From the NCBI RefSeq assembly GCF_004022215.1, contig NZ_SAUZ01000021.1, positions 1 through 64,000 of the forward strand: a DNA stretch of 64,000 bases, in the 5' to 3' direction. Source of the stretch: Paenirhodobacter populi. GTDB lineage: Bacteria > Pseudomonadota > Alphaproteobacteria > Rhodobacterales > Rhodobacteraceae. Position 1 is the first letter of the stretch. Each line of letters opens with the position of its first letter. Below are positions 1 to 64,000 of this stretch, piece after piece. Both the position numbers and the translations under genes were made by a program. A model generated the notes under the pieces. The model saw nothing but the letters and a program-made list of their open reading frames with translations. It did no database searches and was not told the DNA's origin.

Positions 1-217
1 CGGCGATGGCGGTGAGGAAAGCGGCGCGCTCGGCCCGGCTCGCGTAGCCATAGGACCAGAACGCCTCCTCCGCCGCCTCCGCCGCCCGCTCGACCAACTC
101 CACCGTCCCCATCGAGAACCGATGCGCCGGACCGAACGCCGGCTCGTTCTCAAAGAAATCCTCGCCGCCGACCCAGTCGCCTGCGATCAGATGCCTGCCA
201 TGCGGGGTGAATGTCAT
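1..217 (-). CDS. Aldehyde dehydrogenase, 5' part (2,5-dioxovalerate / ketoglutarate semialdehyde type)
   Basis: This is the first 72 codons of a gene that runs off the left edge. The N-terminus, with HLIAGDWVGG followed by GTVELVERAAEAAEEAFW, is the usual start of NADP-dependent 2,5-dioxovalerate (alpha-ketoglutarate semialdehyde) dehydrogenases, the last step of non-phosphorylative sugar-acid catabolism to 2-oxoglutarate. The ATG at 217 follows a strong GGAGGAAG ribosome site. The catalytic Cys and Glu lie outside the window, so the substrate class rests on N-terminal resemblance and on the neighbouring keto-deoxy acid dehydratase. Confidence 0.72.
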   Translation of the reverse strand, partial: MTFTPHGRHLIAGDWVGGEDFFENEPAFGPAHRFSMGTVELVERAAEAAEEAFWSYGYASRAERAAFLTAIA

Positions 218-354
218 GATGTCTTCCTCCTCATATCTGTCTTTGTGGAACTGGCCGCTCTGAAGGGACCGGGGAAATCATCGCCCCAAGGCACCGCGCG
301 CCCCGAAGCGCATTCCAGAACCCCCGGGCGCTCCCTTTCCCTGTCGTGTTTCCA

Positions 355-405
355 TAAATATCCCGGGGGTGAGCCCGGAACGGGCGAGGGGGCAGCGCCC
401 CCTGC
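355..405. repeat. GC-rich palindromic intergenic element / candidate terminator
   Basis: Two adjacent inverted repeats are visible: CCGGG...CCCGG around 363-377, and GGGGGC-AGC-GCCCCC at 388-402. They lie downstream of the FAH gene and upstream of the aldehyde dehydrogenase, both on the minus strand. On that strand the hairpins are followed by CGGGATATTTATGG. Similar hairpin plus ATATTTATGG strings recur between genes in Rhodobacteraceae genomes, from general knowledge, not checked here. It could terminate the upstream operon. The rest of 218-463 holds no gene that I can support. Confidence 0.4.
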
Positions 406-463
406 GCCCCATCCGCACACGCCACGATCCCGGTCCGGAAACCCGTTCCCAATATGCGGCACC

Positions 464-1309
464 TCAGACGGCCCGCACGACCCTTTGTGATTGCACACCA
501 AGCCCATCAATCCCGAGGCGCAACACCTCCCCACCCCGCAAGAAGACGGGCGGCTTCTGGCCAAGCCCGACTCCCGGCGGCGTCCCGGTCGAGATCACAT
601 CTCCGGGCTGCAGCGACATGCATTGCGACAGGTAGGAAATGATCGTTGCAACGTCAAAGATCATCGTTCCGGTCGTGCCGTTCTGGTAGCGATGGCCGTC
701 GACCTCCAGCCAGATCGACAGGTTGCCGACATCGCCAGCTTCGTCGGGCGTCACCAGCCAGGGGCCGATCGGGCCGAAGGTGTCGAAGCCCTTGCCCTTG
801 TCCCAGGTGCCGCCACGATCCATCTGCCAGCTTCGTTCGGAAACGTCGTTGACGACGCAATAGCCCGCCACATGAGACAGGGCCTCTTGAGGCGGAATGT
901 ACTTGCCACCCTGGCCGATCACGACGCCCAGCTCCACCTCCCAGTCGGTCTTTTCGGAACCGCGCGGAATCTCGATATCGTCATTCGGGCCGGACAGGGC
1001 CGAAATCCATTTGTTGAACACGACGGGCTCCCTGGGGATCGGTGCGCCCGTCTCGGCGGCATGGTCGGCGTAATTCAGCCCGATGCAGACGAATTTCCCG
1101 ACGCGCCCGACGCAGGGGCCGAGCCGTGGTTCGCCCCCGACCCGGGGCAGATCCGCAAGATCGAGCGCGGCGAGCCGGGCAAGCCCATCGGGTAGCAGCA
1201 CGTCGCCCGCGATGTCTGCCACATGGCCGGACAGATCGCGGATGCCTCCCTCCGGATCGAGAAGGCCGGGTTTCTCCTGTCCCGGCGGTCCGTAACGCAA
1301 AAGCTTCAT
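464..1309 (-). CDS. Fumarylacetoacetate hydrolase-fold protein (short form)
   Basis: A 281-residue FAH-superfamily enzyme. The short N-terminal domain is followed by the conserved core: GKFVCIGLNYADHAAETG (about 72-89), the metal-binding acidic segment DWEVELGVVIG, GYCVVNDVSER, and the C-terminal run LQPGDVISTGTPPGVG. Family members hydrolyse acylpyruvates, decarboxylate or isomerise 2-oxo acids, or act as 2,4-diketo-3-deoxy-acid hydrolases. In a sugar-acid locus the last role is the most attractive, but the substrate cannot be read from sequence. The ATG at 1309 has a GAGGA site. It is 54 nt downstream of the longer FAH paralogue and probably in its operon. Confidence 0.8.
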   Translation of the reverse strand: MKLLRYGPPGQEKPGLLDPEGGIRDLSGHVADIAGDVLLPDGLARLAALDLADLPRVGGEPRLGPCVGRVGKFVCIGLNYADHAAETGAPIPREPVVFNKWISALSGPNDDIEIPRGSEKTDWEVELGVVIGQGGKYIPPQEALSHVAGYCVVNDVSERSWQMDRGGTWDKGKGFDTFGPIGPWLVTPDEAGDVGNLSIWLEVDGHRYQNGTTGTMIFDVATIISYLSQCMSLQPGDVISTGTPPGVGLGQKPPVFLRGGEVLRLGIDGLGVQSQRVVRAV

Positions 1310-1363
1310 TGTGTGATCCTCATTCCTCGCAAGTGGTGCCGCGACCCGAACCGGTCGCGGGTT

Positions 1364-2554
1364 TCAACGGAACACCCCCAGCAAACCACGTCCGGCAAGA
1401 TTGCGCATCAGCGCACCGGCGCCGAATTCCCATGACGGGCAAGCCTCGGCGCGGGCCACGCGGTTCACCAGCGCACCAAGCTTCGGGGTCGAGACGCTGA
1501 CGATATCGCCATCCCTGTGGGTGAACCCCTGCCCGTCACGTTCCTCGGTCGGGGCGAACATCGTGCCAAGGAACAGCACCGCGCCATCCGGATATTGATG
1601 ATGCGGACCGATCATCTGTGAGACGAGGTCAAGCGGATCGCGGCTGATCTGGCGCATGGAGGAAAGCGCCTCAAGCGCATAGCCGTCGGGGCCTTGCACA
1701 TGCAGCGTGACCTCGGCCCGCCGGATGTCATCCAGCCCGAAACCCGCATCGAAAAACCGCAGGAAAGGGCCGATCGCACAGGATGCGTTGTTGTCCTTGG
1801 CCCGGCCAAGAAGCAGCGCAGAGCGCCCCTCGACGTCCCGCAGATTGACGTCATTGCCAAGCGTCGCGCCGACTACGCGCCCGTCGGGCGCGACGATCAG
1901 CACCACCTCCGGTTCGGGGTTGTTCCACTGCGAGCTTGCCAGAACCCCGCAATCCATTCCCGTCCCGACCGCGGACAGGGGCTGGGCCTTGGTGAAAATC
2001 TCTGCGTCGGGACCGATGCCGACCTCCAGATACTGGCTCCAGAGCCCACGGGCCAGAAGGACCGACCTGACCTTTTCGGCTTCGGGACTGCCGGGCCTGA
2101 GGCCCGAAAGATCGCCCGCGACCAGATCGCCGACCTCCGCGCGCAAGGCTTCAGCCGCGACCGGGTCGCCCTTGGCGCGCTCTTCAAGCAGGCGTTCGAG
2201 CAGCGAGACCGCGAAGGTCACGCCTGCGGCCTTCACCGCCTGCAGATCGACCGGGGCCAGCAGATAGGGCAAACGCGCATCGCGCCCTTCGGGACGGCTG
2301 TTCGCCAGAACCTCCGCGAGCCCGGCGACATCGCGTCCCTCGGTCGCGGTCAGGGCCGCCGCCGGGTCTGCCTCGGCGCAAAGCGCGCTCATCGTCGGGA
2401 AAGCCCGCGTCACGTCAATGAGACGTTCGCCGCGCAGCGCGCAGATCGCGGGCCCTTCCCCCGGCAGCCAGAGGCGCGCGGCAAGGGTCGCCGCCTCCCT
2501 GTCCTCGGGCATCGTCCGCGCGGGATCGAGCCCCGTCAGCGCAGCGGAGCTCAC
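1364..2554 (-). CDS. FAH-family 2-keto-3-deoxy sugar acid dehydratase-like protein (long form)
   Basis: A 396-residue member of the long FAH clade, often annotated as fumarylacetoacetate hydrolase family protein and including 2-keto-3-deoxy-D-arabinonate dehydratase-like enzymes. The catalytic core is in the C-terminal 200 residues, with NNPEPEVVLIVAPDGRVVG (the acidic metal-ligand stretch) and LGNDVNLRDVEGRSALLLG. The start is GTG at 2554. It overlaps the ATPase stop as GTGA and is preceded by GGGAGCGG, implying translational coupling to the transporter genes. The presence of a DapA-family dehydratase in the same locus suggests two dehydratases acting on different stereoisomers, which is an inference. 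Confidence 0.75.
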   Translation of the reverse strand: MSSAALTGLDPARTMPEDREAATLAARLWLPGEGPAICALRGERLIDVTRAFPTMSALCAEADPAAALTATEGRDVAGLAEVLANSRPEGRDARLPYLLAPVDLQAVKAAGVTFAVSLLERLLEERAKGDPVAAEALRAEVGDLVAGDLSGLRPGSPEAEKVRSVLLARGLWSQYLEVGIGPDAEIFTKAQPLSAVGTGMDCGVLASSQWNNPEPEVVLIVAPDGRVVGATLGNDVNLRDVEGRSALLLGRAKDNNASCAIGPFLRFFDAGFGLDDIRRAEVTLHVQGPDGYALEALSSMRQISRDPLDLVSQMIGPHHQYPDGAVLFLGTMFAPTEERDGQGFTHRDGDIVSVSTPKLGALVNRVARAEACPSWEFGAGALMRNLAGRGLLGVFR

Positions 2555-3279
2555 AGCCCGCTCCCGACGAACTGGCGCAACTCGGGGGTCTGCGGATTGT
2601 CGAACATCGAACCGTCGCCGGTTTCCCAGACGACGCCCTGATGCATGAAGATGATTTCGTCGGCGACGCGGCGGGCGAAACTCATCTCATGCGTCACAAG
2701 GACCATTGTCATGCCGGATTGCGCAAGCTGTTCGATCGTCTTGAGAACCTCCGCCGTCAGTTCGGGGTCGAGCGCGGACGTCACCTCGTCGAACAGGATC
2801 ACGCGGGGCTGCATCGCCAGGCTGCGCGCGATCGCGACGCGCTGTTGCTGGCCACCCGAAAGCTGCTCGGGATAGGCCTTCGCCTTTTCGGCAAGCCCGA
2901 CCTGTTCAAGAACCTTGCGCGCGATCTCATGCGCCTCGGCCTGCGAGGCCTTGCCGGTCAGCCGGGGGGCGAGGGTGACGTTCTGCTCGACCGTCAGATG
3001 CGGAAAGAGGTTGTAGCTCTGGAACACGATGCCGACCTCCATACGCAGATGGCGCAGGTCGCAGTTCGCCTCATGCAGCTTGCGCCCGCAGACCTCGAGC
3101 GTACCGGACTGGATCGTCTCAAGCCCGTTGATACAGCGCAGCGCGGTGGATTTCCCGGATCCCGAGCGCCCGATCAGCGCGACGACGCGGCCTTCCGGAA
3201 CGGTCAGCGAAACCCCTTTGAGAACCGGGAGGGTGCCGTAGGATTTATGGACATCCTTGAAGGTGACAAGTGCGGTCAT
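2551..3279 (-). CDS. Polar amino acid-type ABC transporter ATP-binding protein
   Basis: A 242-residue ATPase of the GlnQ/HisP type. Walker A is GRSGSGKST, the Q-loop region QSYNLFPHLT, the signature LSGGQQQRVAIARSL, Walker B VILFDEVTSAL and the switch histidine VTHE. I chose ATG 3279 because CGGAG lies 8 nt upstream and it clears the stop of the upstream permease at 3299. A longer in-frame start at 3306 would overlap the permease. It energises the two permeases immediately upstream. Because it sits among sugar-acid catabolic genes, the cargo may be a sugar acid or amino-sugar acid and not a standard amino acid. Confidence 0.93.
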   Translation of the reverse strand: MTALVTFKDVHKSYGTLPVLKGVSLTVPEGRVVALIGRSGSGKSTALRCINGLETIQSGTLEVCGRKLHEANCDLRHLRMEVGIVFQSYNLFPHLTVEQNVTLAPRLTGKASQAEAHEIARKVLEQVGLAEKAKAYPEQLSGGQQQRVAIARSLAMQPRVILFDEVTSALDPELTAEVLKTIEQLAQSGMTMVLVTHEMSFARRVADEIIFMHQGVVWETGDGSMFDNPQTPELRQFVGSGL

Positions 3280-3298
3280 GGACAGATCTCCGGATGGA

Positions 3299-3949
3299 TC
3301 AGCCACGCTTCAGGCGCCGTTCGAGACGGCGGCTGTAAAGCGAGAGCGGATAACAGATGGCGAAGTAAAGCAGGGCGGCGATGCTGAAGATCACGAACGG
3401 CCTGAAGGTCGAGTTGTTCAGAAGCCGCGCGGTATAGGTCAGTTCGGCGAAACCGATGACGACGGCATAGGAGCTGTTCTTCACGATCTGGACAAGAAAG
3501 CCGACCGTGGGCGCGATCGATATCCGCACCGCCTGCGGCAGGATCACATGGGTCAGGCGCTGGAACGGCTTGAGAGCAAGGCATTCCGCCGCCTCCCACT
3601 GCGCCTTGGGCACCGACATCAGCGCACCGCGCCATATCTCGGCCAGATAGGCCGAGCAATAGGCCGTCATCGCCACCGCTGCCGCGACCAGCGCCGGCAC
3701 GCTGAACCCCGCGATCGACATGCCGAAATAGCACAGGAACATGATGATCGGCAGCGGGATGCCCTGGATCAGGTTGATGTAGCCGGCGATGCCGAACCGC
3801 AGCAGCCGGTTCTTCGAGATCCGCCCGACGGCCGCGGGCAGGCCGATGACCGATCCGCCGACAAAACCCAGAAGCGACAGGATGACGGTCCACCCCGCGC
3901 CCTGGAGGATGAACAGAAGCTGGTTGGGTGTAAGCCCTGCAAAAGTCAT
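3299..3949 (-). CDS. Polar amino acid-type ABC transporter permease 1
   Basis: A 216-residue inner-membrane permease of the HisM/HisQ family. Hydrophobic segments span most of the chain. The cytoplasmic EAA loop that docks the ATPase is visible as EAAECLALKPFQRL followed by ILPQAVR. The ATG at 3949 is preceded by GAGGAAAG. The gene lies 10 nt after permease 2 and 19 nt before the ATPase, so the three form a tight operon with the FAH genes behind. Its binding protein is most likely the one at 9329-10126. Confidence 0.92.
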   Translation of the reverse strand: MTFAGLTPNQLLFILQGAGWTVILSLLGFVGGSVIGLPAAVGRISKNRLLRFGIAGYINLIQGIPLPIIMFLCYFGMSIAGFSVPALVAAAVAMTAYCSAYLAEIWRGALMSVPKAQWEAAECLALKPFQRLTHVILPQAVRISIAPTVGFLVQIVKNSSYAVVIGFAELTYTARLLNNSTFRPFVIFSIAALLYFAICYPLSLYSRRLERRLKRG

Positions 3950-3959
3950 GTGGCTTTCC

Positions 3960-4640
3960 TCACAACGGGGTGCGCAGACGGCGGCGGGTGAAGGCTATCC
4001 GGGCGATGACCTCGAACATCGTCCGGGTGAGCCACGACAGCACCAGATAGATCACGGCGACGACGACATAGACCTCGAAGCCGCGGAAGGTCATCGACTG
4101 GATGCCATAGGCCGCGCCGGTCAGCTCCTCGACCGAGATCTGGGACATGATCGACGTGGCGAGCATCATCAGGATGAACTGGCTGACAAGTGCCGGATAG
4201 ACCCGCTCGACCGCCTGCGGCAGTTCGATATACAGAATGACCTGCCACCTGCGCAGCGCGAGGCAATCGGCCGCCTCCTTCTGGCCGCGCGGGATGGATT
4301 CAAGCCCGGCGCGGATGATTTCGGTGGTATAGGCGCCGACATTGATCACCAGCGTGATGATCGCGGCCCAGAATGCGCCGATCTTCAGCCCCATCGAGGC
4401 CATGCCGAAGAACAGCCAGAAGGCCTGCACCACCAGCGGCGTGTTGCGCACCAGATCGACATAGCAGCCGACAATGGTGCGCAGGGTCTTGCCGCCATGC
4501 ACCCGCGCGATCGCGCAGGCGGATCCGAAGATGAAGCCGAACAGGATGCTCAGCACCGACAGGCCGATGGTCAGCCGCATCCCCGCAAGCAGGTCCGGCC
4601 AATAGTCATACAGAAAACTGAAGTCGAATTGGTAGCTCAA
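3960..4640 (-). CDS. Polar amino acid-type ABC transporter permease 2 (TTG start)
   Basis: A 226-residue HisM/HisQ-type permease with the EAA loop EAADCLALRRWQVI and ELPQAVERVYPA. The open frame extends upstream to 4949 but would run through the divergent promoter. TTG at 4640 is preferred because it is preceded by GGGAGGGGCAGC and gives a normal family N-terminus (SYQFDFSFLYDYWPDLLAG). The next in-frame Met is inside the first membrane segment. It is the first gene of the minus-strand transporter/FAH operon and is divergent from the dehydratase gene at 4771. Confidence 0.88.
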   Translation of the reverse strand: MSYQFDFSFLYDYWPDLLAGMRLTIGLSVLSILFGFIFGSACAIARVHGGKTLRTIVGCYVDLVRNTPLVVQAFWLFFGMASMGLKIGAFWAAIITLVINVGAYTTEIIRAGLESIPRGQKEAADCLALRRWQVILYIELPQAVERVYPALVSQFILMMLATSIMSQISVEELTGAAYGIQSMTFRGFEVYVVVAVIYLVLSWLTRTMFEVIARIAFTRRRLRTPL

Positions 4641-4740
4641 GCTGCCCCTCCCAGGTTCCGGCAGACCTCCCCGTCTGCCGCCCTCCTTGCGCCGGCCCCT
4701 TATTGAGACTTGACGCAGACCGGATAGCATGTTTGAACTA

Positions 4741-4759
4741 TGCGTGCAATATACATTTT
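4741..4759. promoter_or_regulatory. Candidate operator copy 1: TGCGTGCAAnnnACATTTT
   Basis: TGCGTGCAATATACATTTT lies in the divergent region between permease 2 and the UxaA-family gene, overlapping the expected start of transcription and ending just before its ribosome site. The same 19-nt string, differing only at three central bases, recurs at 10199-10217 upstream of the binding-protein gene. The core GCGTGCAA is part of a near-palindrome in the second copy. It is the best candidate site for the GntR regulator encoded at 6402-7433. Confidence 0.5.
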
Positions 4760-4770
4760 GGAGGCAATAC

Positions 4771-6303
4771 ATGGCCAGCCTCGACAGCCCGGCGATCCTG
4801 CTCAATCCGATCGACGACGTCGCCGCAGCCCGCCGCAAGATCCGGCCGGGCGAATTTACGGGAATCGATGACATCATCGCCTGCGAAATCATCCCGCGCG
4901 GGCACAAGGTCGCCTTGCGGGCGATCCCCGCCGGTGGCGAGGTGCGCAAGTTCGGTCAGGTGATCGGCCGCGCCACGCAGGACATCCTGCCCGGTCAGCA
5001 TGTCCATCTGCAAAACCTCGCCGTGGTCGAATCGCAGCACGAACATCAGTTCTCGGTCGACATCGAGGCGAAAGGCATGATCCCGCCCGAGGACTGCCGC
5101 ACCTTCATGGGATACGACCGCGGCGCGGGCGGTATCGGCACCCGCAACTTCATCGGCATCCTGACCACGGTGAACTGTTCGGCCACGGTGTCGAAATACA
5201 TCGCCGACCACTTCAACCGGTCCGGCGGGCTTGATGGTTTCGACAATGTGGACGGCGTCGTCGCCCTGACCCACGGCGGCGGCTGCGCGATCAGCATGAA
5301 GACCGAGGGCTATCTTTACCTGACCCGGGTCATTCAGGGCTATGCCCGCCATCCGAATTTCGGCGGCATCCTGATGATCGGGCTGGGCTGCGAAACGAAC
5401 CAGATCGCCCCGATTCTGGAACATTACAAGCTTGAGGAAAGCAACCGCTTCCGCACCATGACGATCCAGCAACTGGGCGGCACGCGCAAGACGATCGAGG
5501 CGGCTTCGGAGATGATCCGCGAGATGCTGCCGTCGGTCAACGCGGTGAAACGCACCCGACAGCCGCTGTCCGGGCTGAAGGTCGCGCTGGAATGCGGCGG
5601 ATCGGATGGCTATTCGGGGATCACCGCGAACCCCGCGCTTGGCCATGCCTCGGATCTGATCGTGCGCAACGGCGGCACGTCCTGCCTTGCCGAAACGCCC
5701 GAGATCTATGGCGCGGAACACCTGCTGACCCGCCGCGCGACCACCCCCGAAGTGGCCGAAAAGCTGCTCGGGCGCATCGACTGGTGGCGCGACTATACCG
5801 CCCGGAACGGCGCCGAGCTGAACAACAATCCGAGCCACGGCAACAAGGCGGGCGGGCTGACGACCATCCTGGAAAAATCGCTCGGCGCGGTCGCGAAGGG
5901 CGGTTCGATGCCGCTGCGCGCGGTCTACGAATATGCAGAGATCATCCGCGAGCGCGGCTTCGTCTTCATGGATACGCCGGGCTATGATCCCGTTGCCGTG
6001 ACCGGGCAGATCGCCGGCGGCTGCAATGTCGTGTGCTTCACCACAGGGCGCGGCTCTGTTTCAGGATACAAACCCGCGCCCTGCATCAAGATCGCCACGA
6101 ACACCGACATGTATGACCACATGCAGGAGGACATGGATATCAACGCCGGCACGATCGCCACCGGCGACGAGAGCATCGAACAGGTGGGCGCGCGCATCTT
6201 TGAGCACATCATCGCCGTGGCCTCGGGCGAAAAGAGCCTGAGCGAAAGCTACGACTACGGGGACAATGAATTCGTCCCGTGGCAGGTCGGCGCGGTCACC
6301 TGA
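4771..6303 (+). CDS. UxaA-family altronate/galactarate-type dehydratase
   Basis: A 510-residue single-chain member of the UxaA/GarD dehydratase family. The N-terminal SAF domain (about residues 15-90, with IPRGHKVALRAIPAGGEV) is followed by the large catalytic domain containing GYDRGAGGIGTRN, THGGGCAI, LGCETNQI and ECGGSDGYSGITANPALG. Family members dehydrate aldonates or aldarates to 2-keto-3-deoxy acids using a metal centre. The cysteines in THGGGC, LGCE and ECGG are retained. ATG 4771 follows GGAGG and gives the typical N-terminus, whereas an in-frame start at 4729 has no ribosome site. The product would feed the DapA-family and FAH-family dehydratases nearby. The exact sugar acid is unknown. 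Confidence 0.88.
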   Translation: MASLDSPAILLNPIDDVAAARRKIRPGEFTGIDDIIACEIIPRGHKVALRAIPAGGEVRKFGQVIGRATQDILPGQHVHLQNLAVVESQHEHQFSVDIEAKGMIPPEDCRTFMGYDRGAGGIGTRNFIGILTTVNCSATVSKYIADHFNRSGGLDGFDNVDGVVALTHGGGCAISMKTEGYLYLTRVIQGYARHPNFGGILMIGLGCETNQIAPILEHYKLEESNRFRTMTIQQLGGTRKTIEAASEMIREMLPSVNAVKRTRQPLSGLKVALECGGSDGYSGITANPALGHASDLIVRNGGTSCLAETPEIYGAEHLLTRRATTPEVAEKLLGRIDWWRDYTARNGAELNNNPSHGNKAGGLTTILEKSLGAVAKGGSMPLRAVYEYAEIIRERGFVFMDTPGYDPVAVTGQIAGGCNVVCFTTGRGSVSGYKPAPCIKIATNTDMYDHMQEDMDINAGTIATGDESIEQVGARIFEHIIAVASGEKSLSESYDYGDNEFVPWQVGAVT

Positions 6304-6310
6304 CCCGCCC

Positions 6311-6355
6311 TCCGGACGGTCGCATCCCTCACGGAACGACCCGCGACCGTCCGGA
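6311..6355. terminator. Bidirectional terminator hairpin
   Basis: A perfect 13-bp inverted repeat (TCCGGACGGTCGC at 6311-6323 and its complement at 6343-6355) with a 19-nt loop lies between the convergent ends of the dehydratase gene (6303) and the GntR gene (6402). No long T-run follows on either strand, as is common in high-GC genomes. Confidence 0.72.
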
Positions 6356-6401
6356 AGACGCAGCCGATGATCCGGGATGCTGAGCGGGCGGTTCGCCGCG
6401 T

Positions 6402-7433
6402 TCAGGTGAAATAGCTGAGCCTTGCGGGCGGCGGGCCATGACGCACGGTTTCGGCACGCTCCATCACCTTGGCAAGCGATCCGTGGATATGGCTGCGCAT
6501 CACCAGTTGCAGCCCCTCCCGGTCGCGCCGCAGCATCGTCCGGAAGGCCGAGATGTGCTCCCCCATGAAGGGTTCGTGATCGGGCATCGCCACCCGTATC
6601 CCGACGGTATGTTTCGACAACGTCAGCACGCAATGGGTCCGCTGAAGGATCTTCACCAGTTCCTGGTTCGGCGATCGCTGGACACAGCGCACATGCAGAT
6701 CCAGTTCAAGATCATACATCGTCGCCGCCGTCACATTCGGATATTGCGCCAGCGCCTCAAGATGGCGATCCAGCATCGCCCCGATCTCGGCGTCGCTCAG
6801 CCGTTCCAGCGCACCGCCAAGCGCCAGCGGTTCCAGATGCTCGCGCACCTCGTAAAGATCGCTTAGCCTGCGGTTGTCCAGTGGCACGATCGACCAGCGG
6901 GAGGCATCGTCCTTCTCGATCAGCCCGAGGGTTTCAAGCCGCAACATCACGTCCCGCGCCACCGTCCGCCCAACCCCGTAGTGGCGGGCAAGCTCCAGCT
7001 CGTTGACCCGCAGACGCCCGAAGAACGAGCGATAGACCACCTGGCTTTCGACCTCTTCGTAGATCGTCTGCCAGGCAAAGCTGGGGCGTTCCTCCTGCTG
7101 GGCGGCAAGGTCGACCAGAATCTCCGCAAGATTGGCGCGGATCGGTGCCGTGCCCGACGGGCCGACAACGAAGCCCCGGCCATCGAAGCGGCTGATCAGC
7201 CCTTCATCGGCCAAAATTCGCAAAGCCTGACGCACCGGCGCCCGGCTGGTGCCGAACAGCTCGGCCAGCGGCCCCTCCAGAAGCACCGCCCCCGTCGGGA
7301 CGCGCTGGCCGCGGATTTCATCCTTCAGGCTGTCGGCGAGGCTTTCGTAAAGGCTGAGCTTGCGGACATGCGCGCCCGGCGGTCCACCCTGCGGCCCCCC
7401 GGAGTTCGGGTCGTCTTCCTGACCGGGTTCCAC
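6402..7433 (-). CDS. GntR-family regulator with two winged-helix domains plus FCD domain
   Basis: A 343-residue regulator. Residues about 24-92 form a classical GntR winged helix (LAELFGTSRAPVRQALRILADEG). Residues about 120-184 form a second one (LARHYGVGRTVARDVMLRLETLG). An all-helical FCD-type effector domain follows from about 188 (RRLSDLYEVREHLEPLALGG). Ordinary FCD regulators of 220-260 residues have only one DNA-binding domain. GTG at 7433 is chosen for GGAGAG 6 nt upstream. The gene is last in the minus-strand series binding protein, dehydratase, AroE-like, regulator, so it probably controls this locus in response to a pathway sugar acid. A homologue with the same layout lies at 35678-36664. 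Confidence 0.85.
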   Translation of the reverse strand: MEPGQEDDPNSGGPQGGPPGAHVRKLSLYESLADSLKDEIRGQRVPTGAVLLEGPLAELFGTSRAPVRQALRILADEGLISRFDGRGFVVGPSGTAPIRANLAEILVDLAAQQEERPSFAWQTIYEEVESQVVYRSFFGRLRVNELELARHYGVGRTVARDVMLRLETLGLIEKDDASRWSIVPLDNRRLSDLYEVREHLEPLALGGALERLSDAEIGAMLDRHLEALAQYPNVTAATMYDLELDLHVRCVQRSPNQELVKILQRTHCVLTLSKHTVGIRVAMPDHEPFMGEHISAFRTMLRRDREGLQLVMRSHIHGSLAKVMERAETVRHGPPPARLSYFT

Positions 7434-7532
7434 CTGACACTCTCCACAAACTGCGCTGCCCGGCGGACCGGGCGAATTTCTCTTTCGAATACAGACGACG
7501 CGGTGATCGACATCCCGCGCCGCCGTTCCAAG

Positions 7533-8342
7533 CTATAGACCGAAGAAATCCGACATCAACTCGGTCTGATACTCAAGCATCGGTTTGCCGGGGTGGATAG
7601 CGCAGCCGATCCCGCGCGCCGCCGCCAGCAAAGGGGTGATTTCCGGCTCCATCACCACCTCGGCCACCACCATGCCGGTGGACAGTCCCGATACATCGAA
7701 CGGCAGAGCATCGCCATCGCGCAGACCAAGAGAGGTGCCGTTGACGGCGATATCATGGTTTTCGGGATTCTCGGTGCCGACCCTGAAGTCGACAGAAGGA
7801 TAGACCGACGCAAGCCTGTCACAAAGCTCCGCCGCGCGTTCCATCGTGCGATTGTAGATCGTCAGTTGCGCCACGCCTTCGGCGGCGAACGCCTCGGCGA
7901 TGGCCTTCGCCGCTCCGCCCGCACCGGCCAGATAGACGCGCCTGCCCGCGACCTCATGCCCCGCCGCCTTCAGTCCCGCGAGAAATCCGATGCCATCCAG
8001 CGCATCGCCATGGATGCGCCCGTCCGGCATGCGCCGGATGACGTTGACCGCGCCCACGAGACGCGCGCGGTCGCTGATCCTGTCGCACAGGTCAAGCGCG
8101 GCGTTCTTGTGCGGGACCGTCACGATCCCCCCGTCAAAGCTTTTGACCTTCCGAAGCGTATCGAAGATCGCGGAAAGGTCTTCGGGAGCAATATGGAACG
8201 GCACCATGACCGCATCCTGCCCGCGCCGGCGCGCGATTTCGTTGATCAGCGGCGGCGCTTTCACATGCCCGACCGGATCGGCGAAAATACCCAGAACCCG
8301 GGTCCTGCCGGTGATCGTTGCCGGATTTTCCTCGGCAGCCAT
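7533..8342 (-). CDS. AroE-like (shikimate/quinate dehydrogenase family) oxidoreductase
   Basis: A 269-residue NAD(P)-dependent dehydrogenase of the AroE fold. Conserved marks are GIVTVPHK (substrate-side Lys), GAVNVI, DALDGIGF (substrate-side Asp) and the dinucleotide motif GAGGAAKAIAEAF. The loop that normally carries the two Ser that hold the shikimate carboxylate reads ADPVGHVKAPPLINE, so both are absent. A housekeeping shikimate role is therefore doubtful and a catabolic polyol or keto-acid substrate is likelier. The start at 8342 overlaps the upstream dehydratase stop by one base (TGATG). Confidence 0.82.
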   Translation of the reverse strand: MAAEENPATITGRTRVLGIFADPVGHVKAPPLINEIARRRGQDAVMVPFHIAPEDLSAIFDTLRKVKSFDGGIVTVPHKNAALDLCDRISDRARLVGAVNVIRRMPDGRIHGDALDGIGFLAGLKAAGHEVAGRRVYLAGAGGAAKAIAEAFAAEGVAQLTIYNRTMERAAELCDRLASVYPSVDFRVGTENPENHDIAVNGTSLGLRDGDALPFDVSGLSTGMVVAEVVMEPEITPLLAAARGIGCAIHPGKPMLEYQTELMSDFFGL

Positions 8343-9265
8343 CACTTCCCCCAGCTCAGTGCAAGGGGCTGCAGTTCGCCGGCAAGTTCCAGCAGACCCT
8401 TGCGGGTCTCCGGATGCAGCGGGGTCAACGGATGGCGCACCCGGTCCGAACGGATGACGCCGCCGGCGCGCATCACCGCCTTGGCTGCGCGCAGGCCGCA
8501 TTGGCGGTTCTCGTAATTGATGACCGGCAGGATCCGGGCATAGGCGGCCAGCGCCTCGGACCGGCGACCGGCGAAGTGATGTTCCAGAACCGGCTTCACC
8601 AGATCGGGGATCATCGCGCTGACCATCGTGCCGGTGGCCCCGGCGTCGAGGTCGGCCATCAGGGTGATCCCTTCCTCGCCGTCGAACGGCCCCTCGATCG
8701 CATCCCCGCCCTCGGCGATCAGCGCCCGCAGCTTGGCCGCGGTGCCGGGAACCTCGATCTTGAAATACCGCACGAGCGGCAGCCTGCGCGCGATCTCGAC
8801 CAGCAGCGGCACCGGCATCGCCGTGCTGCTGAGCGGCGCGTCCTGGATCATCACCGGAATGCCCGCCTCGGAGACACGCTCGAAATGCTCGAAAATCTCC
8901 GTGTCGCCGATGCGCATGCCGGTGCCATGATAGGGCGGCATCAGCATCAGAAGCGCGGCGCCATGCCCGGCCGCATGCTTCGCCCGGCTCACGGCGATGT
9001 CGGTCGAGAAATGGCTGCAGGTCACCATCACGGGCACCCGTCCGGCCACCTGTTCAAGGCAGGTTTCCGTCAGGACCCTGCGCTCCTCATCGGTGACGAG
9101 GAACTGTTCGGAATAGTTCGCGAGGATGCATATGCCATCCACGCCCTGATCGATCATGCAATCCATGACGCGACGCTGGCCTTCAAGGTCCAGACTGCCG
9201 TCTTCATGGAATACGGTGGGTGCGACGGGAAATAGGCCCCGGTAGGGTTTCTGTTGGGTCGTCAT
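8342..9265 (-). CDS. DapA-family 2-keto-3-deoxy sugar acid dehydratase
   Basis: A 307-residue TIM-barrel class I lyase of the dihydrodipicolinate synthase family. The Schiff-base lysine is K169 in RYFKIEV. The position that is a catalytic Tyr in true DHDPS and NAL enzymes reads VMIQDAPLSS, with Asp in its place. As I recall, this is characteristic of the L-2-keto-3-deoxyarabonate dehydratase branch, which makes alpha-ketoglutarate semialdehyde. That product is the substrate expected for the aldehyde dehydrogenase at the left edge. 5-Dehydro-4-deoxyglucarate dehydratase is the main alternative. It lies between the binding-protein gene and the AroE-like gene on one strand. Confidence 0.83.
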   Translation of the reverse strand: MTTQQKPYRGLFPVAPTVFHEDGSLDLEGQRRVMDCMIDQGVDGICILANYSEQFLVTDEERRVLTETCLEQVAGRVPVMVTCSHFSTDIAVSRAKHAAGHGAALLMLMPPYHGTGMRIGDTEIFEHFERVSEAGIPVMIQDAPLSSTAMPVPLLVEIARRLPLVRYFKIEVPGTAAKLRALIAEGGDAIEGPFDGEEGITLMADLDAGATGTMVSAMIPDLVKPVLEHHFAGRRSEALAAYARILPVINYENRQCGLRAAKAVMRAGGVIRSDRVRHPLTPLHPETRKGLLELAGELQPLALSWGK

Positions 9266-9298
9266 ATGTGTTCCAAGGTCCAGTGGTCCGGAAGGGAT

Positions 9299-9321
9299 CG
9301 CAGCGGCATCGCGCCGCTGCG
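9299..9321 (-). promoter_or_regulatory. Intercistronic stem-loop after binding-protein gene
   Basis: A perfect 9-bp stem (CGCAGCGGC and GCCGCTGCG) with a 5-nt loop lies in the 63-nt gap between the binding-protein stop and the dehydratase start. Such hairpins commonly protect binding-protein mRNA from 3' decay and reduce read-through. No T-run follows it. Confidence 0.55.
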
Positions 9322-9328
9322 GCCTTGC

Positions 9329-10126
9329 TTATTCCAGAAGCGACTCCGGCAGATCGTGATGGAAATACTTCTTGTAGATCCCGTTCAGTTCGCCGTTGCG
9401 CAGGTTTTCCGTGACCCATTCGTTGACCCAGTCGGTCAGTTCGGCGTCGGATTTGCGCAGGCCGACGGCCATCGGATAAGCCGCCATCTCCACCTTCACT
9501 TCCAGCTTCTTGTTCGGGTTCTGCTCGGCCACTTCGTTTGCCGTCGACAGAGCCGCGGCCAGCAGATCCTGCTGTCCGGTGGAAATCGCACTGATCGACG
9601 TGGCCTCATCCTCATAGCGTATGATGTTGGCCTTTACGTTCTCGGTCCTGAGCAGCTTCGTCACCTCGATATCCGCCGTCGTGCCGCGGGCGACCGCGAT
9701 TTCCTTGCCCGCAAGGTCTGCGGGAGAAGCGATGTCCATCGTCGCGGGCGCGGACACCACCACCGGAATGACACCGTAGGGGCGCGAAAAATCGATGACC
9801 TTCTGACGTTCCTCGGTGATCGAGAAGGATGCGATGACCACGTCCACCTTGCCTGTCATCAGGTAAGGCACACGATTGGCCCCGCTGACCGGCACGACCT
9901 CGAGCGCGACTCCCAGATCCTTTGCCAGGAGTTGCGCCGTCTCGACATCCGAGCCGGTCTGCCGCGCATTCGAATCGAGCATGCCATAGGGCGCATGGCC
10001 CACGTCGATCGCGACAAGGATCTTTCCGCGTTCTCTGATTTCTTCCGGTGTAGCGGCGCTGGCCGCGATGGCGAATACCGACAGACCGATGCCGACGGCC
10101 GTCGCCGCGAACTTGCTGACTCCCAT
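9329..10126 (-). CDS. Polar amino acid-type periplasmic substrate-binding protein
   Basis: A 265-residue family-3 binding protein. ATG 10126 with GGGAGGAGAGG upstream gives a Sec signal peptide (about residues 1-24, hydrophobic core AVGIGLSVFAIAASAA). The mature part has GKILVAIDVGHAPYG near its start, then TGSDVETAQLLAKDLG, KVDVVIASFSIT and EERQKVIDFSRPYG, all standard in this family. No permease or ATPase is adjacent, and the matching set is at 2551-4640 on the same strand. The two halves share the 19-nt promoter element. Ligand unknown; the surroundings argue for a sugar acid or an amino derivative. Confidence 0.9.
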   Translation of the reverse strand: MGVSKFAATAVGIGLSVFAIAASAATPEEIRERGKILVAIDVGHAPYGMLDSNARQTGSDVETAQLLAKDLGVALEVVPVSGANRVPYLMTGKVDVVIASFSITEERQKVIDFSRPYGVIPVVVSAPATMDIASPADLAGKEIAVARGTTADIEVTKLLRTENVKANIIRYEDEATSISAISTGQQDLLAAALSTANEVAEQNPNKKLEVKVEMAAYPMAVGLRKSDAELTDWVNEWVTENLRNGELNGIYKKYFHHDLPESLLE

Positions 10127-10194
10127 ATCCTCTCCTCCCTGACACCCGGCCCGCGACAAAGCCGCGGGCGAATGATCAGACGCTATCATAAAGT

Positions 10195-10217
10195 CTTTTG
10201 CGTGCAAAGGACATTTT
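10195..10217. promoter_or_regulatory. Candidate operator copy 2 in the binding-protein promoter
   Basis: CTTTTGCGTGCAAAGG (10195-10210) is a near-perfect 16-nt palindrome. Starting inside it, TGCGTGCAAAGGACATTTT (10199-10217) matches the element at 4741-4759 at 16 of 19 positions. On the minus strand a possible -10, TATGAT (10184-10189), lies just downstream of the palindrome, so a bound dimer would block or position RNA polymerase. Confidence 0.5.
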
Positions 10218-10593
10218 ATGACGCAACTGCGCCACAGGGCCGTGTCGCGCCATTCGGGCAAGGGCCGAGACGCTCCTTTCCTTTCGACGTCAGTGCATAC
10301 GGATGATCTCGGCTGTGCCGAGTGCCATGATCGCCTACCTGCCGGCCGGGCTGACCCGAGCGCTTAAAGCCCGAGGCTTTGGGCCTTGTTTCCCGCACTT
10401 GCGGAACGTTCTCTCGACCCCGTGGCGTTCACCTGCTCGGTCATGAACCGCTTCAATGCTCTCGGCGCCGAGATCGAACGTGTTGCATGAACCACATCGG
10501 GTAAGGGGGAACCTGCATCAGCCCCCCGGTAGCGCAACGATGCCTGTCGGAGTTCTCCTGCCGGAAGCCTCTTTGTTTCCACCGCTGCGCGCG
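10218..10593. other. Non-coding interval, possible gene relic
   Basis: No convincing gene is found between the binding-protein promoter and the end of the oligopeptide-transporter operon. Short open frames of 60-136 codons lack ribosome sites and family resemblance. A small stem, AAAGCC-CGA-GGCTTT, near 10366-10380 could help terminate the upstream operon. The composition looks like old, degraded coding sequence, but no family could be named. Confidence 0.35.
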
Positions 10594-12225
10594 TCAGGCG
10601 AAGGGCCGGAAGTGTTCAAAGTCCCAGTTCCTCCCGGGGGCCGCGCCGATCAGTTCACGGGTATAGGCCTGCGCCGGTCGGGTAAGCACCTCGTCCACCG
10701 AGCCGGATTCGACCACTTCGCCCCGCTGCATCACCAGGACGCGATCGCAGATCCGCGCCGCCACACGCAGGTCATGCGTGATGAAGATGATACCGACGCC
10801 GGTTTCGTCGCAGATCTCGCGCAAAAGCTCCAGCACCTGCTTTTGCACCGAAACATCCAGCGCTGACACCGACTCGTCGGCGATCAGCACCTCGGGGCGC
10901 AATGCCAGTGCCCGCGCAATGCAGATGCGCTGCCTCTGCCCGCCTGAAAACTGGTGCGGATACCTGTCCATCATCTCGACGGAAAGTCCCACCCGTTCCA
11001 GCAGATCACCGACGCGCGCATAGGCCTCTTCCCTCGGTGTGCCGAAGTTCAGCATCCCTTCGGCGACGATGTCGCGCACCCGGAGCCGCGCGTTCAGGGA
11101 ACGGAACGGATCCTGAAACACCACCTGAAAGCGACGCCTGTAGGGACGCAGCTGGCGTTGCGACATGGCGGATATGTCGGTGTCGCCAAGGCGGATCGCC
11201 CCGCCTGTCGGCTCAATGAGCCGCGTCAGGCACCGTGCGAGCGTCGTCTTGCCGGAACCGGATTCTCCGACGATCCCCAGGATCTCGCCCGTTGCCAGCG
11301 TCAGCCCGGTGGGCTTGAGCGCATCGACCCGGCGACGCCCGGACAGAAAGCTGCCCTGCGTATAGACCTTGTTCAGATTGGCCACCTCGAGGATCTGCGC
11401 CCCCGTGACCGGCATGCGCCCCGGCGGCACAAGGCTCGGCACAGACGAGACCAGCATCCGCGTATAATCCTGCCGTGGCCGCGCCAGAATCTCGTCCCGG
11501 GTTCCGGTTTCGACCAGATCGCCGCGGTTCATCACCACGATCCGGTCGGCAATATCGGACACGACGCCGAAGTCATGCGTGATGAACAGCACCGCCGTTC
11601 CGAACTTCTGCTGCATCTCCTCGATCAACGCCAGGATCTGCCGTTGCGTCGTCACGTCAAGCGCGGTCGTCGGTTCATCGGCAATCAGCAGGCGTGGGTT
11701 CAGGATCAACGCCATCGAGATCACGATGCGCTGCCTCTGCCCGCCCGAAAGCTGATAGGGATACGAGGCGTGGATACGCTCGGGCGCTGGCAGATGCACG
11801 GCCTCGAACATCTTGAGCACACGCTCGCGGCGGGTCACGGCATTGCCCTCGCCATGCACGCGCAGCACCTCCTCGACCTGCGCCCCCACGGTCTCGGTCG
11901 GGTTCAGCGCGGTCATCGGTTCCTGAAAGACCATCGACATTCGCGTGGCGCGCATCTGCCGCAATTCCTCGGCCGAAGCCGCAAGAACATCGATCCCCTC
12001 CACCAGGATCCGCCCGGCAGAGACCCGCAGTGCCCCGGGATCAAGCAGCCCCATCACCGCCAGCGATGTCAGCGATTTCCCGGACCCGGATTCGCCCACC
12101 AGACACAGCGTCTCGCCCGCATGCAGCGTGAACGAAATATCGCGGATCAGCGTCTTGCCGCTTTCGACGAGCGATACGTCAAGATTGTCGATCCGGAGGA
12201 TTTCCTTGGTTTTCGCGGTCTCCAT
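10594..12225 (-). CDS. Oligopeptide-type ABC transporter, fused double ATP-binding protein
   Basis: A 543-residue protein with two complete ATPase domains, equivalent to DppD and DppF joined as in GsiA. Domain 1 (about 1-265) has GESGSGKS, the signature LSGGQRQRIVISMAL and the Walker B LLIADEPTTALDV. Domain 2 (about 275-530) has GESGSGKTT, FSGGQRQRICIARAL and VLIADESVSALDV. Each is followed by the C-terminal tail typical of peptide/nickel transporters. ATG 12225 is 2 nt past the permease stop. It is the last gene of the set that starts with amidohydrolase A at 17176. Confidence 0.93.
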   Translation of the reverse strand: METAKTKEILRIDNLDVSLVESGKTLIRDISFTLHAGETLCLVGESGSGKSLTSLAVMGLLDPGALRVSAGRILVEGIDVLAASAEELRQMRATRMSMVFQEPMTALNPTETVGAQVEEVLRVHGEGNAVTRRERVLKMFEAVHLPAPERIHASYPYQLSGGQRQRIVISMALILNPRLLIADEPTTALDVTTQRQILALIEEMQQKFGTAVLFITHDFGVVSDIADRIVVMNRGDLVETGTRDEILARPRQDYTRMLVSSVPSLVPPGRMPVTGAQILEVANLNKVYTQGSFLSGRRRVDALKPTGLTLATGEILGIVGESGSGKTTLARCLTRLIEPTGGAIRLGDTDISAMSQRQLRPYRRRFQVVFQDPFRSLNARLRVRDIVAEGMLNFGTPREEAYARVGDLLERVGLSVEMMDRYPHQFSGGQRQRICIARALALRPEVLIADESVSALDVSVQKQVLELLREICDETGVGIIFITHDLRVAARICDRVLVMQRGEVVESGSVDEVLTRPAQAYTRELIGAAPGRNWDFEHFRPFA

Positions 12226-12227
12226 GA

Positions 12228-13097
12228 TCAGTGTCTCTTCTCGAGTTTCGGGTCGAACCTGTCGCGCAGCGCGTCTCCGATCAGGTTGATGCTCAGCACC
12301 GTCAGCGCCAGGAATATGCCGGGAAAGAAAATCAGCCCCGGACGCAACTGAAAGTAGGTCCGTCCCTCGGCCATGATATTGCCCCAGGACGGGATTTCGG
12401 GCGGAAGCCCGACACCCAGAAAGCTCAGCGCCGCCTCGGTCAGGATCGCCGAGGCAAGAACGAAGCTGCCCTGCACGATCAGCGGTGCCAGCGTGTTGGG
12501 CAGCATGTGGCGAAACAGGATACGCCAGGTCGGCGTGGCGAGGGAAATTGCCGCCTCGACATAGGGCTCCGAGCGCAGGCTCAGGATCACCCCCCGCACC
12601 AGCCGCACGACACGCGGAAACTCCGGCACGATGATGGCGATCAGCACGGTTCCCAGATTCGCCCCGGTGATGGCGACCAGCGCCACCGCCAGCACGATCG
12701 ACGGAATCGACATGATACCGTCCATCACCCGCATGATCGTGGCATCGGCCAGCGGGAAATATCCCGCGAGCAGCCCCACCGCGAGGCCAAGAAGCAGCGA
12801 CGCCAGCGCGGCGACAAAACCGACGATGATGGACGTGCGCGCGCCGTAGATCACCCGCGCAAAGACATCACGGCCCATCGCGTCGGTGCCGAACAGGTGT
12901 TCGGCCGAGGGCGGCTTGATGCGGTTGGCGGCGTTGATATGAAGCGGATCGCCCGATGTCAGGAACGGCCCCACCACCGCCACGATCAGGATGAAGACGA
13001 GGAAGGCACAGGCGACGCGCACCGGCCAGTCCCGCGACCGGGGCCGGGAGCGGGCGGCAGCGGGCGCCTTGCCCGGAAGATCTTGGACCTTTTGCAT
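12228..13097 (-). CDS. Oligopeptide-type ABC transporter permease (DppC-like)
   Basis: A 289-residue permease of the DppC/OppC class. A basic N-terminus precedes the first membrane segment (VACAFLVFILIVAVVGPFL), followed by the DppC mark HLFGTDAMGRDVFARVIYG and the ATPase-contact region SEPYVEAAISLATPTWRI then ILFRHMLPNTLAPLIV. ATG 13097 has AAAGG 7 nt upstream. It pairs with the DppB-like permease to form the channel. The cargo is probably the substrate of the co-transcribed amidohydrolase. Confidence 0.93.
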   Translation of the reverse strand: MQKVQDLPGKAPAAARSRPRSRDWPVRVACAFLVFILIVAVVGPFLTSGDPLHINAANRIKPPSAEHLFGTDAMGRDVFARVIYGARTSIIVGFVAALASLLLGLAVGLLAGYFPLADATIMRVMDGIMSIPSIVLAVALVAITGANLGTVLIAIIVPEFPRVVRLVRGVILSLRSEPYVEAAISLATPTWRILFRHMLPNTLAPLIVQGSFVLASAILTEAALSFLGVGLPPEIPSWGNIMAEGRTYFQLRPGLIFFPGIFLALTVLSINLIGDALRDRFDPKLEKRH

Positions 13098-13155
13098 TTG
13101 GAACCTTTCGGCGTGGCTTCGGCATTCGTGGCCGCAGGCACGTTCGTTTCCGCGT

Positions 13156-14097
13156 TCAATATCGGATGCGCGGGTCGAACAGGGTATAAAGGAGGTCGAT
13201 GACCAGATTGATCCCGATATAGATGACGGAGAGCAGCAGGATCAGGCTCTGGATCAGCGGATAATCCCGGGCGAGGACGGATTCCACGACCAGACGGCCG
13301 AGCCCGGGGATGTTGAACACGCTTTCCGCGACGACGACGCCGCCGATCAGGAAAGCCGCCCCCGACCCGATGACCGTGATGATCGGCACCGCCGCATTGC
13401 GCAGCGCGTGGCGCAGGAACACACTGCGTTCCGGCACACCCTTGGCGCGCGCGGTGCGGATGAAATCCTCGCCGAGAATCTCAAGGACGCTCGAACGCGA
13501 GATCCGCGCGATCAGCGCGATATAGACCGTCGACAAAGCCAGCGTCGGAAGCGTGATGGTGCGCGCAAACCGGATCGGATCACTTGCCAGAGAGGCGAAC
13601 CCCTGCACCGGGAACCAGCCCGCCTTGAGCGACAGCAGGTAGATCAGCATGTAGCCCGTGACGAAGACCGGGGTGGAGAAACCCAGCACCGCCAGCGTCA
13701 TCACCAGCCGGTCGCTCAGACGCCCCCGCGCCCAGGCGGCGTAGACCCCGAGCGGAATGGCCACGAGAATCGAGAAGGTCATGGTCGTGACCGCCAGCGA
13801 AAGCGTCGGCCCCACACGCGCCGCGATCATCTCGGCGACGGGCTTGTTGGAATGCAGCGACGTTCCGAAATTGCCCTGGCGCAACTGATCGAGCCAGTAG
13901 AAGAACTGCACGAAGACCGGCTTGTCCAGCCCGAGCCGCTGCCGGATTTCGGCAAGCTGGGCGGGTGTCGCGGAATCTCCTGCCATGATCGCCGCAGGAT
14001 CGCCCGGCGCGAAATGAAGCAACAGGAAGACGATCAGTGCGACCACCCCCAGAACGGGGATGGTCGACAGCAACCGCCGGACGATGTAGCCCAGCAT
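13156..14097 (-). CDS. Oligopeptide-type ABC transporter permease (DppB-like)
   Basis: A 313-residue DppB/OppB-class permease beginning with the diagnostic MLGYIVRRLLSTIPVL. It contains HFAPGDPAAIM, LGLDKPVFVQFFYWL and the contact loop GEDFIRTARAKGVPERSV followed by FLRHALRN. I placed the start at 14097, 4 nt after the stop of the binding-protein gene. The open frame extends to 14157, but that part overlaps the upstream gene and has no family similarity. Confidence 0.93.
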   Translation of the reverse strand: MLGYIVRRLLSTIPVLGVVALIVFLLLHFAPGDPAAIMAGDSATPAQLAEIRQRLGLDKPVFVQFFYWLDQLRQGNFGTSLHSNKPVAEMIAARVGPTLSLAVTTMTFSILVAIPLGVYAAWARGRLSDRLVMTLAVLGFSTPVFVTGYMLIYLLSLKAGWFPVQGFASLASDPIRFARTITLPTLALSTVYIALIARISRSSVLEILGEDFIRTARAKGVPERSVFLRHALRNAAVPIITVIGSGAAFLIGGVVVAESVFNIPGLGRLVVESVLARDYPLIQSLILLLSVIYIGINLVIDLLYTLFDPRIRY

Positions 14098-14101
14098 CGG
14101 C

Positions 14102-15682
14102 TCAGTTCTCGCTCTTCGAGATGTTCCAGAAGATGTTGGCCGGCGCGGGCAGGACACCCTCGACCTTGCTGGAATAGCCGGTCACCCGTGCGAAGCCGCC
14201 GATCGGAACGAAGACGACCTCGTCGTAGACAACGCCCTGAATGTCATCCGCGATCTTCTTGCGGGCGTCATAGTCGGATGCGAGCAGGAAATCGTGGATC
14301 TTCTCGCCGATCTCCGGAACGTCGGCCCAGCCGGCATATCCTTCGCGGCCTTCCGCGGTGATCATGTAGTTGCGCAGCGGATCCTCGATCTCGGTGTTGT
14401 GCCAGCTGGTCACGAAGATGCTCCAGCCACCTTCCGAGGTCGGCCCCTGATTTGCGCGCCGCGACAACATGGTCATGAAGTCGGTTGTCGCGAGTTCCAC
14501 GTTGAAACCCGCTTCCCGCAGCTGCTGGGCAATGGTCGGTGCCAGCGCCGACATCGTCGAGATGTCCGAAACGTGGAAAATCACCACCGGTTCGCCGTTG
14601 TAGCCCGCTTCCTTGAGCAGCGCCTTGGCCTTTTCCGGATCGGGCTTGACCACCTCCTCGGCCATCACGTCACTTTCGTAGGGCAACCCGCAGCCGAAGG
14701 CGGCACCACAGATCTGGTAGCTCTCGGGATCGCCGAACTGCGCCTGCATGATCTCTTCCTGCCCAAGCGCGGCAAGCGCAGCCTGACGCACCAGCTTGTT
14801 GTCGAACGGCGGCTGAAGGAAGTTCATCCGGATGCTGATCTGATAGCCCAGCTGATCGAGCTTGTCGGTCTTGATCACGTCGGTCTGGACAAGCGGCAGC
14901 AGGTCGGGCGGAATGGTCTGCAGATAGTCGATCTCGCCGCTGTTGAGCGCGTTCACCGCGGTCAGCGGGTCGGGCATCTCGATACGCTCGATGCGGTCGA
15001 CCTTGGCGATCTTCGCCCCGGCGAACCAGCTCGGCGGCTCACTGCGCGGCACATAGGCCTCGTTCTTCACATAGACGGACTTGACGCCCGGCTCGTATGC
15101 CTCCGGCAGGAACCTGAACGGACCCGAGCCGCGATAGTCGGTGATCTGTTCGGTGAACGGCGTTGCGGCCGCTTCTTTCGGCATGATGAACAGGGGCACA
15201 CCGCTCGGCTTGGCAAAGGCTTCGAGCACCACGCCCGAGGGACTGGTCAGCGTCAGCACGAATGTCTTCGCGTCCTTCGCCTCGAGCGAGTCGGTGATCG
15301 ACATCAGCGCGATGCCCATGCGGTCGCGCTGTCCCCAGCGTTTGATCGAGGCGATGACGTCCTCGGTGGTGACCGGGGTCCCGTCGGTCCAGGCCAGCCC
15401 GTCGCGCAGCGTGAAGGTGTAGACCAGACCGTCATCCGAAACGGTGTAGCTGTCCACCATCTGCGGCTGCACCTTCTGATCGGCGTCGAGACCGAACAGC
15501 GTGTCATAGATCAGATAGCCGTGGTCGCGCGTCTGGTGCGAGGCGCTCATGATCGGGTCGAGGTTCCCAAGGCGGCTTTCCATGACCACCCTGAGTTCGT
15601 TCGCGAGAGCGGGCGGAGCGAACATCGCCGCACCGAACAGTGCGGCGGAGAGTCCGGCGGCCCGGAAATTGAAGTAGCGCAT
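14102..15682 (-). CDS. Family-5 periplasmic substrate-binding protein (oligopeptide/nickel type)
   Basis: A 526-residue secreted binding protein with a Sec signal (about 1-27: basic start, then GLSAALFGAAMFAPPALA). The mature start ELRVVMESRLGNLDPIMSA and the DDGLVYTFTLRDGLAWTDGT segment are hallmarks of the DppA/OppA/NikA family. AGGGAAA precedes ATG 15682. The ligand pocket cannot be assigned from sequence. The upstream amidohydrolase gene suggests a cyclic amide, peptide-like or heterocyclic compound and not simple dipeptides. Confidence 0.92.
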   Translation of the reverse strand: MRYFNFRAAGLSAALFGAAMFAPPALANELRVVMESRLGNLDPIMSASHQTRDHGYLIYDTLFGLDADQKVQPQMVDSYTVSDDGLVYTFTLRDGLAWTDGTPVTTEDVIASIKRWGQRDRMGIALMSITDSLEAKDAKTFVLTLTSPSGVVLEAFAKPSGVPLFIMPKEAAATPFTEQITDYRGSGPFRFLPEAYEPGVKSVYVKNEAYVPRSEPPSWFAGAKIAKVDRIERIEMPDPLTAVNALNSGEIDYLQTIPPDLLPLVQTDVIKTDKLDQLGYQISIRMNFLQPPFDNKLVRQAALAALGQEEIMQAQFGDPESYQICGAAFGCGLPYESDVMAEEVVKPDPEKAKALLKEAGYNGEPVVIFHVSDISTMSALAPTIAQQLREAGFNVELATTDFMTMLSRRANQGPTSEGGWSIFVTSWHNTEIEDPLRNYMITAEGREGYAGWADVPEIGEKIHDFLLASDYDARKKIADDIQGVVYDEVVFVPIGGFARVTGYSSKVEGVLPAPANIFWNISKSEN

Positions 15683-15742
15683 GTCAGTTTCCCTGTCGGT
15701 TGTATGTTTGGATCCCGCGCGAACCGCGCGAGACCGGAGGCC

Positions 15743-17176
15743 TTAGCGGCGGAATTCGGGGAAGCTTTCGGGCGACAGCTGGTTGATGTCGCGGTGGCCC
15801 CAGTCCTGCCGGTGCATGTTCGCCCACATATGTTCCGCCCCTTCCTGCAGATTTGAGGTCAGCGCGGGAATGTCGAACTTCGGCAGCTTGCGATCGCGCA
15901 TGATGAACTGACCATCCACCATGCTGGAATTCAGATCCTCGGCCTGAGCCGAATAAACGATATTGCGGACCGGGTCGCGCATCGGCGTCATGAACAGACT
16001 GGCGCCTTCCCAGAACAGCAGGTCGGCTTTGGCCCCTGCGGCGACCCGGCCCAGATCATCGCGGCCAAGCGCCTTGGCGCCGCCGATCGTGGCCGAGTTG
16101 AACACGTCGGCGGCGGTGGCCACATCCGTGCGCCGGTCCATGATCTTGCTGATGACCGCCGTCCAGCGAAGCGCGTCGATCATGCTCTGCGGGCAGGTGT
16201 CGGTCGCAAGCGTCATGTTGACGCCGCGTTCCAGGAACCGCGCGTAGCTTTCCATCGCAATGCCGCGGCGGGCAAACACCCAGACCGCATGCGCGACATT
16301 GGTGCCCGTATCGGCAAGGATGCCGATGTCGTCTGCGTAATAATTCGCCCAACTCGACCCGCCCGGCATGATCACATGCCCAAGCAGAACGTTGGAGCCA
16401 AGAAAGTCGATGCTGCGGAGCCATTCCACCGGTGAACATCCGTAACGGCGGATGATCTCCTGGAACTCGGGCACCGACTGCGAGGTATGCAGCGCGATCG
16501 GCACGTTCATTTCATCCGAGATCGCCTTCGAACGCCGCAGAAGCGCCTCGGAGCAGGTGTCGATCTGCAACGGGGTCAGGAAGCCCTTGAGCCGGCCGTT
16601 CGCCCGCCCCTCGATCGCTTCAATGAAATCGACCGCCTTCTGCATGGCGCCGAAGCCATCGTCCTCATACCATTCATATTGGACGCTGCGGCCATCGTTG
16701 GTGAACCAGCGGCCCGAGCGGTAGGCCTGCCCGATATAGGCGCGCAGACCCGCCATCTCGCATTGATCGGCCACATAGTCACCGTGCCAGCCCATCTCGA
16801 CGATGGTCGTGGTGCCGGTGCGGATCAGTTCCGGCATCGAGATCGCCACCGAGGCGCGCCGCGCCGCATCGGTGATGGCGCCGTCGCGGGCGCTGAGAAA
16901 TTCGAACAGCCCCGAGAGATAGAAATTGCGCGGCCCCACGTCCTCGACGAACGAACGGTCGAGCGGCGATTCGCTCAGATGCGCGTGGGTGTTGATGAAC
17001 CCCGGCGTTACGATCTTGTCCGATGCATCGACGATCTCGTCGGCGTCCCCCTCGAAGCTGCCGCCGACATGCGTGATGCGATCATCCTCGACGACGATGA
17101 CCCCGTCCCGCAGATGGCGATGCCCTCCATCCTGCCAGGCGATCACGTGCCCGGCCCGAATGACAGTTCTGACCAC
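15743..17176 (-). CDS. Amidohydrolase A (ATZ/TRZ-like metal-dependent hydrolase)
   Basis: A 477-residue member of the amidohydrolase superfamily. The metal motif is HAH at about 64-66 (PGFINTHAHLSESP). A third His is in ALHTSQSVPEFQE, a fourth in LLGHVIMPGG, and the catalytic Asp in ATDTCPQS. The HxxE motif used by triazine hydrolases and related deaminases reads HTSQ here, so the Glu is replaced by Gln. GTG 17176 is preferred over ATG 17206 because AAAGGAAA lies 7 nt before it. It is first in the operon with the oligopeptide-type transporter and divergent from HyuA/HyuB. It is clearly homologous to amidohydrolases B and C. Confidence 0.82.
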   Translation of the reverse strand: MVRTVIRAGHVIAWQDGGHRHLRDGVIVVEDDRITHVGGSFEGDADEIVDASDKIVTPGFINTHAHLSESPLDRSFVEDVGPRNFYLSGLFEFLSARDGAITDAARRASVAISMPELIRTGTTTIVEMGWHGDYVADQCEMAGLRAYIGQAYRSGRWFTNDGRSVQYEWYEDDGFGAMQKAVDFIEAIEGRANGRLKGFLTPLQIDTCSEALLRRSKAISDEMNVPIALHTSQSVPEFQEIIRRYGCSPVEWLRSIDFLGSNVLLGHVIMPGGSSWANYYADDIGILADTGTNVAHAVWVFARRGIAMESYARFLERGVNMTLATDTCPQSMIDALRWTAVISKIMDRRTDVATAADVFNSATIGGAKALGRDDLGRVAAGAKADLLFWEGASLFMTPMRDPVRNIVYSAQAEDLNSSMVDGQFIMRDRKLPKFDIPALTSNLQEGAEHMWANMHRQDWGHRDINQLSPESFPEFRR

Positions 17177-17973
17177 GTTGATTTCCTTTCGCTGATGACG
17201 AATCATCCGTCACTTTCAAAATTTAGGTGACTACTGAATCCAATATGCGGCAATTTAAAAATTCCCCGATGCAAATTTCTGCCCGGAAACGTGAGGGAAC
17301 AGGCCGAATATTAAGCTAATGCACAAGTGATACGCATGTATTCCGCCATCTCACCGGGGGCATGACCCGATGGAGCACCACCGCAACAGCAGCAATTTCG
17401 AAATGTTCCATTCAAGCGCCCAGAACATCGCCTCGCCGTGGCCGACCACGGCCCTCCCGGACAGAAGCCACCATGGCGGAACATCCGCCCCACACCCTGG
17501 CCCCACTCAATCCGGCTGTGTCGTCCACCTCACACCAAACAGGCCGAGCAGACAACGCACACCTATCACCCCCGCCCGCAGCGACCGCAAAGCCCGGAAA
17601 GCTCAATTATTGCTGACCAATGGCGACGTCTATCATTGGACAAGACTTCCCCCTCCCCATCATGCACCCCGCACATCGACGAAGATCATCGGGCTCGGGA
17701 TCAGCAGGGACTTCGCACAGCAGAAAGCGCCCCGCCCCGCCAAGCAACAGGCTATCGTCGGGACCAGGATCCACTTCGCGGCGCACCCGCGCCTCCCCCA
17801 CGGCCATGATCGATGAAAAGGGATGAGCTGCCCGCACACCGGGCATTCCGTCAGCAATTCAGATCAAATATTGAGCAAACACATCACAATTCACCACAAT
17901 ACGATCGTCCCTATAGATCTGGAATATTTATGATCTATGGATTCATGACGCATAATCATAGAAAGAGATCGAC
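17177..17973. other. Long divergent intergenic region (about 800 nt)
   Basis: This lies between amidohydrolase A (minus) and HyuA (plus). It is less GC-rich than its surroundings. Near amidohydrolase A an inverted repeat GTCAC-n13-GTGAC sits at 17209-17231. Overlapping open frames of 60-148 codons between 17311 and 17857 have no ribosome sites or recognisable domains, and I do not call them genes. The region may also hold an unannotated small RNA or a relic; nothing specific was recognised. Confidence 0.45.
17935..17961. promoter_or_regulatory. Inverted repeat operator candidate upstream of hyuA-like gene
   Basis: CTATG-GATT (17935-17943) and AATCATAG (17954-17961) form an imperfect dyad ending 12 nt before the ATG of the HyuA-like gene, overlapping where its leader and ribosome site should be. 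A bound regulator here would repress initiation. No partner regulator is adjacent. Confidence 0.4.
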
Positions 17974-20052
17974 ATGAAAATGATCGGCGTCGATGTCGGC
18001 GGGACGTTCACCGATTTCGTCTACAGCGATATGGACCGGGGCTCGCTCGCCATCCACAAGGTCTCGACCACACCGTCGGACCCATCCCGCGGGGTCATGC
18101 AAGGCATCGTGGAGCTGTGCGAAAGAAACGGGGTCGATCCCTCCGAGATCTCCTACGTCCTGCATGGCACCACCACCGCGACGAACGCCGTGCTTGAAGG
18201 CAAGGGCGCCACCTGCGGCATGATCACAAACGATGGGTTCCGCGACATCATCCACATCGGCCGCCATCAGCGCCCGGAGCATTACTCGATCCGTCAGGAC
18301 ATCCCCTGGCAGGCCCGCCCCCTCGTCAGGCGCCGCTTCCGCAAGACAGTGCCCGGTCGCATCGTGCCGCCTACCGGCGAGGAGCTGGTGCCCCTCGACG
18401 AGGAAGCCGTGCGCCGCGCAGCGCGTGAGCTGCATGCCGAAGGCGTCAATTCGGTCGCCATCTGCTTTCTCTTCTCCTTCCTCAACCCGGCGCATGAGAA
18501 TCGCGCGAAGGAGCTTGTTCAGGAAGAGATGCCCGAAGCGTTCGTCACCACCTCTTCCTTCATCTCGCCACAGTTCCGGGAATTCGAGCGTTTCACCACG
18601 GCCGGTCTTGCCGCGTTCATCGGCCCCAAGGTCGACCGCTACATTGCACATCTGGATTCCGCCCTGCGCGATCTGGGCATGACGGCCGAGTTGCGGATCA
18701 TGGCCTCGAACGGCGGCGTCGCCACACCAAAGATGGTGGTCGAGAAACCCGCCCTGACATTGCAGTCCGGACTGGCTGCGGGGGTGCTGGGCGGCGCATG
18801 GATCGGCGCTCAGGATGGCCGCGACAGGCTGATCACGCTCGATATCGGCGGAACGTCGGCCGATATCGGCATCATCGTCGATGGCCACGTGACCGAAACC
18901 GATGCCCGATCGACGTCGATTGCGGGCTTCCCGTTACTGATGCCGATGCTCGACATTCACACCATCGGTGCAGGCGGAGGCTCGATCGCCTGGCAGGACC
19001 GTGGCGGCGCCTTCCGCGTCGGCCCGCAGAGCGCCGGCGCCGAACCCGGGCCGGCCGCCTACGGCCGGGGGGGAACCCTGCCCACCGTGACAGATGCGAA
19101 TGTCGTGCTCGGACGGCTTGCCCCGCAGGATTTTCTCGGCGGCGAGATGGGCCTCGACGTCGCTGCCGCGCGACAGGTGATCGACGCGCTGGCCAGGCGT
19201 CTGGCCATGAGTTCGGAAGAGGCGGCCGAGGGCATACTGACCATCCTGAACGCCAACATGGCCAATGCGATCCGGTCGCGGACGGTGCAGAAGGGGATCG
19301 ATCCGCGTGGATTCGCGCTTGTCGCCATGGGCGGCGCGGGGCCTCTTCATGGGGCCGAAGTGGCGCGGATGCTCTCGATCCCCGAGATTCTGGTGCCGCC
19401 CTCTCCCGGCATTACCTCTGCAATGGGGCTGCTGACCACCGACCTGAAATATGATCTCGCGCGCACCCAGTTCCAGCTTTCGACCAGGGTCGACCTGGAT
19501 CGCATCAACGCGGACCTCGCCAGCATGGAGACGACCCTGATACGCCAGTTCGCCGAGGATCACATCCCCGAGGAGGCGATCGGCTTCAGCCGGATGGCGG
19601 ACATGCGCTATCAGGGACAGGGCTACGAACTGAACGTGCCAGTCCCCGCGGGCGTTCTCGATGCTGCGGCGCTGGACGTGCTCTGGGCTCATTTCCATTC
19701 CGCGCACGAGAGAGAATACGGCCACGCCTTCCCGGGCAACCCGATCGAGATCGTCAACCTGCGCAGCATCGCGCGGGCGGAACTGCCCAAGCTCGGCGCG
19801 CTTGCCGCAGCCGAAGGCGGCAGCCGCGCCGCCGCCTTCGAACGCACCGTCGAGACGGTCTTCCGCGTCGGCAGCGGGCTCGAGAGTTTCAAGACCTCGG
19901 TCTATCGCCGGGCCGCCTTGCCGGTGGGCGAGGATATCCCGGGCCCCGCCATCGTCACCCAGAAGGACAGCACCACCGTCGTGCCGCCCGGCGCCAGCTT
20001 CCGCCAGCTGCCCTCGGGCAGCCTGCTCATCACTTTGGGAGACCTGAAATGA
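17974..20052 (+). CDS. hyuA: Hydantoinase/oxoprolinase family protein, subunit A
   Basis: A 692-residue HyuA-type subunit. The N-terminal actin-like ATPase region starts with MIGVDVGGTFTDFVYSD and continues with HGTTTATNAVLEGKGA (hydantoinase A N-terminal domain, about 4-180). The main domain carries LDIGGTSADIG, GAGGGSIAW and AMGGAGPLHG. Family members couple ATP hydrolysis to opening a cyclic amide such as N-methylhydantoin or 5-oxoproline; related acetone carboxylases also occur. It overlaps subunit B by ATGA. Without biochemical data, hydantoin, methylhydantoin and oxoproline cannot be told apart. The absence of a glutamate-specific context and the many amidohydrolases nearby favour a ureide. 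Confidence 0.9.
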   Translation: MKMIGVDVGGTFTDFVYSDMDRGSLAIHKVSTTPSDPSRGVMQGIVELCERNGVDPSEISYVLHGTTTATNAVLEGKGATCGMITNDGFRDIIHIGRHQRPEHYSIRQDIPWQARPLVRRRFRKTVPGRIVPPTGEELVPLDEEAVRRAARELHAEGVNSVAICFLFSFLNPAHENRAKELVQEEMPEAFVTTSSFISPQFREFERFTTAGLAAFIGPKVDRYIAHLDSALRDLGMTAELRIMASNGGVATPKMVVEKPALTLQSGLAAGVLGGAWIGAQDGRDRLITLDIGGTSADIGIIVDGHVTETDARSTSIAGFPLLMPMLDIHTIGAGGGSIAWQDRGGAFRVGPQSAGAEPGPAAYGRGGTLPTVTDANVVLGRLAPQDFLGGEMGLDVAAARQVIDALARRLAMSSEEAAEGILTILNANMANAIRSRTVQKGIDPRGFALVAMGGAGPLHGAEVARMLSIPEILVPPSPGITSAMGLLTTDLKYDLARTQFQLSTRVDLDRINADLASMETTLIRQFAEDHIPEEAIGFSRMADMRYQGQGYELNVPVPAGVLDAAALDVLWAHFHSAHEREYGHAFPGNPIEIVNLRSIARAELPKLGALAAAEGGSRAAAFERTVETVFRVGSGLESFKTSVYRRAALPVGEDIPGPAIVTQKDSTTVVPPGASFRQLPSGSLLITLGDLK

Positions 20053-21803
20053 GCCAGCGCATCGATCCCGTCACCGCTTCGGTCATCCAGGGCGCGCTCG
20101 ACAACATCGCCACCGAGATGGGACACAAGCTGATGCGCATGTCCTATTCCTCGATCATCCGCGAATCCGAGGATTTCGGCGCGGCGCTGACCGACGAAAC
20201 CGGCCGCCAGCTGTGTGAATGCACCTTCTCGACACCGCTGCAGTCGGGCCCGATCCCCGGCTATATCCGCAACATCCTCAAGGTCACGGCCGAACGCGGT
20301 GATTCGCTGCGCGAAGGCGACGTCATCATGCACAATGATCCCTACGGCGGCGCCTCGCACGGGCCGGACGTTGCCTTCGTGATCCCTGTGTTCATGGATG
20401 GGCGGCTGGTCGGATTTTCCGCCACCACGGCGCACCATCTGGACATCGGCGCCCAGACCCCCGGCAGTTGCGGCATCGTCGAGGCAGTGGATACCTATTC
20501 CGAGGGGCTCCAGTTCAAGGCCATCAAGGTCTATGACGCAGGCCGTCGCAACGATGCGGTCTGGCATATTCTGAACGGCAACATACGTGCGCCGCGTCTG
20601 GTCGTGGGGGACATGGAGGCACAGATCAAGTCCGCCCGCATCGGCGCCGAGCGCTACAAGGCACTGATCGATCAATATGGCGAAGTGACTTTCCGGGCCG
20701 CCTGCGAAGATCTGATGGATTATTCCGAGCGGCTGATGCGCGATGCAATCGCGGCGCTGCCCGATGGCGATTACAGCGCAACGACGATGATCGACGGCTA
20801 TCTCGATGATCCGGATCCCGCGCGCCACCACCTGCCGATCTGCGCCACGGTCAGGATCCGGGGCGACAGCATGGTCGTCGATCTGACGGGCACGGCGAAG
20901 CAGGTCGACGACCGGCCGATCAACATGCCGTTCACCGGCACGACGGATTGCGCGGTCTGGCTGACGGTGCGCTCGATCCTGCTCGATTCCGTCGAGTTCG
21001 GCGCGATCCCGCAAAACGCCGGTCTCACCCGCGCGATCAAGATCGTGGCGCCCAGGGGATGCCTTGCCAACCCCACCTTCCCCGCGCCGGTGATCGCGCG
21101 GTTCTGCCCCGGCAACCAACTGGCCGATACAGTGATGAAGGCACTCTCGCCGATCGTGCCTGAAAAAGTATCGGCCGGGATCGGCAACTTGCGGATCGTC
21201 GCGCTTTCGGGGCTGCGGGACGAACAGCACTGGGTCCACATGGAAATCATGGAAGGGGCCTATGGCGGCCGCTTCGGCAAGGACGGCATGGATGCGGTCG
21301 ACACGCTCTATGCCAATACCCGCAACAACCCGATCGAGGACATCGAGAGCCATATCCCGGTGCGCTGCGACCGATACGAACTGCTCGACGAACGCTGCGC
21401 CCCCGGCAAGTGGCGCGGCGGCGTCGGTGCGGTGCGCGAATTCACCTTCCTCTCGGATGCCGGCTTCTCGGTCGAGGGAGAAGGGCACGACATCCGCCCC
21501 TGGGGCTTCGACGGCGGCGCCGAGGGGATCGCGGCGTCGATGACGCTCGCCCACAGGAATGGCACCACCGACGCCCTGCCTTCCAAGGTGCCATATTTCA
21601 AGGTCCGCGCGGGCGAGCGCCTGATCTGCGAGGGGCCTTGCGGCGGCGGCTATGGCAACCCGCATGAGCGCGCGCCCGAGGCGGTGCTTGAGGATGTGCT
21701 GGACGGGTTGCTGACACCCGAAATGGCGCTGGCGGATTATGGCGTGGTGATCCGCGACGGCACGGTGGATGCCGAAGCGACGCGACGCACCCGCGCGGCC
21801 TGA
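20049..21803 (+). CDS. hyuB: Hydantoinase/oxoprolinase family protein, subunit B
   Basis: A 584-residue hydantoinase B domain protein of normal length. Recognisable parts are the N-terminal IQGALDNIATEMGHKLMRMS and SIIRESEDFGAALTDETGR, then MHNDPYGGASHGPDV, and near the C-terminus ERLICEGPCGGGYGNPHER. It forms the A/B hydrolase with the preceding gene, with which it is translationally coupled (ATGA at 20049-20052). A hairpin follows the stop. No third subunit gene, as in acetone carboxylase, is present. Confidence 0.9.
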   Translation: MSQRIDPVTASVIQGALDNIATEMGHKLMRMSYSSIIRESEDFGAALTDETGRQLCECTFSTPLQSGPIPGYIRNILKVTAERGDSLREGDVIMHNDPYGGASHGPDVAFVIPVFMDGRLVGFSATTAHHLDIGAQTPGSCGIVEAVDTYSEGLQFKAIKVYDAGRRNDAVWHILNGNIRAPRLVVGDMEAQIKSARIGAERYKALIDQYGEVTFRAACEDLMDYSERLMRDAIAALPDGDYSATTMIDGYLDDPDPARHHLPICATVRIRGDSMVVDLTGTAKQVDDRPINMPFTGTTDCAVWLTVRSILLDSVEFGAIPQNAGLTRAIKIVAPRGCLANPTFPAPVIARFCPGNQLADTVMKALSPIVPEKVSAGIGNLRIVALSGLRDEQHWVHMEIMEGAYGGRFGKDGMDAVDTLYANTRNNPIEDIESHIPVRCDRYELLDERCAPGKWRGGVGAVREFTFLSDAGFSVEGEGHDIRPWGFDGGAEGIAASMTLAHRNGTTDALPSKVPYFKVRAGERLICEGPCGGGYGNPHERAPEAVLEDVLDGLLTPEMALADYGVVIRDGTVDAEATRRTRAA

Positions 21804-21808
21804 ATATT

Positions 21809-21852
21809 CCGTGGCGAGGAGGAGCGCGGAGATTTTCCACGCACCTCCACGG
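21809..21852. terminator. Hairpin between convergent hyuB and flavoprotein genes
   Basis: CCGTGG at 21809-21814 pairs with CCACGG at 21847-21852, and an inner AGG/CCT extends the stem across two mismatches. It lies 5 nt after the hyuB stop and upstream of the convergent end of the gene at 21905. Stem strength is moderate and there is no T-run. Confidence 0.45.
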
Positions 21853-21904
21853 TTCACGAATGCCATCTGGCGCCCGTGGTCTCCGGCCGGCCCCGATGGC
21901 AGCG

Positions 21905-23239
21905 TCAGATCACCTTGCCCGCGTTCAGGATGCCCTTCGGGTCGAGAGCCGATTTGATCGCCCGCATCGCGGCGATCTCGTCCGCGCTGCGTGAACGGTT
22001 CAGCCAAGATCGCTTCAGTGTCCCGATCCCGTGTTCGGCCGAGATCGACCCGCCCATAGCCTGCACCAGATCATAGGCGATACGATCGAGCCTGTCCCCC
22101 GCATTGCCGTGGTTCGGCAGGTCGATCATCGCATGCAGGTTCGAATCTCCTATGTGGCCGAAGAAATAGCATTCAGCCCCCGGATCCAGCCTGCGCACCG
22201 CCCTCGCGCAGGCCGTGGCGAATTCGTCCATCCGTGCCACCGGCAACGAAACGTCGAGGTTGTGCAATCCCTTGAGGGAGCGGGTCGCCCTTTCGCTCTC
22301 GCGCACGTCCCAGAACCGTCGCGCATCCGCACCCGACCGTGCGACGAGAGCATCCGTGATCAGCCCCGCCTCGAAAGCGGTTTCGAGCAGAGTCTCAAGG
22401 CCGGGCCCTTCGACCTCGATCAGAACCGCAAAGGACGGCGGCCCTGAGAACATCCCAAGCCCGCCCGACATGATGAAATGATCGCGCCACATCGCTTCGA
22501 AAGCCGACAGGACGACCCGGCCGCGCGCCATCGCCAGCAGCCGCAGCACCGCGGCATAATCGGCCAGTGCGCATAGCGCGGTCTCGGAAGCCGGCGGCAG
22601 GGGACGCAGCCGCAACACCGCCCGGGTCACCACGGCCAGCGTGCCTTCAGAGCCGATGATGAGATTGCGCAGATCGTAGCCGGTATTGTCCTTCATCACG
22701 CGCATCAGATGCGAAAGCACCTTTCCATCCGCCAGAACCGCCTCCAGCCCCAGAACGTTGTCGCGCGTGGTTCCCTGACGGATCACCCGCACTCCCCCGG
22801 CATTGGTCGAAACGATCCCACCGATCTGACAACTGCCTCGCGCGCCAAGGTCGATGGGAAGCAGGAAGCCCGCATCCCCGGCGGCTTTCTGCGCGGTGGC
22901 CAGCACGGTGCCCGCGCGCACCACCATGACGCCGGCATCGGCGTCGATCTCCTCGACACCGGCGAAGCGTGAAAGTGACAATGCCACGCCCTCCGCACGC
23001 GGCATCGCGCCGCCGGCAAGCCCTGTCAGTCCGCCCTGCGGAACCACCGGCAGGCCATGACGATGGCAGATCGCCAGCGCCGCAGAAAACTCCGCGACCG
23101 AGGCAGGCCGTAGCAGCGCCAGTGGCGGTTGCCATGGCGCCCCGCTCGCGTCCCAGATACGCGTTTCGGTCACCCGCGACCCTGTCAGGCAGCCCTGCGG
23201 GCCAAGAACGCCCGCCAGTTCCCGGATGGGATCGGTCAT
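21905..23239 (-). CDS. GlcD-like FAD-linked D-2-hydroxyacid dehydrogenase
   Basis: A 444-residue VAO-type flavoprotein. The FAD-binding domain is about 30-210, with VVPQGGLTGLAGGA for the pyrophosphate loop, IGGIVSTNAGGVRVIRQG, and NTGYDLRNLIIGSEGTLAV. The C-terminal FAD-oxidase domain has the metal-site pattern FFGHIGDSNLHAMI and ISAEHGIGTLKRSWL. These fit D-lactate, glycolate or D-2-hydroxyglutarate dehydrogenases that pass electrons to a quinone or ETF. AGGAG precedes ATG 23239. A single-gene form without GlcE/GlcF suggests the D-2-hydroxyglutarate type. In context it could oxidise a 2-hydroxy acid released from ring opening. Confidence 0.85.
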   Translation of the reverse strand: MTDPIRELAGVLGPQGCLTGSRVTETRIWDASGAPWQPPLALLRPASVAEFSAALAICHRHGLPVVPQGGLTGLAGGAMPRAEGVALSLSRFAGVEEIDADAGVMVVRAGTVLATAQKAAGDAGFLLPIDLGARGSCQIGGIVSTNAGGVRVIRQGTTRDNVLGLEAVLADGKVLSHLMRVMKDNTGYDLRNLIIGSEGTLAVVTRAVLRLRPLPPASETALCALADYAAVLRLLAMARGRVVLSAFEAMWRDHFIMSGGLGMFSGPPSFAVLIEVEGPGLETLLETAFEAGLITDALVARSGADARRFWDVRESERATRSLKGLHNLDVSLPVARMDEFATACARAVRRLDPGAECYFFGHIGDSNLHAMIDLPNHGNAGDRLDRIAYDLVQAMGGSISAEHGIGTLKRSWLNRSRSADEIAAMRAIKSALDPKGILNAGKVI

Positions 23240-23546
23240 ATCCGATCTCCTGGCCCCGGCCGCATATCATGCCTCATACGCGGTCTCCGTCGAGCGAGCT
23301 ATCCCGATGCAGGTAATGGCGTGGCGATCCGGGTTCAAAGCGCAGCATGCCACGGTTGTCGCCCGAACGATAAGGGCGCGACATCGCCGCTGTCATACCC
23401 CCGGCCAAACCATCGCTGACCGATGCGCCGCCCCCGGCCATACGCCCTTTTGCCAGCATCCGCCCGACAAGGACAGCCAGCGCCTCGACGAACGTTCCCC
23501 CGAGCACGGAAGATGCATTCTCCGGAAAGGATCCTGTCGGCGGGTG
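23240..23546. other. Intergenic interval between flavoprotein and amidohydrolase genes
   Basis: About 300 nt without a supported gene. Two overlapping minus-strand frames (23274-23507 and 23335-23556) exist but show no family resemblance. One begins inside the stop region of the upstream amidohydrolase and could be a short coupled reading frame or a relic. No clear promoter for the flavoprotein gene was identified. Confidence 0.3.
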
Positions 23547-25202
23547 TCATGTCCATGCCCCCAGACGGTCGAATTTCACCGCGCCGCCCACGATGGTCGC
23601 GTCAACGCGGGTTTCGTGCAGGGCCTCCTTCGGTTCGGCAAAGGGATCGCGGTCCAGCAACACCACATCGCCCAGCATCCCGGGCCGCAAGCGGCCCTTC
23701 AGGTTTTCCTCGCGCCCGGCATAGGCAGCGTGAACCGTATAGGCCTGAACCGCCTCGTAGACCGAAATTCCCTGAGAAGGCCCCAGCGACCGGCCGCTTC
23801 GCGTGCGCCGGTTGACCAGCGAGGACATGGCACAGAACGGATTTGCGGTGCAGACCGGGGCATCGGAATGTGCCGGCGCGACCACGCCTGCATCGATCAT
23901 CGCGCGATGGGGCCAGAAATCCACCATCGCCGCCGCTCCGCGGTTGGCGATATGCGCATCGCCCAGATCCCATGCGAACCCCGCCGCCGAAGAGCAGATG
24001 ATCCCGTTGCGCAGCAGCCCCGCCAGATTGGGCGGCGTAACGGCACAGCAATGTTCGATCCGGAGCCGGTGATCGGGATACGCCCCATCCTTCAGCACAT
24101 TCTCGTAGATCTCGATGATCTGCGCTATGGCGGCGTCACCCATGGCATCCGTGCATACGATCATGCCGTGATCGAGCGCGTCCTTCACCCGGCGCCGATG
24201 CACCATCGGATCAAGCAACAACGTGCCGCGGTATTCCGCGGGCTCGCCCGCGAGCGGCGTGCCAACGTAGGGTGTGGTATAGGCCGCCGTGCGCCCGGAG
24301 GTGGACCCATCCCCCACCCATTCCACCCCCACCAGCCGGAGCCATTCGTCGCCAAAGCCGGTGCGCAGGCCCGAGCGCAGCACCGCCGCCATCAGCTCTT
24401 CATCCCGGCCGGTGATCATCAGCCCGACACGCAGATTCAGTTCGCCCCGGTCACGCATGTCCTGACAGGCGCGGATCGCCTGAGTCTGCACGAGGCTGTT
24501 GTGGATCGAACTCAACCCGAAGGACAGGTATTCGCCGAACACCCGGATCAGGCCCTGCCGGAAATCGTCGGGCGTGTAGCTGGCCTGGACATGCTCGATC
24601 AGGATATGCGCGGCCCGGGCGAACAACATCCCGGAGGGCACGCGCGAACCCGCGATCCGCCCGATCCCGCCAAAAGGCGGATCGGGGCTCTCGGCGGCGA
24701 AACCCACTTCGGCCAGCGCCGCCGAATTCGCCACACCCATCTGCGAACAGCGCCGGTAGAGGAACACCGGCCGTCCGCCCGAGGCGGCATCCAGTTCTTC
24801 GCGGCTCGGATAACCGCCTTCACGGGTATCGTCATAGCGATAGCCCAGAAACCAGTGCCCTGCGGGCTTGCCCTCGAGTTCACGCCGGATCAGATCCAGC
24901 ACAGCATCGCGCGAAGATGTCGCGCCGTCCGAAAAATCGTGCCAGCGACCGATGCGCACCCCGGTCATGTCAGGATGGCAATGACTGTCTATCAGCCCCG
25001 GCAGACCAACGCGCCCCCCGGCATCGATGATACGCGGCGCGGGCGAACGGCCATTGCTCAGCGCAAGGATCTCGGCGGTGGAGCCCATCGCGATGATGCG
25101 CCCCCCGGCGATGGCAAGAGCCTCGACCATGTGGCCGGGGGCGTCCATGGTGAACAGCCGACCATTGACGATAACCGTGTCGATCGGAACGAGATCAAGC
25201 AT
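23547..25202 (-). CDS. YtcJ-like amidohydrolase family 3 protein
   Basis: A 551-residue enzyme of the YtcJ/NfdA group (metal-dependent N-acyl or amide hydrolases). Features are DTVIVNGRLFTMD, GLIDSHCHPDM (metal HxH), RIEHCCAVTPP, HSDAPVCTANPFCAMSS (catalytic Asp region) and the C-terminal PGMLGDVVLLDRDPF. Two usual ligand positions look altered: the family AHAIGDR-like segment reads CTDAMGDAAI, with Asp for His, and the lysine-containing strand reads VEWVGDGSTSGRTA. ATG 25202 has GGGAGAAG upstream. It lies 76 nt after the Tat-exported binding protein gene, beyond intercistronic stem-loops, so uptake and hydrolysis are probably linked. Confidence 0.82.
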   Translation of the reverse strand: MLDLVPIDTVIVNGRLFTMDAPGHMVEALAIAGGRIIAMGSTAEILALSNGRSPAPRIIDAGGRVGLPGLIDSHCHPDMTGVRIGRWHDFSDGATSSRDAVLDLIRRELEGKPAGHWFLGYRYDDTREGGYPSREELDAASGGRPVFLYRRCSQMGVANSAALAEVGFAAESPDPPFGGIGRIAGSRVPSGMLFARAAHILIEHVQASYTPDDFRQGLIRVFGEYLSFGLSSIHNSLVQTQAIRACQDMRDRGELNLRVGLMITGRDEELMAAVLRSGLRTGFGDEWLRLVGVEWVGDGSTSGRTAAYTTPYVGTPLAGEPAEYRGTLLLDPMVHRRRVKDALDHGMIVCTDAMGDAAIAQIIEIYENVLKDGAYPDHRLRIEHCCAVTPPNLAGLLRNGIICSSAAGFAWDLGDAHIANRGAAAMVDFWPHRAMIDAGVVAPAHSDAPVCTANPFCAMSSLVNRRTRSGRSLGPSQGISVYEAVQAYTVHAAYAGREENLKGRLRPGMLGDVVLLDRDPFAEPKEALHETRVDATIVGGAVKFDRLGAWT

Positions 25203-25233
25203 CTTCTCCCGGCCTTGCAGCAGAATGGGAAAG

Positions 25234-25276
25234 CCCGGCGGGCACCTGCCCACCGGGAAAGGCGTCGGGGAACGCC
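25234..25276 (-). promoter_or_regulatory. Intercistronic stem-loops after the binding-protein gene
   Basis: Two hairpins lie in the 76-nt gap: CCCGGCGGGC paired with GCCCACCGGG (one mismatch, 25234-25257), and GGCGT with ACGCC (25261-25276). They directly follow the binding-protein stop at 25279, the position where mRNA-stabilising or attenuating structures are found in transporter operons. Confidence 0.5.
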
Positions 25277-25278
25277 GG

Positions 25279-26442
25279 TCAGGACAGCATCATCTTGTTG
25301 AACTTCTCGATGACTTCGGGGCGGTTGTCGGCCCACCACTGATATTGATACGGAACCTGCAGGGCGAGGTTTTCGGGTGCGGTGGGCAGCTTGGCCAGCA
25401 CATCGGCCGGGATATACTTCGCGGAGTCGGCGTTGGTGAAACCATAGGGCAACAGAATCGAGTAGCGCGCCTGCGCGATGGCCGAGGACGAGAAGGCCGC
25501 GAACTTCTGGGCATTCGACAGGTTCGGAGCGCCTTTCGGGATCAGCCAGGCATTCTTGACCAGCATTCCTCCGTCCCAGACCAGCTCCACAGGCTTGCCT
25601 TCCTTTTGCGCCGCATCGATACGGCCGTTCCACGCCGTGACCAGCGGGGCCTCGTTATCGAGAAGCAGCTGCATGTGTTGGGCGCCCGTCTCCCACCACT
25701 TCACCACGCTCGGCCTGATTTCGTAGAACTTGGCGATGGCCCGGTCGATGTCGATCGGATAGGCGCTTGCGGGATCGACGCCGTCGGCGATCAGTGCACC
25801 GACCAGTTCAGGGACATTGCCCTTGGTGGCGATCGGCATGGAGCGTCCGCCCCTGAACTTCTCGGTATCCCAGAAATCCTTGAAACCTTTCGGTCCTTCC
25901 GGGAACACATCGGTGCGATAGGCGATCATCTGCGAGTAAGGCACAATGTCCAGCCCGTGGCTCGCGCGGGAGTCTTCGGTGACACCCGGCTCGACCAGCG
26001 AATAGTCGATGGGTTCCAGATAGTCGCCCTGACGCAACAGCTCGATCATCGTGCCGCGGCCGATCTGGCATACGTCCCAGCCGACAGTGCCGGTATCCAC
26101 CATCGCCTTGAGCTTTGCCGGATCCGGGCCGATCGCCTCGATCACCTTGATGCCGCACAGTTTTTCGAACGGTTCGAACCATGCCTTGCGCTGCATTTCG
26201 GTGCCGATGCCGCCCCAGGTGACCACCACGACCTCGCCCGTTCCCTTCCATGCGTCGGGAATGGTGTCGAATTCGGGCAACGCGATATCCTGCGCGCGCG
26301 CGGCATGCGGGAACATCGGACCGGCCATCGCCAATGCGGCGGCGCCGCCGAACAGCTTGAGGAAATCCCGCCGCGCCGTCGGCGGCACCATCACCGACTC
26401 CCGCAGTCGGCGGATACGGTCGGCGTCATGCTTGTCTGTCAT
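25279..26442 (-). CDS. Tat-exported PotD-type periplasmic binding protein (polyamine transporter family)
   Basis: A 387-residue extracellular binding protein. The N-terminus has a twin-arginine signal (TARRDFLKLFGGAAALAMAG, about 23-42) ending near AARAQ, so it is exported folded. The mature start VVVVTWGGIGTEMQRKAWFEPF and the C-terminal VPYQYQWWADNRPEVIEKFN fit the spermidine/putrescine (PotD) family. ATG 26442 is chosen for AGGAG 6 nt upstream; the longer open frame runs through the promoter. No permease is adjacent. The matching permeases and ATPase are probably those at 31902-34671, whose promoter shares the GGCATATCGC element. Confidence 0.88.
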   Translation of the reverse strand: MTDKHDADRIRRLRESVMVPPTARRDFLKLFGGAAALAMAGPMFPHAARAQDIALPEFDTIPDAWKGTGEVVVVTWGGIGTEMQRKAWFEPFEKLCGIKVIEAIGPDPAKLKAMVDTGTVGWDVCQIGRGTMIELLRQGDYLEPIDYSLVEPGVTEDSRASHGLDIVPYSQMIAYRTDVFPEGPKGFKDFWDTEKFRGGRSMPIATKGNVPELVGALIADGVDPASAYPIDIDRAIAKFYEIRPSVVKWWETGAQHMQLLLDNEAPLVTAWNGRIDAAQKEGKPVELVWDGGMLVKNAWLIPKGAPNLSNAQKFAAFSSSAIAQARYSILLPYGFTNADSAKYIPADVLAKLPTAPENLALQVPYQYQWWADNRPEVIEKFNKMMLS

Positions 26443-26522
26443 GTGAGTCTCCTGAATCCCTGTTGTTCTCATGGCCTGTTCCCGACCTTCGTCACATCCT
26501 GTGCCCACGGTATCTGGCACGC

Positions 26523-26610
26523 AATCAAATATGCGGTGTGACTTTCTTCGTATATTATTTATGGCATATCGCATAACGCGGCTGCACAAATTGTCGGCGG
26601 CATATGCGAC
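26523..26610. promoter_or_regulatory. Promoter region with GGCATATCGC-type repeats (copy set 1)
   Basis: Upstream of the binding-protein gene the AT-rich segment contains GGCATATCGCATAA (26563-26576), CGGCATATGCGAC (26598-26610) and a weaker AATATGCGG (26528-26536). The same word occurs three times upstream of the ATPase/permease operon at 34728-34800. This suggests one regulator controls both halves of the transporter; the FCD protein at 29762-30463 is the nearest candidate. The remaining sequence to 26741 holds no gene. Confidence 0.45.
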
Positions 26611-26741
26611 GTGCGAGAGGTTCCCGACAGCACCACGGACAATCCGATTCGGCGCAGGCGGCAATGTCGGATCCGCCCCGACTGTCCATCAGGGAAGGCC
26701 GCCCGCCGGGAGTCAAGCTCCGGCTGCCGCCGGGACATCCG

Positions 26742-28289
26742 TCAGATGCAAGCCTCGATGAGAAACGGGCCGGGCCGCATCAGCGCCGTTTCAAGCAGCG
26801 GCTCGAGTTCGGCCACCGTCGTCGCTCTGGCGGCGTCGACGCCGAAAGACCGCGCCAGCGTGACCCAATCGACCCGCGGCGCATCGAGGTTCAGCATCCG
26901 CCCTGCATTGACGCCGAAGGCATCGACTCCGACACGCTTCATTTCGCCGTGCAAGGTGGCGTAGGTGCCGTTCGAGAACACCACCGTCAGGATATCCAGC
27001 CCCTCGCGCGCCTGTGTCCAGAGGGCCTGCACGGTGTAAAGACCGCTGCCATCCGCCTGCAGGCAGATCACTTTCCTGTCCGGGCAGGCGACCGCCGCGC
27101 CAATCGACAGAGGCAGGCCGATACCGATCGCACCTCCGGTCAGATCCAGCATGTCATGGTGCGGACAGCCGCGCGACTGGCTTTCGAACATATAGCCCTG
27201 AGTGATGGATTCATCGACGACGATCGCATTCTCGGGCAATGCCCGGGCCACCATGGCGGTTACAGCCGGCCCGGTGAGAGCTCCATCCCCGGGCCGCGGC
27301 GGCAGACCGGCGACGCAGACCGGCGCCGGAACTGACGCAGCACCAAGCGCATCGGCCAACACGGTCAGCGCAGAGGCGGCATCCGCCCCCGGTGCGGCAT
27401 AGGGGACAATTCGGGTATCGGGCCGGGTCGGTACGCTCGGCCGTCCCGGATAGGCAAAAAAGGCCACAGGCGCCTGCGCGCCCACCAGAACCAGGACATC
27501 GACCTCCTTCATCGCCTCTTCGGCGGCCTCGATACGGTAGGGGATCCGATCGGGCGCGACACGACCGGCCCCGCGTTCGATGCGGGCCACCGAGGTTGGC
27601 GTCAGCAGCCTCACCCCGCAATGCGCCGCGATCCGCCCCGCGGTTTCCAGAGGACCGGCCCGCAGCGCTGCACCGTCAAGCAGCAGCGCCACCTTCAGCC
27701 CATCTTCAATGGCCTCCAAGATCCCGGAAATGGCAGCGGGATCGCCACCCGGAGGCGCGGGAATGGTCGCCGGAACCGGATCGGCCGGGGCCACCTCCTC
27801 CCAGGCGGTATCCGCCGGCAGGATCAACGTGGCGACCCCCGGCATCGAGGCGGCCGCAGCCACCGCCGCATTCACCCCTGCCGAAATCTCCGCCGCGCTC
27901 TCTAGACTGGCCACCCAGTCCGACATCGGGCGGGCCACGCCCTCGACATCCGAACTGAGCGGCGCCTCGTATTTGCGGTGATAGGTGGCGTGGTTCCCGA
28001 CGATGTTGACCATCGGCGTCCGGGCCCGGCGGGCGTTGTGGATATTCGCCAGACCGTTGGCCAGTCCCGGCCCGAGGTGCAAGAGCGTCGCGGCCGGACG
28101 ATCCGCCATGCGCGCATAGCCGTCGGCCGCGCCCGTCACCACATTCTCCTGAAGACCGAGAATGCAGCGCAGCTCGGGCTTGTGATCGAGCGCCGCAACG
28201 AAATGCATCTCGGACGTACCGGGATTGGCAAAGCACACGTCGATGCCGTTGACCAGAAGGGCATCGCAAAGTCGGTCGGCACCATTCAT
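26742..28289 (-). CDS. ThDP-dependent enzyme (acetolactate synthase / benzoylformate decarboxylase-like)
   Basis: A 515-residue thiamine diphosphate enzyme with the three-domain layout of the POX/AHAS family. The N-terminal pyrimidine-binding domain carries FANPGTSEMHFVAAL and the activating Glu in LQENVVTGAADGYARM. The central domain spans about 190-320. The C-terminal PP domain has LTGGAIGIGLPLSIGA and the ThDP motif running from QADGSG to VFSNGTY. Such enzymes decarboxylate or ligate 2-oxo acids. Sequence alone does not separate decarboxylase from carboligase. It is 3 nt after amidohydrolase B and starts the interval before the binding-protein promoter, so it probably processes a 2-oxo acid from the same pathway. 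Confidence 0.82.
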   Translation of the reverse strand: MNGADRLCDALLVNGIDVCFANPGTSEMHFVAALDHKPELRCILGLQENVVTGAADGYARMADRPAATLLHLGPGLANGLANIHNARRARTPMVNIVGNHATYHRKYEAPLSSDVEGVARPMSDWVASLESAAEISAGVNAAVAAAASMPGVATLILPADTAWEEVAPADPVPATIPAPPGGDPAAISGILEAIEDGLKVALLLDGAALRAGPLETAGRIAAHCGVRLLTPTSVARIERGAGRVAPDRIPYRIEAAEEAMKEVDVLVLVGAQAPVAFFAYPGRPSVPTRPDTRIVPYAAPGADAASALTVLADALGAASVPAPVCVAGLPPRPGDGALTGPAVTAMVARALPENAIVVDESITQGYMFESQSRGCPHHDMLDLTGGAIGIGLPLSIGAAVACPDRKVICLQADGSGLYTVQALWTQAREGLDILTVVFSNGTYATLHGEMKRVGVDAFGVNAGRMLNLDAPRVDWVTLARSFGVDAARATTVAELEPLLETALMRPGPFLIEACI

Positions 28290-28292
28290 CGT

Positions 28293-29759
28293 TCAGACCT
28301 CGCCGCCGGTCAGGGTCCGGGGCATCAGCACCTCCGCCGGACGATGTGCCCAGTCGTAGCGCGCCACGTCGCGCGTCGCCGATGCCTGCGCCTGTTCCAG
28401 CGTATCGCGCGCCGCGTCCAGATCAAAGGCTGCGGGAACCCCGTCGCGAACGATCCGGGAGCCGTCCACATAGACATCCCGCACCGGACGTTCGCCGGCG
28501 GTGAAGATCAGGCTGCGGATCGGATCGTAGACCGGCCGCATCGACGGATGACGCAGATCGACAGTGAAGAAATCGGCCCGCGCCCCGGGCGCAATGCGAC
28601 CGATGTCTGTGCGACCCAAAGCCTTTGCGCCCCCCAGTGTCGCCATGTGCAGCATCCGGCTGGCATCCAGTGCCGCGACATCCGCCGCCGTGATCCGCGC
28701 GGCATAGATGCCATTGCGCATCTCCTCGATGAAGTTGTGGGGGTAGGTGTCGGTGCCCAGTGCAAGGTTCACGCCGCGTTCGAGATAGAGGCCGGCGTGT
28801 TGCATCGTGATGCCGCGCCGAACGAAGACCGTCGGGCAATGCGCGACCGAGGTGCCCGTTTCGGCCAGCAGCGCCAGATCGTTTCGCTCGGGCCAGTGTA
28901 GCCAGCTGTGATGGTCGAGGAAGATGCCATGACCGATGGTCATGTCAGGCCCCAGCAGGTCCATCGACCCAAGCCAGCCCACCGGGCTCATGCCGGTGCG
29001 ATGCTGTATCTCCTGAAATTCCACCACCGCCTGCGAGGCATGCACCTGGATCGGGATATCGCGCGCCCGCGCCTCGGCCAGCGAGGCCCGGAACATCCCC
29101 TCGCTGCAGGTGTCGATCTGCGCGGGCACGACCATCCCGGACAACCGCCCGCCAGGATCGGCGATGGCGGCATCCACCGCGGCCAGCGCCGCATCCATCC
29201 GCAGTTTCCCCTTGGCCTCATCGAAGTCGTATTTCACCTCGCGGCCATTGTCGGTGAACCAGTAGGCGTCCCGGAACATCGGCGCCGCATAGGCCCGCAT
29301 GCCCGAGGCGGCAAGCGTTTCCACCCAGCCTTCATGCGGGGTGGAAATATCGACGATCGTCGTCACCCCGCTCTGCATCAGTTCGGAAAGCGCCACCTTG
29401 GTCGAGGCGACCATGCCTTCGTGCGTGGTGTCGAACAGATAGAGATATTCATAGAGCGAACTCATCCAGAACTGCCGGCTGCCGACCTCCTCCGTCACCC
29501 CCTTCAGCATGGTCTCGAATCCGGGATGGGCGTGCAGGTCGATAAATCCCGGCACCACCATCAGATCGCTGCCGTCGATGGTCTCGCCGATATCCCCGGG
29601 TGCCAGGGTCGTCGGATCGACGAATTGCCCGCCCACGAAGGCGATGTCCGCGCCACGGCGGTAGACCTGACGATCGGTGGCCTGATCATAGGCAACCAGC
29701 CAACCGATATTGCGGATCACCGTCGCCTGGACGGAGCTTGCGGGTTCGTATCTTGTCAT
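28293..29759 (-). CDS. Amidohydrolase B (ATZ/TRZ-like metal-dependent hydrolase)
   Basis: A 488-residue homologue of amidohydrolases A and C. The HAH pair is at 76-78 (PGFIDLHAHPGFE), a further His in QVHASQAVVEFQE, another in TIGHGIFLD, and the catalytic Asp in GTDTYPHN. As in A, the HxxE motif reads HASQ. It diverges more from A and C in the loop after HAH (TEEVGSRQFWMSSLYEY). Of two ATGs, 29759 is chosen because AAGGAG is 6 nt before it. The FCD regulator ends 2 nt upstream and the ThDP gene begins 3 nt downstream, so all three are probably co-translated from one mRNA. Confidence 0.82.
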   Translation of the reverse strand: MTRYEPASSVQATVIRNIGWLVAYDQATDRQVYRRGADIAFVGGQFVDPTTLAPGDIGETIDGSDLMVVPGFIDLHAHPGFETMLKGVTEEVGSRQFWMSSLYEYLYLFDTTHEGMVASTKVALSELMQSGVTTIVDISTPHEGWVETLAASGMRAYAAPMFRDAYWFTDNGREVKYDFDEAKGKLRMDAALAAVDAAIADPGGRLSGMVVPAQIDTCSEGMFRASLAEARARDIPIQVHASQAVVEFQEIQHRTGMSPVGWLGSMDLLGPDMTIGHGIFLDHHSWLHWPERNDLALLAETGTSVAHCPTVFVRRGITMQHAGLYLERGVNLALGTDTYPHNFIEEMRNGIYAARITAADVAALDASRMLHMATLGGAKALGRTDIGRIAPGARADFFTVDLRHPSMRPVYDPIRSLIFTAGERPVRDVYVDGSRIVRDGVPAAFDLDAARDTLEQAQASATRDVARYDWAHRPAEVLMPRTLTGGEV

Positions 29760-29761
29760 GC

Positions 29762-30463
29762 TCATCTCCTTGCGGGTTCGGACAGTTCCGTTCCCAGAAA
29801 GATCGTGTATTCCTCGACATAGGCGAGAAACTCGGTCACGCGGTCATGGGCGAGCCTCTCGTCACCCGCCGCCACAGCCTCGCCGATCAGGATGTGGAAT
29901 TCGGTCAGCGTCTCGTCGCGGAAACGGCGCAGGTAAAGCTCCCGATGCGCCAGCCAGAACCGGCGCGACAGTGAATAGAGCGGCAGGATCTGCGCCAGAA
30001 ACGGGTTGCGGGCGAAATCGACCAGAAGGCTGACGAACCGCCGGTCGAGACGCAGAAGCTGCAGATTCTCCCCCCGCCCGATCAGGTCACGAAAACCGCT
30101 CACCACCTCGGCCATGATCGCCGCCTCTTCGCGGTTGCGCCGTCGTGCCGCGGCGGGGACCAGCACCCCCTCCAGCGCCTTGCGCGTTTCGAGCACCTTC
30201 ATCTGCATCGGAAAGTCGGTATCGCGCACCACCATGCCGCGCCGGGGCTGCGAAATCAGCAGCTGGTCCGCGGCAAGCCGCAGCAAGGCCTCACGGATCG
30301 GCGTTCGACCGATGCCCAGCCGGGTCATCAGCGACACCTCCGACACGCGCGCGCCGGGCTCCAGTTCCATCGAGACGATCAGATCCTCGATCTGCTGGTA
30401 GGCCGTCTCGACCTGGTTCTCGGTTTTTTCGGGCTCGAGCGCCTCGGGCAGGGGGAAGTGCAT
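29762..30463 (-). CDS. GntR-family regulator, FCD subfamily
   Basis: A 233-residue regulator with a single winged helix (about 16-86: VETAYQQIEDLIVSMEL, SLMTRLGIGRTPIREALLRL, then a wing ending at RRGMVVRDT) followed by an all-helical FCD ligand domain. FCD proteins usually bind organic acids or their derivatives and repress catabolic genes. It sits inside the operon between amidohydrolases C and B, with a one-base TGATG overlap. It is a plausible reader of the GGCATATCGC elements flanking this operon. Confidence 0.88.
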   Translation of the reverse strand: MHFPLPEALEPEKTENQVETAYQQIEDLIVSMELEPGARVSEVSLMTRLGIGRTPIREALLRLAADQLLISQPRRGMVVRDTDFPMQMKVLETRKALEGVLVPAAARRRNREEAAIMAEVVSGFRDLIGRGENLQLLRLDRRFVSLLVDFARNPFLAQILPLYSLSRRFWLAHRELYLRRFRDETLTEFHILIGEAVAAGDERLAHDRVTEFLAYVEEYTIFLGTELSEPARR

Positions 30464-31905
30464 CAGTATTCCTCGAGTTCACAAGGGGAGATCTGGTCGA
30501 TGCGCCGGCCGGCCCAGTCGCCGGGACCGATACCATCCCAGACCCGCCGCGCCGCGGCCTGAAGGCCGGTGCGGGCCGTCTTTTCGTCCACACGCAGCAA
30601 TGCACCGTCGCGCATCAACCAGTTGCCGTCGACCATGACGTGATGCAGATCCTCGGATTCAGCATAGTAGACGAGGTTGCGCAGCGGATCCCGCATCGGG
30701 GCGAGAGAGAATCCCGTGGTGTCCCACAAGAGCAGGTCCGCCCTGGCGCCGGGGCTGATCCGGCCCAGATCCTCGCGGCCAAGCACACGGGCCGGGGCGA
30801 GTGTGGCGGCATCGAATACCTCCCGCGCCGAGGCGACGCGGGCATCGCGATCGGCGACCTTGGACAGGATCGCGGCCGCGCGCATCGACTTCAGCATGGA
30901 TTGCGGGGCGGTATCGGTGCCGATGCACATGTTCACCCCCGCATCACGGTAACGGGCAAAGGATTCCATGATGATGCCACGCCGCGCGAATACCCAGGCG
31001 CAATGCGCGACCGAGGCGCCCGTCCGCGCAAGGATGTCGATGTCGCCCCGGCCGGGATAGTCGATCCAGGAATTGCCCGAGGTGAAGATGCCGTGACCGA
31101 GGATCATCCCCGGCCACAGGAAATCCTGCGTTTCCAGCCATTCGACGGGGGACATGCCCTCGCGCTGGAGCATTTCCTGAAACTCGAAGACCGCCTCGGC
31201 GGCATGCAGTGTCACGGGCAGGTTCCGCTCGGCCGCGGCGGCGCGGGTGCGTGCCAGCAGCCCCGGCGTGACCATGGCCACCTGCATCGGCGTCAGCAGA
31301 CCGCGGACACGGCTGCAGCCCCGCGCCTCGAGCCGGTCGACAAAGGCGAGCGCCGCCTCGAACCCCTCCTGCCCGTCGTCGGATTTCCAGTCGTAGCTCA
31401 TCCGGCGGCCATCGCGGGTGCGCCATCTGGCGGAACCGTATCCTTCGCCGACATAGGCGCGCAGCCCCGCCCTGTCGACGGCTTCGGCGGTATAGTCGCC
31501 CAGCCAGCCGATCTCGAAAACGGTGGTCGTGCCCGAGCGCGTCAGTTCGGCCAGGGAAAAATCCACCGCCGCCTCCTGCGCGGCATGGTCCATCGCCGCA
31601 CCCATTGCCGGAAGCAGTTCGGGAAGGCCCGAAAAGTAGAACCCCGGCCGACCCACATCCTCGACATAGGACCTGTCATAAGGAGCGGACGTGATATGGG
31701 CGTGCATGTCGATCAGGCCCGGCGTCAGCAGCGCGTCCGGCAGGTCGATACGCTCGTCGAACGTGCCGGTCACCGCGGCTCCGGTCACCGCGACGATAAT
31801 GTCCCCCTCGATGATGACGGAGCCATTGCGCAGCAACCTGTGCGCTCCGTCGCGATAGGCAATGACCTGCCCCGCGGTGACAAGGATGCGATGCGACGAT
31901 GTCAT
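30463..31905 (-). CDS. Amidohydrolase C (ATZ/TRZ-like metal-dependent hydrolase)
   Basis: A 480-residue amidohydrolase closest to A (shared YVEDVG, RGIIMESFAR and TDTAPQS segments). The HAH pair is at 68-70 (TPGLIDMHAHITS), followed by TLHAAEAVFEFQE, GHGIFTSG and GTDTAPQS. Unlike A and B it keeps HxxE (HAAE), the Glu used by triazine hydrolases and related deaminases. ATG 31905 follows GGAGATCC and overlaps the permease stop as ATGA. The 147 nt of open frame upstream belong to the permease gene region. Position within the polyamine-type transporter operon indicates that its substrate enters through that transporter. Confidence 0.83.
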   Translation of the reverse strand: MTSSHRILVTAGQVIAYRDGAHRLLRNGSVIIEGDIIVAVTGAAVTGTFDERIDLPDALLTPGLIDMHAHITSAPYDRSYVEDVGRPGFYFSGLPELLPAMGAAMDHAAQEAAVDFSLAELTRSGTTTVFEIGWLGDYTAEAVDRAGLRAYVGEGYGSARWRTRDGRRMSYDWKSDDGQEGFEAALAFVDRLEARGCSRVRGLLTPMQVAMVTPGLLARTRAAAAERNLPVTLHAAEAVFEFQEMLQREGMSPVEWLETQDFLWPGMILGHGIFTSGNSWIDYPGRGDIDILARTGASVAHCAWVFARRGIIMESFARYRDAGVNMCIGTDTAPQSMLKSMRAAAILSKVADRDARVASAREVFDAATLAPARVLGREDLGRISPGARADLLLWDTTGFSLAPMRDPLRNLVYYAESEDLHHVMVDGNWLMRDGALLRVDEKTARTGLQAAARRVWDGIGPGDWAGRRIDQISPCELEEY

Positions 31906-32738
31906 TGCGGATCTCCACTTGCCGCCCCGCTGCGGCGTCGGGCTCTTCTTTGCAGCAGCGCCGAGCTGAGGAACAGCGCGACAGAGATCGCGATGGCCAG
32001 CACCGAAACCGCGGCGATCGACGGATCGAGCGAGGATTTCATGCTCTCCCACATGCGCAACGGCAATGTCACCTGCGTCGGCCCCGCGATGAACATGGCC
32101 ACTATCAGCTCATCGAAGGACGAGATGAAGGCAAAAAGCGCACCGGCCGCGATACCCGGCCGGATGATCGGCAGGGTGACGTGGAAGAAGGTGGCAAACC
32201 GCCCTGCCCCGAGGTTCGCCGCCGCCATTTCCAGCCGCCGGTCAAATCCGTGCAGCGCCGCCGAGACATTCACGACGACGAAGGGCACCGCGAGCGTGGT
32301 ATGCGCCACCGCGATGGCCAGCGGCGAGCCAACGAACTTCAGTCTGGCGTAGAAGAAGTAGATCGCAATCGCCACGATCACGCCGGGCACGATCAGGGGC
32401 GACATGATGAATGCCAGCAGCAGCCTCTGCCCGATGAACCGTCCCCGCACCAGTCCGAGCGCGCCGAGGGTTCCCAGCACCGTCGAGACCACCGTCACCA
32501 CCACCGCGATCCAGATGCTTAGCCAGGCCGAGTTGAGCCAGTCGGCGCGCGAAAAGACCCTTGCGTACCACTGCGTGGAAAAGCCGGGCGGCGGAAAGCT
32601 GAGAAAGCTGTCCGCCGTGAACGATACCGGCACGATGATCAGCACCGGCAGGATCAGGAACGCCGCGACCAGCAAGGCCACGGCTCCCAGAACCGCCTGG
32701 GTCAGCGGACCCGAGACCCGGATGTTGCGCCGGTTCAT
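31902..32738 (-). CDS. Polyamine-type ABC transporter permease (PotC-like)
   Basis: A 278-residue permease with six hydrophobic segments. It carries the PotC-type contact loop LEMAAANLGAGRFATFFHVT preceding LPIIRPGIAAGALFAF, and ISSFDELIVAMFIAG. ATG 32738 follows GGAGGAGCG and overlaps the PotB-like stop (ATGA). It pairs with the next permease. Its cytoplasmic loop should dock the ATPase encoded at 33562-34671. Confidence 0.92.
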   Translation of the reverse strand: MNRRNIRVSGPLTQAVLGAVALLVAAFLILPVLIIVPVSFTADSFLSFPPPGFSTQWYARVFSRADWLNSAWLSIWIAVVVTVVSTVLGTLGALGLVRGRFIGQRLLLAFIMSPLIVPGVIVAIAIYFFYARLKFVGSPLAIAVAHTTLAVPFVVVNVSAALHGFDRRLEMAAANLGAGRFATFFHVTLPIIRPGIAAGALFAFISSFDELIVAMFIAGPTQVTLPLRMWESMKSSLDPSIAAVSVLAIAISVALFLSSALLQRRARRRSGAASGDPQ

Positions 32739-33565
32739 CGCGCTCCTCCGAAGATGCGCTCCAGGCTGACGACGCGCCCGAACAGCGCCAGCGTCACCAG
32801 CGTGACGATCAGCAACGCGGTCGCGATCGCCGAGGCCACGTCCCATCGGTAGAGGTCGACCTCACCCGCGATGAGCATCGAAACGGTCATGTCCGAGGGC
32901 CCGCCCACCAGAGCCGGCGTGATATAGAACCCAAGGCTGAGCACGAAGACGAGGACCGATCCGGCAAGAACGCCGGGCATCGACAGCGGCACGATCACAT
33001 GGCGAAAGACCGCACCGGGCCCGGCGCCAAGATTCTCGGCTGCGGCGACCAGCCTGCCGTCAATCGCCTTCAGTGACGACAGGATGGGCAAGACCATGAA
33101 TGGCAGCAGCACATGCACCATGCCGACATAGACCGCGAAGGTCGTGTTCAGCATCCGCACCGGCGCATCGATGACGCCTGTCCATCGCAAAAAGCCGTTC
33201 ACCACCCCGTTCTGACCCAGAAGCACCATCCAGGCATAGGACCGGATCAGGATCGACGTCCAGAATGGCACCAGCACGAGGGCCAGCAGAACCATCGCCG
33301 TTCTTTCGCCCGTGGTGGCGATGAAATAGGCCAGAGGATAGGCCAGGGCGAGCGTCAGCACCGTGACGATCACCGCGATCCGGGCCGTCAGCCAGAAGAC
33401 CTTCAGCGTAACCTCGCTGGAGAATGCGTCGACGAAAGGCCTGAAAGACCAGTCCGCCCCCGTGCTGCGCAGCAGCATCTGCACCACCGGCAGCAGGTAG
33501 AACACCAGCAGGAACAGCGCCAAGGGCAGGACCAGAAAAGCCGGATCGCGCAAAAGCCGATTCAT
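32735..33565 (-). CDS. Polyamine-type ABC transporter permease (PotB-like)
   Basis: A 276-residue permease beginning MNRLLRDPAFLVLPLALFL. It has the PotB marks VPFWTSILIRSYAWMVLLG, NGVVNGFLRWTGV and the contact loop LVAAAENLGAGPGAVFRHVI. The start at 33565 overlaps the ATPase stop (ATGA); the upstream 48 nt of open frame lie in the ATPase gene. Together with the PotC-like protein it forms the membrane channel. Confidence 0.92.
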   Translation of the reverse strand: MNRLLRDPAFLVLPLALFLLVFYLLPVVQMLLRSTGADWSFRPFVDAFSSEVTLKVFWLTARIAVIVTVLTLALAYPLAYFIATTGERTAMVLLALVLVPFWTSILIRSYAWMVLLGQNGVVNGFLRWTGVIDAPVRMLNTTFAVYVGMVHVLLPFMVLPILSSLKAIDGRLVAAAENLGAGPGAVFRHVIVPLSMPGVLAGSVLVFVLSLGFYITPALVGGPSDMTVSMLIAGEVDLYRWDVASAIATALLIVTLVTLALFGRVVSLERIFGGAR

Positions 33566-34671
33566 TGCAGCGCCGTGCCTTCGGAAAATGCGCGAATCTG
33601 CGCCGCCGGCCAATCCACCGTCACGCGCGCACCGGGCGGGACGGGCTCGGCACCGGTCGACTGGGCCTTGACGATCAGCATACCCCCGTCCGCAAGGCGC
33701 AGGTCATAACGGCGATGATCGCCGACGTAGGTAACGTCCGCGACCGTAGCGCCGCCTGCGGGATCGGGGTGGAAAGCAACATGTTCGGGTCGCACCGACA
33801 GTCTCACCTGCCCACCGGCAGGCTGTCGGGCGACGGGCAGCACGATCCGGTCGCCGCCGATCTCCAGCTGCAGTGTCCTCTCCGCAGAGAATGCGACAAC
33901 GGCATCAAGCATATTCGATTCACCCAGAAATCCCGCAACGAATTCATCCTGCGGCCGACTGTAAAGTGCCTCGGGCGCGTCGACCTGGGCGATGCGTCCG
34001 TCGCGCATCACGCAGATGCGGTCGGACATGGTCATCGCCTCGTCCTGATCGTGGGTGACATAGACGACGGTGATCCCGAGGTCGCGGTGGATGCGGCGAA
34101 TCTCCGATTGCAGATGGCTGCGCAGGTATTTGTCCAGCGCCGAAAGCGGCTCGTCCATCAACAGGACCGGCGGCTGGAACACGATGGCGCGGGCAAGCGC
34201 CACGCGCTGCTGCTGTCCGCCCGAGAGCTGCCCGGGGAAGCGCCGGCCGAACCGTTCGAGCCCGACGATTTCAAGCACCCGCCCGACCTCGCGCATCTGC
34301 TCGGCCTTCGACAGGCCACGCATGCGCAACGGGAAGGCGATGTTCTGCTCCACCGTCATGTGGGGAAACAGGGCGTAGCTCTGGAACACCATGCCGACAT
34401 TGCGTCGTGCCGGCGGCACGGCGGTAATGTCCTGATGACCGATATAGATGCGCCCGTCCGTCGGCTCCTCGAACCCCGCGAGCATCATCAACGTGGTTGT
34501 CTTTCCTGATCCCGACGGCCCCAGGAAGGACATGAACTCGCCCTCCTTCACATCGAGCACAAGCGGATGCACCGCGACGAAGCTGCCAAAGGACTTGCTG
34601 ACGCCGGCGAAGCGCACCGGGCTGCCTGCCCTGGACCGGGTCGTGCCGATATCACCTGCGCCCATCTTCAT
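33562..34671 (-). CDS. Polyamine-type ABC transporter ATP-binding protein (PotA-like)
   Basis: A 369-residue ATPase of the PotA/CysA class. Walker A is GPSGSGKTT, then QSYALFPHMT, the signature LSGGQQQRVALARAI, Walker B VLLMDEPLSALD and the switch VTHD. Residues about 285-365 form a TOBE domain that often has a regulatory role. It is the first gene of the long minus-strand operon 34671-26742. The first ATG (34671) is called, though ATG 34665 has a better spaced GGA. The upstream region carries three GGCATATCGC-like words. Confidence 0.92.
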   Translation of the reverse strand: MKMGAGDIGTTRSRAGSPVRFAGVSKSFGSFVAVHPLVLDVKEGEFMSFLGPSGSGKTTTLMMLAGFEEPTDGRIYIGHQDITAVPPARRNVGMVFQSYALFPHMTVEQNIAFPLRMRGLSKAEQMREVGRVLEIVGLERFGRRFPGQLSGGQQQRVALARAIVFQPPVLLMDEPLSALDKYLRSHLQSEIRRIHRDLGITVVYVTHDQDEAMTMSDRICVMRDGRIAQVDAPEALYSRPQDEFVAGFLGESNMLDAVVAFSAERTLQLEIGGDRIVLPVARQPAGGQVRLSVRPEHVAFHPDPAGGATVADVTYVGDHRRYDLRLADGGMLIVKAQSTGAEPVPPGARVTVDWPAAQIRAFSEGTALQ

Positions 34672-34727
34672 TCCATCTGCCGACGTTACCGCTCAATCTG
34701 AACCGGGCGCGGCATGATTGCAATTAC

Positions 34728-34800
34728 GCGTATGCCATAATCCAATTTTCATATACGATATGCCGGTTCTTTGAGCGGTTCCCGGCGGCATATCGCAAAT
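34728..34800. promoter_or_regulatory. Promoter region with GGCATATCGC-type repeats (copy set 2)
   Basis: Upstream of the PotA-like gene, GCGTATGCC (34728-34736, reverse of GGCATACGC), CGATATGCCGG (34756-34766, reverse of CCGGCATATCG) and CGGCATATCGCAAAT (34786-34800) occur within 73 nt. The last two face each other as a spaced inverted pair. The same word marks the binding-protein promoter at 26563-26610. Confidence 0.45.
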
Positions 34801-35027
34801 CATCGGCCAATGATGACACCAGCAGCCTTATTGCCATGCCTGCGTGGTGAAAGAATGGCAACGACAGCACACGCGGAATCGCTCTGCCCGGCACGCTGGC
34901 GCGAGGCTACCGAAGCGGCTTCAACTCCAGCGCCGTCCCACGCCCGAGCCCGGATCCCCTCAACGATATCGGGATCGAAGAGAATTCGGCGGGCGTGGCT
35001 GCCCCCGTCCCTGCTCTGCACCGGACC

Positions 35028-35348
35028 GGTGTGTCGCGCGTCGCGTGAAAGACCACCTTCGAGGGAATCGCCGCTGTCAGCCTCGGCGACCCGTCCTATC
35101 GGAGTCAGCGGGACGCCCCCTGCGATGCGCGGTGTCGATCGCAGTCGAGGCGATCTCGCAAAATCCCGCCATCGCATCGCGGCGGATGTCCATGGGATGG
35201 CACCGGCATGATTTTCGACCCCATGCAGCGTCGCCGGGTAGGGGCGGATGCCGGTTGCCACCGCCACCGGAAAACCCGCCTGTTCGAGGACCGGACCCTG
35301 CTCGATGTGCGGTTCGATGAAGGCGCCGAAGTCGTCGTATTCAGATGA
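35028..35348 (-). pseudogene. Decayed M20-family N-carbamoyl amino acid hydrolase / allantoate-type amidase
   Basis: Three stretches in three different minus-strand frames reconstruct the middle of an M20 zinc amidase. From 35348: SSEYDDFGAFIEPHIEQG, then VATGIRPYPATLHGVE and HAGAIP. After a one-base loss near 35195 the frame continues MDIRRDAMAGFCEIAST. After a further shift it reads AAIPSKVVFHATRDT near 35078-35030. These correspond to the family landmarks HIEQGP, HAGxxPMDxRRDA and VIPxxVxF. The metal-binding N-terminal third and the C-terminal SGAGHDA block are not found. It is a broken relic of a carbamoylase-like gene in a hydantoin-related region. The rest of 34801-35677 holds no intact gene. 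Confidence 0.78.
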
Positions 35349-35677
35349 CGCGCCGCCTTGACCAGGCTGGCCAGTAAAAGGTTTCCATCCGGCGCAGATC
35401 CACGTTTCTCATTCCTTGAACAACCGCATTGTGTGCCGCATCGGCACGAAGATATTCGACGGACGCGGCCCTGATATGCGGTTACCCCGGCAGGTGGCGG
35501 AACTCCTCCGGAACTCTGTCCCTTGTGCTCCCGTGCGGTTAGGTTCTAGGCTTGAACCGGAATGGATGCGTGCGGGGCCACCCTTGGGATCGCATCGGTC
35601 GGCTGGAGGTGCCGGGTGCAGGAAGAACGGCGTTCCGCGCAGGCGGGCGACTTGTATGTCGGGCCGGAGGGCCGCGG

Positions 35678-36664
35678 ATGGTGACGGCACCGGAAGCCTA
35701 TTACGAAGTCGTGCGGCGGGTGCTTGAGGACAATATCCGCACGGGTGCTCTGCCGGGGGGAACGCGTCTTTACGTGGCGGCCCTGGCCGATCGTCTTGGG
35801 GTCAGCAGATCACCGGTAAAACGTGCCCTCGAGCTTCTCGAGGAAGACGGGCTGTTGCGCCGCAACGAGGCGCAGGGTTGGCTGGTCGGCGATGAACCTG
35901 CCTCCGATGTGCGGCCCAACCTGCACCTTTTCGAACTCGAGCTGCCTGACAGCGGCTCGGCGACGCCGGTCAAGCCGGGATGGGAACGTATTCTGCAGAC
36001 CGTCGCGGACGAGGTGGTCGACTGTATCCCTTTCGGGATCTGGAAGATTTCGGAGACCGAACTTTGCAGCCATTTCGGTGTCAGCCGCACTGTCACGCGC
36101 GAGGTTCTGACCCGCCTGCACGAACGCGGCCTCGTCACCAAGAACCGCGCCTCGCACTGGATCGCGGGTCCGTTGTCGGCACAGATGCTGGGTGAGTTGC
36201 ACGACATGCGCCGCCTTCTGGAGCCGCTTGCCCTGCGCCGCGCGGCGCCGCATCTTGGGCGGATGACGCTGATCGAGATGCGCGAGCGGGTCGAAGCGGC
36301 GCTTGCCGCGCCGCATCAACCCGCGATAGAGGATTTCGACCGCATCGAGGACGACCTGCACCGGACCTGCGTCGCACCGCAGCCGAACCAGCGGCTGGCG
36401 GCGGCCCTGCCCGAATTGCGTCTGTCGCTGGTGGTGAACCGGCAGTTCTCGCTTCACGTGGCGCGGCATCACGAAAGCGCGCTGCTGCTGGAACACAGGC
36501 TGGTCCTTGACCACCTGATCGCAGGCGATGCGGAGGGCGCGGCGACGGCGTTGCGCTTTCATCTTGATGCGGATCATGACCGCGCCCGTGCCAGGCTCAA
36601 GGTGCTGTCGGTCTTCGGCGAACCGGATGCCAAGGTCGTGCCCTATCTGATGCGTATCGTCTGA
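35678..36664 (+). CDS. GntR-family regulator with two winged-helix domains plus FCD domain
   Basis: A 328-residue protein with the same layout as the regulator at 6402-7433. Winged helix 1 is about 4-72 (LADRLGVSRSPVKRALELLE). Winged helix 2 is about 102-165 (LCSHFGVSRTVTREVLTRLH). An FCD-like helical domain follows from about 168 (LGELHDMRRLLEPLALRRAA). ATG 35678 is chosen for GGAGG at 35666-35670; the open frame begins 126 nt earlier without a ribosome site or homologous sequence. It precedes the binding-protein homologue by 9 nt, so the two should be made together. It probably regulates the hydantoinase genes nearby. Confidence 0.84.
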   Translation: MVTAPEAYYEVVRRVLEDNIRTGALPGGTRLYVAALADRLGVSRSPVKRALELLEEDGLLRRNEAQGWLVGDEPASDVRPNLHLFELELPDSGSATPVKPGWERILQTVADEVVDCIPFGIWKISETELCSHFGVSRTVTREVLTRLHERGLVTKNRASHWIAGPLSAQMLGELHDMRRLLEPLALRRAAPHLGRMTLIEMRERVEAALAAPHQPAIEDFDRIEDDLHRTCVAPQPNQRLAAALPELRLSLVVNRQFSLHVARHHESALLLEHRLVLDHLIAGDAEGAATALRFHLDADHDRARARLKVLSVFGEPDAKVVPYLMRIV

Positions 36665-36673
36665 GGAGAAACC

Positions 36674-37825
36674 ATGACGGAACCACTCCGGCTTCGGGTC
36701 ATTTCGCGCGGAGAATTCGTCCCCCCGCAGATCCGCGCGCGGCTGGCACGCGATCTCGATTTCGACATCGAGTTCATCGTGCTCGACAGCACCCGCAGCC
36801 TGCAGCAGGTGATGACCGAACCCGAGAGCTTTGATGTCTATCACCAATGGCACACTTCGGACCTGATCTGGACCGCGCGTTGCATCCAGGGGATCGACCT
36901 GCGCCGGATCGACACCGGCAATCTGCTGAAGGCCGCGGCCCGGGCACGCTCGGGCGTGACGCATACCGTCTTTGACCGGCTGTTCGTGCAGGATGACGGC
37001 AGCCTCGGTCCAGAACCGGGTGATACGATCGCCGTCCTGCCGGCATTGCACGGCGTGGATGGCTTCGTCTGGCGGCCCTCGCACGCCCCCGCCCTGCGGC
37101 CGGGCGAACGTGAAAGCTGGGGCTGGCTGCTGGACCCCCGATGGGCTGGCCACGTCGGGCTGATCGCCGATCCCGTCCTCGGCATCATCGAGGCGGCGCT
37201 TGCCACCGAGGCGCAGCTTGGACAACCTTTCGGGGACATCGGCAACCTGACCATCGACGAGGTGGATACCATTGCCGATTACCTGATCCACAAGAAAAAG
37301 ATCGGCCACTTCAAGGACACCTGGACCTCGCAGGCGGAGGCGGTGCGGCTGATGCGACGCGGTTCCGTCACCATCCAGAGCCTGTTCTCGCCGGCGGTCT
37401 CGCAGCTTCGGGCGGAGGGGATGCAGCTTGCCGTCGCCGACCCGGCAGAGGGCAGCCGCGGCTGGCATTCCGACCTGTGCATCTCAGCCGCCGCCGAGGG
37501 CGAGCGGGTCGACGCCGCTTACGCCTATCTGAACTGGTGGCAGAACGGCTGGGCGGGCGCCTGCCTGTCGCGGCAGGGCTATTATTTCATCTTTCCGGAA
37601 CTTGCTCGGCCGCATCTGAGTGCTGCCGAATGGGATTACTGGTATGATGGGCAGCCGGCTTCCGAGCCGCTTTGCGGCCCCAGTGGCGAGGTCACGATCC
37701 GCGAAGGACATCGCCGCGAAGGTGGCTCGTATCGGGCACGCATGGCCAGCGCGCGGGTATGGAACACATTCATGGATGAACACACGCATGTCACCCGGCG
37801 CTGGCAGGAGTTCCTGTCCGCCTGA
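36674..37825 (+). CDS. PotD-type binding-protein homologue without signal peptide (predicted cytoplasmic)
   Basis: A 383-residue protein with the periplasmic binding-protein fold of the spermidine/putrescine class (FDVYHQWHTSDLIWTARCIQ, WGWLLDPRWAGHVGLIADP, DAAYAYLNWWQNGWAGACLS). The N-terminus MTEPLRLRVISRGEFVPPQI is polar and starts directly at the first beta strand, with no Sec or Tat signal. GAGGAGAAACC precedes the ATG and the upstream gene ends 9 nt before, so a missed signal peptide is unlikely. No permease follows. It may sense a ligand in the cytoplasm, perhaps with the double-winged-helix regulator made from the same mRNA. An enzyme or moonlighting role cannot be excluded. Confidence 0.78.
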   Translation: MTEPLRLRVISRGEFVPPQIRARLARDLDFDIEFIVLDSTRSLQQVMTEPESFDVYHQWHTSDLIWTARCIQGIDLRRIDTGNLLKAAARARSGVTHTVFDRLFVQDDGSLGPEPGDTIAVLPALHGVDGFVWRPSHAPALRPGERESWGWLLDPRWAGHVGLIADPVLGIIEAALATEAQLGQPFGDIGNLTIDEVDTIADYLIHKKKIGHFKDTWTSQAEAVRLMRRGSVTIQSLFSPAVSQLRAEGMQLAVADPAEGSRGWHSDLCISAAAEGERVDAAYAYLNWWQNGWAGACLSRQGYYFIFPELARPHLSAAEWDYWYDGQPASEPLCGPSGEVTIREGHRREGGSYRARMASARVWNTFMDEHTHVTRRWQEFLSA

Positions 37826-37858
37826 ACCGCGGCCTCTCCCTCCGTGCCCGCAGGGCGC

Positions 37859-37900
37859 CCGGCGCACGTCCCCGGGGCGGGAGCCGGTGGCGTGCGCCGG
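37859..37900. terminator. Bidirectional terminator hairpin
   Basis: A perfect 10-bp inverted repeat, CCGGCGCACG (37859-37868) and CGTGCGCCGG (37891-37900), with a 22-nt loop lies between the convergent ends of the binding-protein homologue (37825) and the racemase (37931). Confidence 0.65.
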
Positions 37901-37930
37901 TGTGCTGCGCGTCACCTTCGCAAGCCTGTC

Positions 37931-38665
37931 TCAACGCGGTGCAAATCGCCCGAATTCACCCTCATACGCCTTGGCCAGCGGCGCGGCATAGCCCTGCCGC
38001 TTGCTCGTGCCAAGTCCGAGTCCGGCGAGCGCCTCGACCAACCGCACACCGGCGGATACGCCATCGATCGCCGGCGCGCCGATCTCGGCGCTGACGCGCG
38101 CCATCAGATCGGACATGCCTCCACAGCCCAGCAAAACGCAATCCGCGTGATCCTCGGAGATCGCGCACCGGCATTCGGCGATGATCCGCGCCTGCGCATC
38201 CGAGCCTTCGATCTCCAGATCCAGAACAGGAATATCGGTCATCCGGATCGAACGGCACCGACGCTCCATCCCATAGGCATGAACGAGATGCTCCATCGTC
38301 ATGCGCGAACGTTCGAGCATGGATACGATCGAAAACCCGGTGCCGATCAGGCTCGCCGCATGCATCGCCGCCTCGGCGATACCTACCACCGGACCGCGGG
38401 CAACCTCGCGCGCGGCGGCCAGTCCGGGATCGCCGAAACAGGCGATCACATAGCCGTCGCACCCCTCGGCCTCGCCGCGCAGCACCTCATCGATGACACC
38501 AACCGCGGCGAAAGCCTCGTCGTAGCTGCCTTCGATGGAAACCGGCCCCATCCGTGGCGACACGGCCAGGATCTCGACCCCGGGCGAGGCGGCCCTGCGG
38601 GCAGCCTCGCCGATCTTTTCGGTCATCGACCAGGTGGTGTTCGGATTGATGACCTTGATCCTCAT
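37931..38665 (-). CDS. hyuE: Hydantoin racemase (Asp/Glu racemase superfamily)
   Basis: A 244-residue racemase starting MRIKVINPNTTWSMTE, the standard HyuE N-terminus. The two catalytic cysteines are C76 (VIACFGDPG) and C181 (CVLLGCGGMSD), the positions I recall for characterised Pseudomonas hydantoin racemases. It interconverts L- and D-5-monosubstituted hydantoins so that a D-specific hydantoinase can use the racemate. It is 13 nt downstream of the D-carbamoylase gene on the same strand. A longer open frame to 39208 is an artefact of the overlapping carbamoylase frame. Allantoin racemase is the alternative, disfavoured by the neighbours. Confidence 0.85.
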   Translation of the reverse strand: MRIKVINPNTTWSMTEKIGEAARRAASPGVEILAVSPRMGPVSIEGSYDEAFAAVGVIDEVLRGEAEGCDGYVIACFGDPGLAAAREVARGPVVGIAEAAMHAASLIGTGFSIVSMLERSRMTMEHLVHAYGMERRCRSIRMTDIPVLDLEIEGSDAQARIIAECRCAISEDHADCVLLGCGGMSDLMARVSAEIGAPAIDGVSAGVRLVEALAGLGLGTSKRQGYAAPLAKAYEGEFGRFAPR

Positions 38666-38678
38666 GTCGCGCCCCGCG

Positions 38679-39614
38679 TCACGACCTTTCCGACCCCGGA
38701 TCCATCTCGGCGATGATGCCATAGTGCTGCGGCTGGCGATGCATGGCGAAATTGAAGATGTGGTCGCGCAGATCCTGGCAGGCGTCCAGATCGCAGACAT
38801 AGGTGAGAACTTCATCCTCCAGCGTGGAAGACAGCGCGACGATCTCGCCCGTCGGCGCGACGATGCAGGAATTCGCCAGCAGCATCGAGCCTTCCTCCAT
38901 GCCCGCCTTCGCCGCCGCCGCACCCCAGACACCGTTCTGGTAGCAACCCGCCTGCATCGACAACAGGTGATGGAAGGAACTGAGATGGTCGTGCTGTGGG
39001 ACCGGCGGGGTATGGGTCGGCGTGTTGAACCCGCCGCAGACGATTTCCGCCCCCCGCAGCCCCATGACGCGCCAGGTCTCGGGCCAGCGGCGGTCGTTGC
39101 AGATGAACATGCCCACCCTGGCGTCATCCACCTGATAGACCGGAAAGCCCAGATTGCCCGGCTCGAAATAGCGTTTCTCAAGGTGTTGCCAGGGACGATA
39201 CGCCTCATATTCCTTATGGCCGGGCAGATGGACCTTGCGATACTTGCCGATGATCCTGCCCGTGCTGTCCACGGCGATCGAGGTGTTGTAGTGATGGGTC
39301 ACCCCATTCTCGGCGATCAGTTCGGCATAGCCCAGATTGAACCCGACCCCCAGCTTTGCCGCCAGATCGAACAGCGGCCGGGTCGCCGCATTCGGCATTT
39401 CGGTCTCGAACCAGATGTCGATCTCGGCCTGATCCTCGAAATACCAGCGCGGGAAGAATGTCGTAAGCGCGAGTTCGGGAAACACGATAAAGTGCGCGCC
39501 CCGCCCGGCCGCATCCTTCATCATCTCCATCAGCCGCACGACGACCTGCTCGCGCGTTTCGGCGCGCGCGATCGGGCCCAACTGGGCGACGGCGAGGTTG
39601 ATCTTGCGTGTCAT
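38679..39614 (-). CDS. hyuC: N-carbamoyl-D-amino acid amidohydrolase
   Basis: A 311-residue nitrilase-superfamily enzyme with the triad at the classical D-carbamoylase positions: E47 in FPELAL, K127 in KYRKVHLPG and C172 in MFICNDRRWPE. The family fingerprint FFPRWYFED and the segment GFNTPTHTPPVPQHDHL also match Agrobacterium-type D-carbamoylases (about 304 residues). It converts N-carbamoyl-D-amino acids to D-amino acids, CO2 and ammonia in the cytoplasm. ATG 39614 has AAAGGACC at good spacing. It is divergent from the D-hydantoinase gene and co-directional with the racemase, completing the three-step route. The symbol follows Agrobacterium usage, in which hyuC is the D-carbamoylase. Confidence 0.92.
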   Translation of the reverse strand: MTRKINLAVAQLGPIARAETREQVVVRLMEMMKDAAGRGAHFIVFPELALTTFFPRWYFEDQAEIDIWFETEMPNAATRPLFDLAAKLGVGFNLGYAELIAENGVTHHYNTSIAVDSTGRIIGKYRKVHLPGHKEYEAYRPWQHLEKRYFEPGNLGFPVYQVDDARVGMFICNDRRWPETWRVMGLRGAEIVCGGFNTPTHTPPVPQHDHLSSFHHLLSMQAGCYQNGVWGAAAAKAGMEEGSMLLANSCIVAPTGEIVALSSTLEDEVLTYVCDLDACQDLRDHIFNFAMHRQPQHYGIIAEMDPGSERS

Positions 39615-40403
39615 TTTCGGTCCTTTCAGAGTCAGCGGCTCAGCCGCCATATTGAGCGCCCGGATACCCCGCGCCCGTCAAAGCAGAGGTTCCCGCAGGG
39701 GGCCGCAGGAACGGAAAGATCGGTCCGAACAACGGGAGCTTTCTTGCGCCGCCGCGGCCGTGTCATCACACCCGGTTGCCCCGTCGTCTGCGGCATGGCT
39801 CCCTGCGCATGGAAGGTGGTGGGCGCCCCGATCATTCCGGTCAACGCGGATACACCAACGATCCTGAGCGGCATGAGACGAGCCGTCGAAACCATATCCT
39901 TGCCCCTTGGGAAAAGCCCGCCATCCATCTGTCCCGCTTGCGGGAGCATCGTGGATATGCGTCATGGTGAGGCCGCCGGAAAAGCGCTGTCAACAGGAAC
40001 CCTCGGCGCCGTCCCGGATCGCTCGCAATCTGGACGGAATCCTCTGCCATCGCCAAAATATCATGCACTATGTCCACATAATTCTTATACCGAAAGAGAA
40101 GATGCCGGCGGAACTCCGGTCATCCGGCGCCGTCACAAAAAGGAATCCGATTCTTGCGCATGCGGTGAAGCCACCGATCCTGACCGATACGCAGCGCCTG
40201 AACGAAGAAATCAGGCGTTCGCTGAAAGAACCGGCAGTTGCGCCATCCGGACGCCCTCCCTTCATGGATGCTATTGACGGATGTTTCCTCACCCGTGCAT
40301 CCTCGGGAACAACATATGCATGTATACACAACGCATGAAATGCAGGAACAGATTCCGGCTCCAGATCGCATGAAAATCCGGCGGCCACAGAGAGGAACAG
40401 AAC
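39615..40403. other. Long divergent intergenic region between carbamoylase and hydantoinase
   Basis: About 790 nt with no supported gene. Open frames on both strands (39632-39949, 39907-40338, 40068-40769) lack family resemblance. One minus-strand stretch near 39790-39870 reads like a signal peptide (VGVSALTGMIGAP) and may be a relic of an exported protein. The AT-rich tail has AACATATGCATGTATACACAA-like dyads (about 40309-40329, including TATGCAT and GTATAC), where GntR-type regulators often bind upstream of a catabolic gene. Confidence 0.4.
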
Positions 40404-41789
40404 ATGGATCTGGTCATACGCAACGGCACGGTCGTCACTGCCGGGGGAACCTATGCGGCGGATATCGGCATTGCCGAAGGCAAGATCGCGCAGATCGGCG
40501 GGACCTTCGACGCCGGCCTTCCCGCCCTTGACGCAAGCGGCCTCTATGTCATGCCCGGCGGTGTCGATGTGCATACCCATCTGGACGCCGCCGACGCGGG
40601 TGTCCATTCGGCCGACGATTTCCGCACGGGCACGATCGCCGCAGCCTGCGGAGGCACCACCACCGTGGTCGATTTCTGCGCCCAGGCCCATGGCCAGAGC
40701 CTGTCCGATGCCATCGCCTTCTGGGACAGCAAGGCCGAAGGCGCCGCAGCGGTGGACTACGGCTACCACATCATCGTCACCGACATGAACGAGTCGGTCT
40801 TCGAGGAGCTCGCCGGCTTACCCGAACGCGGCATCACCTCGTTCAAGCTGTTCATGGCCTATCGCGGCACCAACATGATCGATGACGTGACGCTGCTGCG
40901 CGCCCTCGATCAGGCCCGGCGCAGCGACGCGCTGGTGATGGTCCATGCCGAGAATGGCGACGCCGCCGACTATCTGCGCGACAGGTTCGCGGCCGAGGGC
41001 AAGACGACGCCCTACTATCATGCGCTCAGCCGTCCGCCCCGGGTCGAAGCCGAGGCCACCGCCCGCGCGCTGGCGCTGGCCGAAATCGTCGATACGCCGA
41101 TCTACATCGTTCATCTGACCTGCGGTGAGGCGCTGGACGAACTGATCCGCGCCAAAAGGCGGGGCGTGCGCGCCTATGCGGAAACCTGTACCCAGTATCT
41201 CTATCTGACCCGGGAAGATCTCGCCCGTCCCGACTTCGAGGGCGCCAAGTTCGTTTTCACCCCACCCGCCCGCACCGAGGCCGACCACCGGATCCTGTGG
41301 GATGCGCTTGCCAATCGCACGCTCGACGCGATTTCTTCCGACCATTGCTCATGGAGCTTCAAGGACCACAAGAGCCGCGGGCGCGATGATTTCCGCAAGA
41401 TCCCGAATGGCGCTCCCGGCGTCGAGGAACGTCTTATGATGATCTATCAGGGCGTGAACGAAGGCCGTATCACCCTGTGCGATTTCGTCGATCTGGTGGC
41501 CACCCGTCCCGCACGGCTTTTCGGCATGTTCCCGCGCAAGGGCACGATCTCTGTGGGTGCCGATGCGGATCTGGTGCTCTGGGACCCGGAAGCGGAATGC
41601 GTCATCGCACAGCGGGACATGCACAATGCGATGGATTATTCTTCCTATGAAGGGCGCAAGGTAAAGGGAATGCCCCGCTCAGTCCTGCTGCGCGGCAAGC
41701 TCATTGTCGAAGACCGCAACTACATCGGCACGCCCGGCGAAGGGACTTTTCTTCGGCGTGACCGCTTCGCCGCCCGCAACCGGGACTGA
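40404..41789 (+). CDS. hyuH: D-hydantoinase / dihydropyrimidinase
   Basis: A 461-residue cyclic amidohydrolase. Metal ligands are H57 and H59 (GGVDVHTHLD), the carboxylated K148 (TSFKLFMAYRG), H181 (VHAEN) and H237 (YIVHLTCGEA), with the catalytic D313 (SSDHCSW). This is the complete dihydropyrimidinase set. It opens 5-substituted hydantoins or dihydropyrimidines to N-carbamoyl amino acids. AGAGGA precedes the ATG. The adjacent D-carbamoylase and hydantoin racemase point to D-amino acid formation from hydantoins, with pyrimidine catabolism the alternative if a beta-ureidopropionase is absent elsewhere. The symbol follows usage for D-hydantoinases. Confidence 0.92.
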   Translation: MDLVIRNGTVVTAGGTYAADIGIAEGKIAQIGGTFDAGLPALDASGLYVMPGGVDVHTHLDAADAGVHSADDFRTGTIAAACGGTTTVVDFCAQAHGQSLSDAIAFWDSKAEGAAAVDYGYHIIVTDMNESVFEELAGLPERGITSFKLFMAYRGTNMIDDVTLLRALDQARRSDALVMVHAENGDAADYLRDRFAAEGKTTPYYHALSRPPRVEAEATARALALAEIVDTPIYIVHLTCGEALDELIRAKRRGVRAYAETCTQYLYLTREDLARPDFEGAKFVFTPPARTEADHRILWDALANRTLDAISSDHCSWSFKDHKSRGRDDFRKIPNGAPGVEERLMMIYQGVNEGRITLCDFVDLVATRPARLFGMFPRKGTISVGADADLVLWDPEAECVIAQRDMHNAMDYSSYEGRKVKGMPRSVLLRGKLIVEDRNYIGTPGEGTFLRRDRFAARNRD

Positions 41790-41978
41790 GGTGAATCCCC
41801 CTCCGAACGGGTGCAGTCTGAGCTGCAATGACCGCGCGGCGGAGGCGGGCCCTAACCGCCCCATGCGCGAGAGGGTTTGTGGATCAGTTTCGCGCGCTGT
41901 CGGGTGCGGACATGTACCGTCACCAGTTTTCCGGGGCCGTGCAAACCGCCGTGTGGCTGCCCACGCCACTCTGCTCAA

Positions 41979-43040
41979 CTAAGATACGGGCCCATCTCCG
42001 ACGGAGCCGCGCGGGATAATCCGGCAGGGAACCACACGGTGCGCGCAGGTGCCGTCGCCTGTCTGGATCTGGCGGATCAGCATCCGCGCGGCCTCCTCGC
42101 CAAGCCGACGCGCCGGTTGGCTGATCACGGTGATCCCCGGATGGGCGATGGCCGTCCAGTCGGCGTCATGGAACGTCACCAGCGAGAGCGCCTGCGGAAT
42201 GGCGATACCGGCTGCGCGCGCGGCAGTGTAGAGCCCGAGACCGATGGTGCTGTCGGAGGCGATCATCGCCGTCGGAGCCTCGGCACCGCGCGACAGAACC
42301 TCGGTCGCAAGACTTTGAGCGCGCTTGGCCCCGACCGCGCCCACCACGACTTCGAGCGCAGTATCCTCGAGCCCTTCCCCCGCGGCAAGAAACCCCGCGA
42401 TCCGCTCACGGACCGAACCGGTACCGATCTCCTCAAGGTCGGAGAATCGACCCGAATCGGTTTCGCAGGCGGTGAAATAGGCAATCCGTCGATGCCCCCG
42501 CCGGATCAGCATATGCGTAACCTCGGCCGCGACATCGCGATCGTCAGCGGTCACCCCGGCCACGGCCAGCCCCGCGGCACAGCGGTCGAATTGCACCAGC
42601 GGAACTCCGCTATCCACGATCGCGCGCAAATGGCTGCTTTCGCGCATGTCGGCGGGCGAGACAATCATCCCGTCCACCCGCCGCCCCAAGAGCGTATCGA
42701 TCGCAGCCTTCTCTTCGGCGAGCGACTCGGCGGAATTGGCCAGGAGCACTCCAAAACCCTCGGCGCGCAGGACCTGGCTCATGGCGTGGACGGCGACGGC
42801 AAAAAACGGATTGGCGATGTCGCCCACGACGATGCCGATCGTGTCGGACCTGCCGGTCGTCATGCTCCGGGCGAGTTCGTTCGGGCGATAACCGATCTCG
42901 GCGGCCGCAGCGCTCACCGCGGCGTGGATCGCCGCGCTGACACGCCCGTATCCGCCGAGCACACGTGCAGCCGTAGCTTTCGATACGCCCGCCCGGCGTG
43001 CCACGTCGGATACCGATGGAGGTCTCATGCTTTCTGCCAT
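41979..43040 (-). CDS. LacI-family transcriptional regulator
   Basis: A 353-residue repressor. The helix-turn-helix is VSDVARRAGVSKATAARVLG (about 9-28), followed by the hinge RPNELARSMTTGRSDTIGIVV and a periplasmic-binding-like effector domain (about 65-340). It is divergent from the transport/oxidoreductase operon starting at 43270. Two 21-bp spaced palindromes lie between them, so it most likely represses that operon and itself until a substrate or metabolite binds. The ATG at 43040 has only a weak ribosome site, and a second ATG at 43028 is possible. The 189 nt between it and the hydantoinase gene hold no gene. Confidence 0.92.
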   Translation of the reverse strand: MAESMRPPSVSDVARRAGVSKATAARVLGGYGRVSAAIHAAVSAAAAEIGYRPNELARSMTTGRSDTIGIVVGDIANPFFAVAVHAMSQVLRAEGFGVLLANSAESLAEEKAAIDTLLGRRVDGMIVSPADMRESSHLRAIVDSGVPLVQFDRCAAGLAVAGVTADDRDVAAEVTHMLIRRGHRRIAYFTACETDSGRFSDLEEIGTGSVRERIAGFLAAGEGLEDTALEVVVGAVGAKRAQSLATEVLSRGAEAPTAMIASDSTIGLGLYTAARAAGIAIPQALSLVTFHDADWTAIAHPGITVISQPARRLGEEAARMLIRQIQTGDGTCAHRVVPCRIIPRGSVGDGPVS

Positions 43041-43128
43041 TCTGTGAGCCGTAACGCCTGATCAGGGACTGGTCAATGAAAGTCGTTGACGGATTCAAAG
43101 GTGAAACATATGGTCGGGATACATGAAA

Positions 43129-43163
43129 GAGACCGGTCTCTTTTTGTGGGAAACCGGTCTCCC
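43129..43163. promoter_or_regulatory. Twin LacI-type operators, 21 bp apart
   Basis: GAGACCGGTCTC (43129-43140) is a perfect 12-nt palindrome, and GGGAAACCGGTCTCCC (43148-43163) is a near-perfect second one. Both have the CG-centred ACCGGT core expected for LacI-family proteins. The centres are 21 bp apart, two helical turns, so dimers would bind on the same face. They lie 88-142 nt from the starts of the two divergent genes. Confidence 0.75.
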
Positions 43164-43269
43164 ACATGGCAATGATAAACACTGACCTTCGGCCGGCGTG
43201 CCGGTCCCTGTCCTTGCGCGGCGGGGCTGTCGCGCAAGACCGAAGGCTGTCCCCAACATGGAGAACCAG

Positions 43270-44091
43270 ATGACCTCGACCTTTCAAAGGATACTGGGCA
43301 GCATGCGGCACATCGCCGTTGCCGCCGGACTGGTGACCTGCGTGGCCATGCCAGCCGGCGCCAGCGACAACCCCTACGGCCTGATCGATCCAACGATGAT
43401 CAGCGTTGGCACGATGGGCGACGCCAAGCCCTACACCTTCACCACCGCGGACGGAAACTTCACCGGCTTCGACATCGAGCTGTTCCTCAATCTGGCAGCG
43501 CGCATGGGGTTCGATGCCGATCACATCATCTTCACCGGGCAGGAATTTGCCGCGCTCATGCCGTCGGTCGCAAACGGACGTTTCGACGTGGCGGTGGCCG
43601 CCATTGGCACCACCGAGGCACGCAAGAAGACTGTGGATTTCTCGGATGGCTATCTCGCCGGCTATCTGACCGTCCTGACCCCAGACGCAAGCCTCGTCTC
43701 CGCCGAAGCGCTGAAGGGCAAACGGCTTGGCGTGGTGCAGGGCACGCTTCAGGAAATCTACGCCGAGAAAAACTTCGCTGATGCCTCGCTGGTGAAGTTT
43801 CCAGACAACAACACCGCCATTCTCGGGCTGAACAACGGCTCGATCGACGCGCATTTCCTCGATTACGAGGCGGCCAAGGATTATGCCATCCGCTATCCGG
43901 ACCTGAAGCTTGCACAGAATATCCCGAGCTTCGACGCCCCGGCCGGTTTCGTGATCCGCAAGGGCAATGACGGGCTGCGCGAGGCGCTGAATACCGCTCT
44001 TCACGCCGCCATGCAGGATGGAACGTGGAAGACGCTTTACGAGAAATGGTTCCCCGGCTCGCCAATGCCAACCGAATATCTCCCCAAGTGA
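43270..44091 (+). CDS. Polar amino acid-type periplasmic substrate-binding protein
   Basis: A 273-residue family-3 binding protein. ATG 43270 is used because GGAG lies 6 nt upstream; the ATG at 43258 forms part of that ribosome site. The signal peptide covers about 1-34 (hydrophobic [17 protein letters not shown]). The mature chain has [37 protein letters not shown] and [18 protein letters not shown]. It starts the LacI-controlled operon and delivers ligand to the fused permease-ATPase encoded next. The downstream oxidoreductases suggest an amino acid derivative or opine-like compound, but this is inference. Confidence 0.9.
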
Positions 44092-44114
44092 TCCCTGGCC
44101 GCTGATTTCCCGTT

Positions 44115-44156
44115 GCGCCCGCGGTGTCGGGCGCAGCCCTGCCATTTCACAGGGCT
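44115..44156 (+). promoter_or_regulatory. Intercistronic stem-loops after the binding-protein gene
   Basis: Two hairpins follow the binding-protein stop in the 122-nt gap: GCGCCCG-n6-CGGGCGC (44115-44134) and AGCCCT-n10-AGGGCT (44135-44156). As at 9299 and 25234 they sit immediately after a binding-protein gene, consistent with uneven expression of binding protein and membrane component. Confidence 0.55.
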
Positions 44157-44213
44157 TGCCCGCATCTTTCGTGGATCACGGCAGGCGGGCACTCCGCTAT
44201 TGAAAGACTCCCC

Positions 44214-45719
44214 ATGACCTGGCTCGACAATATCCAGCGCAGCTTCCTCGACTGGAACGCGATGGCTGAAGTGTTGCCCACCATGCTGACGGTGGGCCTG
44301 AAGAACACGCTGATCCTCGCCGCCGCCTCGACCGTCCTGGGCGTGATCATCGGCATGATCCTCGCGGTCATGGGGATATCGCGATCGGCCTGGCTACGGA
44401 TACCGGCGCGGATCTACACCGACGTCTTCCGTGGCCTGCCCGCGATCGTCACCATCCTTCTCGTCGGGCAGGGCTTCGCCCGCATCGGGCGCGAGATCTT
44501 CGGACCTTCGCCCTATCCGATGGGTATCCTCGCGCTCAGCCTGATCGCAGGCGCCTATATCGGCGAGATTTTCCGCGCTGGCATCCAGAGCGTCGAGAAA
44601 GGTCAGCTCGAAGCCTGCCGCGCCCTTTCCATGAGCTACTTACAGGGAATGCGCCTGATCGTCATTCCGCAGGGTGTGCGCAGGGTCCTGCCGGCCCTGG
44701 TCAACCAGTTCATCGGCAACGTCAAGGATTCGAGCCTCGTGTATTTTCTGGGCCTGCTGGCGTCCGAGCGCGAGATCTTCCGCGTCGGGCAAGACCAGGC
44801 GGTGGTGACGGGCAACCTGTCGCCCTTGTTGCTGGCGGGGATATTCTATCTGCTCATCACCGTGCCGCTGACCCATTTGGTCAATTACATCGATCACTAC
44901 CTGCGCAGCGGACGCCGCCCCTCGACAATCACCAGCGGCCTTGAAGAGGTCAGCGAACTGAAAGGGGCGAACGCCGCAGCGGCACAGGAATACACGGGCG
45001 GCACGCTTGAGGTGCGGGACCTGCATATGGCCTACGGTTCGCTTGAGGTGCTGAAGGGCATCGACCTGAAGGTGCCGGCGGGATCAGTCACCTGCATCAT
45101 CGGCCCTTCCGGATCGGGCAAGTCTACGCTGCTACGATGCATCAACCGTCTGGTTGAGCCGCGCGCGGGCGATGTGTTGCTCGACGGGCAAAGCGTCTTC
45201 TCGATCCGGCCCGAACTTCTGCGCGCGCGTGTCGGCATGGTATTCCAGCAATTCAACCTGTTTCCGGATCATACAGCGCTCGGCAATGTCGCGCTGGCGC
45301 CGCAGCGCATCAAGGGCCTGTCGCACGATGAAGCCACGGCGATCGCCCGCGCCCGTCTCGCCGAAGTGGGCCTTGCCTCGCGCGCCGATCATCGCCCCGC
45401 GGGGCTTTCGGGCGGGCAGCAGCAGCGGGTCGCGATCGCCCGCGCGCTGGCGATGTCGCCCGAGGTGATCCTGTTCGACGAGGTGACCAGCGCGCTGGAC
45501 CCCGAACTGGTCAAAGGGGTGCTGAACCTCATGGAAGATCTGGGCCGGCGCGGGATGACGATGGTCATCGTCACGCATGAGATGAATTTCGCGCGCAGCG
45601 TCGCCGATCAGGTGGTGTTCATGGATGAGGGCAAGGTGGTCGAGTCGGGCTCGCCGGAGGAGATCTTCGGCAACCCGCGCAGCCAGCGCCTGCGGAATTT
45701 CCTGGCCGAGGTGCTGTGA
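44214..45719 (+). CDS. Polar amino acid ABC transporter, permease fused to ATP-binding domain
   Basis: A 501-residue single polypeptide. Residues about 15-225 are a HisM/GlnP-type permease with the EAA loop EACRALSMSYLQGMRL and IPQGVRRVLPAL. A linker (about 228-262, rich in Ala and acidic residues) leads to a complete ATPase (about 263-501: GPSGSGKST, LSGGQQQRVAIARAL, ILFDEVTSALD, VTHE). Permease and ATPase are normally separate proteins in this family. Since only one permease is present, a homodimer of fusions is expected. ATG 44214 gives a normal permease N-terminus; the open frame to 44124 has no homology. Confidence 0.9.
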   Translation: MTWLDNIQRSFLDWNAMAEVLPTMLTVGLKNTLILAAASTVLGVIIGMILAVMGISRSAWLRIPARIYTDVFRGLPAIVTILLVGQGFARIGREIFGPSPYPMGILALSLIAGAYIGEIFRAGIQSVEKGQLEACRALSMSYLQGMRLIVIPQGVRRVLPALVNQFIGNVKDSSLVYFLGLLASEREIFRVGQDQAVVTGNLSPLLLAGIFYLLITVPLTHLVNYIDHYLRSGRRPSTITSGLEEVSELKGANAAAAQEYTGGTLEVRDLHMAYGSLEVLKGIDLKVPAGSVTCIIGPSGSGKSTLLRCINRLVEPRAGDVLLDGQSVFSIRPELLRARVGMVFQQFNLFPDHTALGNVALAPQRIKGLSHDEATAIARARLAEVGLASRADHRPAGLSGGQQQRVAIARALAMSPEVILFDEVTSALDPELVKGVLNLMEDLGRRGMTMVIVTHEMNFARSVADQVVFMDEGKVVESGSPEEIFGNPRSQRLRNFLAEVL

Positions 45720-45736
45720 TGAAGGAAGAGGATGCG

Positions 45737-46747
45737 ATGACGGGACGATTGCTCAACTGGGGCATACTCGGCTGCGCGGGGATCGCGCGCAAGGCGATGA
45801 TCCCGGCCATAACCGGCAGCCGCAACGGCCGCGTGGCGGCTGTCGCCTCGCGCGATGCCGTGAAGGCGCGCGCCTTCGCCGACGAGTTGAGGATCGCACA
45901 GGCCTGCGGCAGCTACGACGAACTGCTGCGCGATCCCTCCGTCGACGTGATCTACAACCCGCTGCCGAACCATTTGCACGTGCCGATGACCATTGCTGCG
46001 CTTGCGGCGGGCAAACCCGTTCTATGCGAAAAGCCGCTGGGTCTGAGCGCGGCAGAGGTGCAATTGCTTCAAGCGGCGCAGCGACGATTCGGCCTGCCGG
46101 TGGCCGAAGCCTTCATGGTGCGCTTCCATCCGCAGTGGCAGGCCGCACGCGATCTGGTGCGTTCGGGCCGGCTGGGCGAATTGCGCGCGATCCACACCGT
46201 CTTCACCTATTTCAACGCTGATCCGGACAACGTCCGCAACCGGCCGGAACTGGGCGGCGGCGGGCTCTACGACGTGGGCTGCTATGCCATCAACACAGCG
46301 CGCTTTCTACTGGAGGCAGAACCCGAGGCGGCCATCGGCCTGTTCGAGCGCGACCCCGCATTCGGCACCGACCGGCTGACGAGCGGCCTCGTCTCATTCC
46401 CCGGGGGCGCTCGCCTCGCCTTCACCTGCGCGACCCAGGCGGCCCTGACGCAGGAGGCGCTGATCATCGGCACGAAGGGACGGCTGCACATTCCCGTTGC
46501 CTTCAATCCGCCACCCGACATGGCCGCGACCATCGTTTTCGATGATTGCCGCGATCTGATCGGCACGGGACGCGAGGTCATCACTCTTCCGCCGGCCGAC
46601 CAGTATCGGCTGTTGGCCGAGGCCTTCGCCGACACGGTGATGGGACAGGCGGCGGCGCTCGAGGATATCGCGTCCTCCATCTCGAACATGCGCGTGCTCG
46701 ACGCGCTTTTACGCTCGGCCGCGACGGGCCGATGGGAAACCCTCTGA
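45737..46747 (+). CDS. Gfo/Idh/MocA-family NAD(P)-dependent oxidoreductase
   Basis: A 336-residue dehydrogenase. The Rossmann domain starts NWGILGCAGIARKAMIPAI, and the family mark is VLCEKPLGLSA with the catalytic-region Lys. The C-terminal domain has GGGGLYDVGCYAINTARFLL (DxGxY-type motif). Members oxidise sugars, inositols, amino-sugar derivatives or act on opine-like substrates. GAAGAGG precedes ATG 45737. ATG 45719, which overlaps the upstream stop (TGATG), is an alternative adding six residues. It follows the fused transporter and is expected to act on the imported compound. Confidence 0.88.
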   Translation: MTGRLLNWGILGCAGIARKAMIPAITGSRNGRVAAVASRDAVKARAFADELRIAQACGSYDELLRDPSVDVIYNPLPNHLHVPMTIAALAAGKPVLCEKPLGLSAAEVQLLQAAQRRFGLPVAEAFMVRFHPQWQAARDLVRSGRLGELRAIHTVFTYFNADPDNVRNRPELGGGGLYDVGCYAINTARFLLEAEPEAAIGLFERDPAFGTDRLTSGLVSFPGGARLAFTCATQAALTQEALIIGTKGRLHIPVAFNPPPDMAATIVFDDCRDLIGTGREVITLPPADQYRLLAEAFADTVMGQAAALEDIASSISNMRVLDALLRSAATGRWETL

Positions 46748-46774
46748 AACATGCAGACGAAGGACGACGGGAAC

Positions 46775-47893
46775 ATGACTTTCGCAACTCCCACAAGCAC
46801 GGTGATCATCGGCGCCGGCATTTTCGGCGTATCCACGGCGGTGCAGCTGGCCCGCCGCGGCGTCGCGGTCACACTCATCAATGATGGGCCGGTGGCGAAC
46901 GGAGCCTCGGGGCGCTCGCTTTCCTGGCTCAATTCTTCGCGGAGGCGATCGCGCGAATACCATGATCTGCGCATGGCCGGGATGGACCGTTACCGCACAC
47001 TCTCCGCCCGGCTCGGGCGGGTGGACTGGCTGCGTTTCGACGGCGGGCTGACATGGGACGCCGACGATGAGAGCAACGGCATCGCCGCCGCCTTCGCCCA
47101 CGAAGTCTCCCTGGGTTATGACGCCGTGCATCTGAACGCCGACGAGATCGCCGACTGGACGCCCGGAACCGATACCGCCGCCGTTACGCCCGAGGGCGCG
47201 ATCTTCAACCCCGGCGAAGGCTGGGTGGACCTGCCGTCGCTGATCGCGCACCTGCTGACGGAGTTCGCGGCACTGGGCGGGACGCTGATCACCGATGAAG
47301 GGGCGGCCGAAGTGATAGCCGAAGATGGCCGGGCCATCGGCGCACGGACGGGCAACGCCCTCCATCTGGCAGATGTGGTGATGCTGGCGACGGGCCCCTC
47401 GGTGCCGGCGATGGCGGCAAAGGTCGGCGTGCGGATCGATGATGGCACGCCTCTGGCGCTGCTGATCGTCACAGAACCCGTAGAGCATCCGCTCAGGGCC
47501 GTCCTGAACACGCCCCGCGTCGCAATCCGCCCGGCGCCAGGCAATCGGTTCTCGCTCGACGCCGACTGGGCCGCAGTCGAAGGCGTCGCGGCGAAGGATG
47601 GTGCCTATCTGGTGGATCCCGCCGTGGTCGAAGACCTCTTGGCCGAGGCGTCGCAGGTGCTCGAAGGCCATCCACGTCTGAAGGCGGATCGTTGGGGTGC
47701 CGGGCGCAAGCCCATTCCGGGCGATGGCGAACCGGTGATCGGCGCCGTCACGACGCTGCCGGGGCTTTATGTGGCGTTCAGCCATTCGGGCGCGACGCTC
47801 GGCCTGATCGTCGGGGAAATGGCCGCCTACGAGATCGTGACAGGCGTACGCCATCCGATGCTGGCGACCTTCCGCCCCGAACGCTTCGCCTGA
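46775..47893 (+). CDS. DAO-type FAD-dependent oxidoreductase
   Basis: A 372-residue flavoprotein of the D-amino acid oxidase/glycine oxidase fold. The FAD-binding motif is VIIGAGIFGVSTAVQLARRG near the N-terminus. The second conserved area is the C-terminal RKPIPGDGEPVIGAV and AFSHSGATLGLIVGEMAA. Such enzymes oxidise primary or secondary amines (sarcosine, glycine, D-amino acids, opines). The start at 46775 has AAGGA 8-9 nt before it; ATG 46751 is also possible. It is the last gene of the LacI-regulated operon and supports an N-substituted amino acid as substrate. Confidence 0.88.
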   Translation: MTFATPTSTVIIGAGIFGVSTAVQLARRGVAVTLINDGPVANGASGRSLSWLNSSRRRSREYHDLRMAGMDRYRTLSARLGRVDWLRFDGGLTWDADDESNGIAAAFAHEVSLGYDAVHLNADEIADWTPGTDTAAVTPEGAIFNPGEGWVDLPSLIAHLLTEFAALGGTLITDEGAAEVIAEDGRAIGARTGNALHLADVVMLATGPSVPAMAAKVGVRIDDGTPLALLIVTEPVEHPLRAVLNTPRVAIRPAPGNRFSLDADWAAVEGVAAKDGAYLVDPAVVEDLLAEASQVLEGHPRLKADRWGAGRKPIPGDGEPVIGAVTTLPGLYVAFSHSGATLGLIVGEMAAYEIVTGVRHPMLATFRPERFA

Positions 47894-47901
47894 AAGGAAA
47901 A

Positions 47902-47938
47902 GGCGTGGCTTCCGCACTTTCCCTTCGGAGGCCGCGCC
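47902..47938 (+). terminator. Operon terminator hairpin
   Basis: GGCGTGGCTTCC (47902-47913) can pair with GGAGGCCGCGCC (47927-47938) as a 12-bp stem with two G-U pairs and a 13-nt loop, 8 nt after the flavoprotein stop. It closes the plus-strand operon before the convergent metal-transporter genes. Confidence 0.6.
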
Positions 47939-47979
47939 CATCCCTCCCCGAACCGGCCGGCTGAAACGGGCACTTGGAT

Positions 47980-48110
47980 CTCGATGCCCGCCGTGCCGGG
48001 GCCGACGCCGGGCACCAAGTGTAGCACGCGGAACCCGGCCAAGCGGTCTCGCGGGTTCTGCGCGAAGCGCAGCACCGCCAGCAGGTCGTTCACATGACCG
48101 AAGTCAGTGC
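47980..48110 (-). pseudogene. UvrD/PcrA-like DNA helicase fragment
   Basis: On the minus strand the interval encodes HVNDLLAVLRFAQNPRDRLA followed by GFRVLHLVPGVGPGTA. This resembles the internal segment of alphaproteobacterial UvrD-like helicases (pattern HVKDxLAxLRxAxNPRxRxAGFRVxQLxPGxGPxTA, from memory). No flanking helicase motifs are present on either side, so this is an isolated fragment. The rest of 47894-48290 contains no supported gene; a short plus-strand frame ending at 48280 (DDIAGFLTLAHDPRL) may be a second relic. Confidence 0.55.
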
Positions 48111-48290
48111 GATGCCCGACTGGATCCTGCGCGAAGAGGGCACCGGCCTGCCGATCCGGGCCGTCCGGCTGGGCTAAGGGATCGACAAGGGCCTTCATGT
48201 CGGCGCGCCGGGGCGAGGAAGCGATCGACGATATCGCGGGCTTCCTGACCCTGGCGCACGACCCCCGGCTTGTGCAATGAAGCCGGAGCT

Positions 48291-49124
48291 TCAGTTCGTC
48301 GCCTCGGTCTGGCGCAAGGGATACGATTTCCGGATAAAGACCGCGACAAAGATGCCGGTCAGGATCAGAATGATCGTGGGGGCGGGCGCGCTGTCGAGGA
48401 AGAAGCTGGCATAGACCCCGGACAGCATCGCGATCAGGCAGACCACCGAGGCCACGACCAGCATCCGGCCGAAGCTGCGCGTGATCAGAAAGGCGATCGC
48501 CCCCGGCGCGATCAAGAGCCCCACGGCAAGGATCAGCCCCGTCGCGGAAAGCGTCGCCACCACCGTCAGCGACAGGATCGCCAGAAGCCCGTAATGCAAC
48601 AACCCGACCGGCAGGCCAGAGACCCGCGCCTGCGCAGGATCGAAGGCATGCAGCATCAGGTCCTTCCATTTCAGCGCCAACGCCACCGTCACGAACAGCG
48701 CGATGATCCCCGCCGTCCACAGATCCTCCGACCCCACCCCAAGCATGTTGCCGAACAGGATATGGTCCAGATGCGCCTCCGAGGTGACCGAGGTGTAAAG
48801 CACCACGCCCGCGCCGAACATGCCGGAATAGACGACACCCATCACCGTGTCGCGCTTGACCCGGCTGTTGTCGGCCAGATAGCCGGTCGCCAGCGCCGTC
48901 ACCATGCCCGCACCGAAGGCCCCGACGATCAGGGGAATGCCGGTGATATAGGCCAGCACGATACCCGGCAGGACGGCGTGGCTGACCGCATCGCCCATCA
49001 GCGCCCAGCCCTTCAGCACGAGGAAACAGGACAGCAGCGCCGTGGGCACCGCCACCATCGCGGCGATCCAGAAGGCGTTTTGCATGAAGCCGAACTGAAA
49101 GGGGGACAACAGCGTCTCGATCAT
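48291..49124 (-). CDS. Mn/Fe-type metal ABC transporter permease 2
   Basis: A 277-residue permease of the ABC-3 family (SitD/MntD/ZnuB type). Hydrophobic segments span the chain, and the family marks WALMGDAVSHAVLPGIVLAY and LAVGLLIAPGAIAFLITRSF are present. ATG 49124 overlaps the upstream permease stop (ATGA). The much longer open frame to 49934 is a shadow of that gene. Two different permeases in one operon are typical of SitABCD-like manganese or iron importers. Confidence 0.9.
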   Translation of the reverse strand: MIETLLSPFQFGFMQNAFWIAAMVAVPTALLSCFLVLKGWALMGDAVSHAVLPGIVLAYITGIPLIVGAFGAGMVTALATGYLADNSRVKRDTVMGVVYSGMFGAGVVLYTSVTSEAHLDHILFGNMLGVGSEDLWTAGIIALFVTVALALKWKDLMLHAFDPAQARVSGLPVGLLHYGLLAILSLTVVATLSATGLILAVGLLIAPGAIAFLITRSFGRMLVVASVVCLIAMLSGVYASFFLDSAPAPTIILILTGIFVAVFIRKSYPLRQTEATN

Positions 49125-49984
49125 CGCGCGGTCTCCATGCCGGGGCTTCGGGCCGCCTTGCGGCGCGCGGCCAGAAGGCCGTGTTTCGGCGCGAAGACAA
49201 AGGCCGTCAGGAAGATCAGCGTTTGCAGGCAAACGATGATGCCCCCTGTCGCCCCGTCGAGGAAATAGCTGGCATAGGCGCCAAGGAAGCTCGTCACCGT
49301 GCCGATCAGCACCGAGGTCGCGATCAGCCGCGGGAAGCGATCGCACAGCAGATAGGCCGTGGCCCCCGGCGTCACCACCATGGCGATCACCAGAAACGCC
49401 CCCACCGTCTGCATCGCCGCCACCACGCAGGCCGACAGGAGGATGAAGAAGACCGCCTTCAGGAGCCCCGGGTTCAACCCCACGGTGCGCGCATGGCTTT
49501 CGTCGAAGAACACCACCATCAGGTCCTTCCATTTCGCCAGCAGCACCGCCAGCGACACGAAACCGATGATCGCCAGTTGCAGCGTATCGCCGGGCGTGAT
49601 CGCCAGAATATTGCCCATGGTGATCGTCTGGACCGAAATCGCCATCGGGTTGACCGACACCATGAACAGCCCGAGCCCGAAGAACGCGGTGAAGATCAGC
49701 CCGATCACCACGTCGATCTTCAACCCCGACCGATCCGACAGGAACAGCATCGCCGCCGCCGCCAGACCTCCGGCGATGAAGGCGCCAAGCGCGAAGGGCA
49801 GGCCCAGCATATAGGCGCCGGCCACCCCCGGCACGACCGAATGCGAAAGCGCGTCGCCGATCAGCGACCAGCCCTTGAGCGTCAGATAGGCCGACAGGAA
49901 GGCGCAGACCCCGCCCACAAGCGCGGAAACCCACATCGCATTCACCATGAAGCCGTAGCTGAAGGGTTCGAGGAGGGTGGTCAT
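49121..49984 (-). CDS. Mn/Fe-type metal ABC transporter permease 1
   Basis: A 287-residue ABC-3 permease, paralogous to the one that follows (shared pattern [21 protein letters not shown] and [20 protein letters not shown]). It overlaps the ATPase gene by ATGA at its start and the second permease at its end. This four-gene minus-strand block, binding protein, ATPase, permease, permease, has the SitABCD order. Confidence 0.9.
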
Positions 49985-50868
49985 TTCACCTCCCCCGCGC
50001 GGCGGGTCCGATCGCCGTATTGCACCAGCGGGCGTTCATCATCCGTCAGGATCGAGACATGGCGCGCGTCGTCATCGTCATGCAATGCCGCTCCGCCAAG
50101 CGTGAACTGCCGCAGCACGCCCCCGAAGGCGGCCTCGAGGTTTTCGCGGGTGAAAGTGGCCCCCGTCGGGCCGTAGCTCAGCACTGTGCCCTTCACCAAG
50201 ACGCAGCGATCGCAGAATTCCGGCACCGAGCCGAGGTTGTGCGTCGAGACCAGCATCACCCGGCCCTCGTCGCGCAATTCGCGCAAAAGCGCGATGATCT
50301 GCTCCTCGGTCTTGACGTCGACGCCGGTGAAGGGCTCGTCCAGCAGGATCAGCTGTCCGTCCTGCGCCAGCGCGCGGGCAAGGAAGACGCGCTTCTTCTG
50401 GCCGCCCGAAAGCTCACCGATCTGGCGCTTGCGGAAATCGGACATGCCGACCCGGGCCAGCGCCGCCGCGACGGCCTCGTAGTCGGCCTTTGCCGGGCGG
50501 CGCAGGAACCCCATGTGGCCGAAGCGCCCCATCATCACCACATCCTCGACCAGCACCGGGAAGGACCAGTCCACCTCCTCGGACTGCGGCACATAGGCGA
50601 CAAGGTTCCTTTTCAGCGCCTCCTTCACCGGCAGGCCGAGCAGACGGATCTGCCCCTTCGCCAGCGGAACGAACCCCATGATCGCCTTGAACAACGTGGA
50701 TTTGCCCGCGCCATTCACGCCGACCAGCGCGGTTATCGTGCCGCGCGGGGTCTCGAAACGCGCATCACGGAGCGCGGTGTGGCCGTTGCGATAGGTTACG
50801 GTGACATCGCTTGCCATGATGCCGCCCGCCGGGTCGCCTGCAGCGATCTTCTGTTCCATGTCCTGCAT
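49981..50868 (-). CDS. Mn/Fe-type metal ABC transporter ATP-binding protein
   Basis: A 295-residue ATPase of the SitB/MntB/ZnuC class. Walker A is GVNGAGKST, the Q-loop is followed by [20 protein letters not shown] (typical of Mn/Fe/Zn importers), the signature is [15 protein letters not shown] and Walker B is [12 protein letters not shown]. The C-terminal 45 residues include the acidic-His stretch [10 protein letters not shown]. Two closely spaced ATGs (50868 and 50859) follow AAAGGAC and neither spacing is ideal; the first is used. Confidence 0.92.
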
Positions 50869-50899
50869 GTCCTTTGTCTGTCGAAAGGGGCGGCCGCCC

Positions 50900-51802
50900 T
50901 TAATCCATCCCGTCGGCCAGCCCCCTGGCCAAGGTTTCCGACGTGACCCGCAGCAGATCGAGATAGGTCGGCACCGGGCCATCGGGTTCCGACAGGCTGT
51001 CGACATAGAGGACGCCGCCATAATGCGCCCCGGTTTCCCGCGCCACCTGCCGGGCGGGGGCGGTATTCACCGTGCTTTCGCAGAAGACGGCGGGGATGCG
51101 GTTCTTCCGCACCCCGTCGATGACGCGGCGCACCTGTTGCGGCGTGCCCATCTGGTCGGCGTTGATCGGCCAGAGGTAAAGCTCCCGCAGGCCGAAATCG
51201 CGGGCAAGATAGCTGAACGCGCCCTCGCAACTGACCAGCCAGCGCCGATCCTCGGGGAGCGCGGCGATATCGGCCTTCAGGGGCGCAATCGTCTCGGCCA
51301 GCCTGATCCTGTAGGCTTCGGCATTGGTCCTGTAGATGTCCGCATTCGCCGGATCGTATTCGGCAAGCGCCTTTTCGATATTGTCGATGTAGATGTCCGC
51401 GCTCGACAACCCCATCCATGCGTGCGGGTTCGGTTTGCCGTCGTAGTCGCCGCCGTCGATGGCGATCGGTTCGATTCCCTCGGTCACGGTCACGGCGGGC
51501 ACGTCCTTCAGGTTCGACAGGAACTGCCCGAACCACAGTTCGAGGTTCAGCCCATTCCACAGGATCAGATCGGCATCCTGCGCCCGGACGATATCCTGCG
51601 GCGTCGGTTCATAGCCGTGGATCTCGGCCCCCGGCTTGGTGATCGAAACCACCTCGGCCGCGTCGCCCGCCACGTTCCGCGCCATGTCGGCGATCACCGT
51701 GAAGGTCGTCACCACCTTCATCTTGCCCTCCGCAGACGCGCCGGTCGCGCAAAGCATCATGATCGCCGTTGCGCCCATGAGCCGTGTCAGTGCGGAAGTC
51801 AT
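50900..51802 (-). CDS. Mn/Fe-type cluster A-I metal-binding protein
   Basis: A 300-residue periplasmic metal-binding protein with a Sec signal (about 1-24). The four ligands appear as H62 (EIHGYEPTP), H127 (PNPHAWMG), E193 (SCEGAFSY) and D268 (YVDSLS). The H-H-E-D set is that of Mn/Fe binding proteins, and the His-rich loop of zinc-specific ZnuA proteins is missing. It is the first gene of the operon and is preceded by a promoter whose spacer carries a TGCGAA palindrome, facing a Fur-family regulator. Confidence 0.92.
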
Positions 51803-51835
51803 GCCATGTCCCCTTCGGTTTGGTCAGCCCCTACA

Positions 51836-51864
51836 TGTAAATGCGAACCATTCGCACAAGTCAA
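51836..51864 (-). promoter_or_regulatory. Metal-transporter promoter with palindrome in the spacer
   Basis: On the minus strand, -35 TTGACT (51859-51864) and -10 TTTACA (51836-51841) are separated by exactly 17 bp. The spacer contains the perfect dyad TGCGAA-TGG-TTCGCA (51842-51856). A further Fur-like AT-rich stretch, ATAATGAGAAGCAATCGCAT, lies at 51869-51888 toward the regulator gene. A metal-loaded Fur/Mur dimer on the dyad would block the promoter. Confidence 0.72.
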
Positions 51865-51948
51865 CAGATAATGAGAAGCAATCGCATTTACGCATAAAGA
51901 TTGCGAAGCCGTGGCCCAAAGAGTAGGAACCCCGAAACAGGAGCCGTC

Positions 51949-52374
51949 ATGCCGAACGACAGCAGCGAATTCGTTCAGGCCCTGCGGGAAGCGGGGCTGA
52001 AGGTGACGCAGCAGCGCGTCGCGCTGCTGGCGACCCTGATGGAATCGACCGACCATCCGAATGCCGAGGAAATCTTCGTGCGGGTGCGGGCGTTAGACGA
52101 TTCCGTCTCGCTCGCCACGGTCTACCGCACGCTCTCGACGCTGGAGGAGGCGGGCCTCGTACAGCGGCTGACCTTCGAGAACGAACCCGCCCGCTTTGAA
52201 ATCACCCCCGCGTCGCAGCATGACCACCTTGTCGATGTCGACAGCGGCGAGGTGATCGAACTGCCAAGCGAAGAGCTGAACCGGATACGGCAGGATCTGG
52301 CAGACCGGCTGGGATATGAAATCGTCAGCCTGCATTCCTTCATCCGCGCAAGGAAGAAGCCCGCCGTTTCCTGA
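51949..52374 (+). CDS. mur: Fur-family metalloregulator, Mur-like
   Basis: A 141-residue Fur-family protein. Winged helix: LKVTQQRVALLATLMES and SLATVYRTLSTLEEAGLVQR. Metal-site residues include H36 (DHPNAEEI) and H91-D92-H93 (HDHLVDVDSGEVIEL). The two CxxC motifs that bind structural zinc in many Fur and Zur proteins are absent, as in alphaproteobacterial Mur/Fur manganese sensors. ATG 51949 has AGGAG 6 nt upstream. Divergence from a Mn/Fe importer with an operator-like dyad strongly supports manganese-dependent repression of that operon. The Mur name is by inference. Confidence 0.85.
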   Translation: MPNDSSEFVQALREAGLKVTQQRVALLATLMESTDHPNAEEIFVRVRALDDSVSLATVYRTLSTLEEAGLVQRLTFENEPARFEITPASQHDHLVDVDSGEVIELPSEELNRIRQDLADRLGYEIVSLHSFIRARKKPAVS

Positions 52375-52474
52375 GCGGGCCAGCTATGGCCTTTGCGACA
52401 AGGGCGTAAAGTGAAATGCTCTCATCCACTGTCATGCCATCTCCGCGCATTCATGTGGGCGCAGGCGCCATTGT

Positions 52475-52491
52475 GGAGAACGACATTCTCC
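52475..52491. terminator. Small hairpin between convergent mur and nicO genes
   Basis: GGAGAA-CGACA-TTCTCC is a 6-bp stem with a 5-nt loop about 100 nt after the regulator stop. The remaining 52375-52648 contains no gene I can support. Confidence 0.4.
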
Positions 52492-52648
52492 GGGGCATTG
52501 CCAGAACCGGCATTTGACCCAACCCCGGCCCGATGCTGCCCTTTGCGGGGGACACCGTCACGACCGGTTTTCCCGGATGGATATCGGCTGCCAGCGCCGA
52601 AGTGGCGGCACAGTCCGTTGTCTCCGGAGCCCGGACACACCGGGCATG

Positions 52649-53527
52649 TCAGATCAGGCGGAAAACCGTCACACCGGCCAGAACCGCGATTGCCGCGCCA
52701 AGCGTGATTTCCGATACCGCCATTGCGGGCACCAGGGACCGCCCCGCGGGCAGGGCCAGAAACATCCCCCGCCGCATCAACTGGGCGATCAGTCCTGCCG
52801 ACGCCGTGACCATCACCGTCCCCAGCCCCATGACCAGAACACCGAGGATGCCCAGAAGATCCAGATCGAACCGCCATGTCAGGATCAGCAGGAAAAGCGC
52901 GCTGCTGCAGGGGCGCAGCGCGATGCCGAGGATCAGTGCCGTGGCTTCCCACCGGTCGCGCGTCGCGGAAAGCGTGAGCGGAGCATGCGCGTGGCCGCAG
53001 CCGCAGCCGGGCGGGTGATCGTGAGGATCCGCCCCTCCCCTCCGGACTTCGGCCAGACGCCCTGCGCCCCGCTTGACGAGCAACAGGCCAAGGACTCCGA
53101 CCAGCGTGAACGAAAGCGGCTCGATCATCGCGGCAAGCCCCTCGATCCGGCCACGCGCGCCGTCAAGCAGCCAGACCGCGGCATAGACCAGAGCCACCGC
53201 CATTGCCGCCTGCGCCAGACTTGACAGTGCCGCCACCACCATCAGCCGGCGCAACGAGGTCGGCGACGCGGCGCCATATGCGGCGAGCACGGCCTTCCCG
53301 TGACCGGGGCCGAGCGCATGCAGGAACCCGTGCGAGAAGCAAAGCAGGAGAAAGGCGGAAACCGCCCCCGGCTGACCCGCCCGGAGCGCGCGCAGCGCCC
53401 CCGCAAGCGCGTTCTGCGCCTCCCGCTGCAAAGAGATCACATGACGGGCGAACCAGTCCTGCGGCCCAAGGGCGAAGGACAATCCGACGATCGCCATGAG
53501 GATTGCGATCACCGCCGCCTGTCGCAT
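52649..53527 (-). CDS. NicO/RcnA-family nickel/cobalt transporter
   Basis: A 292-residue membrane protein of the NicO family. An N-terminal signal-like segment is followed by FSHGFLHALGPGHGKAVLAA, the HxxxxxGPGHG motif involved in metal passage, about six membrane segments and a cytoplasmic His-rich loop (DPHDHPPGCGCGHAHAP). Family members export Ni/Co (RcnA) or import Co. The start overlaps the DUF1007 gene by 19 nt, so they form one transcription unit. The combination with DUF1007 is common in alphaproteobacteria. Confidence 0.88.
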   Translation of the reverse strand: MRQAAVIAILMAIVGLSFALGPQDWFARHVISLQREAQNALAGALRALRAGQPGAVSAFLLLCFSHGFLHALGPGHGKAVLAAYGAASPTSLRRLMVVAALSSLAQAAMAVALVYAAVWLLDGARGRIEGLAAMIEPLSFTLVGVLGLLLVKRGAGRLAEVRRGGADPHDHPPGCGCGHAHAPLTLSATRDRWEATALILGIALRPCSSALFLLILTWRFDLDLLGILGVLVMGLGTVMVTASAGLIAQLMRRGMFLALPAGRSLVPAMAVSEITLGAAIAVLAGVTVFRLI

Positions 53528-54177
53528 TCCAGCCTGACCTCATCGGCAAAGGCACCCCCAACCTCGGGATACCTGCCTTCTTCCATGATTTCCTCTTCGG
53601 TCAATTGTCCCAGCAACTGATCGTAAAGCTTCTGCGCGGCCGTAATGTCGGCCTTGCGGATGTCGACGCGGCAATCCTCGCGCCCGAGGATCGCGGGGGC
53701 GCCCGCCAGATCGTAGAAGGCATAATAGCCGGGATCGTAGGCCTGCAGGATGACCGGGCCGGTTTCGGGGGAAATGCGGTCCGGCAGCACCCGAACATGG
53801 CTGACGACCAGCCGGCCGTCCCGATATTCGGCGCGCGTGTCGACGGGGCCGCTCAATGCGACCGCGCCGCCATCCTGACGGACATGAAGATCCCCGTCGA
53901 ACCCCTCGGGCCAGTCGCTGAAATGATCGCGCAGCCGGTCCAGTTCCCCGTCCGTCAGCCTGCCATCGCCATCCGCATCCATGCCCATGTCCGCGACGAT
54001 CAGCATCGATGTCAGCTCGTCCCAGACCCAGACGACGCCGATCGAGTCCAGCCGCGCCTGCGCGTCGAACCGGAAGGTTATGCCGGTATCGATGAACTCA
54101 TGTGGATGGGCATATCCCCGCGCTGCCCCGAAGCTCAGGGGCACGATCAAAGCGATAAGACAAATGCCGCGGCGCAT
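53509..54177 (-). CDS. DUF1007-family periplasmic protein
   Basis: A 222-residue secreted protein. A Sec signal (about 1-22) is followed by the family's hallmark AHPHEFIDTGITFRFD. The next segment, MGMDADGDGRLTDGEL, looks like an EF-hand-type calcium loop. The family is of unknown biochemical role but is regularly encoded next to NicO-type Ni/Co transporters, as here, and is thought to assist metal handling in the periplasm. It is the first gene of the pair; upstream lies a relic-filled interval. Confidence 0.85.
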   Translation of the reverse strand: MRRGICLIALIVPLSFGAARGYAHPHEFIDTGITFRFDAQARLDSIGVVWVWDELTSMLIVADMGMDADGDGRLTDGELDRLRDHFSDWPEGFDGDLHVRQDGGAVALSGPVDTRAEYRDGRLVVSHVRVLPDRISPETGPVILQAYDPGYYAFYDLAGAPAILGREDCRVDIRKADITAAQKLYDQLLGQLTEEEIMEEGRYPEVGGAFADEVRLECDRRR

Positions 54178-54256
54178 GACGCGACGATAACCAACCTTCC
54201 GCCGGGTAGCCAGAGCGCCGGCGCAAAGGCGGACCGCGCCATCCGTTCCGGCAAGA

Positions 54257-54691
54257 TCATGCCGATGCCATCTGTTGCAGCACCGCCGCCGAGAGCGGCA
54301 ATTCCGGCCGGTCGGGGAAGGTCGTCAGCGTCAGGCTGAAACGCTCGCCGTTCCGGGTCAGGATGCCATCCGGCCCCGGCTGCCAGCCTAGCTCCGCCAG
54401 CAGCGCCCGGGCCTTTTCAGGGTCACAGGCCAGCGGCGCGACCCCTTCGGCATGCCATTCGCCGAGCGAGGGCGGGAAAAGCTGCGTGCCGCCTGCCGGA
54501 AAGCGCAGGATCGCCTCGGCCAGCCCCTCACGGTCGATCACCATGCTCAGCGCCTGACGGGCGCGCGGATCCGACAGGGCCGGATGCCCCGCATTGACCT
54601 TGAGCAGCAGCGTGCGCGGCACTCCGAGCAATCCCCTGGCGGCATGAAGCGGCACCTCCTGCGCGAGGTCGGCGGCGAGGATTCCGGCCAT
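54257..54691 (-). pseudogene. Truncated family-5 (nickel/peptide type) substrate-binding protein
   Basis: This keeps only the middle of a DppA/NikA-like binding protein: RTLLLKVNAGHPALSDPRAR, QALSMVIDREGLAEAILRFP, DPEKARALLAELGWQPGPDG and RFSLTLTTFPDRPELPL. A stop follows QQMASA, where the family continues for roughly 150 more residues. The N-terminal 200 or so residues, including the signal peptide, are missing. Upstream sequence (54692-54993) is unrelated or mobile-element derived. Next to a Ni/Co transporter it may be the remains of a nickel uptake gene. It cannot be functional. Confidence 0.75.
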
Positions 54692-54933
54692 CGCAGCCTT
54701 ACCGGAATGAACGGCTTGCCATGAGCGCCAAAGGGGCCCATCAGCCCGCCCGCCCCCGTCGCCGCGTTGGACAGCGCGTTGCGCGCCTGCGCCGCATCCA
54801 GTCCGCGCGGGACCACGGCCACCGTTGCCGCACCCACCCGTCCCACGGCCGAAGTGGGATGAAAGCCCTTCCTCTGCAGCACCGTTCGACGCCGGGCCCC
54901 CCGCCGCCGCCAAGCCGGGCCATGACCTCGAAA

Positions 54934-54990
54934 CCGGCCGATCACACGCCGGGAATGGAAATCGATAACCATTGCAAGGTAATAGGCCTC
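54934..54990 (-). pseudogene. IS3-type transposase relic
   Basis: The minus strand reads EAYYLAMVIDFHSRRVIGR, which resembles the first DDE-domain block of IS3-family OrfB transposases (pattern YLxxVIDxxSRRxxGW with the catalytic Asp). Only about 19 codons are recognisable. It lies between the truncated binding protein and the SIP gene, suggesting insertion followed by deletion. Confidence 0.55.
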
Positions 54991-54998
54991 GGCCTATT
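54981..54998. repeat. Perfect 8-bp inverted repeat over the SIP stop codon
   Basis: AATAGGCC-TC-GGCCTATT spans 54981-54998 and contains the stop codon of the SIP gene (54994-54996). It may act as a terminator hairpin or mark the edge of the neighbouring mobile-element relic. Confidence 0.55.
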
Positions 54999-55992
54999 GC
55001 CAGTAGGCCATCGCCCAGAATTCCTTCTTGCCGAAACCCCGCCCTTCCAGAATACGGCGGGCCGCGGTGGTTTCCGTCTTGCCTGCAGCGAAAAAGACGA
55101 ATCGGCCGGCCCCGGGTGGGGTCATCTCGGCAAGCGCCGCCAGCAGATCGCCGCCATCGCTGCGCAAGAGCCAGTTCAGACGCACCCCCGCCGGATGCGG
55201 CAAGGGCTGGATATCGGCGGCCTCGGGCACCAGAATATCCGCCTGCCCCCGTGCTCCGGCTGGCAGCGCCGCGAGAATACGCGCCAGTGCCGGCAGCGCG
55301 GTTTCATCGCCAAACAGGCCGATCCAGCCGGGATCGGCGGGAATATCGCCACCCGAAGGCCCCATCAGCGCGACCTCATCGCCGATATGCAGGGCCTCGG
55401 ACCACTGGCTGACGCGGCCACCTTCGTGCAGGAAGATGTCGAAACCGATCCCGCCTGTCTCCGAGATGGTGCGGATCGTGTAAACCGGGCGATGCCAGGC
55501 AGCGATGCCACCCTCCCATTGCGTCAGGCCGGCGGTATCTATCGTCGGCCAGCCTGCCCCCTGTGGGCCCATCAGCAGGCGGAAATGCAGCCCGCCACCC
55601 AGAAGCCGCGCGATGTCCGGCCCCTCGACCTCGACCCGTCGGAAGGCCGGGCTGATCCGCCGGATCGCGGTGACGCGGCCAAGGCTCAGGTTCACAGGCC
55701 GGCCCGGGGTGAACCGTTCCCGCCAGCGGATCGCAACGCCGGCCTCGGCGGCCGTCTGGTTGATGAAATCGCGCAACACCTGCGCCCCGGCGGCGTCCTG
55801 CGCGCCGATCCACAGGCGGGTTTCCGCGCCGTCCGGGGTAATGCCGACCTCGCCCGCGCCGAAGGCCAGCACCAGCGATCCGTCCGGCTCGACCCGGCCA
55901 TGATCCTCGTATTGGGGTGAGGTCTTCGCCCAGTCCCGGACCACCGTGAAGGGCAAGGCGATCGCCCCATGCGACAGGATCTTGTGGGTCAT
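54994..55992 (-). CDS. Siderophore-interacting protein (FAD-dependent ferric-siderophore reductase) with N-terminal DUF2218-like domain
   Basis: A 332-residue protein. Residues about 1-90 resemble DUF2218. Residues about 95-215 are the SIP FAD-binding barrel with the flavin motif RPVYTIR. The C-terminal reductase domain ends with RFVFFAAGKTETTAARRIL and KEFWAMAYWQ, typical of ViuB/SIP proteins. It would release iron in the cytoplasm by reducing imported ferric-siderophore. ATG 55992 has AAAGGA 6 nt upstream. It is 23 nt downstream of the exporter-fold ABC gene, so both are probably one operon. Confidence 0.88.
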   Translation of the reverse strand: MTHKILSHGAIALPFTVVRDWAKTSPQYEDHGRVEPDGSLVLAFGAGEVGITPDGAETRLWIGAQDAAGAQVLRDFINQTAAEAGVAIRWRERFTPGRPVNLSLGRVTAIRRISPAFRRVEVEGPDIARLLGGGLHFRLLMGPQGAGWPTIDTAGLTQWEGGIAAWHRPVYTIRTISETGGIGFDIFLHEGGRVSQWSEALHIGDEVALMGPSGGDIPADPGWIGLFGDETALPALARILAALPAGARGQADILVPEAADIQPLPHPAGVRLNWLLRSDGGDLLAALAEMTPPGAGRFVFFAAGKTETTAARRILEGRGFGKKEFWAMAYWQ

Positions 55993-56015
55993 CCCATGTC
56001 CTTTCGGCTCCCGGC

Positions 56016-57716
56016 TCAGGCGGCGAGCCGGGCATAAAGCCCGTCGCGGGCCAGCAATTCGGCATGGCTGCCGATCTCGCGGATCTGTCCATGTTCCATC
56101 ACCACGATCCGGTCGGCGTTGCGGATCGTGCCCAGCCGGTGCGCGATCACCAGCGTCGTGCGCCCGACGGCCAGCGCCTCCAGCGCCGCCTGAATCTCGC
56201 GCTCGGTTTCGGTATCCAGCGCCGATGTCGCCTCGTCCAGCACGAGGATCGGCGGGTTCTTCAGGAAGGCGCGGGCGATCGCCACGCGCTGTTTTTGCCC
56301 GCCGGACAGCATCACCCCGCGTTCGCCGACCTCGGTGTCCAGCCCCTCGGACAGGCCGGCGATCAGCCCGGAAAGCTGCGCCTTTTCGGCGGCGGCGATG
56401 ATCTCTTCCTCGCTGGCGCCAAGGCGGCCATAGGCGATGTTCTCGCGCAGGCTGGCGCCGAACAGGAACACGTCCTGCGAGACGATGCCGATCTGCCGCC
56501 GCAGGCTTTCGAGCGTCATCTGCGCAAGGTCCAGCCCGTCGATGCGGATCCGGCCCGAGGTCGGTTCGTAGAACCGCGGCAGCAGCGCCAGCAGCGTGGT
56601 CTTCCCCGCGCCCGAGGCGCCGACAAAGGCCACCGTCTCCCCCGCCGTCACGGACAGCGAGACGTGGTTCAGGATGGCGCGGTGCCCGTCATAGCTGAAG
56701 GAGACATCCTCGAACCGGATATCGCCCGCCAGAGGCGGCGCAGGGATCGCATCGGGGCGGTCGCGCACGTCGGGCTCGGTCTCCAGCAATTCCTGAAAGC
56801 GGCGGAAACCGGCGATGCCGCGCGGATAGGTCTCGATCACCGCGGCGATCTTTTCCAGCGGGCGGAAGAACACGCCGACCAGCAGCAGGAAGCCGACGAA
56901 GGCCCCGGTGCTCATGCTGCCCGCCAGCACGAAGCCCGCACCCACCACCATCACCACCACCTGAACGAAGCGCAGCCCCATGTAATGGATGGCGGTCGAG
57001 ACCGCCATGACGCGGTAGGCTTCCAGCTTGGTGCCGCGATAGGCGGCGTTGTCGCGCGCGAACAGGCGGCGTTCATGCGTCTCGTTGGCAAAGGCCTGCA
57101 CGACGCGGATGCCGCCGATCGCCTCTTCCAGACGCACGTTGAACTGGCCGACGCGGGCGTAGATCTCCTGCCAGGTGCGGGTCATGCGGCCGCCGTAGAC
57201 CACCACCAGCCAGACCGTCACCGGCACGATCAGCGCGGTGATCAGCGCCAGCGTCACATGCAGGTTCAGCATCAGTACGAAGGCCCCGGCAAAGGTCATG
57301 ATCGCGATCACCAGATCCTCGGGGCCGTGGTGGGCGACCTCGCCGATCTCCTCGAGGTCGCGGGTCACGCGCGCCACCAGCTTGCCGGTGCGGGCGCGGT
57401 CATACCAGCCCCAGCCAAGCCGCGTCAGATGGGCAAAGGCGCGGGCGCGCATCTCGGTCTCGATCTCGATGCCCAGCTTGTGGCCCCAGTAGATCACGAT
57501 CCCCATCAGCGCGGTGTTCAGCGCATAGACCAGCAGCAGGCCGCCGGCCGCCGCGATGGTCAGCGTCCAGTCGCCCAGAGGCAGCAGCCGGTCGATGAAG
57601 ACGGTGATCGCGATCGGGAACGACAGCTCCAGCAGGCCGGACAGGATGGCGCAGCCGAAATCCAGCCAGAACAGGCGCTTGTGCGGGCGGTAGTAGGAAA
57701 AGAAGTCTTTCAGCAT
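56016..57716 (-). CDS. Exporter-fold ABC half-transporter (membrane domain plus ATPase)
   Basis: A 566-residue type IV ABC protein. Residues about 1-320 form a six-helix membrane domain, and 335-566 an ATPase with GASGAGKTT, LSGGQKQRVAIARAF, ILVLDEATSALDTETE and the switch AHRLGT. It should work as a homodimer. In siderophore loci such proteins secrete siderophore or, as with mycobacterial IrtAB, import ferric-siderophore and work with a SIP domain. The SIP gene directly downstream makes the second role possible. No good ribosome site precedes ATG 57716; the leader holds CCTCCTTAC there. Confidence 0.88.
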   Translation of the reverse strand: MLKDFFSYYRPHKRLFWLDFGCAILSGLLELSFPIAITVFIDRLLPLGDWTLTIAAAGGLLLVYALNTALMGIVIYWGHKLGIEIETEMRARAFAHLTRLGWGWYDRARTGKLVARVTRDLEEIGEVAHHGPEDLVIAIMTFAGAFVLMLNLHVTLALITALIVPVTVWLVVVYGGRMTRTWQEIYARVGQFNVRLEEAIGGIRVVQAFANETHERRLFARDNAAYRGTKLEAYRVMAVSTAIHYMGLRFVQVVVMVVGAGFVLAGSMSTGAFVGFLLLVGVFFRPLEKIAAVIETYPRGIAGFRRFQELLETEPDVRDRPDAIPAPPLAGDIRFEDVSFSYDGHRAILNHVSLSVTAGETVAFVGASGAGKTTLLALLPRFYEPTSGRIRIDGLDLAQMTLESLRRQIGIVSQDVFLFGASLRENIAYGRLGASEEEIIAAAEKAQLSGLIAGLSEGLDTEVGERGVMLSGGQKQRVAIARAFLKNPPILVLDEATSALDTETEREIQAALEALAVGRTTLVIAHRLGTIRNADRIVVMEHGQIREIGSHAELLARDGLYARLAA

Positions 57717-57807
57717 GTAAGGAGGCGTCCTGCCTGTCGGTGCGGGGTCGGGCCGGTGCGGCGCGTCAGGGTGGCTCCGATGCGCTGCGGTTGCAAGGCG
57801 CGGCCGG

Positions 57808-58821
57808 ATGGACCAATATGCGCGACTGTGGATCGCTCCCCCGGAACCGGAAGCGGCGCGGCGCGCCGTCGGACAGGCAGGCAGGCCCTCACGCTTTCAC
57901 ATCCGCAACGCACGGGGGATTCAGGGGATGGGCTATCTGCATTCGATGACCTGCCGGACCGAGGGCATACGCCCGCTCGTGCCGGTCCGGTGGCGCGGCC
58001 TCGATGGTCTGGTCAGCGTGTTCTGGGAGGCAGAGGGCCGGAACGGCGCGCATGGCTATTACGTTTCGCCGGACCCGCGGATCGTGTTCTTCTTCAACGA
58101 CGTCTCGTCGCATATCCTGATGTCGAACCGCGACGGGACGATGGCGGGCCATGCCCGGCCGATGACCCGCGCCGTCTATGTGCCGGCTGGCGTGCCATTG
58201 TGGACCAGCTTCACCGCCGACCATCGTTTCTCGCATCTGGATGTGCATATCCACAGGGACCGGCTGCTGCGCTTCCTGACGCCCTCGGTCGGGGCGTCGG
58301 CGGCGCTGGCCGCGATGAAACACCCGGTCGAGATCCAGGATGTCGCGGCGATCGAGGCGCTGGCGCGCCTGCTGGTGGAGGAGGTGTCGCATCCGCTCAG
58401 ACACGCCGTCTATGCCGAAAGCCTTGTGGGCAGCATCGTCGCCGGGCTGCTGGACCTGCCGCCCGAAGGCGCCCCGCGCGCCGCGGGCGGGCTGACCGCC
58501 GCGCAGATGCGCCGGCTGACCCGCCACGTCGCGGCGCATGGCGACCGGCGGCTGAGCGTGGGCGAAATGGCGGCGATGGTCGGGCTGTCGGAAAGCTGGT
58601 TTTCCGCGGTCTTCCGCAAGACGACGGGCAAGACCCCCCTGCAATGGCAGACGGAACAGCGCATCGATGCCGCGCGGCGCCTTTTGCTGGAAGGTGATCT
58701 GCCCTTGGCCGATATCGCGGCGCGGCTCGGCTTTTCCGATCAGGCCCATCTGACCAAGACCTTTCGACGGATTGCGGGGGAAACGCCCGCCGCATGGCGA
58801 CGCCAGCAGCAGGCGCATTGA
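57808..58821 (+). CDS. AraC-family transcriptional regulator
   Basis: A 337-residue activator. The N-terminal ligand/dimer region covers about 1-220. The C-terminal pair of helix-turn-helices covers about 235-335 (LSVGEMAAMVGLSESWFSAVF and PLADIAARLGFSDQAHLTKTF then RRIAGETPAAWRR). It lies between the exporter-fold ABC gene and the TonB receptor and probably activates the siderophore-uptake genes when ferric-siderophore is present. The start is uncertain: 57808 is called, but ATG 57928 (MGYLHSMT) would give 297 residues. Confidence 0.88.
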   Translation: MDQYARLWIAPPEPEAARRAVGQAGRPSRFHIRNARGIQGMGYLHSMTCRTEGIRPLVPVRWRGLDGLVSVFWEAEGRNGAHGYYVSPDPRIVFFFNDVSSHILMSNRDGTMAGHARPMTRAVYVPAGVPLWTSFTADHRFSHLDVHIHRDRLLRFLTPSVGASAALAAMKHPVEIQDVAAIEALARLLVEEVSHPLRHAVYAESLVGSIVAGLLDLPPEGAPRAAGGLTAAQMRRLTRHVAAHGDRRLSVGEMAAMVGLSESWFSAVFRKTTGKTPLQWQTEQRIDAARRLLLEGDLPLADIAARLGFSDQAHLTKTFRRIAGETPAAWRRQQQAH

Positions 58822-58827
58822 ACGACC

Positions 58828-60942
58828 TCACCAGCTGTGGCGCAGCGTCAGCGCGACCTCGCGCCCCGGGTTGTAGAAATCCGCGCCGAAGCCGCCATAG
58901 GCGACGTATTTCTTGTCGAACAGGTTCGAGACATTCAGCGCAAGGGTGGTGTCCTCGCGCAGATCATAGGTGACGGCGGCGTCATAGGTCACCGCCCCGC
59001 CCGTGGCCTGCGTATTGGCGTTGTCCATGTAATAGGACCCGGTGTAACGCGCGCCCAGCCCGAAGGTCAGGTCATTGCGCGCGGCCTGCCCCGGCAGGCT
59101 GTAGGTTGCCCAGAGCGCGGCCACATCCTTCGGCACGAACTGCATCCGGTTGCCGACATTGCCATCCGCCCCATTGTCGACGATCTTCGAATCGAAATGC
59201 GAATAAGAGGCGATCAGGCTAACCCGATCCGTCAGCTCCGCCTTCGCCTCAAGGTCGATGCCCCGCACCCGGACCTTGCCGATCGGTTCCTTTTGCAGCG
59301 TCACCGGATCGGTGGCGGAGATGTTCGTCTTGGTCAGGTCGTAGACCGCGGCGCTGAACAGCGCGCGCATCACCGCGGGCTGGTATTTCACGCCGAGTTC
59401 GTATTGCTTGCCCTCTTCCGGCTCGACGCTGGTCGAATCCGGCGGCGCGACGGATTCCGCATAGCTGGCGAAGGTCGAGAATTCATCCGTCACCTTGTAG
59501 GTCAGACCAAGCCGCTTCGTCGTCTTGCTGACATCGCCCGAGGTGCTTGCCGAGGTCAGCCTGTTGCGCACGGTCGTGTCCAGCCAGTCGTGGCGCAGCC
59601 CGAATGTCGCGATGATCCGGTCCGAAAAGGTGAATTCCTGTTGCAGGTAGATCGCCTTGCCTTCGGTGTTCGTATGGTTGCTGCTATAGGGCGCCAGCAC
59701 GCCCGGCCCGCCGGAATAGACCGGGTTCGACCAGTCGATATTCGGTGCGCTGGTATAGAACGCCGTATTGTCCGCCGAGGAATCGCGATATTCGACCCCT
59801 GCCAGCGTGCGGCTCCGGACCGTGGCGAAGCTGGTGTCGTATTGCAGATGCGCGTCGGCGACGAAGGCTTCGTTCGAGCTGTCGTTGCCAAAGAAAGCGC
59901 GGCTGGCGATGGTGTTTTCCGCATCGACGATCCCGGCGATATAGGCATAGCCGAAATCGGTGCTGGCCTTGCTGTAGCGCGCGCCGGCCCCCATGCTCAG
60001 CCCCGTGCCGAAATCATGCGAGAACAGCATGGACAGCGAGGTGCGCTCGACCCCGCGGAAATTGTAGTCCGGCTCGCCGAGGAAGGTGCTGCGCGCAAGG
60101 TTCGCGCCCACCGGCTGGCCACCGCTGCCGGGCACGGAATCGCGTTTCAGGTAGTCGATGACAAAGCTGAGGCTGGTGGCGTCGGTCGGCTGCCACGTCA
60201 GCCCGCCCATCAGGAACCGGTCGTCGTCGCGGGAATGGTCGTATTCCTTGTTCGCATCCTTCCATTTGCCGGTGATGCGATAGGACCAGTTGGACTCCGG
60301 CGTCAGCTTGTCGCCGAAATCGAATCCGACCTCGCGGTGGTCAAAGGAACCGCCCGTCACATAGGCCTGTCCGAACCGATGGTCGCGCGGCAGCTTGGTC
60401 ACGTAATTGACCGAGCCGCCGGGATCGGAAACCCCGAACGTGGTGGAATTCGCGCCTTTCACCACCTCGACACGCTCGAAGGCAAAGGGCTCCTCGCGGA
60501 TCCCGCCGAAGGGCGCGCCAAGCGGCAACCCGTCGCGGTAGGTATTGGCGTCGAACCCGCGGATCATGAAGAAGTCGAAACGGTCGTCCGAGCCGTAATA
60601 GTCGGTCGTCACGCCGGCGGTGTATTGCAGCACCTGCTCGACGCTGGTGGCGCCGCGGTCCTCGATCTCCTTCGCCGTCACCACGGAAACCGAGGCGGGC
60701 GTATCCAGAAGCGGCGCGGCCATTCTGGACCCGCTGGCCGAGCGCAGGGCGACGGTCGAGCTGTCGTCCGCATCTTCGCTCGTGCCGACGCCCTCGACCA
60801 CGATCTGGGGCAGGATATCGGCCTGCTGCGCCATAGGGGCCACGGGCGAAAGGACGACAAGCGCGGTGCAGCCCCAGAGCGCGGCCCGCAGGTAACGGCG
60901 GCCGGCGAAAGCGCCCTTGCCGTCCGGAAAGTCGATGGACAT
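58828..60942 (-). CDS. TonB-dependent siderophore receptor
   Basis: A 704-residue outer-membrane receptor. The signal peptide (about 1-38, RRYLRAALWGCTALVVLSP) is followed by a TonB-box-like segment LPQIVVEGVG, then the plug domain (LLDTPASVSVVTAKEIEDRG, FFMIRGFDANTYRDGLPL) and a 22-stranded barrel ending in a C-terminal aromatic residue (ALTLRHSW). The pattern fits the FhuA/FpvA group that takes hydroxamate or mixed-type siderophores. ATG 60942 is chosen because it gives a normal signal sequence; the open frame to 61293 would run into the divergent promoter. It is convergent with the AraC gene. Confidence 0.92.
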   Translation of the reverse strand: MSIDFPDGKGAFAGRRYLRAALWGCTALVVLSPVAPMAQQADILPQIVVEGVGTSEDADDSSTVALRSASGSRMAAPLLDTPASVSVVTAKEIEDRGATSVEQVLQYTAGVTTDYYGSDDRFDFFMIRGFDANTYRDGLPLGAPFGGIREEPFAFERVEVVKGANSTTFGVSDPGGSVNYVTKLPRDHRFGQAYVTGGSFDHREVGFDFGDKLTPESNWSYRITGKWKDANKEYDHSRDDDRFLMGGLTWQPTDATSLSFVIDYLKRDSVPGSGGQPVGANLARSTFLGEPDYNFRGVERTSLSMLFSHDFGTGLSMGAGARYSKASTDFGYAYIAGIVDAENTIASRAFFGNDSSNEAFVADAHLQYDTSFATVRSRTLAGVEYRDSSADNTAFYTSAPNIDWSNPVYSGGPGVLAPYSSNHTNTEGKAIYLQQEFTFSDRIIATFGLRHDWLDTTVRNRLTSASTSGDVSKTTKRLGLTYKVTDEFSTFASYAESVAPPDSTSVEPEEGKQYELGVKYQPAVMRALFSAAVYDLTKTNISATDPVTLQKEPIGKVRVRGIDLEAKAELTDRVSLIASYSHFDSKIVDNGADGNVGNRMQFVPKDVAALWATYSLPGQAARNDLTFGLGARYTGSYYMDNANTQATGGAVTYDAAVTYDLREDTTLALNVSNLFDKKYVAYGGFGADFYNPGREVALTLRHSW

Positions 60943-61267
60943 TGCCAAATTCCACAAGATGATTTGCGTGTCTGGCGACCGCCGGCACGGCCCGGCGGAT
61001 GGCTGATGAAGGATGATCCGCCCGCGATCCGGGGCCTGCGCGGGCGATGCCCGGACAGCCGGCACCCGGAAGGGGCGACGAACCATTGTCCCCGTCCTAC
61101 CCGGCGCGCCGAGGCCCGTATTGTGTATTCCTACTTTTTTTGTCAGTTTCCATGGAAATCGTCCGGTCCGTCCCGGCCCCCGCCCGAGCAAGTCTTGACG
61201 CATGGGATGCGACCTGAAAAGCCCACGAAAAAGATCGGATATGCAACACCGCTGAGCAAGGGGCCGC
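60943..61267. other. Divergent promoter region of receptor and siderophore importer
   Basis: A 325-nt gap between the TonB receptor (minus) and the binding protein (plus). An AT-rich stretch around 61125-61150 (TATTCCTACTTTTTTTGTCAG) is the most promoter-like part. I could not identify a convincing Fur, Irr or RirA box by eye. There is no gene. Confidence 0.4.
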
Positions 61268-62281
61268 ATGATGCCTTCCATCCTTCGTTCCATCCTCCGC
61301 TTCGTGACCGCGCCGCTGGCGCTGTGCCTGCTGCTGGCCGGGCCGGGTCAGGCGCAGCAGGACAGCTATCCGATCACCATCCGACATGCGCTTGGCACCA
61401 CGGTCATTCCCGCCAGACCGCAGCGGATCGCCACGGTGGCCTGGGCCAATCAGGAAGTGCCACTGGCGCTTGGCGTCGTGCCGGTCGGCATGGCGCGGGC
61501 GAATTTCGGCGATGACGACGGCGACGGCATCCTGCCCTGGGTCGCCGCGCGGCTGAAGGAGCTGAACGCCCCCGCCCCCGTGCTGTTCGACGAGGGCGAC
61601 GGGATCGATTTCGAGGCCGTGGCCGCCACCGAACCCGATGTGATCCTTGCCGCCTATTCAGGGCTGAGCCAGTCGGATTACGATACGCTCAGCCAGATCG
61701 CCCCGGTCGTCGCCTTCCCCGAGGCGCCATGGGCCACCGACTGGCGGCAGATGATCGCGCTGAACAGCGAAGGCATGGGGATGCAGGCCGAGGGTGCCGC
61801 GCTGATCGGCCGGATCGAGGCCGAGATCGCCGACGTCACCGCCGGCCATCCGGAACTTGCCGGCAAATCGGCGATGTTCATCACCCATGTCGACACCACC
61901 GACCTGAGCATGGTGCGCTTTTACACGACCCACGACACGCGGGTGAAATTCTTCGCCGATCTGGGGCTGGTTTCGCCGAAAAGCGTGCAGGAGGCCTCGG
62001 CCAGCGGGCGTTTCGCCGGCGAGATCAGCGCCGAGCGCGTGGATGCCTTCGACGATGTAGACATCATCGTGACCTATGGCAGCCCGTCCTTGCTGGAGGC
62101 CGTGGAAAAGGATCCGCTGATCGCGCGGATGCCGGCGGTCGAAAAGGGGGCGATCGTGCTTCTGGGCCGCGATCCGGTCGGCACCGCCGCCAATCCGACG
62201 CCGCTGTCGATACCCTGGGTGCTGAAGGATTATGTGGCGATGCTGTCCGAGGCGGCGCGGAAGTCCGAAGCCGCGCGATGA
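61268..62281 (+). CDS. Ferric-siderophore periplasmic binding protein (FecB/FepB type)
   Basis: A 337-residue class III binding protein. A Sec signal covers about 1-30 (TAPLALCLLLAGPGQAQ). The mature start YPITIRHALGTTVIPARPQR, then RIATVAWANQEVPLALGVVP, and EPDVILAAYSGLSQSDYDTL are standard for iron-siderophore binding proteins. AAGGGG lies before the ATG (61268, or 61271 as an equally good start). It begins the plus-strand import operon that continues with two FecCD permeases. Confidence 0.9.
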   Translation: MMPSILRSILRFVTAPLALCLLLAGPGQAQQDSYPITIRHALGTTVIPARPQRIATVAWANQEVPLALGVVPVGMARANFGDDDGDGILPWVAARLKELNAPAPVLFDEGDGIDFEAVAATEPDVILAAYSGLSQSDYDTLSQIAPVVAFPEAPWATDWRQMIALNSEGMGMQAEGAALIGRIEAEIADVTAGHPELAGKSAMFITHVDTTDLSMVRFYTTHDTRVKFFADLGLVSPKSVQEASASGRFAGEISAERVDAFDDVDIIVTYGSPSLLEAVEKDPLIARMPAVEKGAIVLLGRDPVGTAANPTPLSIPWVLKDYVAMLSEAARKSEAAR

Positions 62282-62285
62282 CGGC

Positions 62286-63338
62286 ATGCCGCCGATGACA
62301 GCACGCAGCCTTTCCGCCCTCCGCCGCGCGCGCGTGATCGAACGGTCGAACCGGGTCCGGCTGCTTGCGCTGATCGCGGTGCTGGCGGGGGTGGCGGTGA
62401 TCTCGGCGCTGTCCGTCGCCATCGGCACGCGCGAGGTCGGCCTGTCCGATATTCTGGCGGCATTCGCCGGGCGGATCGAAAACACCGATCAGGCCGCCGT
62501 CGCCGCGCGCCTGCCACGCACGGTGCTGGGCCTGCTCGCCGGCGCGGCGCTTGGTCTGGCCGGAGCGGTGATGCAGGGCGTGACACGCAATCCGCTGGCC
62601 GATCCGGGGATACTGGGGGTCAATATGGGGGCCTCGCTTGCCGTGGTGATCGGTGTCGCGTGGTTCGGCATCGCCACGGCGCAGGCCTATATCTGGACGG
62701 CGATCCTTGGCGCGGGGGTGGCGGCGGTCTTCGTCTATGCCATCGGCTCGATGGGGCGCGGCGGGGCGACGCCCTTGAAGCTGGCGCTGGCGGGGGCGGC
62801 TTCGTCGGTCGCCTTCGCGGCGCTGGTGATCGCCATCGTGCTGCCGCGGAACGATATCGCGGGGGGCATCCGGCTGTGGCAGATCGGCGGCATCGGCGGC
62901 GCGACCTTCGCCCGCACGGTTGAGGTCGTGCCGGTGCTGATCGCGGGCTTCGTGCTGTGCCTGCTGTCGGCGCGCAGGCTGAACGCGCTGGCGCTTGGCG
63001 ACGATCTGGCGGCGGGGCTTGGTGAAAGCGTGGCCTTTGCCCGCGCCTTCGCGGCGCTTGGCGCGGTCCTGCTGTGCGGTGCGACCACCGCGATCTGCGG
63101 GCCGATCGGCTTTCTGGGGCTGGTGGTGCCGCATCTGTGCCGGTTGCTTGTGGGGGTCGATCACCGCTGGCTTCTGCCCTTTTCGGCGCTGACCGGGGCG
63201 GGGCTGCTGCTCGGCGCCGATGTGATCGGCCGCATCATCGCCCGCCCGGCCGAGCTGGACGTGGGCATCGTCACCGCCTTCGTCGGCGCGCCCTTCTTCA
63301 TCTGGGTGCTGCGCCACCAGCGTGTGCGGGAGCTGTGA
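62286..63338 (+). CDS. FecCD-family siderophore ABC transporter permease 1
   Basis: A 350-residue permease of the BtuC/FecCD family with the marks LPRTVLGLLAGAALGLAGAV, QGVTRNPLADPGILGVNMGA, FAALGAVLLCGATTAICGPI and GFLGLVVPHLCRLLVGVDHR. About ten membrane segments are expected. The start at 62286 is a best guess; ATG 62295 is also possible and neither has a strong ribosome site. It lies 4 nt after the binding-protein gene, consistent with translational coupling. Confidence 0.92.
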   Translation: MPPMTARSLSALRRARVIERSNRVRLLALIAVLAGVAVISALSVAIGTREVGLSDILAAFAGRIENTDQAAVAARLPRTVLGLLAGAALGLAGAVMQGVTRNPLADPGILGVNMGASLAVVIGVAWFGIATAQAYIWTAILGAGVAAVFVYAIGSMGRGGATPLKLALAGAASSVAFAALVIAIVLPRNDIAGGIRLWQIGGIGGATFARTVEVVPVLIAGFVLCLLSARRLNALALGDDLAAGLGESVAFARAFAALGAVLLCGATTAICGPIGFLGLVVPHLCRLLVGVDHRWLLPFSALTGAGLLLGADVIGRIIARPAELDVGIVTAFVGAPFFIWVLRHQRVREL

Positions 63339-63340
63339 GC

Positions 63341-64000
63341 ATGCTGTCCGTTTCCGCCATCACCACCGCCCGCAAGACCCGTTCCCAAGCGCGCCGGCGC
63401 GTGATCGCCCTGCTGCTGGTGCTGCTGGCGGCGGGTTTCGCGCTGACGCTGATGCTGGGCCAGTCCTTTACCCCGCCCGGCACCGTGTTCCGCGTGCTGA
63501 CGGGCGAGGATATCCCGGGCGCCAGCTTCACCATCGGCCGGCTGCGGTTGCCACGCGCGGTGCTGGCGGTGCTGGCCGGGGCAAGCTTCGGTATGGGCGG
63601 GGTGGCTTTCCAGACCATGTTGCGCAACCCGCTGGCCAGCCCGGACATCATCGGCATCAGTTCCGGCGCCAGCGCGGCCGCCGTCTTCGCCATCGTCGTG
63701 CTGGGGCTGAACGGGCCGGTGGTATCGATCTTTGCGGTGATCGCGGGGCTGGGGGTGGCGCTGCTGATCTATGCGCTGTCGTGGCGCAACGGCGTCGCCG
63801 GGGCGCGGCTGATCCTTGTGGGCATCGGGGTGTCGGCCATGCTCAACAGCTTCGTCGCCTATGTCCTGTCCGGCGCCTCTGCCTGGAACCTGCAAGAGGC
63901 GATGCGCTGGCTGACCGGCAGCGTGAACGGCGCGCAGCCCGCGCAATCGGTCCCGGTGCTGGCGGCGCTGATCCTGTTCGGCGGGGTGCTCTTCAGCCGG
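63341..64000 (+). CDS. FecCD-family siderophore ABC transporter permease 2, 5' part
   Basis: The first 220 codons of a second FecCD permease, 2 nt after the first and cut by the window edge. LRLPRAVLAVLAGASFGMGG, QTMLRNPLASPDIIGISSGA, ARLILVGIGVSAMLNSFVAY and the tryptophan-rich MRWLTGSVNG segment identify the FecD/FhuB-like half. An ATP-binding protein gene is expected next. Confidence 0.92.
   Translation, partial: MLSVSAITTARKTRSQARRRVIALLLVLLAAGFALTLMLGQSFTPPGTVFRVLTGEDIPGASFTIGRLRLPRAVLAVLAGASFGMGGVAFQTMLRNPLASPDIIGISSGASAAAVFAIVVLGLNGPVVSIFAVIAGLGVALLIYALSWRNGVAGARLILVGIGVSAMLNSFVAYVLSGASAWNLQEAMRWLTGSVNGAQPAQSVPVLAALILFGGVLFSR

Follow-up and report, generated by a model that had tools for sequence, protein, structure and literature searches.

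In the window, by which we mean the whole 64,000-nucleotide stretch of Paenirhodobacter populi DNA that was analysed, a GntR/FCD regulator with two winged-helix domains (GntR2, protein P0001) is followed by a PotD-fold solute-binding protein that carries no export signal (SBP, protein P0002), and we propose that the two probably (at roughly 60%) act as a two-protein cytoplasmic sensor for the catabolism of hydantoin- or lactam-type rings. We favour the sensory-unit reading because of comparative genomics: the signal-less binding proteins form a clade, a GntR2 homologue exists for all 42 of them, and in one genome the two proteins are fused.

P0001 (35678..36664, forward strand) has 328 amino acids, and its assignment rests on Pfam, an AlphaFold model and orthologues. 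Winged helix 1 covers residues 9-70 (35702..35887, forward strand; Pfam GntR, PF00392, E 8.7e-22, and the model, which places it at 8-70) and winged helix 2 about residues 102-163 (35981..36166, forward strand; a second GntR stretch and the model). With two GntR stretches in Pfam and two winged helices in the model, P0001 thus departs from the one DNA-binding domain per chain of the GntR/FCD subfamily. The FCD domain lies at residues 173-297 (36194..36568, forward strand; Pfam PF07729, E 5e-14, and an alignment of 24 rows), and the chain ends in a tail, RLKVLSVF..PYLMRI (residues 306-328; 36593..36661, forward strand), that is conserved in SBP-partnered regulators. The AlphaFold model, with 24 sequences, has a pLDDT of 86.7 and a pTM of 0.68, and it places the FCD helices at 168-312 and a C-terminal strand at 324-327. 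E224, H228, H273 and H295 of the FCD domain are invariant in the 24-row alignment. We take these four residues to be the expected FCD metal ligands; with this FCD domain P0001 has a ligand domain of its own, its putative metal ligands intact, and may do without a partner, which counts against the proposed sensor. As the first-pass annotation had claimed, this rare layout recurs at 6402: P0003 (6402..7433, reverse strand) also has two GntR stretches plus FCD, is 31-33% identical to P0001, and has neither an SBP partner nor an LKVLSVF-type tail. A search for an operator 5′ of gntR2 gave nothing beyond the control, and a scan of the pair region for a sigma-70 promoter, a terminator and Rfam families gave none of note.

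P0002 (36674..37825, forward strand) begins 9 nt after P0001, the spacing that the first-pass annotation had given, and a GGAG sits immediately ahead of the second ATG region. Upstream of its ATG there is room for three codons before an in-frame stop (open frame of 386 amino acids), and in the structural model (pLDDT 92.9) the first strand is formed by residues 6-11, so the earlier description of a protein that starts at its first beta strand without an export signal is upheld. The PotD-type assignment is likewise confirmed by fold: the best PDB match in Foldseek is 7xjn (PotD/PotF, E 4e-17), and TMt is 0.73-0.81 in 24 of the best 25 matches, the top matches being only 13-16% identical in sequence. 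By profile the resemblance is fainter, with an SBP_bac_8 score of 23.4 bits against a Pfam gathering score of 27 and no NCBIfam match at 0.01. P0002 lacks the export signal of PotD/SBP_bac_8 transporter binding proteins, and its operon neighbour is GntR2 and not a permease plus ATPase, the PotABC-type genes being divergent.

Judged from its sequence, P0002 is presumed to be cytoplasmic. A hidden signal peptide was considered and ruled out by the start position, the in-frame stop and the signal-less relatives. The first-pass annotation had named a conserved upstream start with a signal peptide in orthologues as evidence that would count against its sensory-unit reading; we looked for one throughout the signal-less clade and saw none. 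The call between signal-less and exported proteins rests jointly on motif, start codons and room, and hydrophobicity alone does not split the groups (best 15-residue means of up to 1.26 in signal-less and 0.47-2.65 in exported-kind proteins). Of the 41 signal-less rows that were measured, 11 have a loose twin-arginine pattern on their 5′ side, mostly within sequence shared with the upstream gene. One SBP alignment comprised 50 sequences (P0002 and 49 of the 61 scan loci described below). P0002 keeps a confident binding-protein fold, and it has aromatic and acidic residues in common with its exported relatives, as would befit a ligand site.

To find relatives, we scanned one genome per species, 84,980 species in all, with P0002, using peptide patterns and so recovering close relatives, at 61 loci. 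In all 22 other loci with an SBP at least 47% identical, a GntR2 homologue (43-76% identical) lies beside the SBP or is fused to it. It is directly upstream on the same strand in 21 of these, with gaps of -4 to +44 nt by the gene calls, and is fused in L024, where a single ORF of 745 amino acids (1797-4034, on one contig of a Hyphomicrobiales MAG) contains two GntR stretches, FCD and SBP. As the pair recurs in 22 of 22 such loci, we regard it as beyond chance. Contig ends truncate the GntR2 homologues of L010 and L032, and those of L008 and L022 are full-length once the start is moved. Nine further scan loci, six of them Pseudomonas-type, two from Marinobacterium and one from Rhizobiaceae, have a signal-less SBP directly after a CobW GTPase.

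Two denser samples extend the scan. Among 295 genomes of the family, 80, counting the one from which the window comes, give a match with an E value of 1e-40 or lower. Apart from the window, nine genomes have a match that reaches 37% identity or more across at least 360 residues; by their N termini all nine are signal-less, and in each case the contig with the SBP also carries a GntR2 homologue. The two genes adjoin in four of these loci, as GntR2-SBP in L118, SBP-GntR2 in L125 and L126, and tail-to-tail in L123; in L119-L122 and L124 GntR2 is 9-10 kb off, at the opposite end of a transporter cluster. A sample of 385 genomes from the class added ten matches with E values of 1e-72 or lower. Nine of them carry Tat-like signals, with GntR2 missing from the short locus; the tenth, in G400, has no signal and stands tail-to-tail with GntR2. 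Gene order varies between these arrangements while the pair is kept.

The 22 and nine scan loci, the nine family genomes, G400 and the window together give 42 signal-less SBPs, each with a GntR2 homologue, which is adjacent or fused in 28 (the 22 scan loci, the window, L118, L123, L125, L126 and G400) and elsewhere in the cluster or genome in 14. The GntR2 profile was built from the 22 loci and the window, which match it by construction; the other 19 are independent of it. In the 14 non-adjacent cases GntR2 is at about 7-8 kb in six, at 9-10 kb in five and elsewhere in the genome in three; L027, L067 and L050 have flanks that stop short of GntR2, and each of their genomes gave one strong match (E 1e-87 to 1e-93). 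A CobW gene stands directly before the SBP in all 14, checked by Pfam in L027, L030, L050 and L120 and by homology in the rest, and here the SBP may have another partner. The question raised by the first-pass annotation, whether the pair co-occurs and stays adjacent in other genomes, thus has a split answer: co-occurrence is complete (42/42), and adjacency is partial (28/42, the other 14 being apart). The finding that it said would speak against the pair, orthologues routinely with permeases and not with the regulator, did not occur, the regulator being the constant companion.

Exported-kind relatives, by contrast, lack GntR2 in the flanks of 32 loci (21 + 9 from the scan, plus L127 and L128), in the short flanks of the nine class-sample loci and in nine whole genomes (six from scan loci, with none at 1e-20, plus G042, G199 and G066), these nine all being genomes in which no double-winged-helix GntR was known beforehand. 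The first whole-genome check covered 11 loci (5 signal-less, 6 exported-kind) and the second six genomes. G042, a tenth match in the family sample and a candidate counterexample, was dropped because its SBP, a 39% partial match beside PotA/PotB-type genes in a genome with no GntR2 match, is of the exported kind. G158 and G159, with partial SBP matches at contig edges, also gave no GntR2 match in their genomes. Against the association speaks G216, where a GntR2 fragment of 52% identity occurs and an SBP search at 1e-30 gave no match (a draft assembly with the ORF broken). We also examined 15 double-winged-helix GntRs unlinked to a signal-less SBP, P0003 among them; four of the 15 belong to genomes that have an exported-kind SBP in another place (G083, G203, G589 and G649). 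Since such unlinked regulators exist, the layout itself can do without a signal-less SBP.

In a tree of 87 sequences, from which the partial matches PotDwin, L063 and L066 were left out, a single branch parts the 42 signal-less from the 45 exported-kind rows with support 98/91, and on these sequences the signal-less clade is of one origin, with one loss of the export signal. The exported kind falls into recognizable settings. At 21 scan loci (group C) a twin-arginine-like motif precedes the first strand of the SBP, and a scan of the 21 downstream proteins gave a histidine-kinase ATPase domain in 19 (all but L028 and L038), which indicates that relatives of the SBP already serve next to sensors. 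At nine scan loci the SBP lies upstream of PotB/PotC-type genes, with a Tat-like motif in the seven whose N terminus is covered. The Tat-type loci thus have permeases or sensor kinases in place of GntR2. Thirteen signal-less clusters (L008, L009, L014, L052 and L118-L126) have a second, exported-kind relative by the transporter genes, 29-33% identical to P0002; a Tat-like signal is present on seven of these (L008, L014, L052, L119, L120, L122 and L123), and in the remaining six the called start is inside or after such a signal. G400 has an exported sibling 6 kb away. The window's own cluster has no exported sibling of the SBP family, and the genome's two exported family paralogues, which carry Tat-like signals and adjoin ABC genes, lie on other contigs. 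Because an exported-kind relative sits by the transporter in 13 of the same clusters, the cytoplasmic SBP probably began as a duplicate, and the simplest history is probably that a transporter binding protein was duplicated and lost its export signal.

The SBP-partnered GntR2s have in common a C-terminal tail after FCD, RLKVLSVF..P..PYL.R. The motif, which was written after inspection, fits 37 of 38 partnered GntR2s, the one miss being cut by a contig end, and it fits 4 of 4 further partnered GntR2s in an additional set of six sequences, two of which are fuller copies of L030 and L046. None of the 15 unlinked double-winged-helix GntRs has it, and the tail is a possible docking element. Distances among GntR2s and among SBPs correlate with r 0.954 (n=34 pairs, from the 34 of 38 GntR2 sequences longer than 300 aa by gene call), falling to a partial correlation of 0.57 given HyuA distances (n=16), and the correlation is largely shared descent.

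The genes around the pair point to the chemistry. HyuB-HyuA genes follow the pair convergently in 20 of the 22 loci. In the window, HyuA (hydantoinase/oxoprolinase A subunit, 17974..20052, forward strand) and HyuB (hydantoinase B/oxoprolinase subunit, 20049..21803, forward strand), both assigned by homology, lie apart from the pair, and they share 87% identity with their counterparts next to the pair in Pseudodonghicola; orthologues of HyuA adjoin the pair in other genomes. The closest solved sequence to HyuA is the N-methylhydantoinase 7hk5 (E 8e-196; HyuB, E 1.3e-142). A candidate operator, an ATGGA-N7-TCCAT-like dyad with two mismatches (17937..17953), lies 37 bp before the hyuA ATG. In 10 of 18 loci, the window included, such a dyad with at most two mismatches precedes hyuA by 37-80 bp; an eleventh locus has a nested dyad, ACTATG-N4-CATAGT, and in seven it is absent or unclear. 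It was found by inspecting dyads, several of the loci are close kin, and at two mismatches the ATGGA-N7-TCCAT pattern turns up 137 times over 332 kb of these loci. That GntR2 uses this dyad is a guess, made because the regulator that persists in the cluster is GntR2.

About 1 kb upstream of the pair, and divergent from it, are PotABC-type genes (34671 to 31902): a PotA-like ABC ATPase (33562..34671, reverse strand; NCBIfam TIGR01187 potA above cutoff), a PotB/PotH-like permease (32735..33577, reverse strand; BPD_transp_1, with PotH/PotB models below cutoff) and a PotC-like permease (31902..32741, reverse strand; BPD_transp_1, with the PotC model below cutoff). The statement in the first-pass annotation that the pair stands without permeases is therefore wrong, and we rejected that reading; permeases are often near the pair in other genomes too. 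A candidate for the exported partner of these genes is a PotD-type binding protein with a Tat-like signal, ARRDFLK... at its N terminus (25279..26442, reverse strand; SBP_bac_8, E 8.8e-31). Between potA and the regulator lies a decayed M20-family amidase fragment (35016..35351, reverse strand), identified by tblastn against the M20 protein of L008 (40.6%, E 1.5e-14); the cluster of the nearest relative has an intact M20-family amidase gene. Across genomes the transporter near the pair varies, being Pot-type, Dpp-type or one with a Peripla_BP_4 protein (types assigned from homology to genes of the window, with one Pfam check), and because it changes the SBP is not tied to one transporter.

How might such a sensor work? 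The binding protein would have arisen once from the PotD-type family by loss of the Tat signal, probably as a transporter duplicate, and would close on a small molecule in the cytoplasm, most likely a hydantoin- or lactam-type ring compound or its opened product, on the substrate side of HyuA/HyuB. The ligand-bound SBP would then dock on the double-winged-helix FCD regulator, perhaps via the C-terminal tail, and docking would alter the hold of GntR2 on the hyu and transporter promoters, for example at the dyad upstream of hyuA, while the FCD domain may respond to a further signal, for instance a metal or an acid. The physical interaction, the ligand, the docking site, the use of the operator and the choice of induction or repression are steps that we infer. 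A more tentative extension, to which we give slightly less than even odds, is that an SBP moved into the cytoplasm by duplication and Tat-signal loss reports imported substrate to GntR2, importer and switch reading the same ligand via sister proteins across the membrane, and that this amounts to a separate sensor class; the shared compound is here a point that we infer.

The binding protein could instead be a cytoplasmic capturing protein or chaperone that delivers the ring compound, or its metal-bound form, to enzymes (HyuAB, PxpBC-type carboxylases, amidohydrolases) or to CobW, its link to GntR2 being via pathway regulation only. HyuB-HyuA near the pair in 20 of 22 loci and CobW directly before the SBP in 14 would suit a carrier, as would L125, where YcsF, a biotin carrier, a biotin carboxylase and two carboxyltransferase-domain genes precede the SBP (L123 and L126 are similar in enzyme genes, by homology clusters). 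However, the enzyme sets vary between clusters while GntR2 stays, the fusion partner in L024 is GntR2 and no enzyme, and within the window's own clade, in flanks of up to 8 kb, a CobW homologue occurs in L025 only, so we consider a carrier rather unlikely.

Two further readings are less probable still. A regulator with a co-regulator, in which FCD senses the signal (metal or acid) and the SBP acts ligand-free, would fit the invariant putative metal ligands in 24 rows, and the residues conserved across all SBP groups could be structural; but the SBP keeps the predicted binding-protein fold with high confidence (PotD/PotF, modelled at the pLDDT given above), and its aromatic and acidic residues are common to exported relatives, as expected of a ligand site, which makes this reading improbable. 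Lowest of all we place an ordinary ABC transporter binding protein of the PotABC-type genes, its signal missed or its export achieved otherwise. The proximity of those genes, the PotD-like fold of P0002 and the Tat-signal paralogues that adjoin permeases speak for it; the lack of room for a signal in the window, the signal-less clade of 42, the second exported-kind relative that accompanies the transporter in 13 clusters and the changing transporter type all speak against it, and it is already disfavoured. The idea of the first-pass annotation that a captured binding protein makes up a sensory unit is thus partly supported: the fusion, the one signal loss and the exported siblings fit it, and the permeases next door and the 14 of 42 SBPs that stand after CobW, away from GntR2, count against it.

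If the sensory unit is real, one could trace stepwise how a regulator came to capture a binding protein, from exported sibling to signal-less partner to natural fusion. It would also give an annotation rule, that signal-less PotD-type proteins beside double-winged-helix GntRs are sensors and not transporter parts, and, the protein being soluble, would open the ligand of uncharacterised HyuAB/lactam-ring catabolic clusters to simple binding assays.

Members of the GntR/FCD (FadR) subfamily such as TM0439, McbR and PmiR have a winged helix and the FCD fold, as does P0001; P0001 differs in its second winged helix before FCD, and the listed PDB matches, chains of about 200-280 residues, are too short for both. 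Binding-protein-like domains are found in cytoplasmic regulators of other families, namely Btr (AraC plus a binding-protein domain), LysR and LacI regulators, where the domain is fused, whereas here there are two proteins. In the literature searched, which included few subscription papers, we came across no account of a GntR/FCD regulator that has a separate PotD-type protein as its cytoplasmic partner, and none of a double-winged-helix FCD regulator.

Pairs of a binding protein and a sensor kinase, of which GltB with GtrS-GltR is a described periplasmic case (PMC7927077), resemble our proposal in that the binding protein is the sensing part, and most group C relatives (19/21) precede a histidine kinase. 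Those pairs read a signal outside, across the membrane, whereas both partners here are presumed cytoplasmic. In E. coli the spermidine-PotD complex is reported to inhibit potABCD transcription (PMC4951125), but that PotD is the transporter's own binding protein, while here a signal-less clade has its own regulator. The closest likeness is to SgrR/DsvR, in which an HTH and an SBP_bac_5 domain are in one chain, a solute-binding domain being attached to a DNA-binding domain (PMC13060122). SgrR/DsvR are one polypeptide with another HTH, whereas here two genes encode two chains, a PotD-type SBP that is SBP_bac_8-like and a GntR-FCD regulator with two winged helices; the L024 fusion is a one-chain analogue of the SgrR type with a different SBP type. 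The claim of the first-pass annotation that no example had been described thus stands for the GntR2/SBP pair in the literature searched and fails for the kind, which is known as one polypeptide. The principle of a binding-protein domain joined to a DNA-binding domain is already known from SgrR, and its two-protein GntR2/PotD-type form is proposed here.

Genes for ring-opening nitrogen catabolism are closely packed between 15743 and 41789 of the window, where we find amidohydrolases at 15743-17206, 23547-25253, 28293-29765 and 30463-31905, the hydantoinase/oxoprolinase subunits HyuAB at 17974-21803, an Asp/Glu/hydantoin racemase at 37931-38665, a CN-hydrolase at 38679-39614 and a dihydropyrimidinase at 40404-41789. 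A decayed fragment of an M20-family amidase lies on the minus strand at 35016-35351, with potA on one side and the GntR/FCD regulator gene gntR2 on the other, and the nearest relative's cluster carries this amidase whole (L008, 13350-14591). In Devosia aurantiaca (L068), our gene calls split hyuA into two ORFs, possibly a broken gene or an assembly error.

In 19 of the 21 group C loci (L026, L029, L033, L034, L036, L037, L040-L045, L047-L049, L051 and L053-L055), a relative of the solute-binding protein (SBP) P0002 that has a Tat-like signal is followed directly by a sensor histidine kinase, which marks a putative exported sensor branch. The hosts are gammaproteobacteria, Nitrosomonas, Magnetococcales and one Desulfobulbaceae MAG. 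The SBP match in L053 (8001-9156) has a length indivisible by three, a possible frameshift.

Signal-less SBPs also stand in tandem with a CobW GTPase (L027, L030, L031, L032, L035, L039, L046, L050, L067, L119-L122 and L124), which may be a second functional pair. An orphan ORF of ~90-115 aa precedes the tandem in most of these loci, and the three such ORFs tested had no Pfam matches. In L125, SBP-GntR2 is preceded by minus-strand genes (10444-14710) for LamB/YcsF, a biotin carrier, biotin carboxylase and two carboxyltransferase-domain proteins, a 5-oxoprolinase PxpABC-like set.
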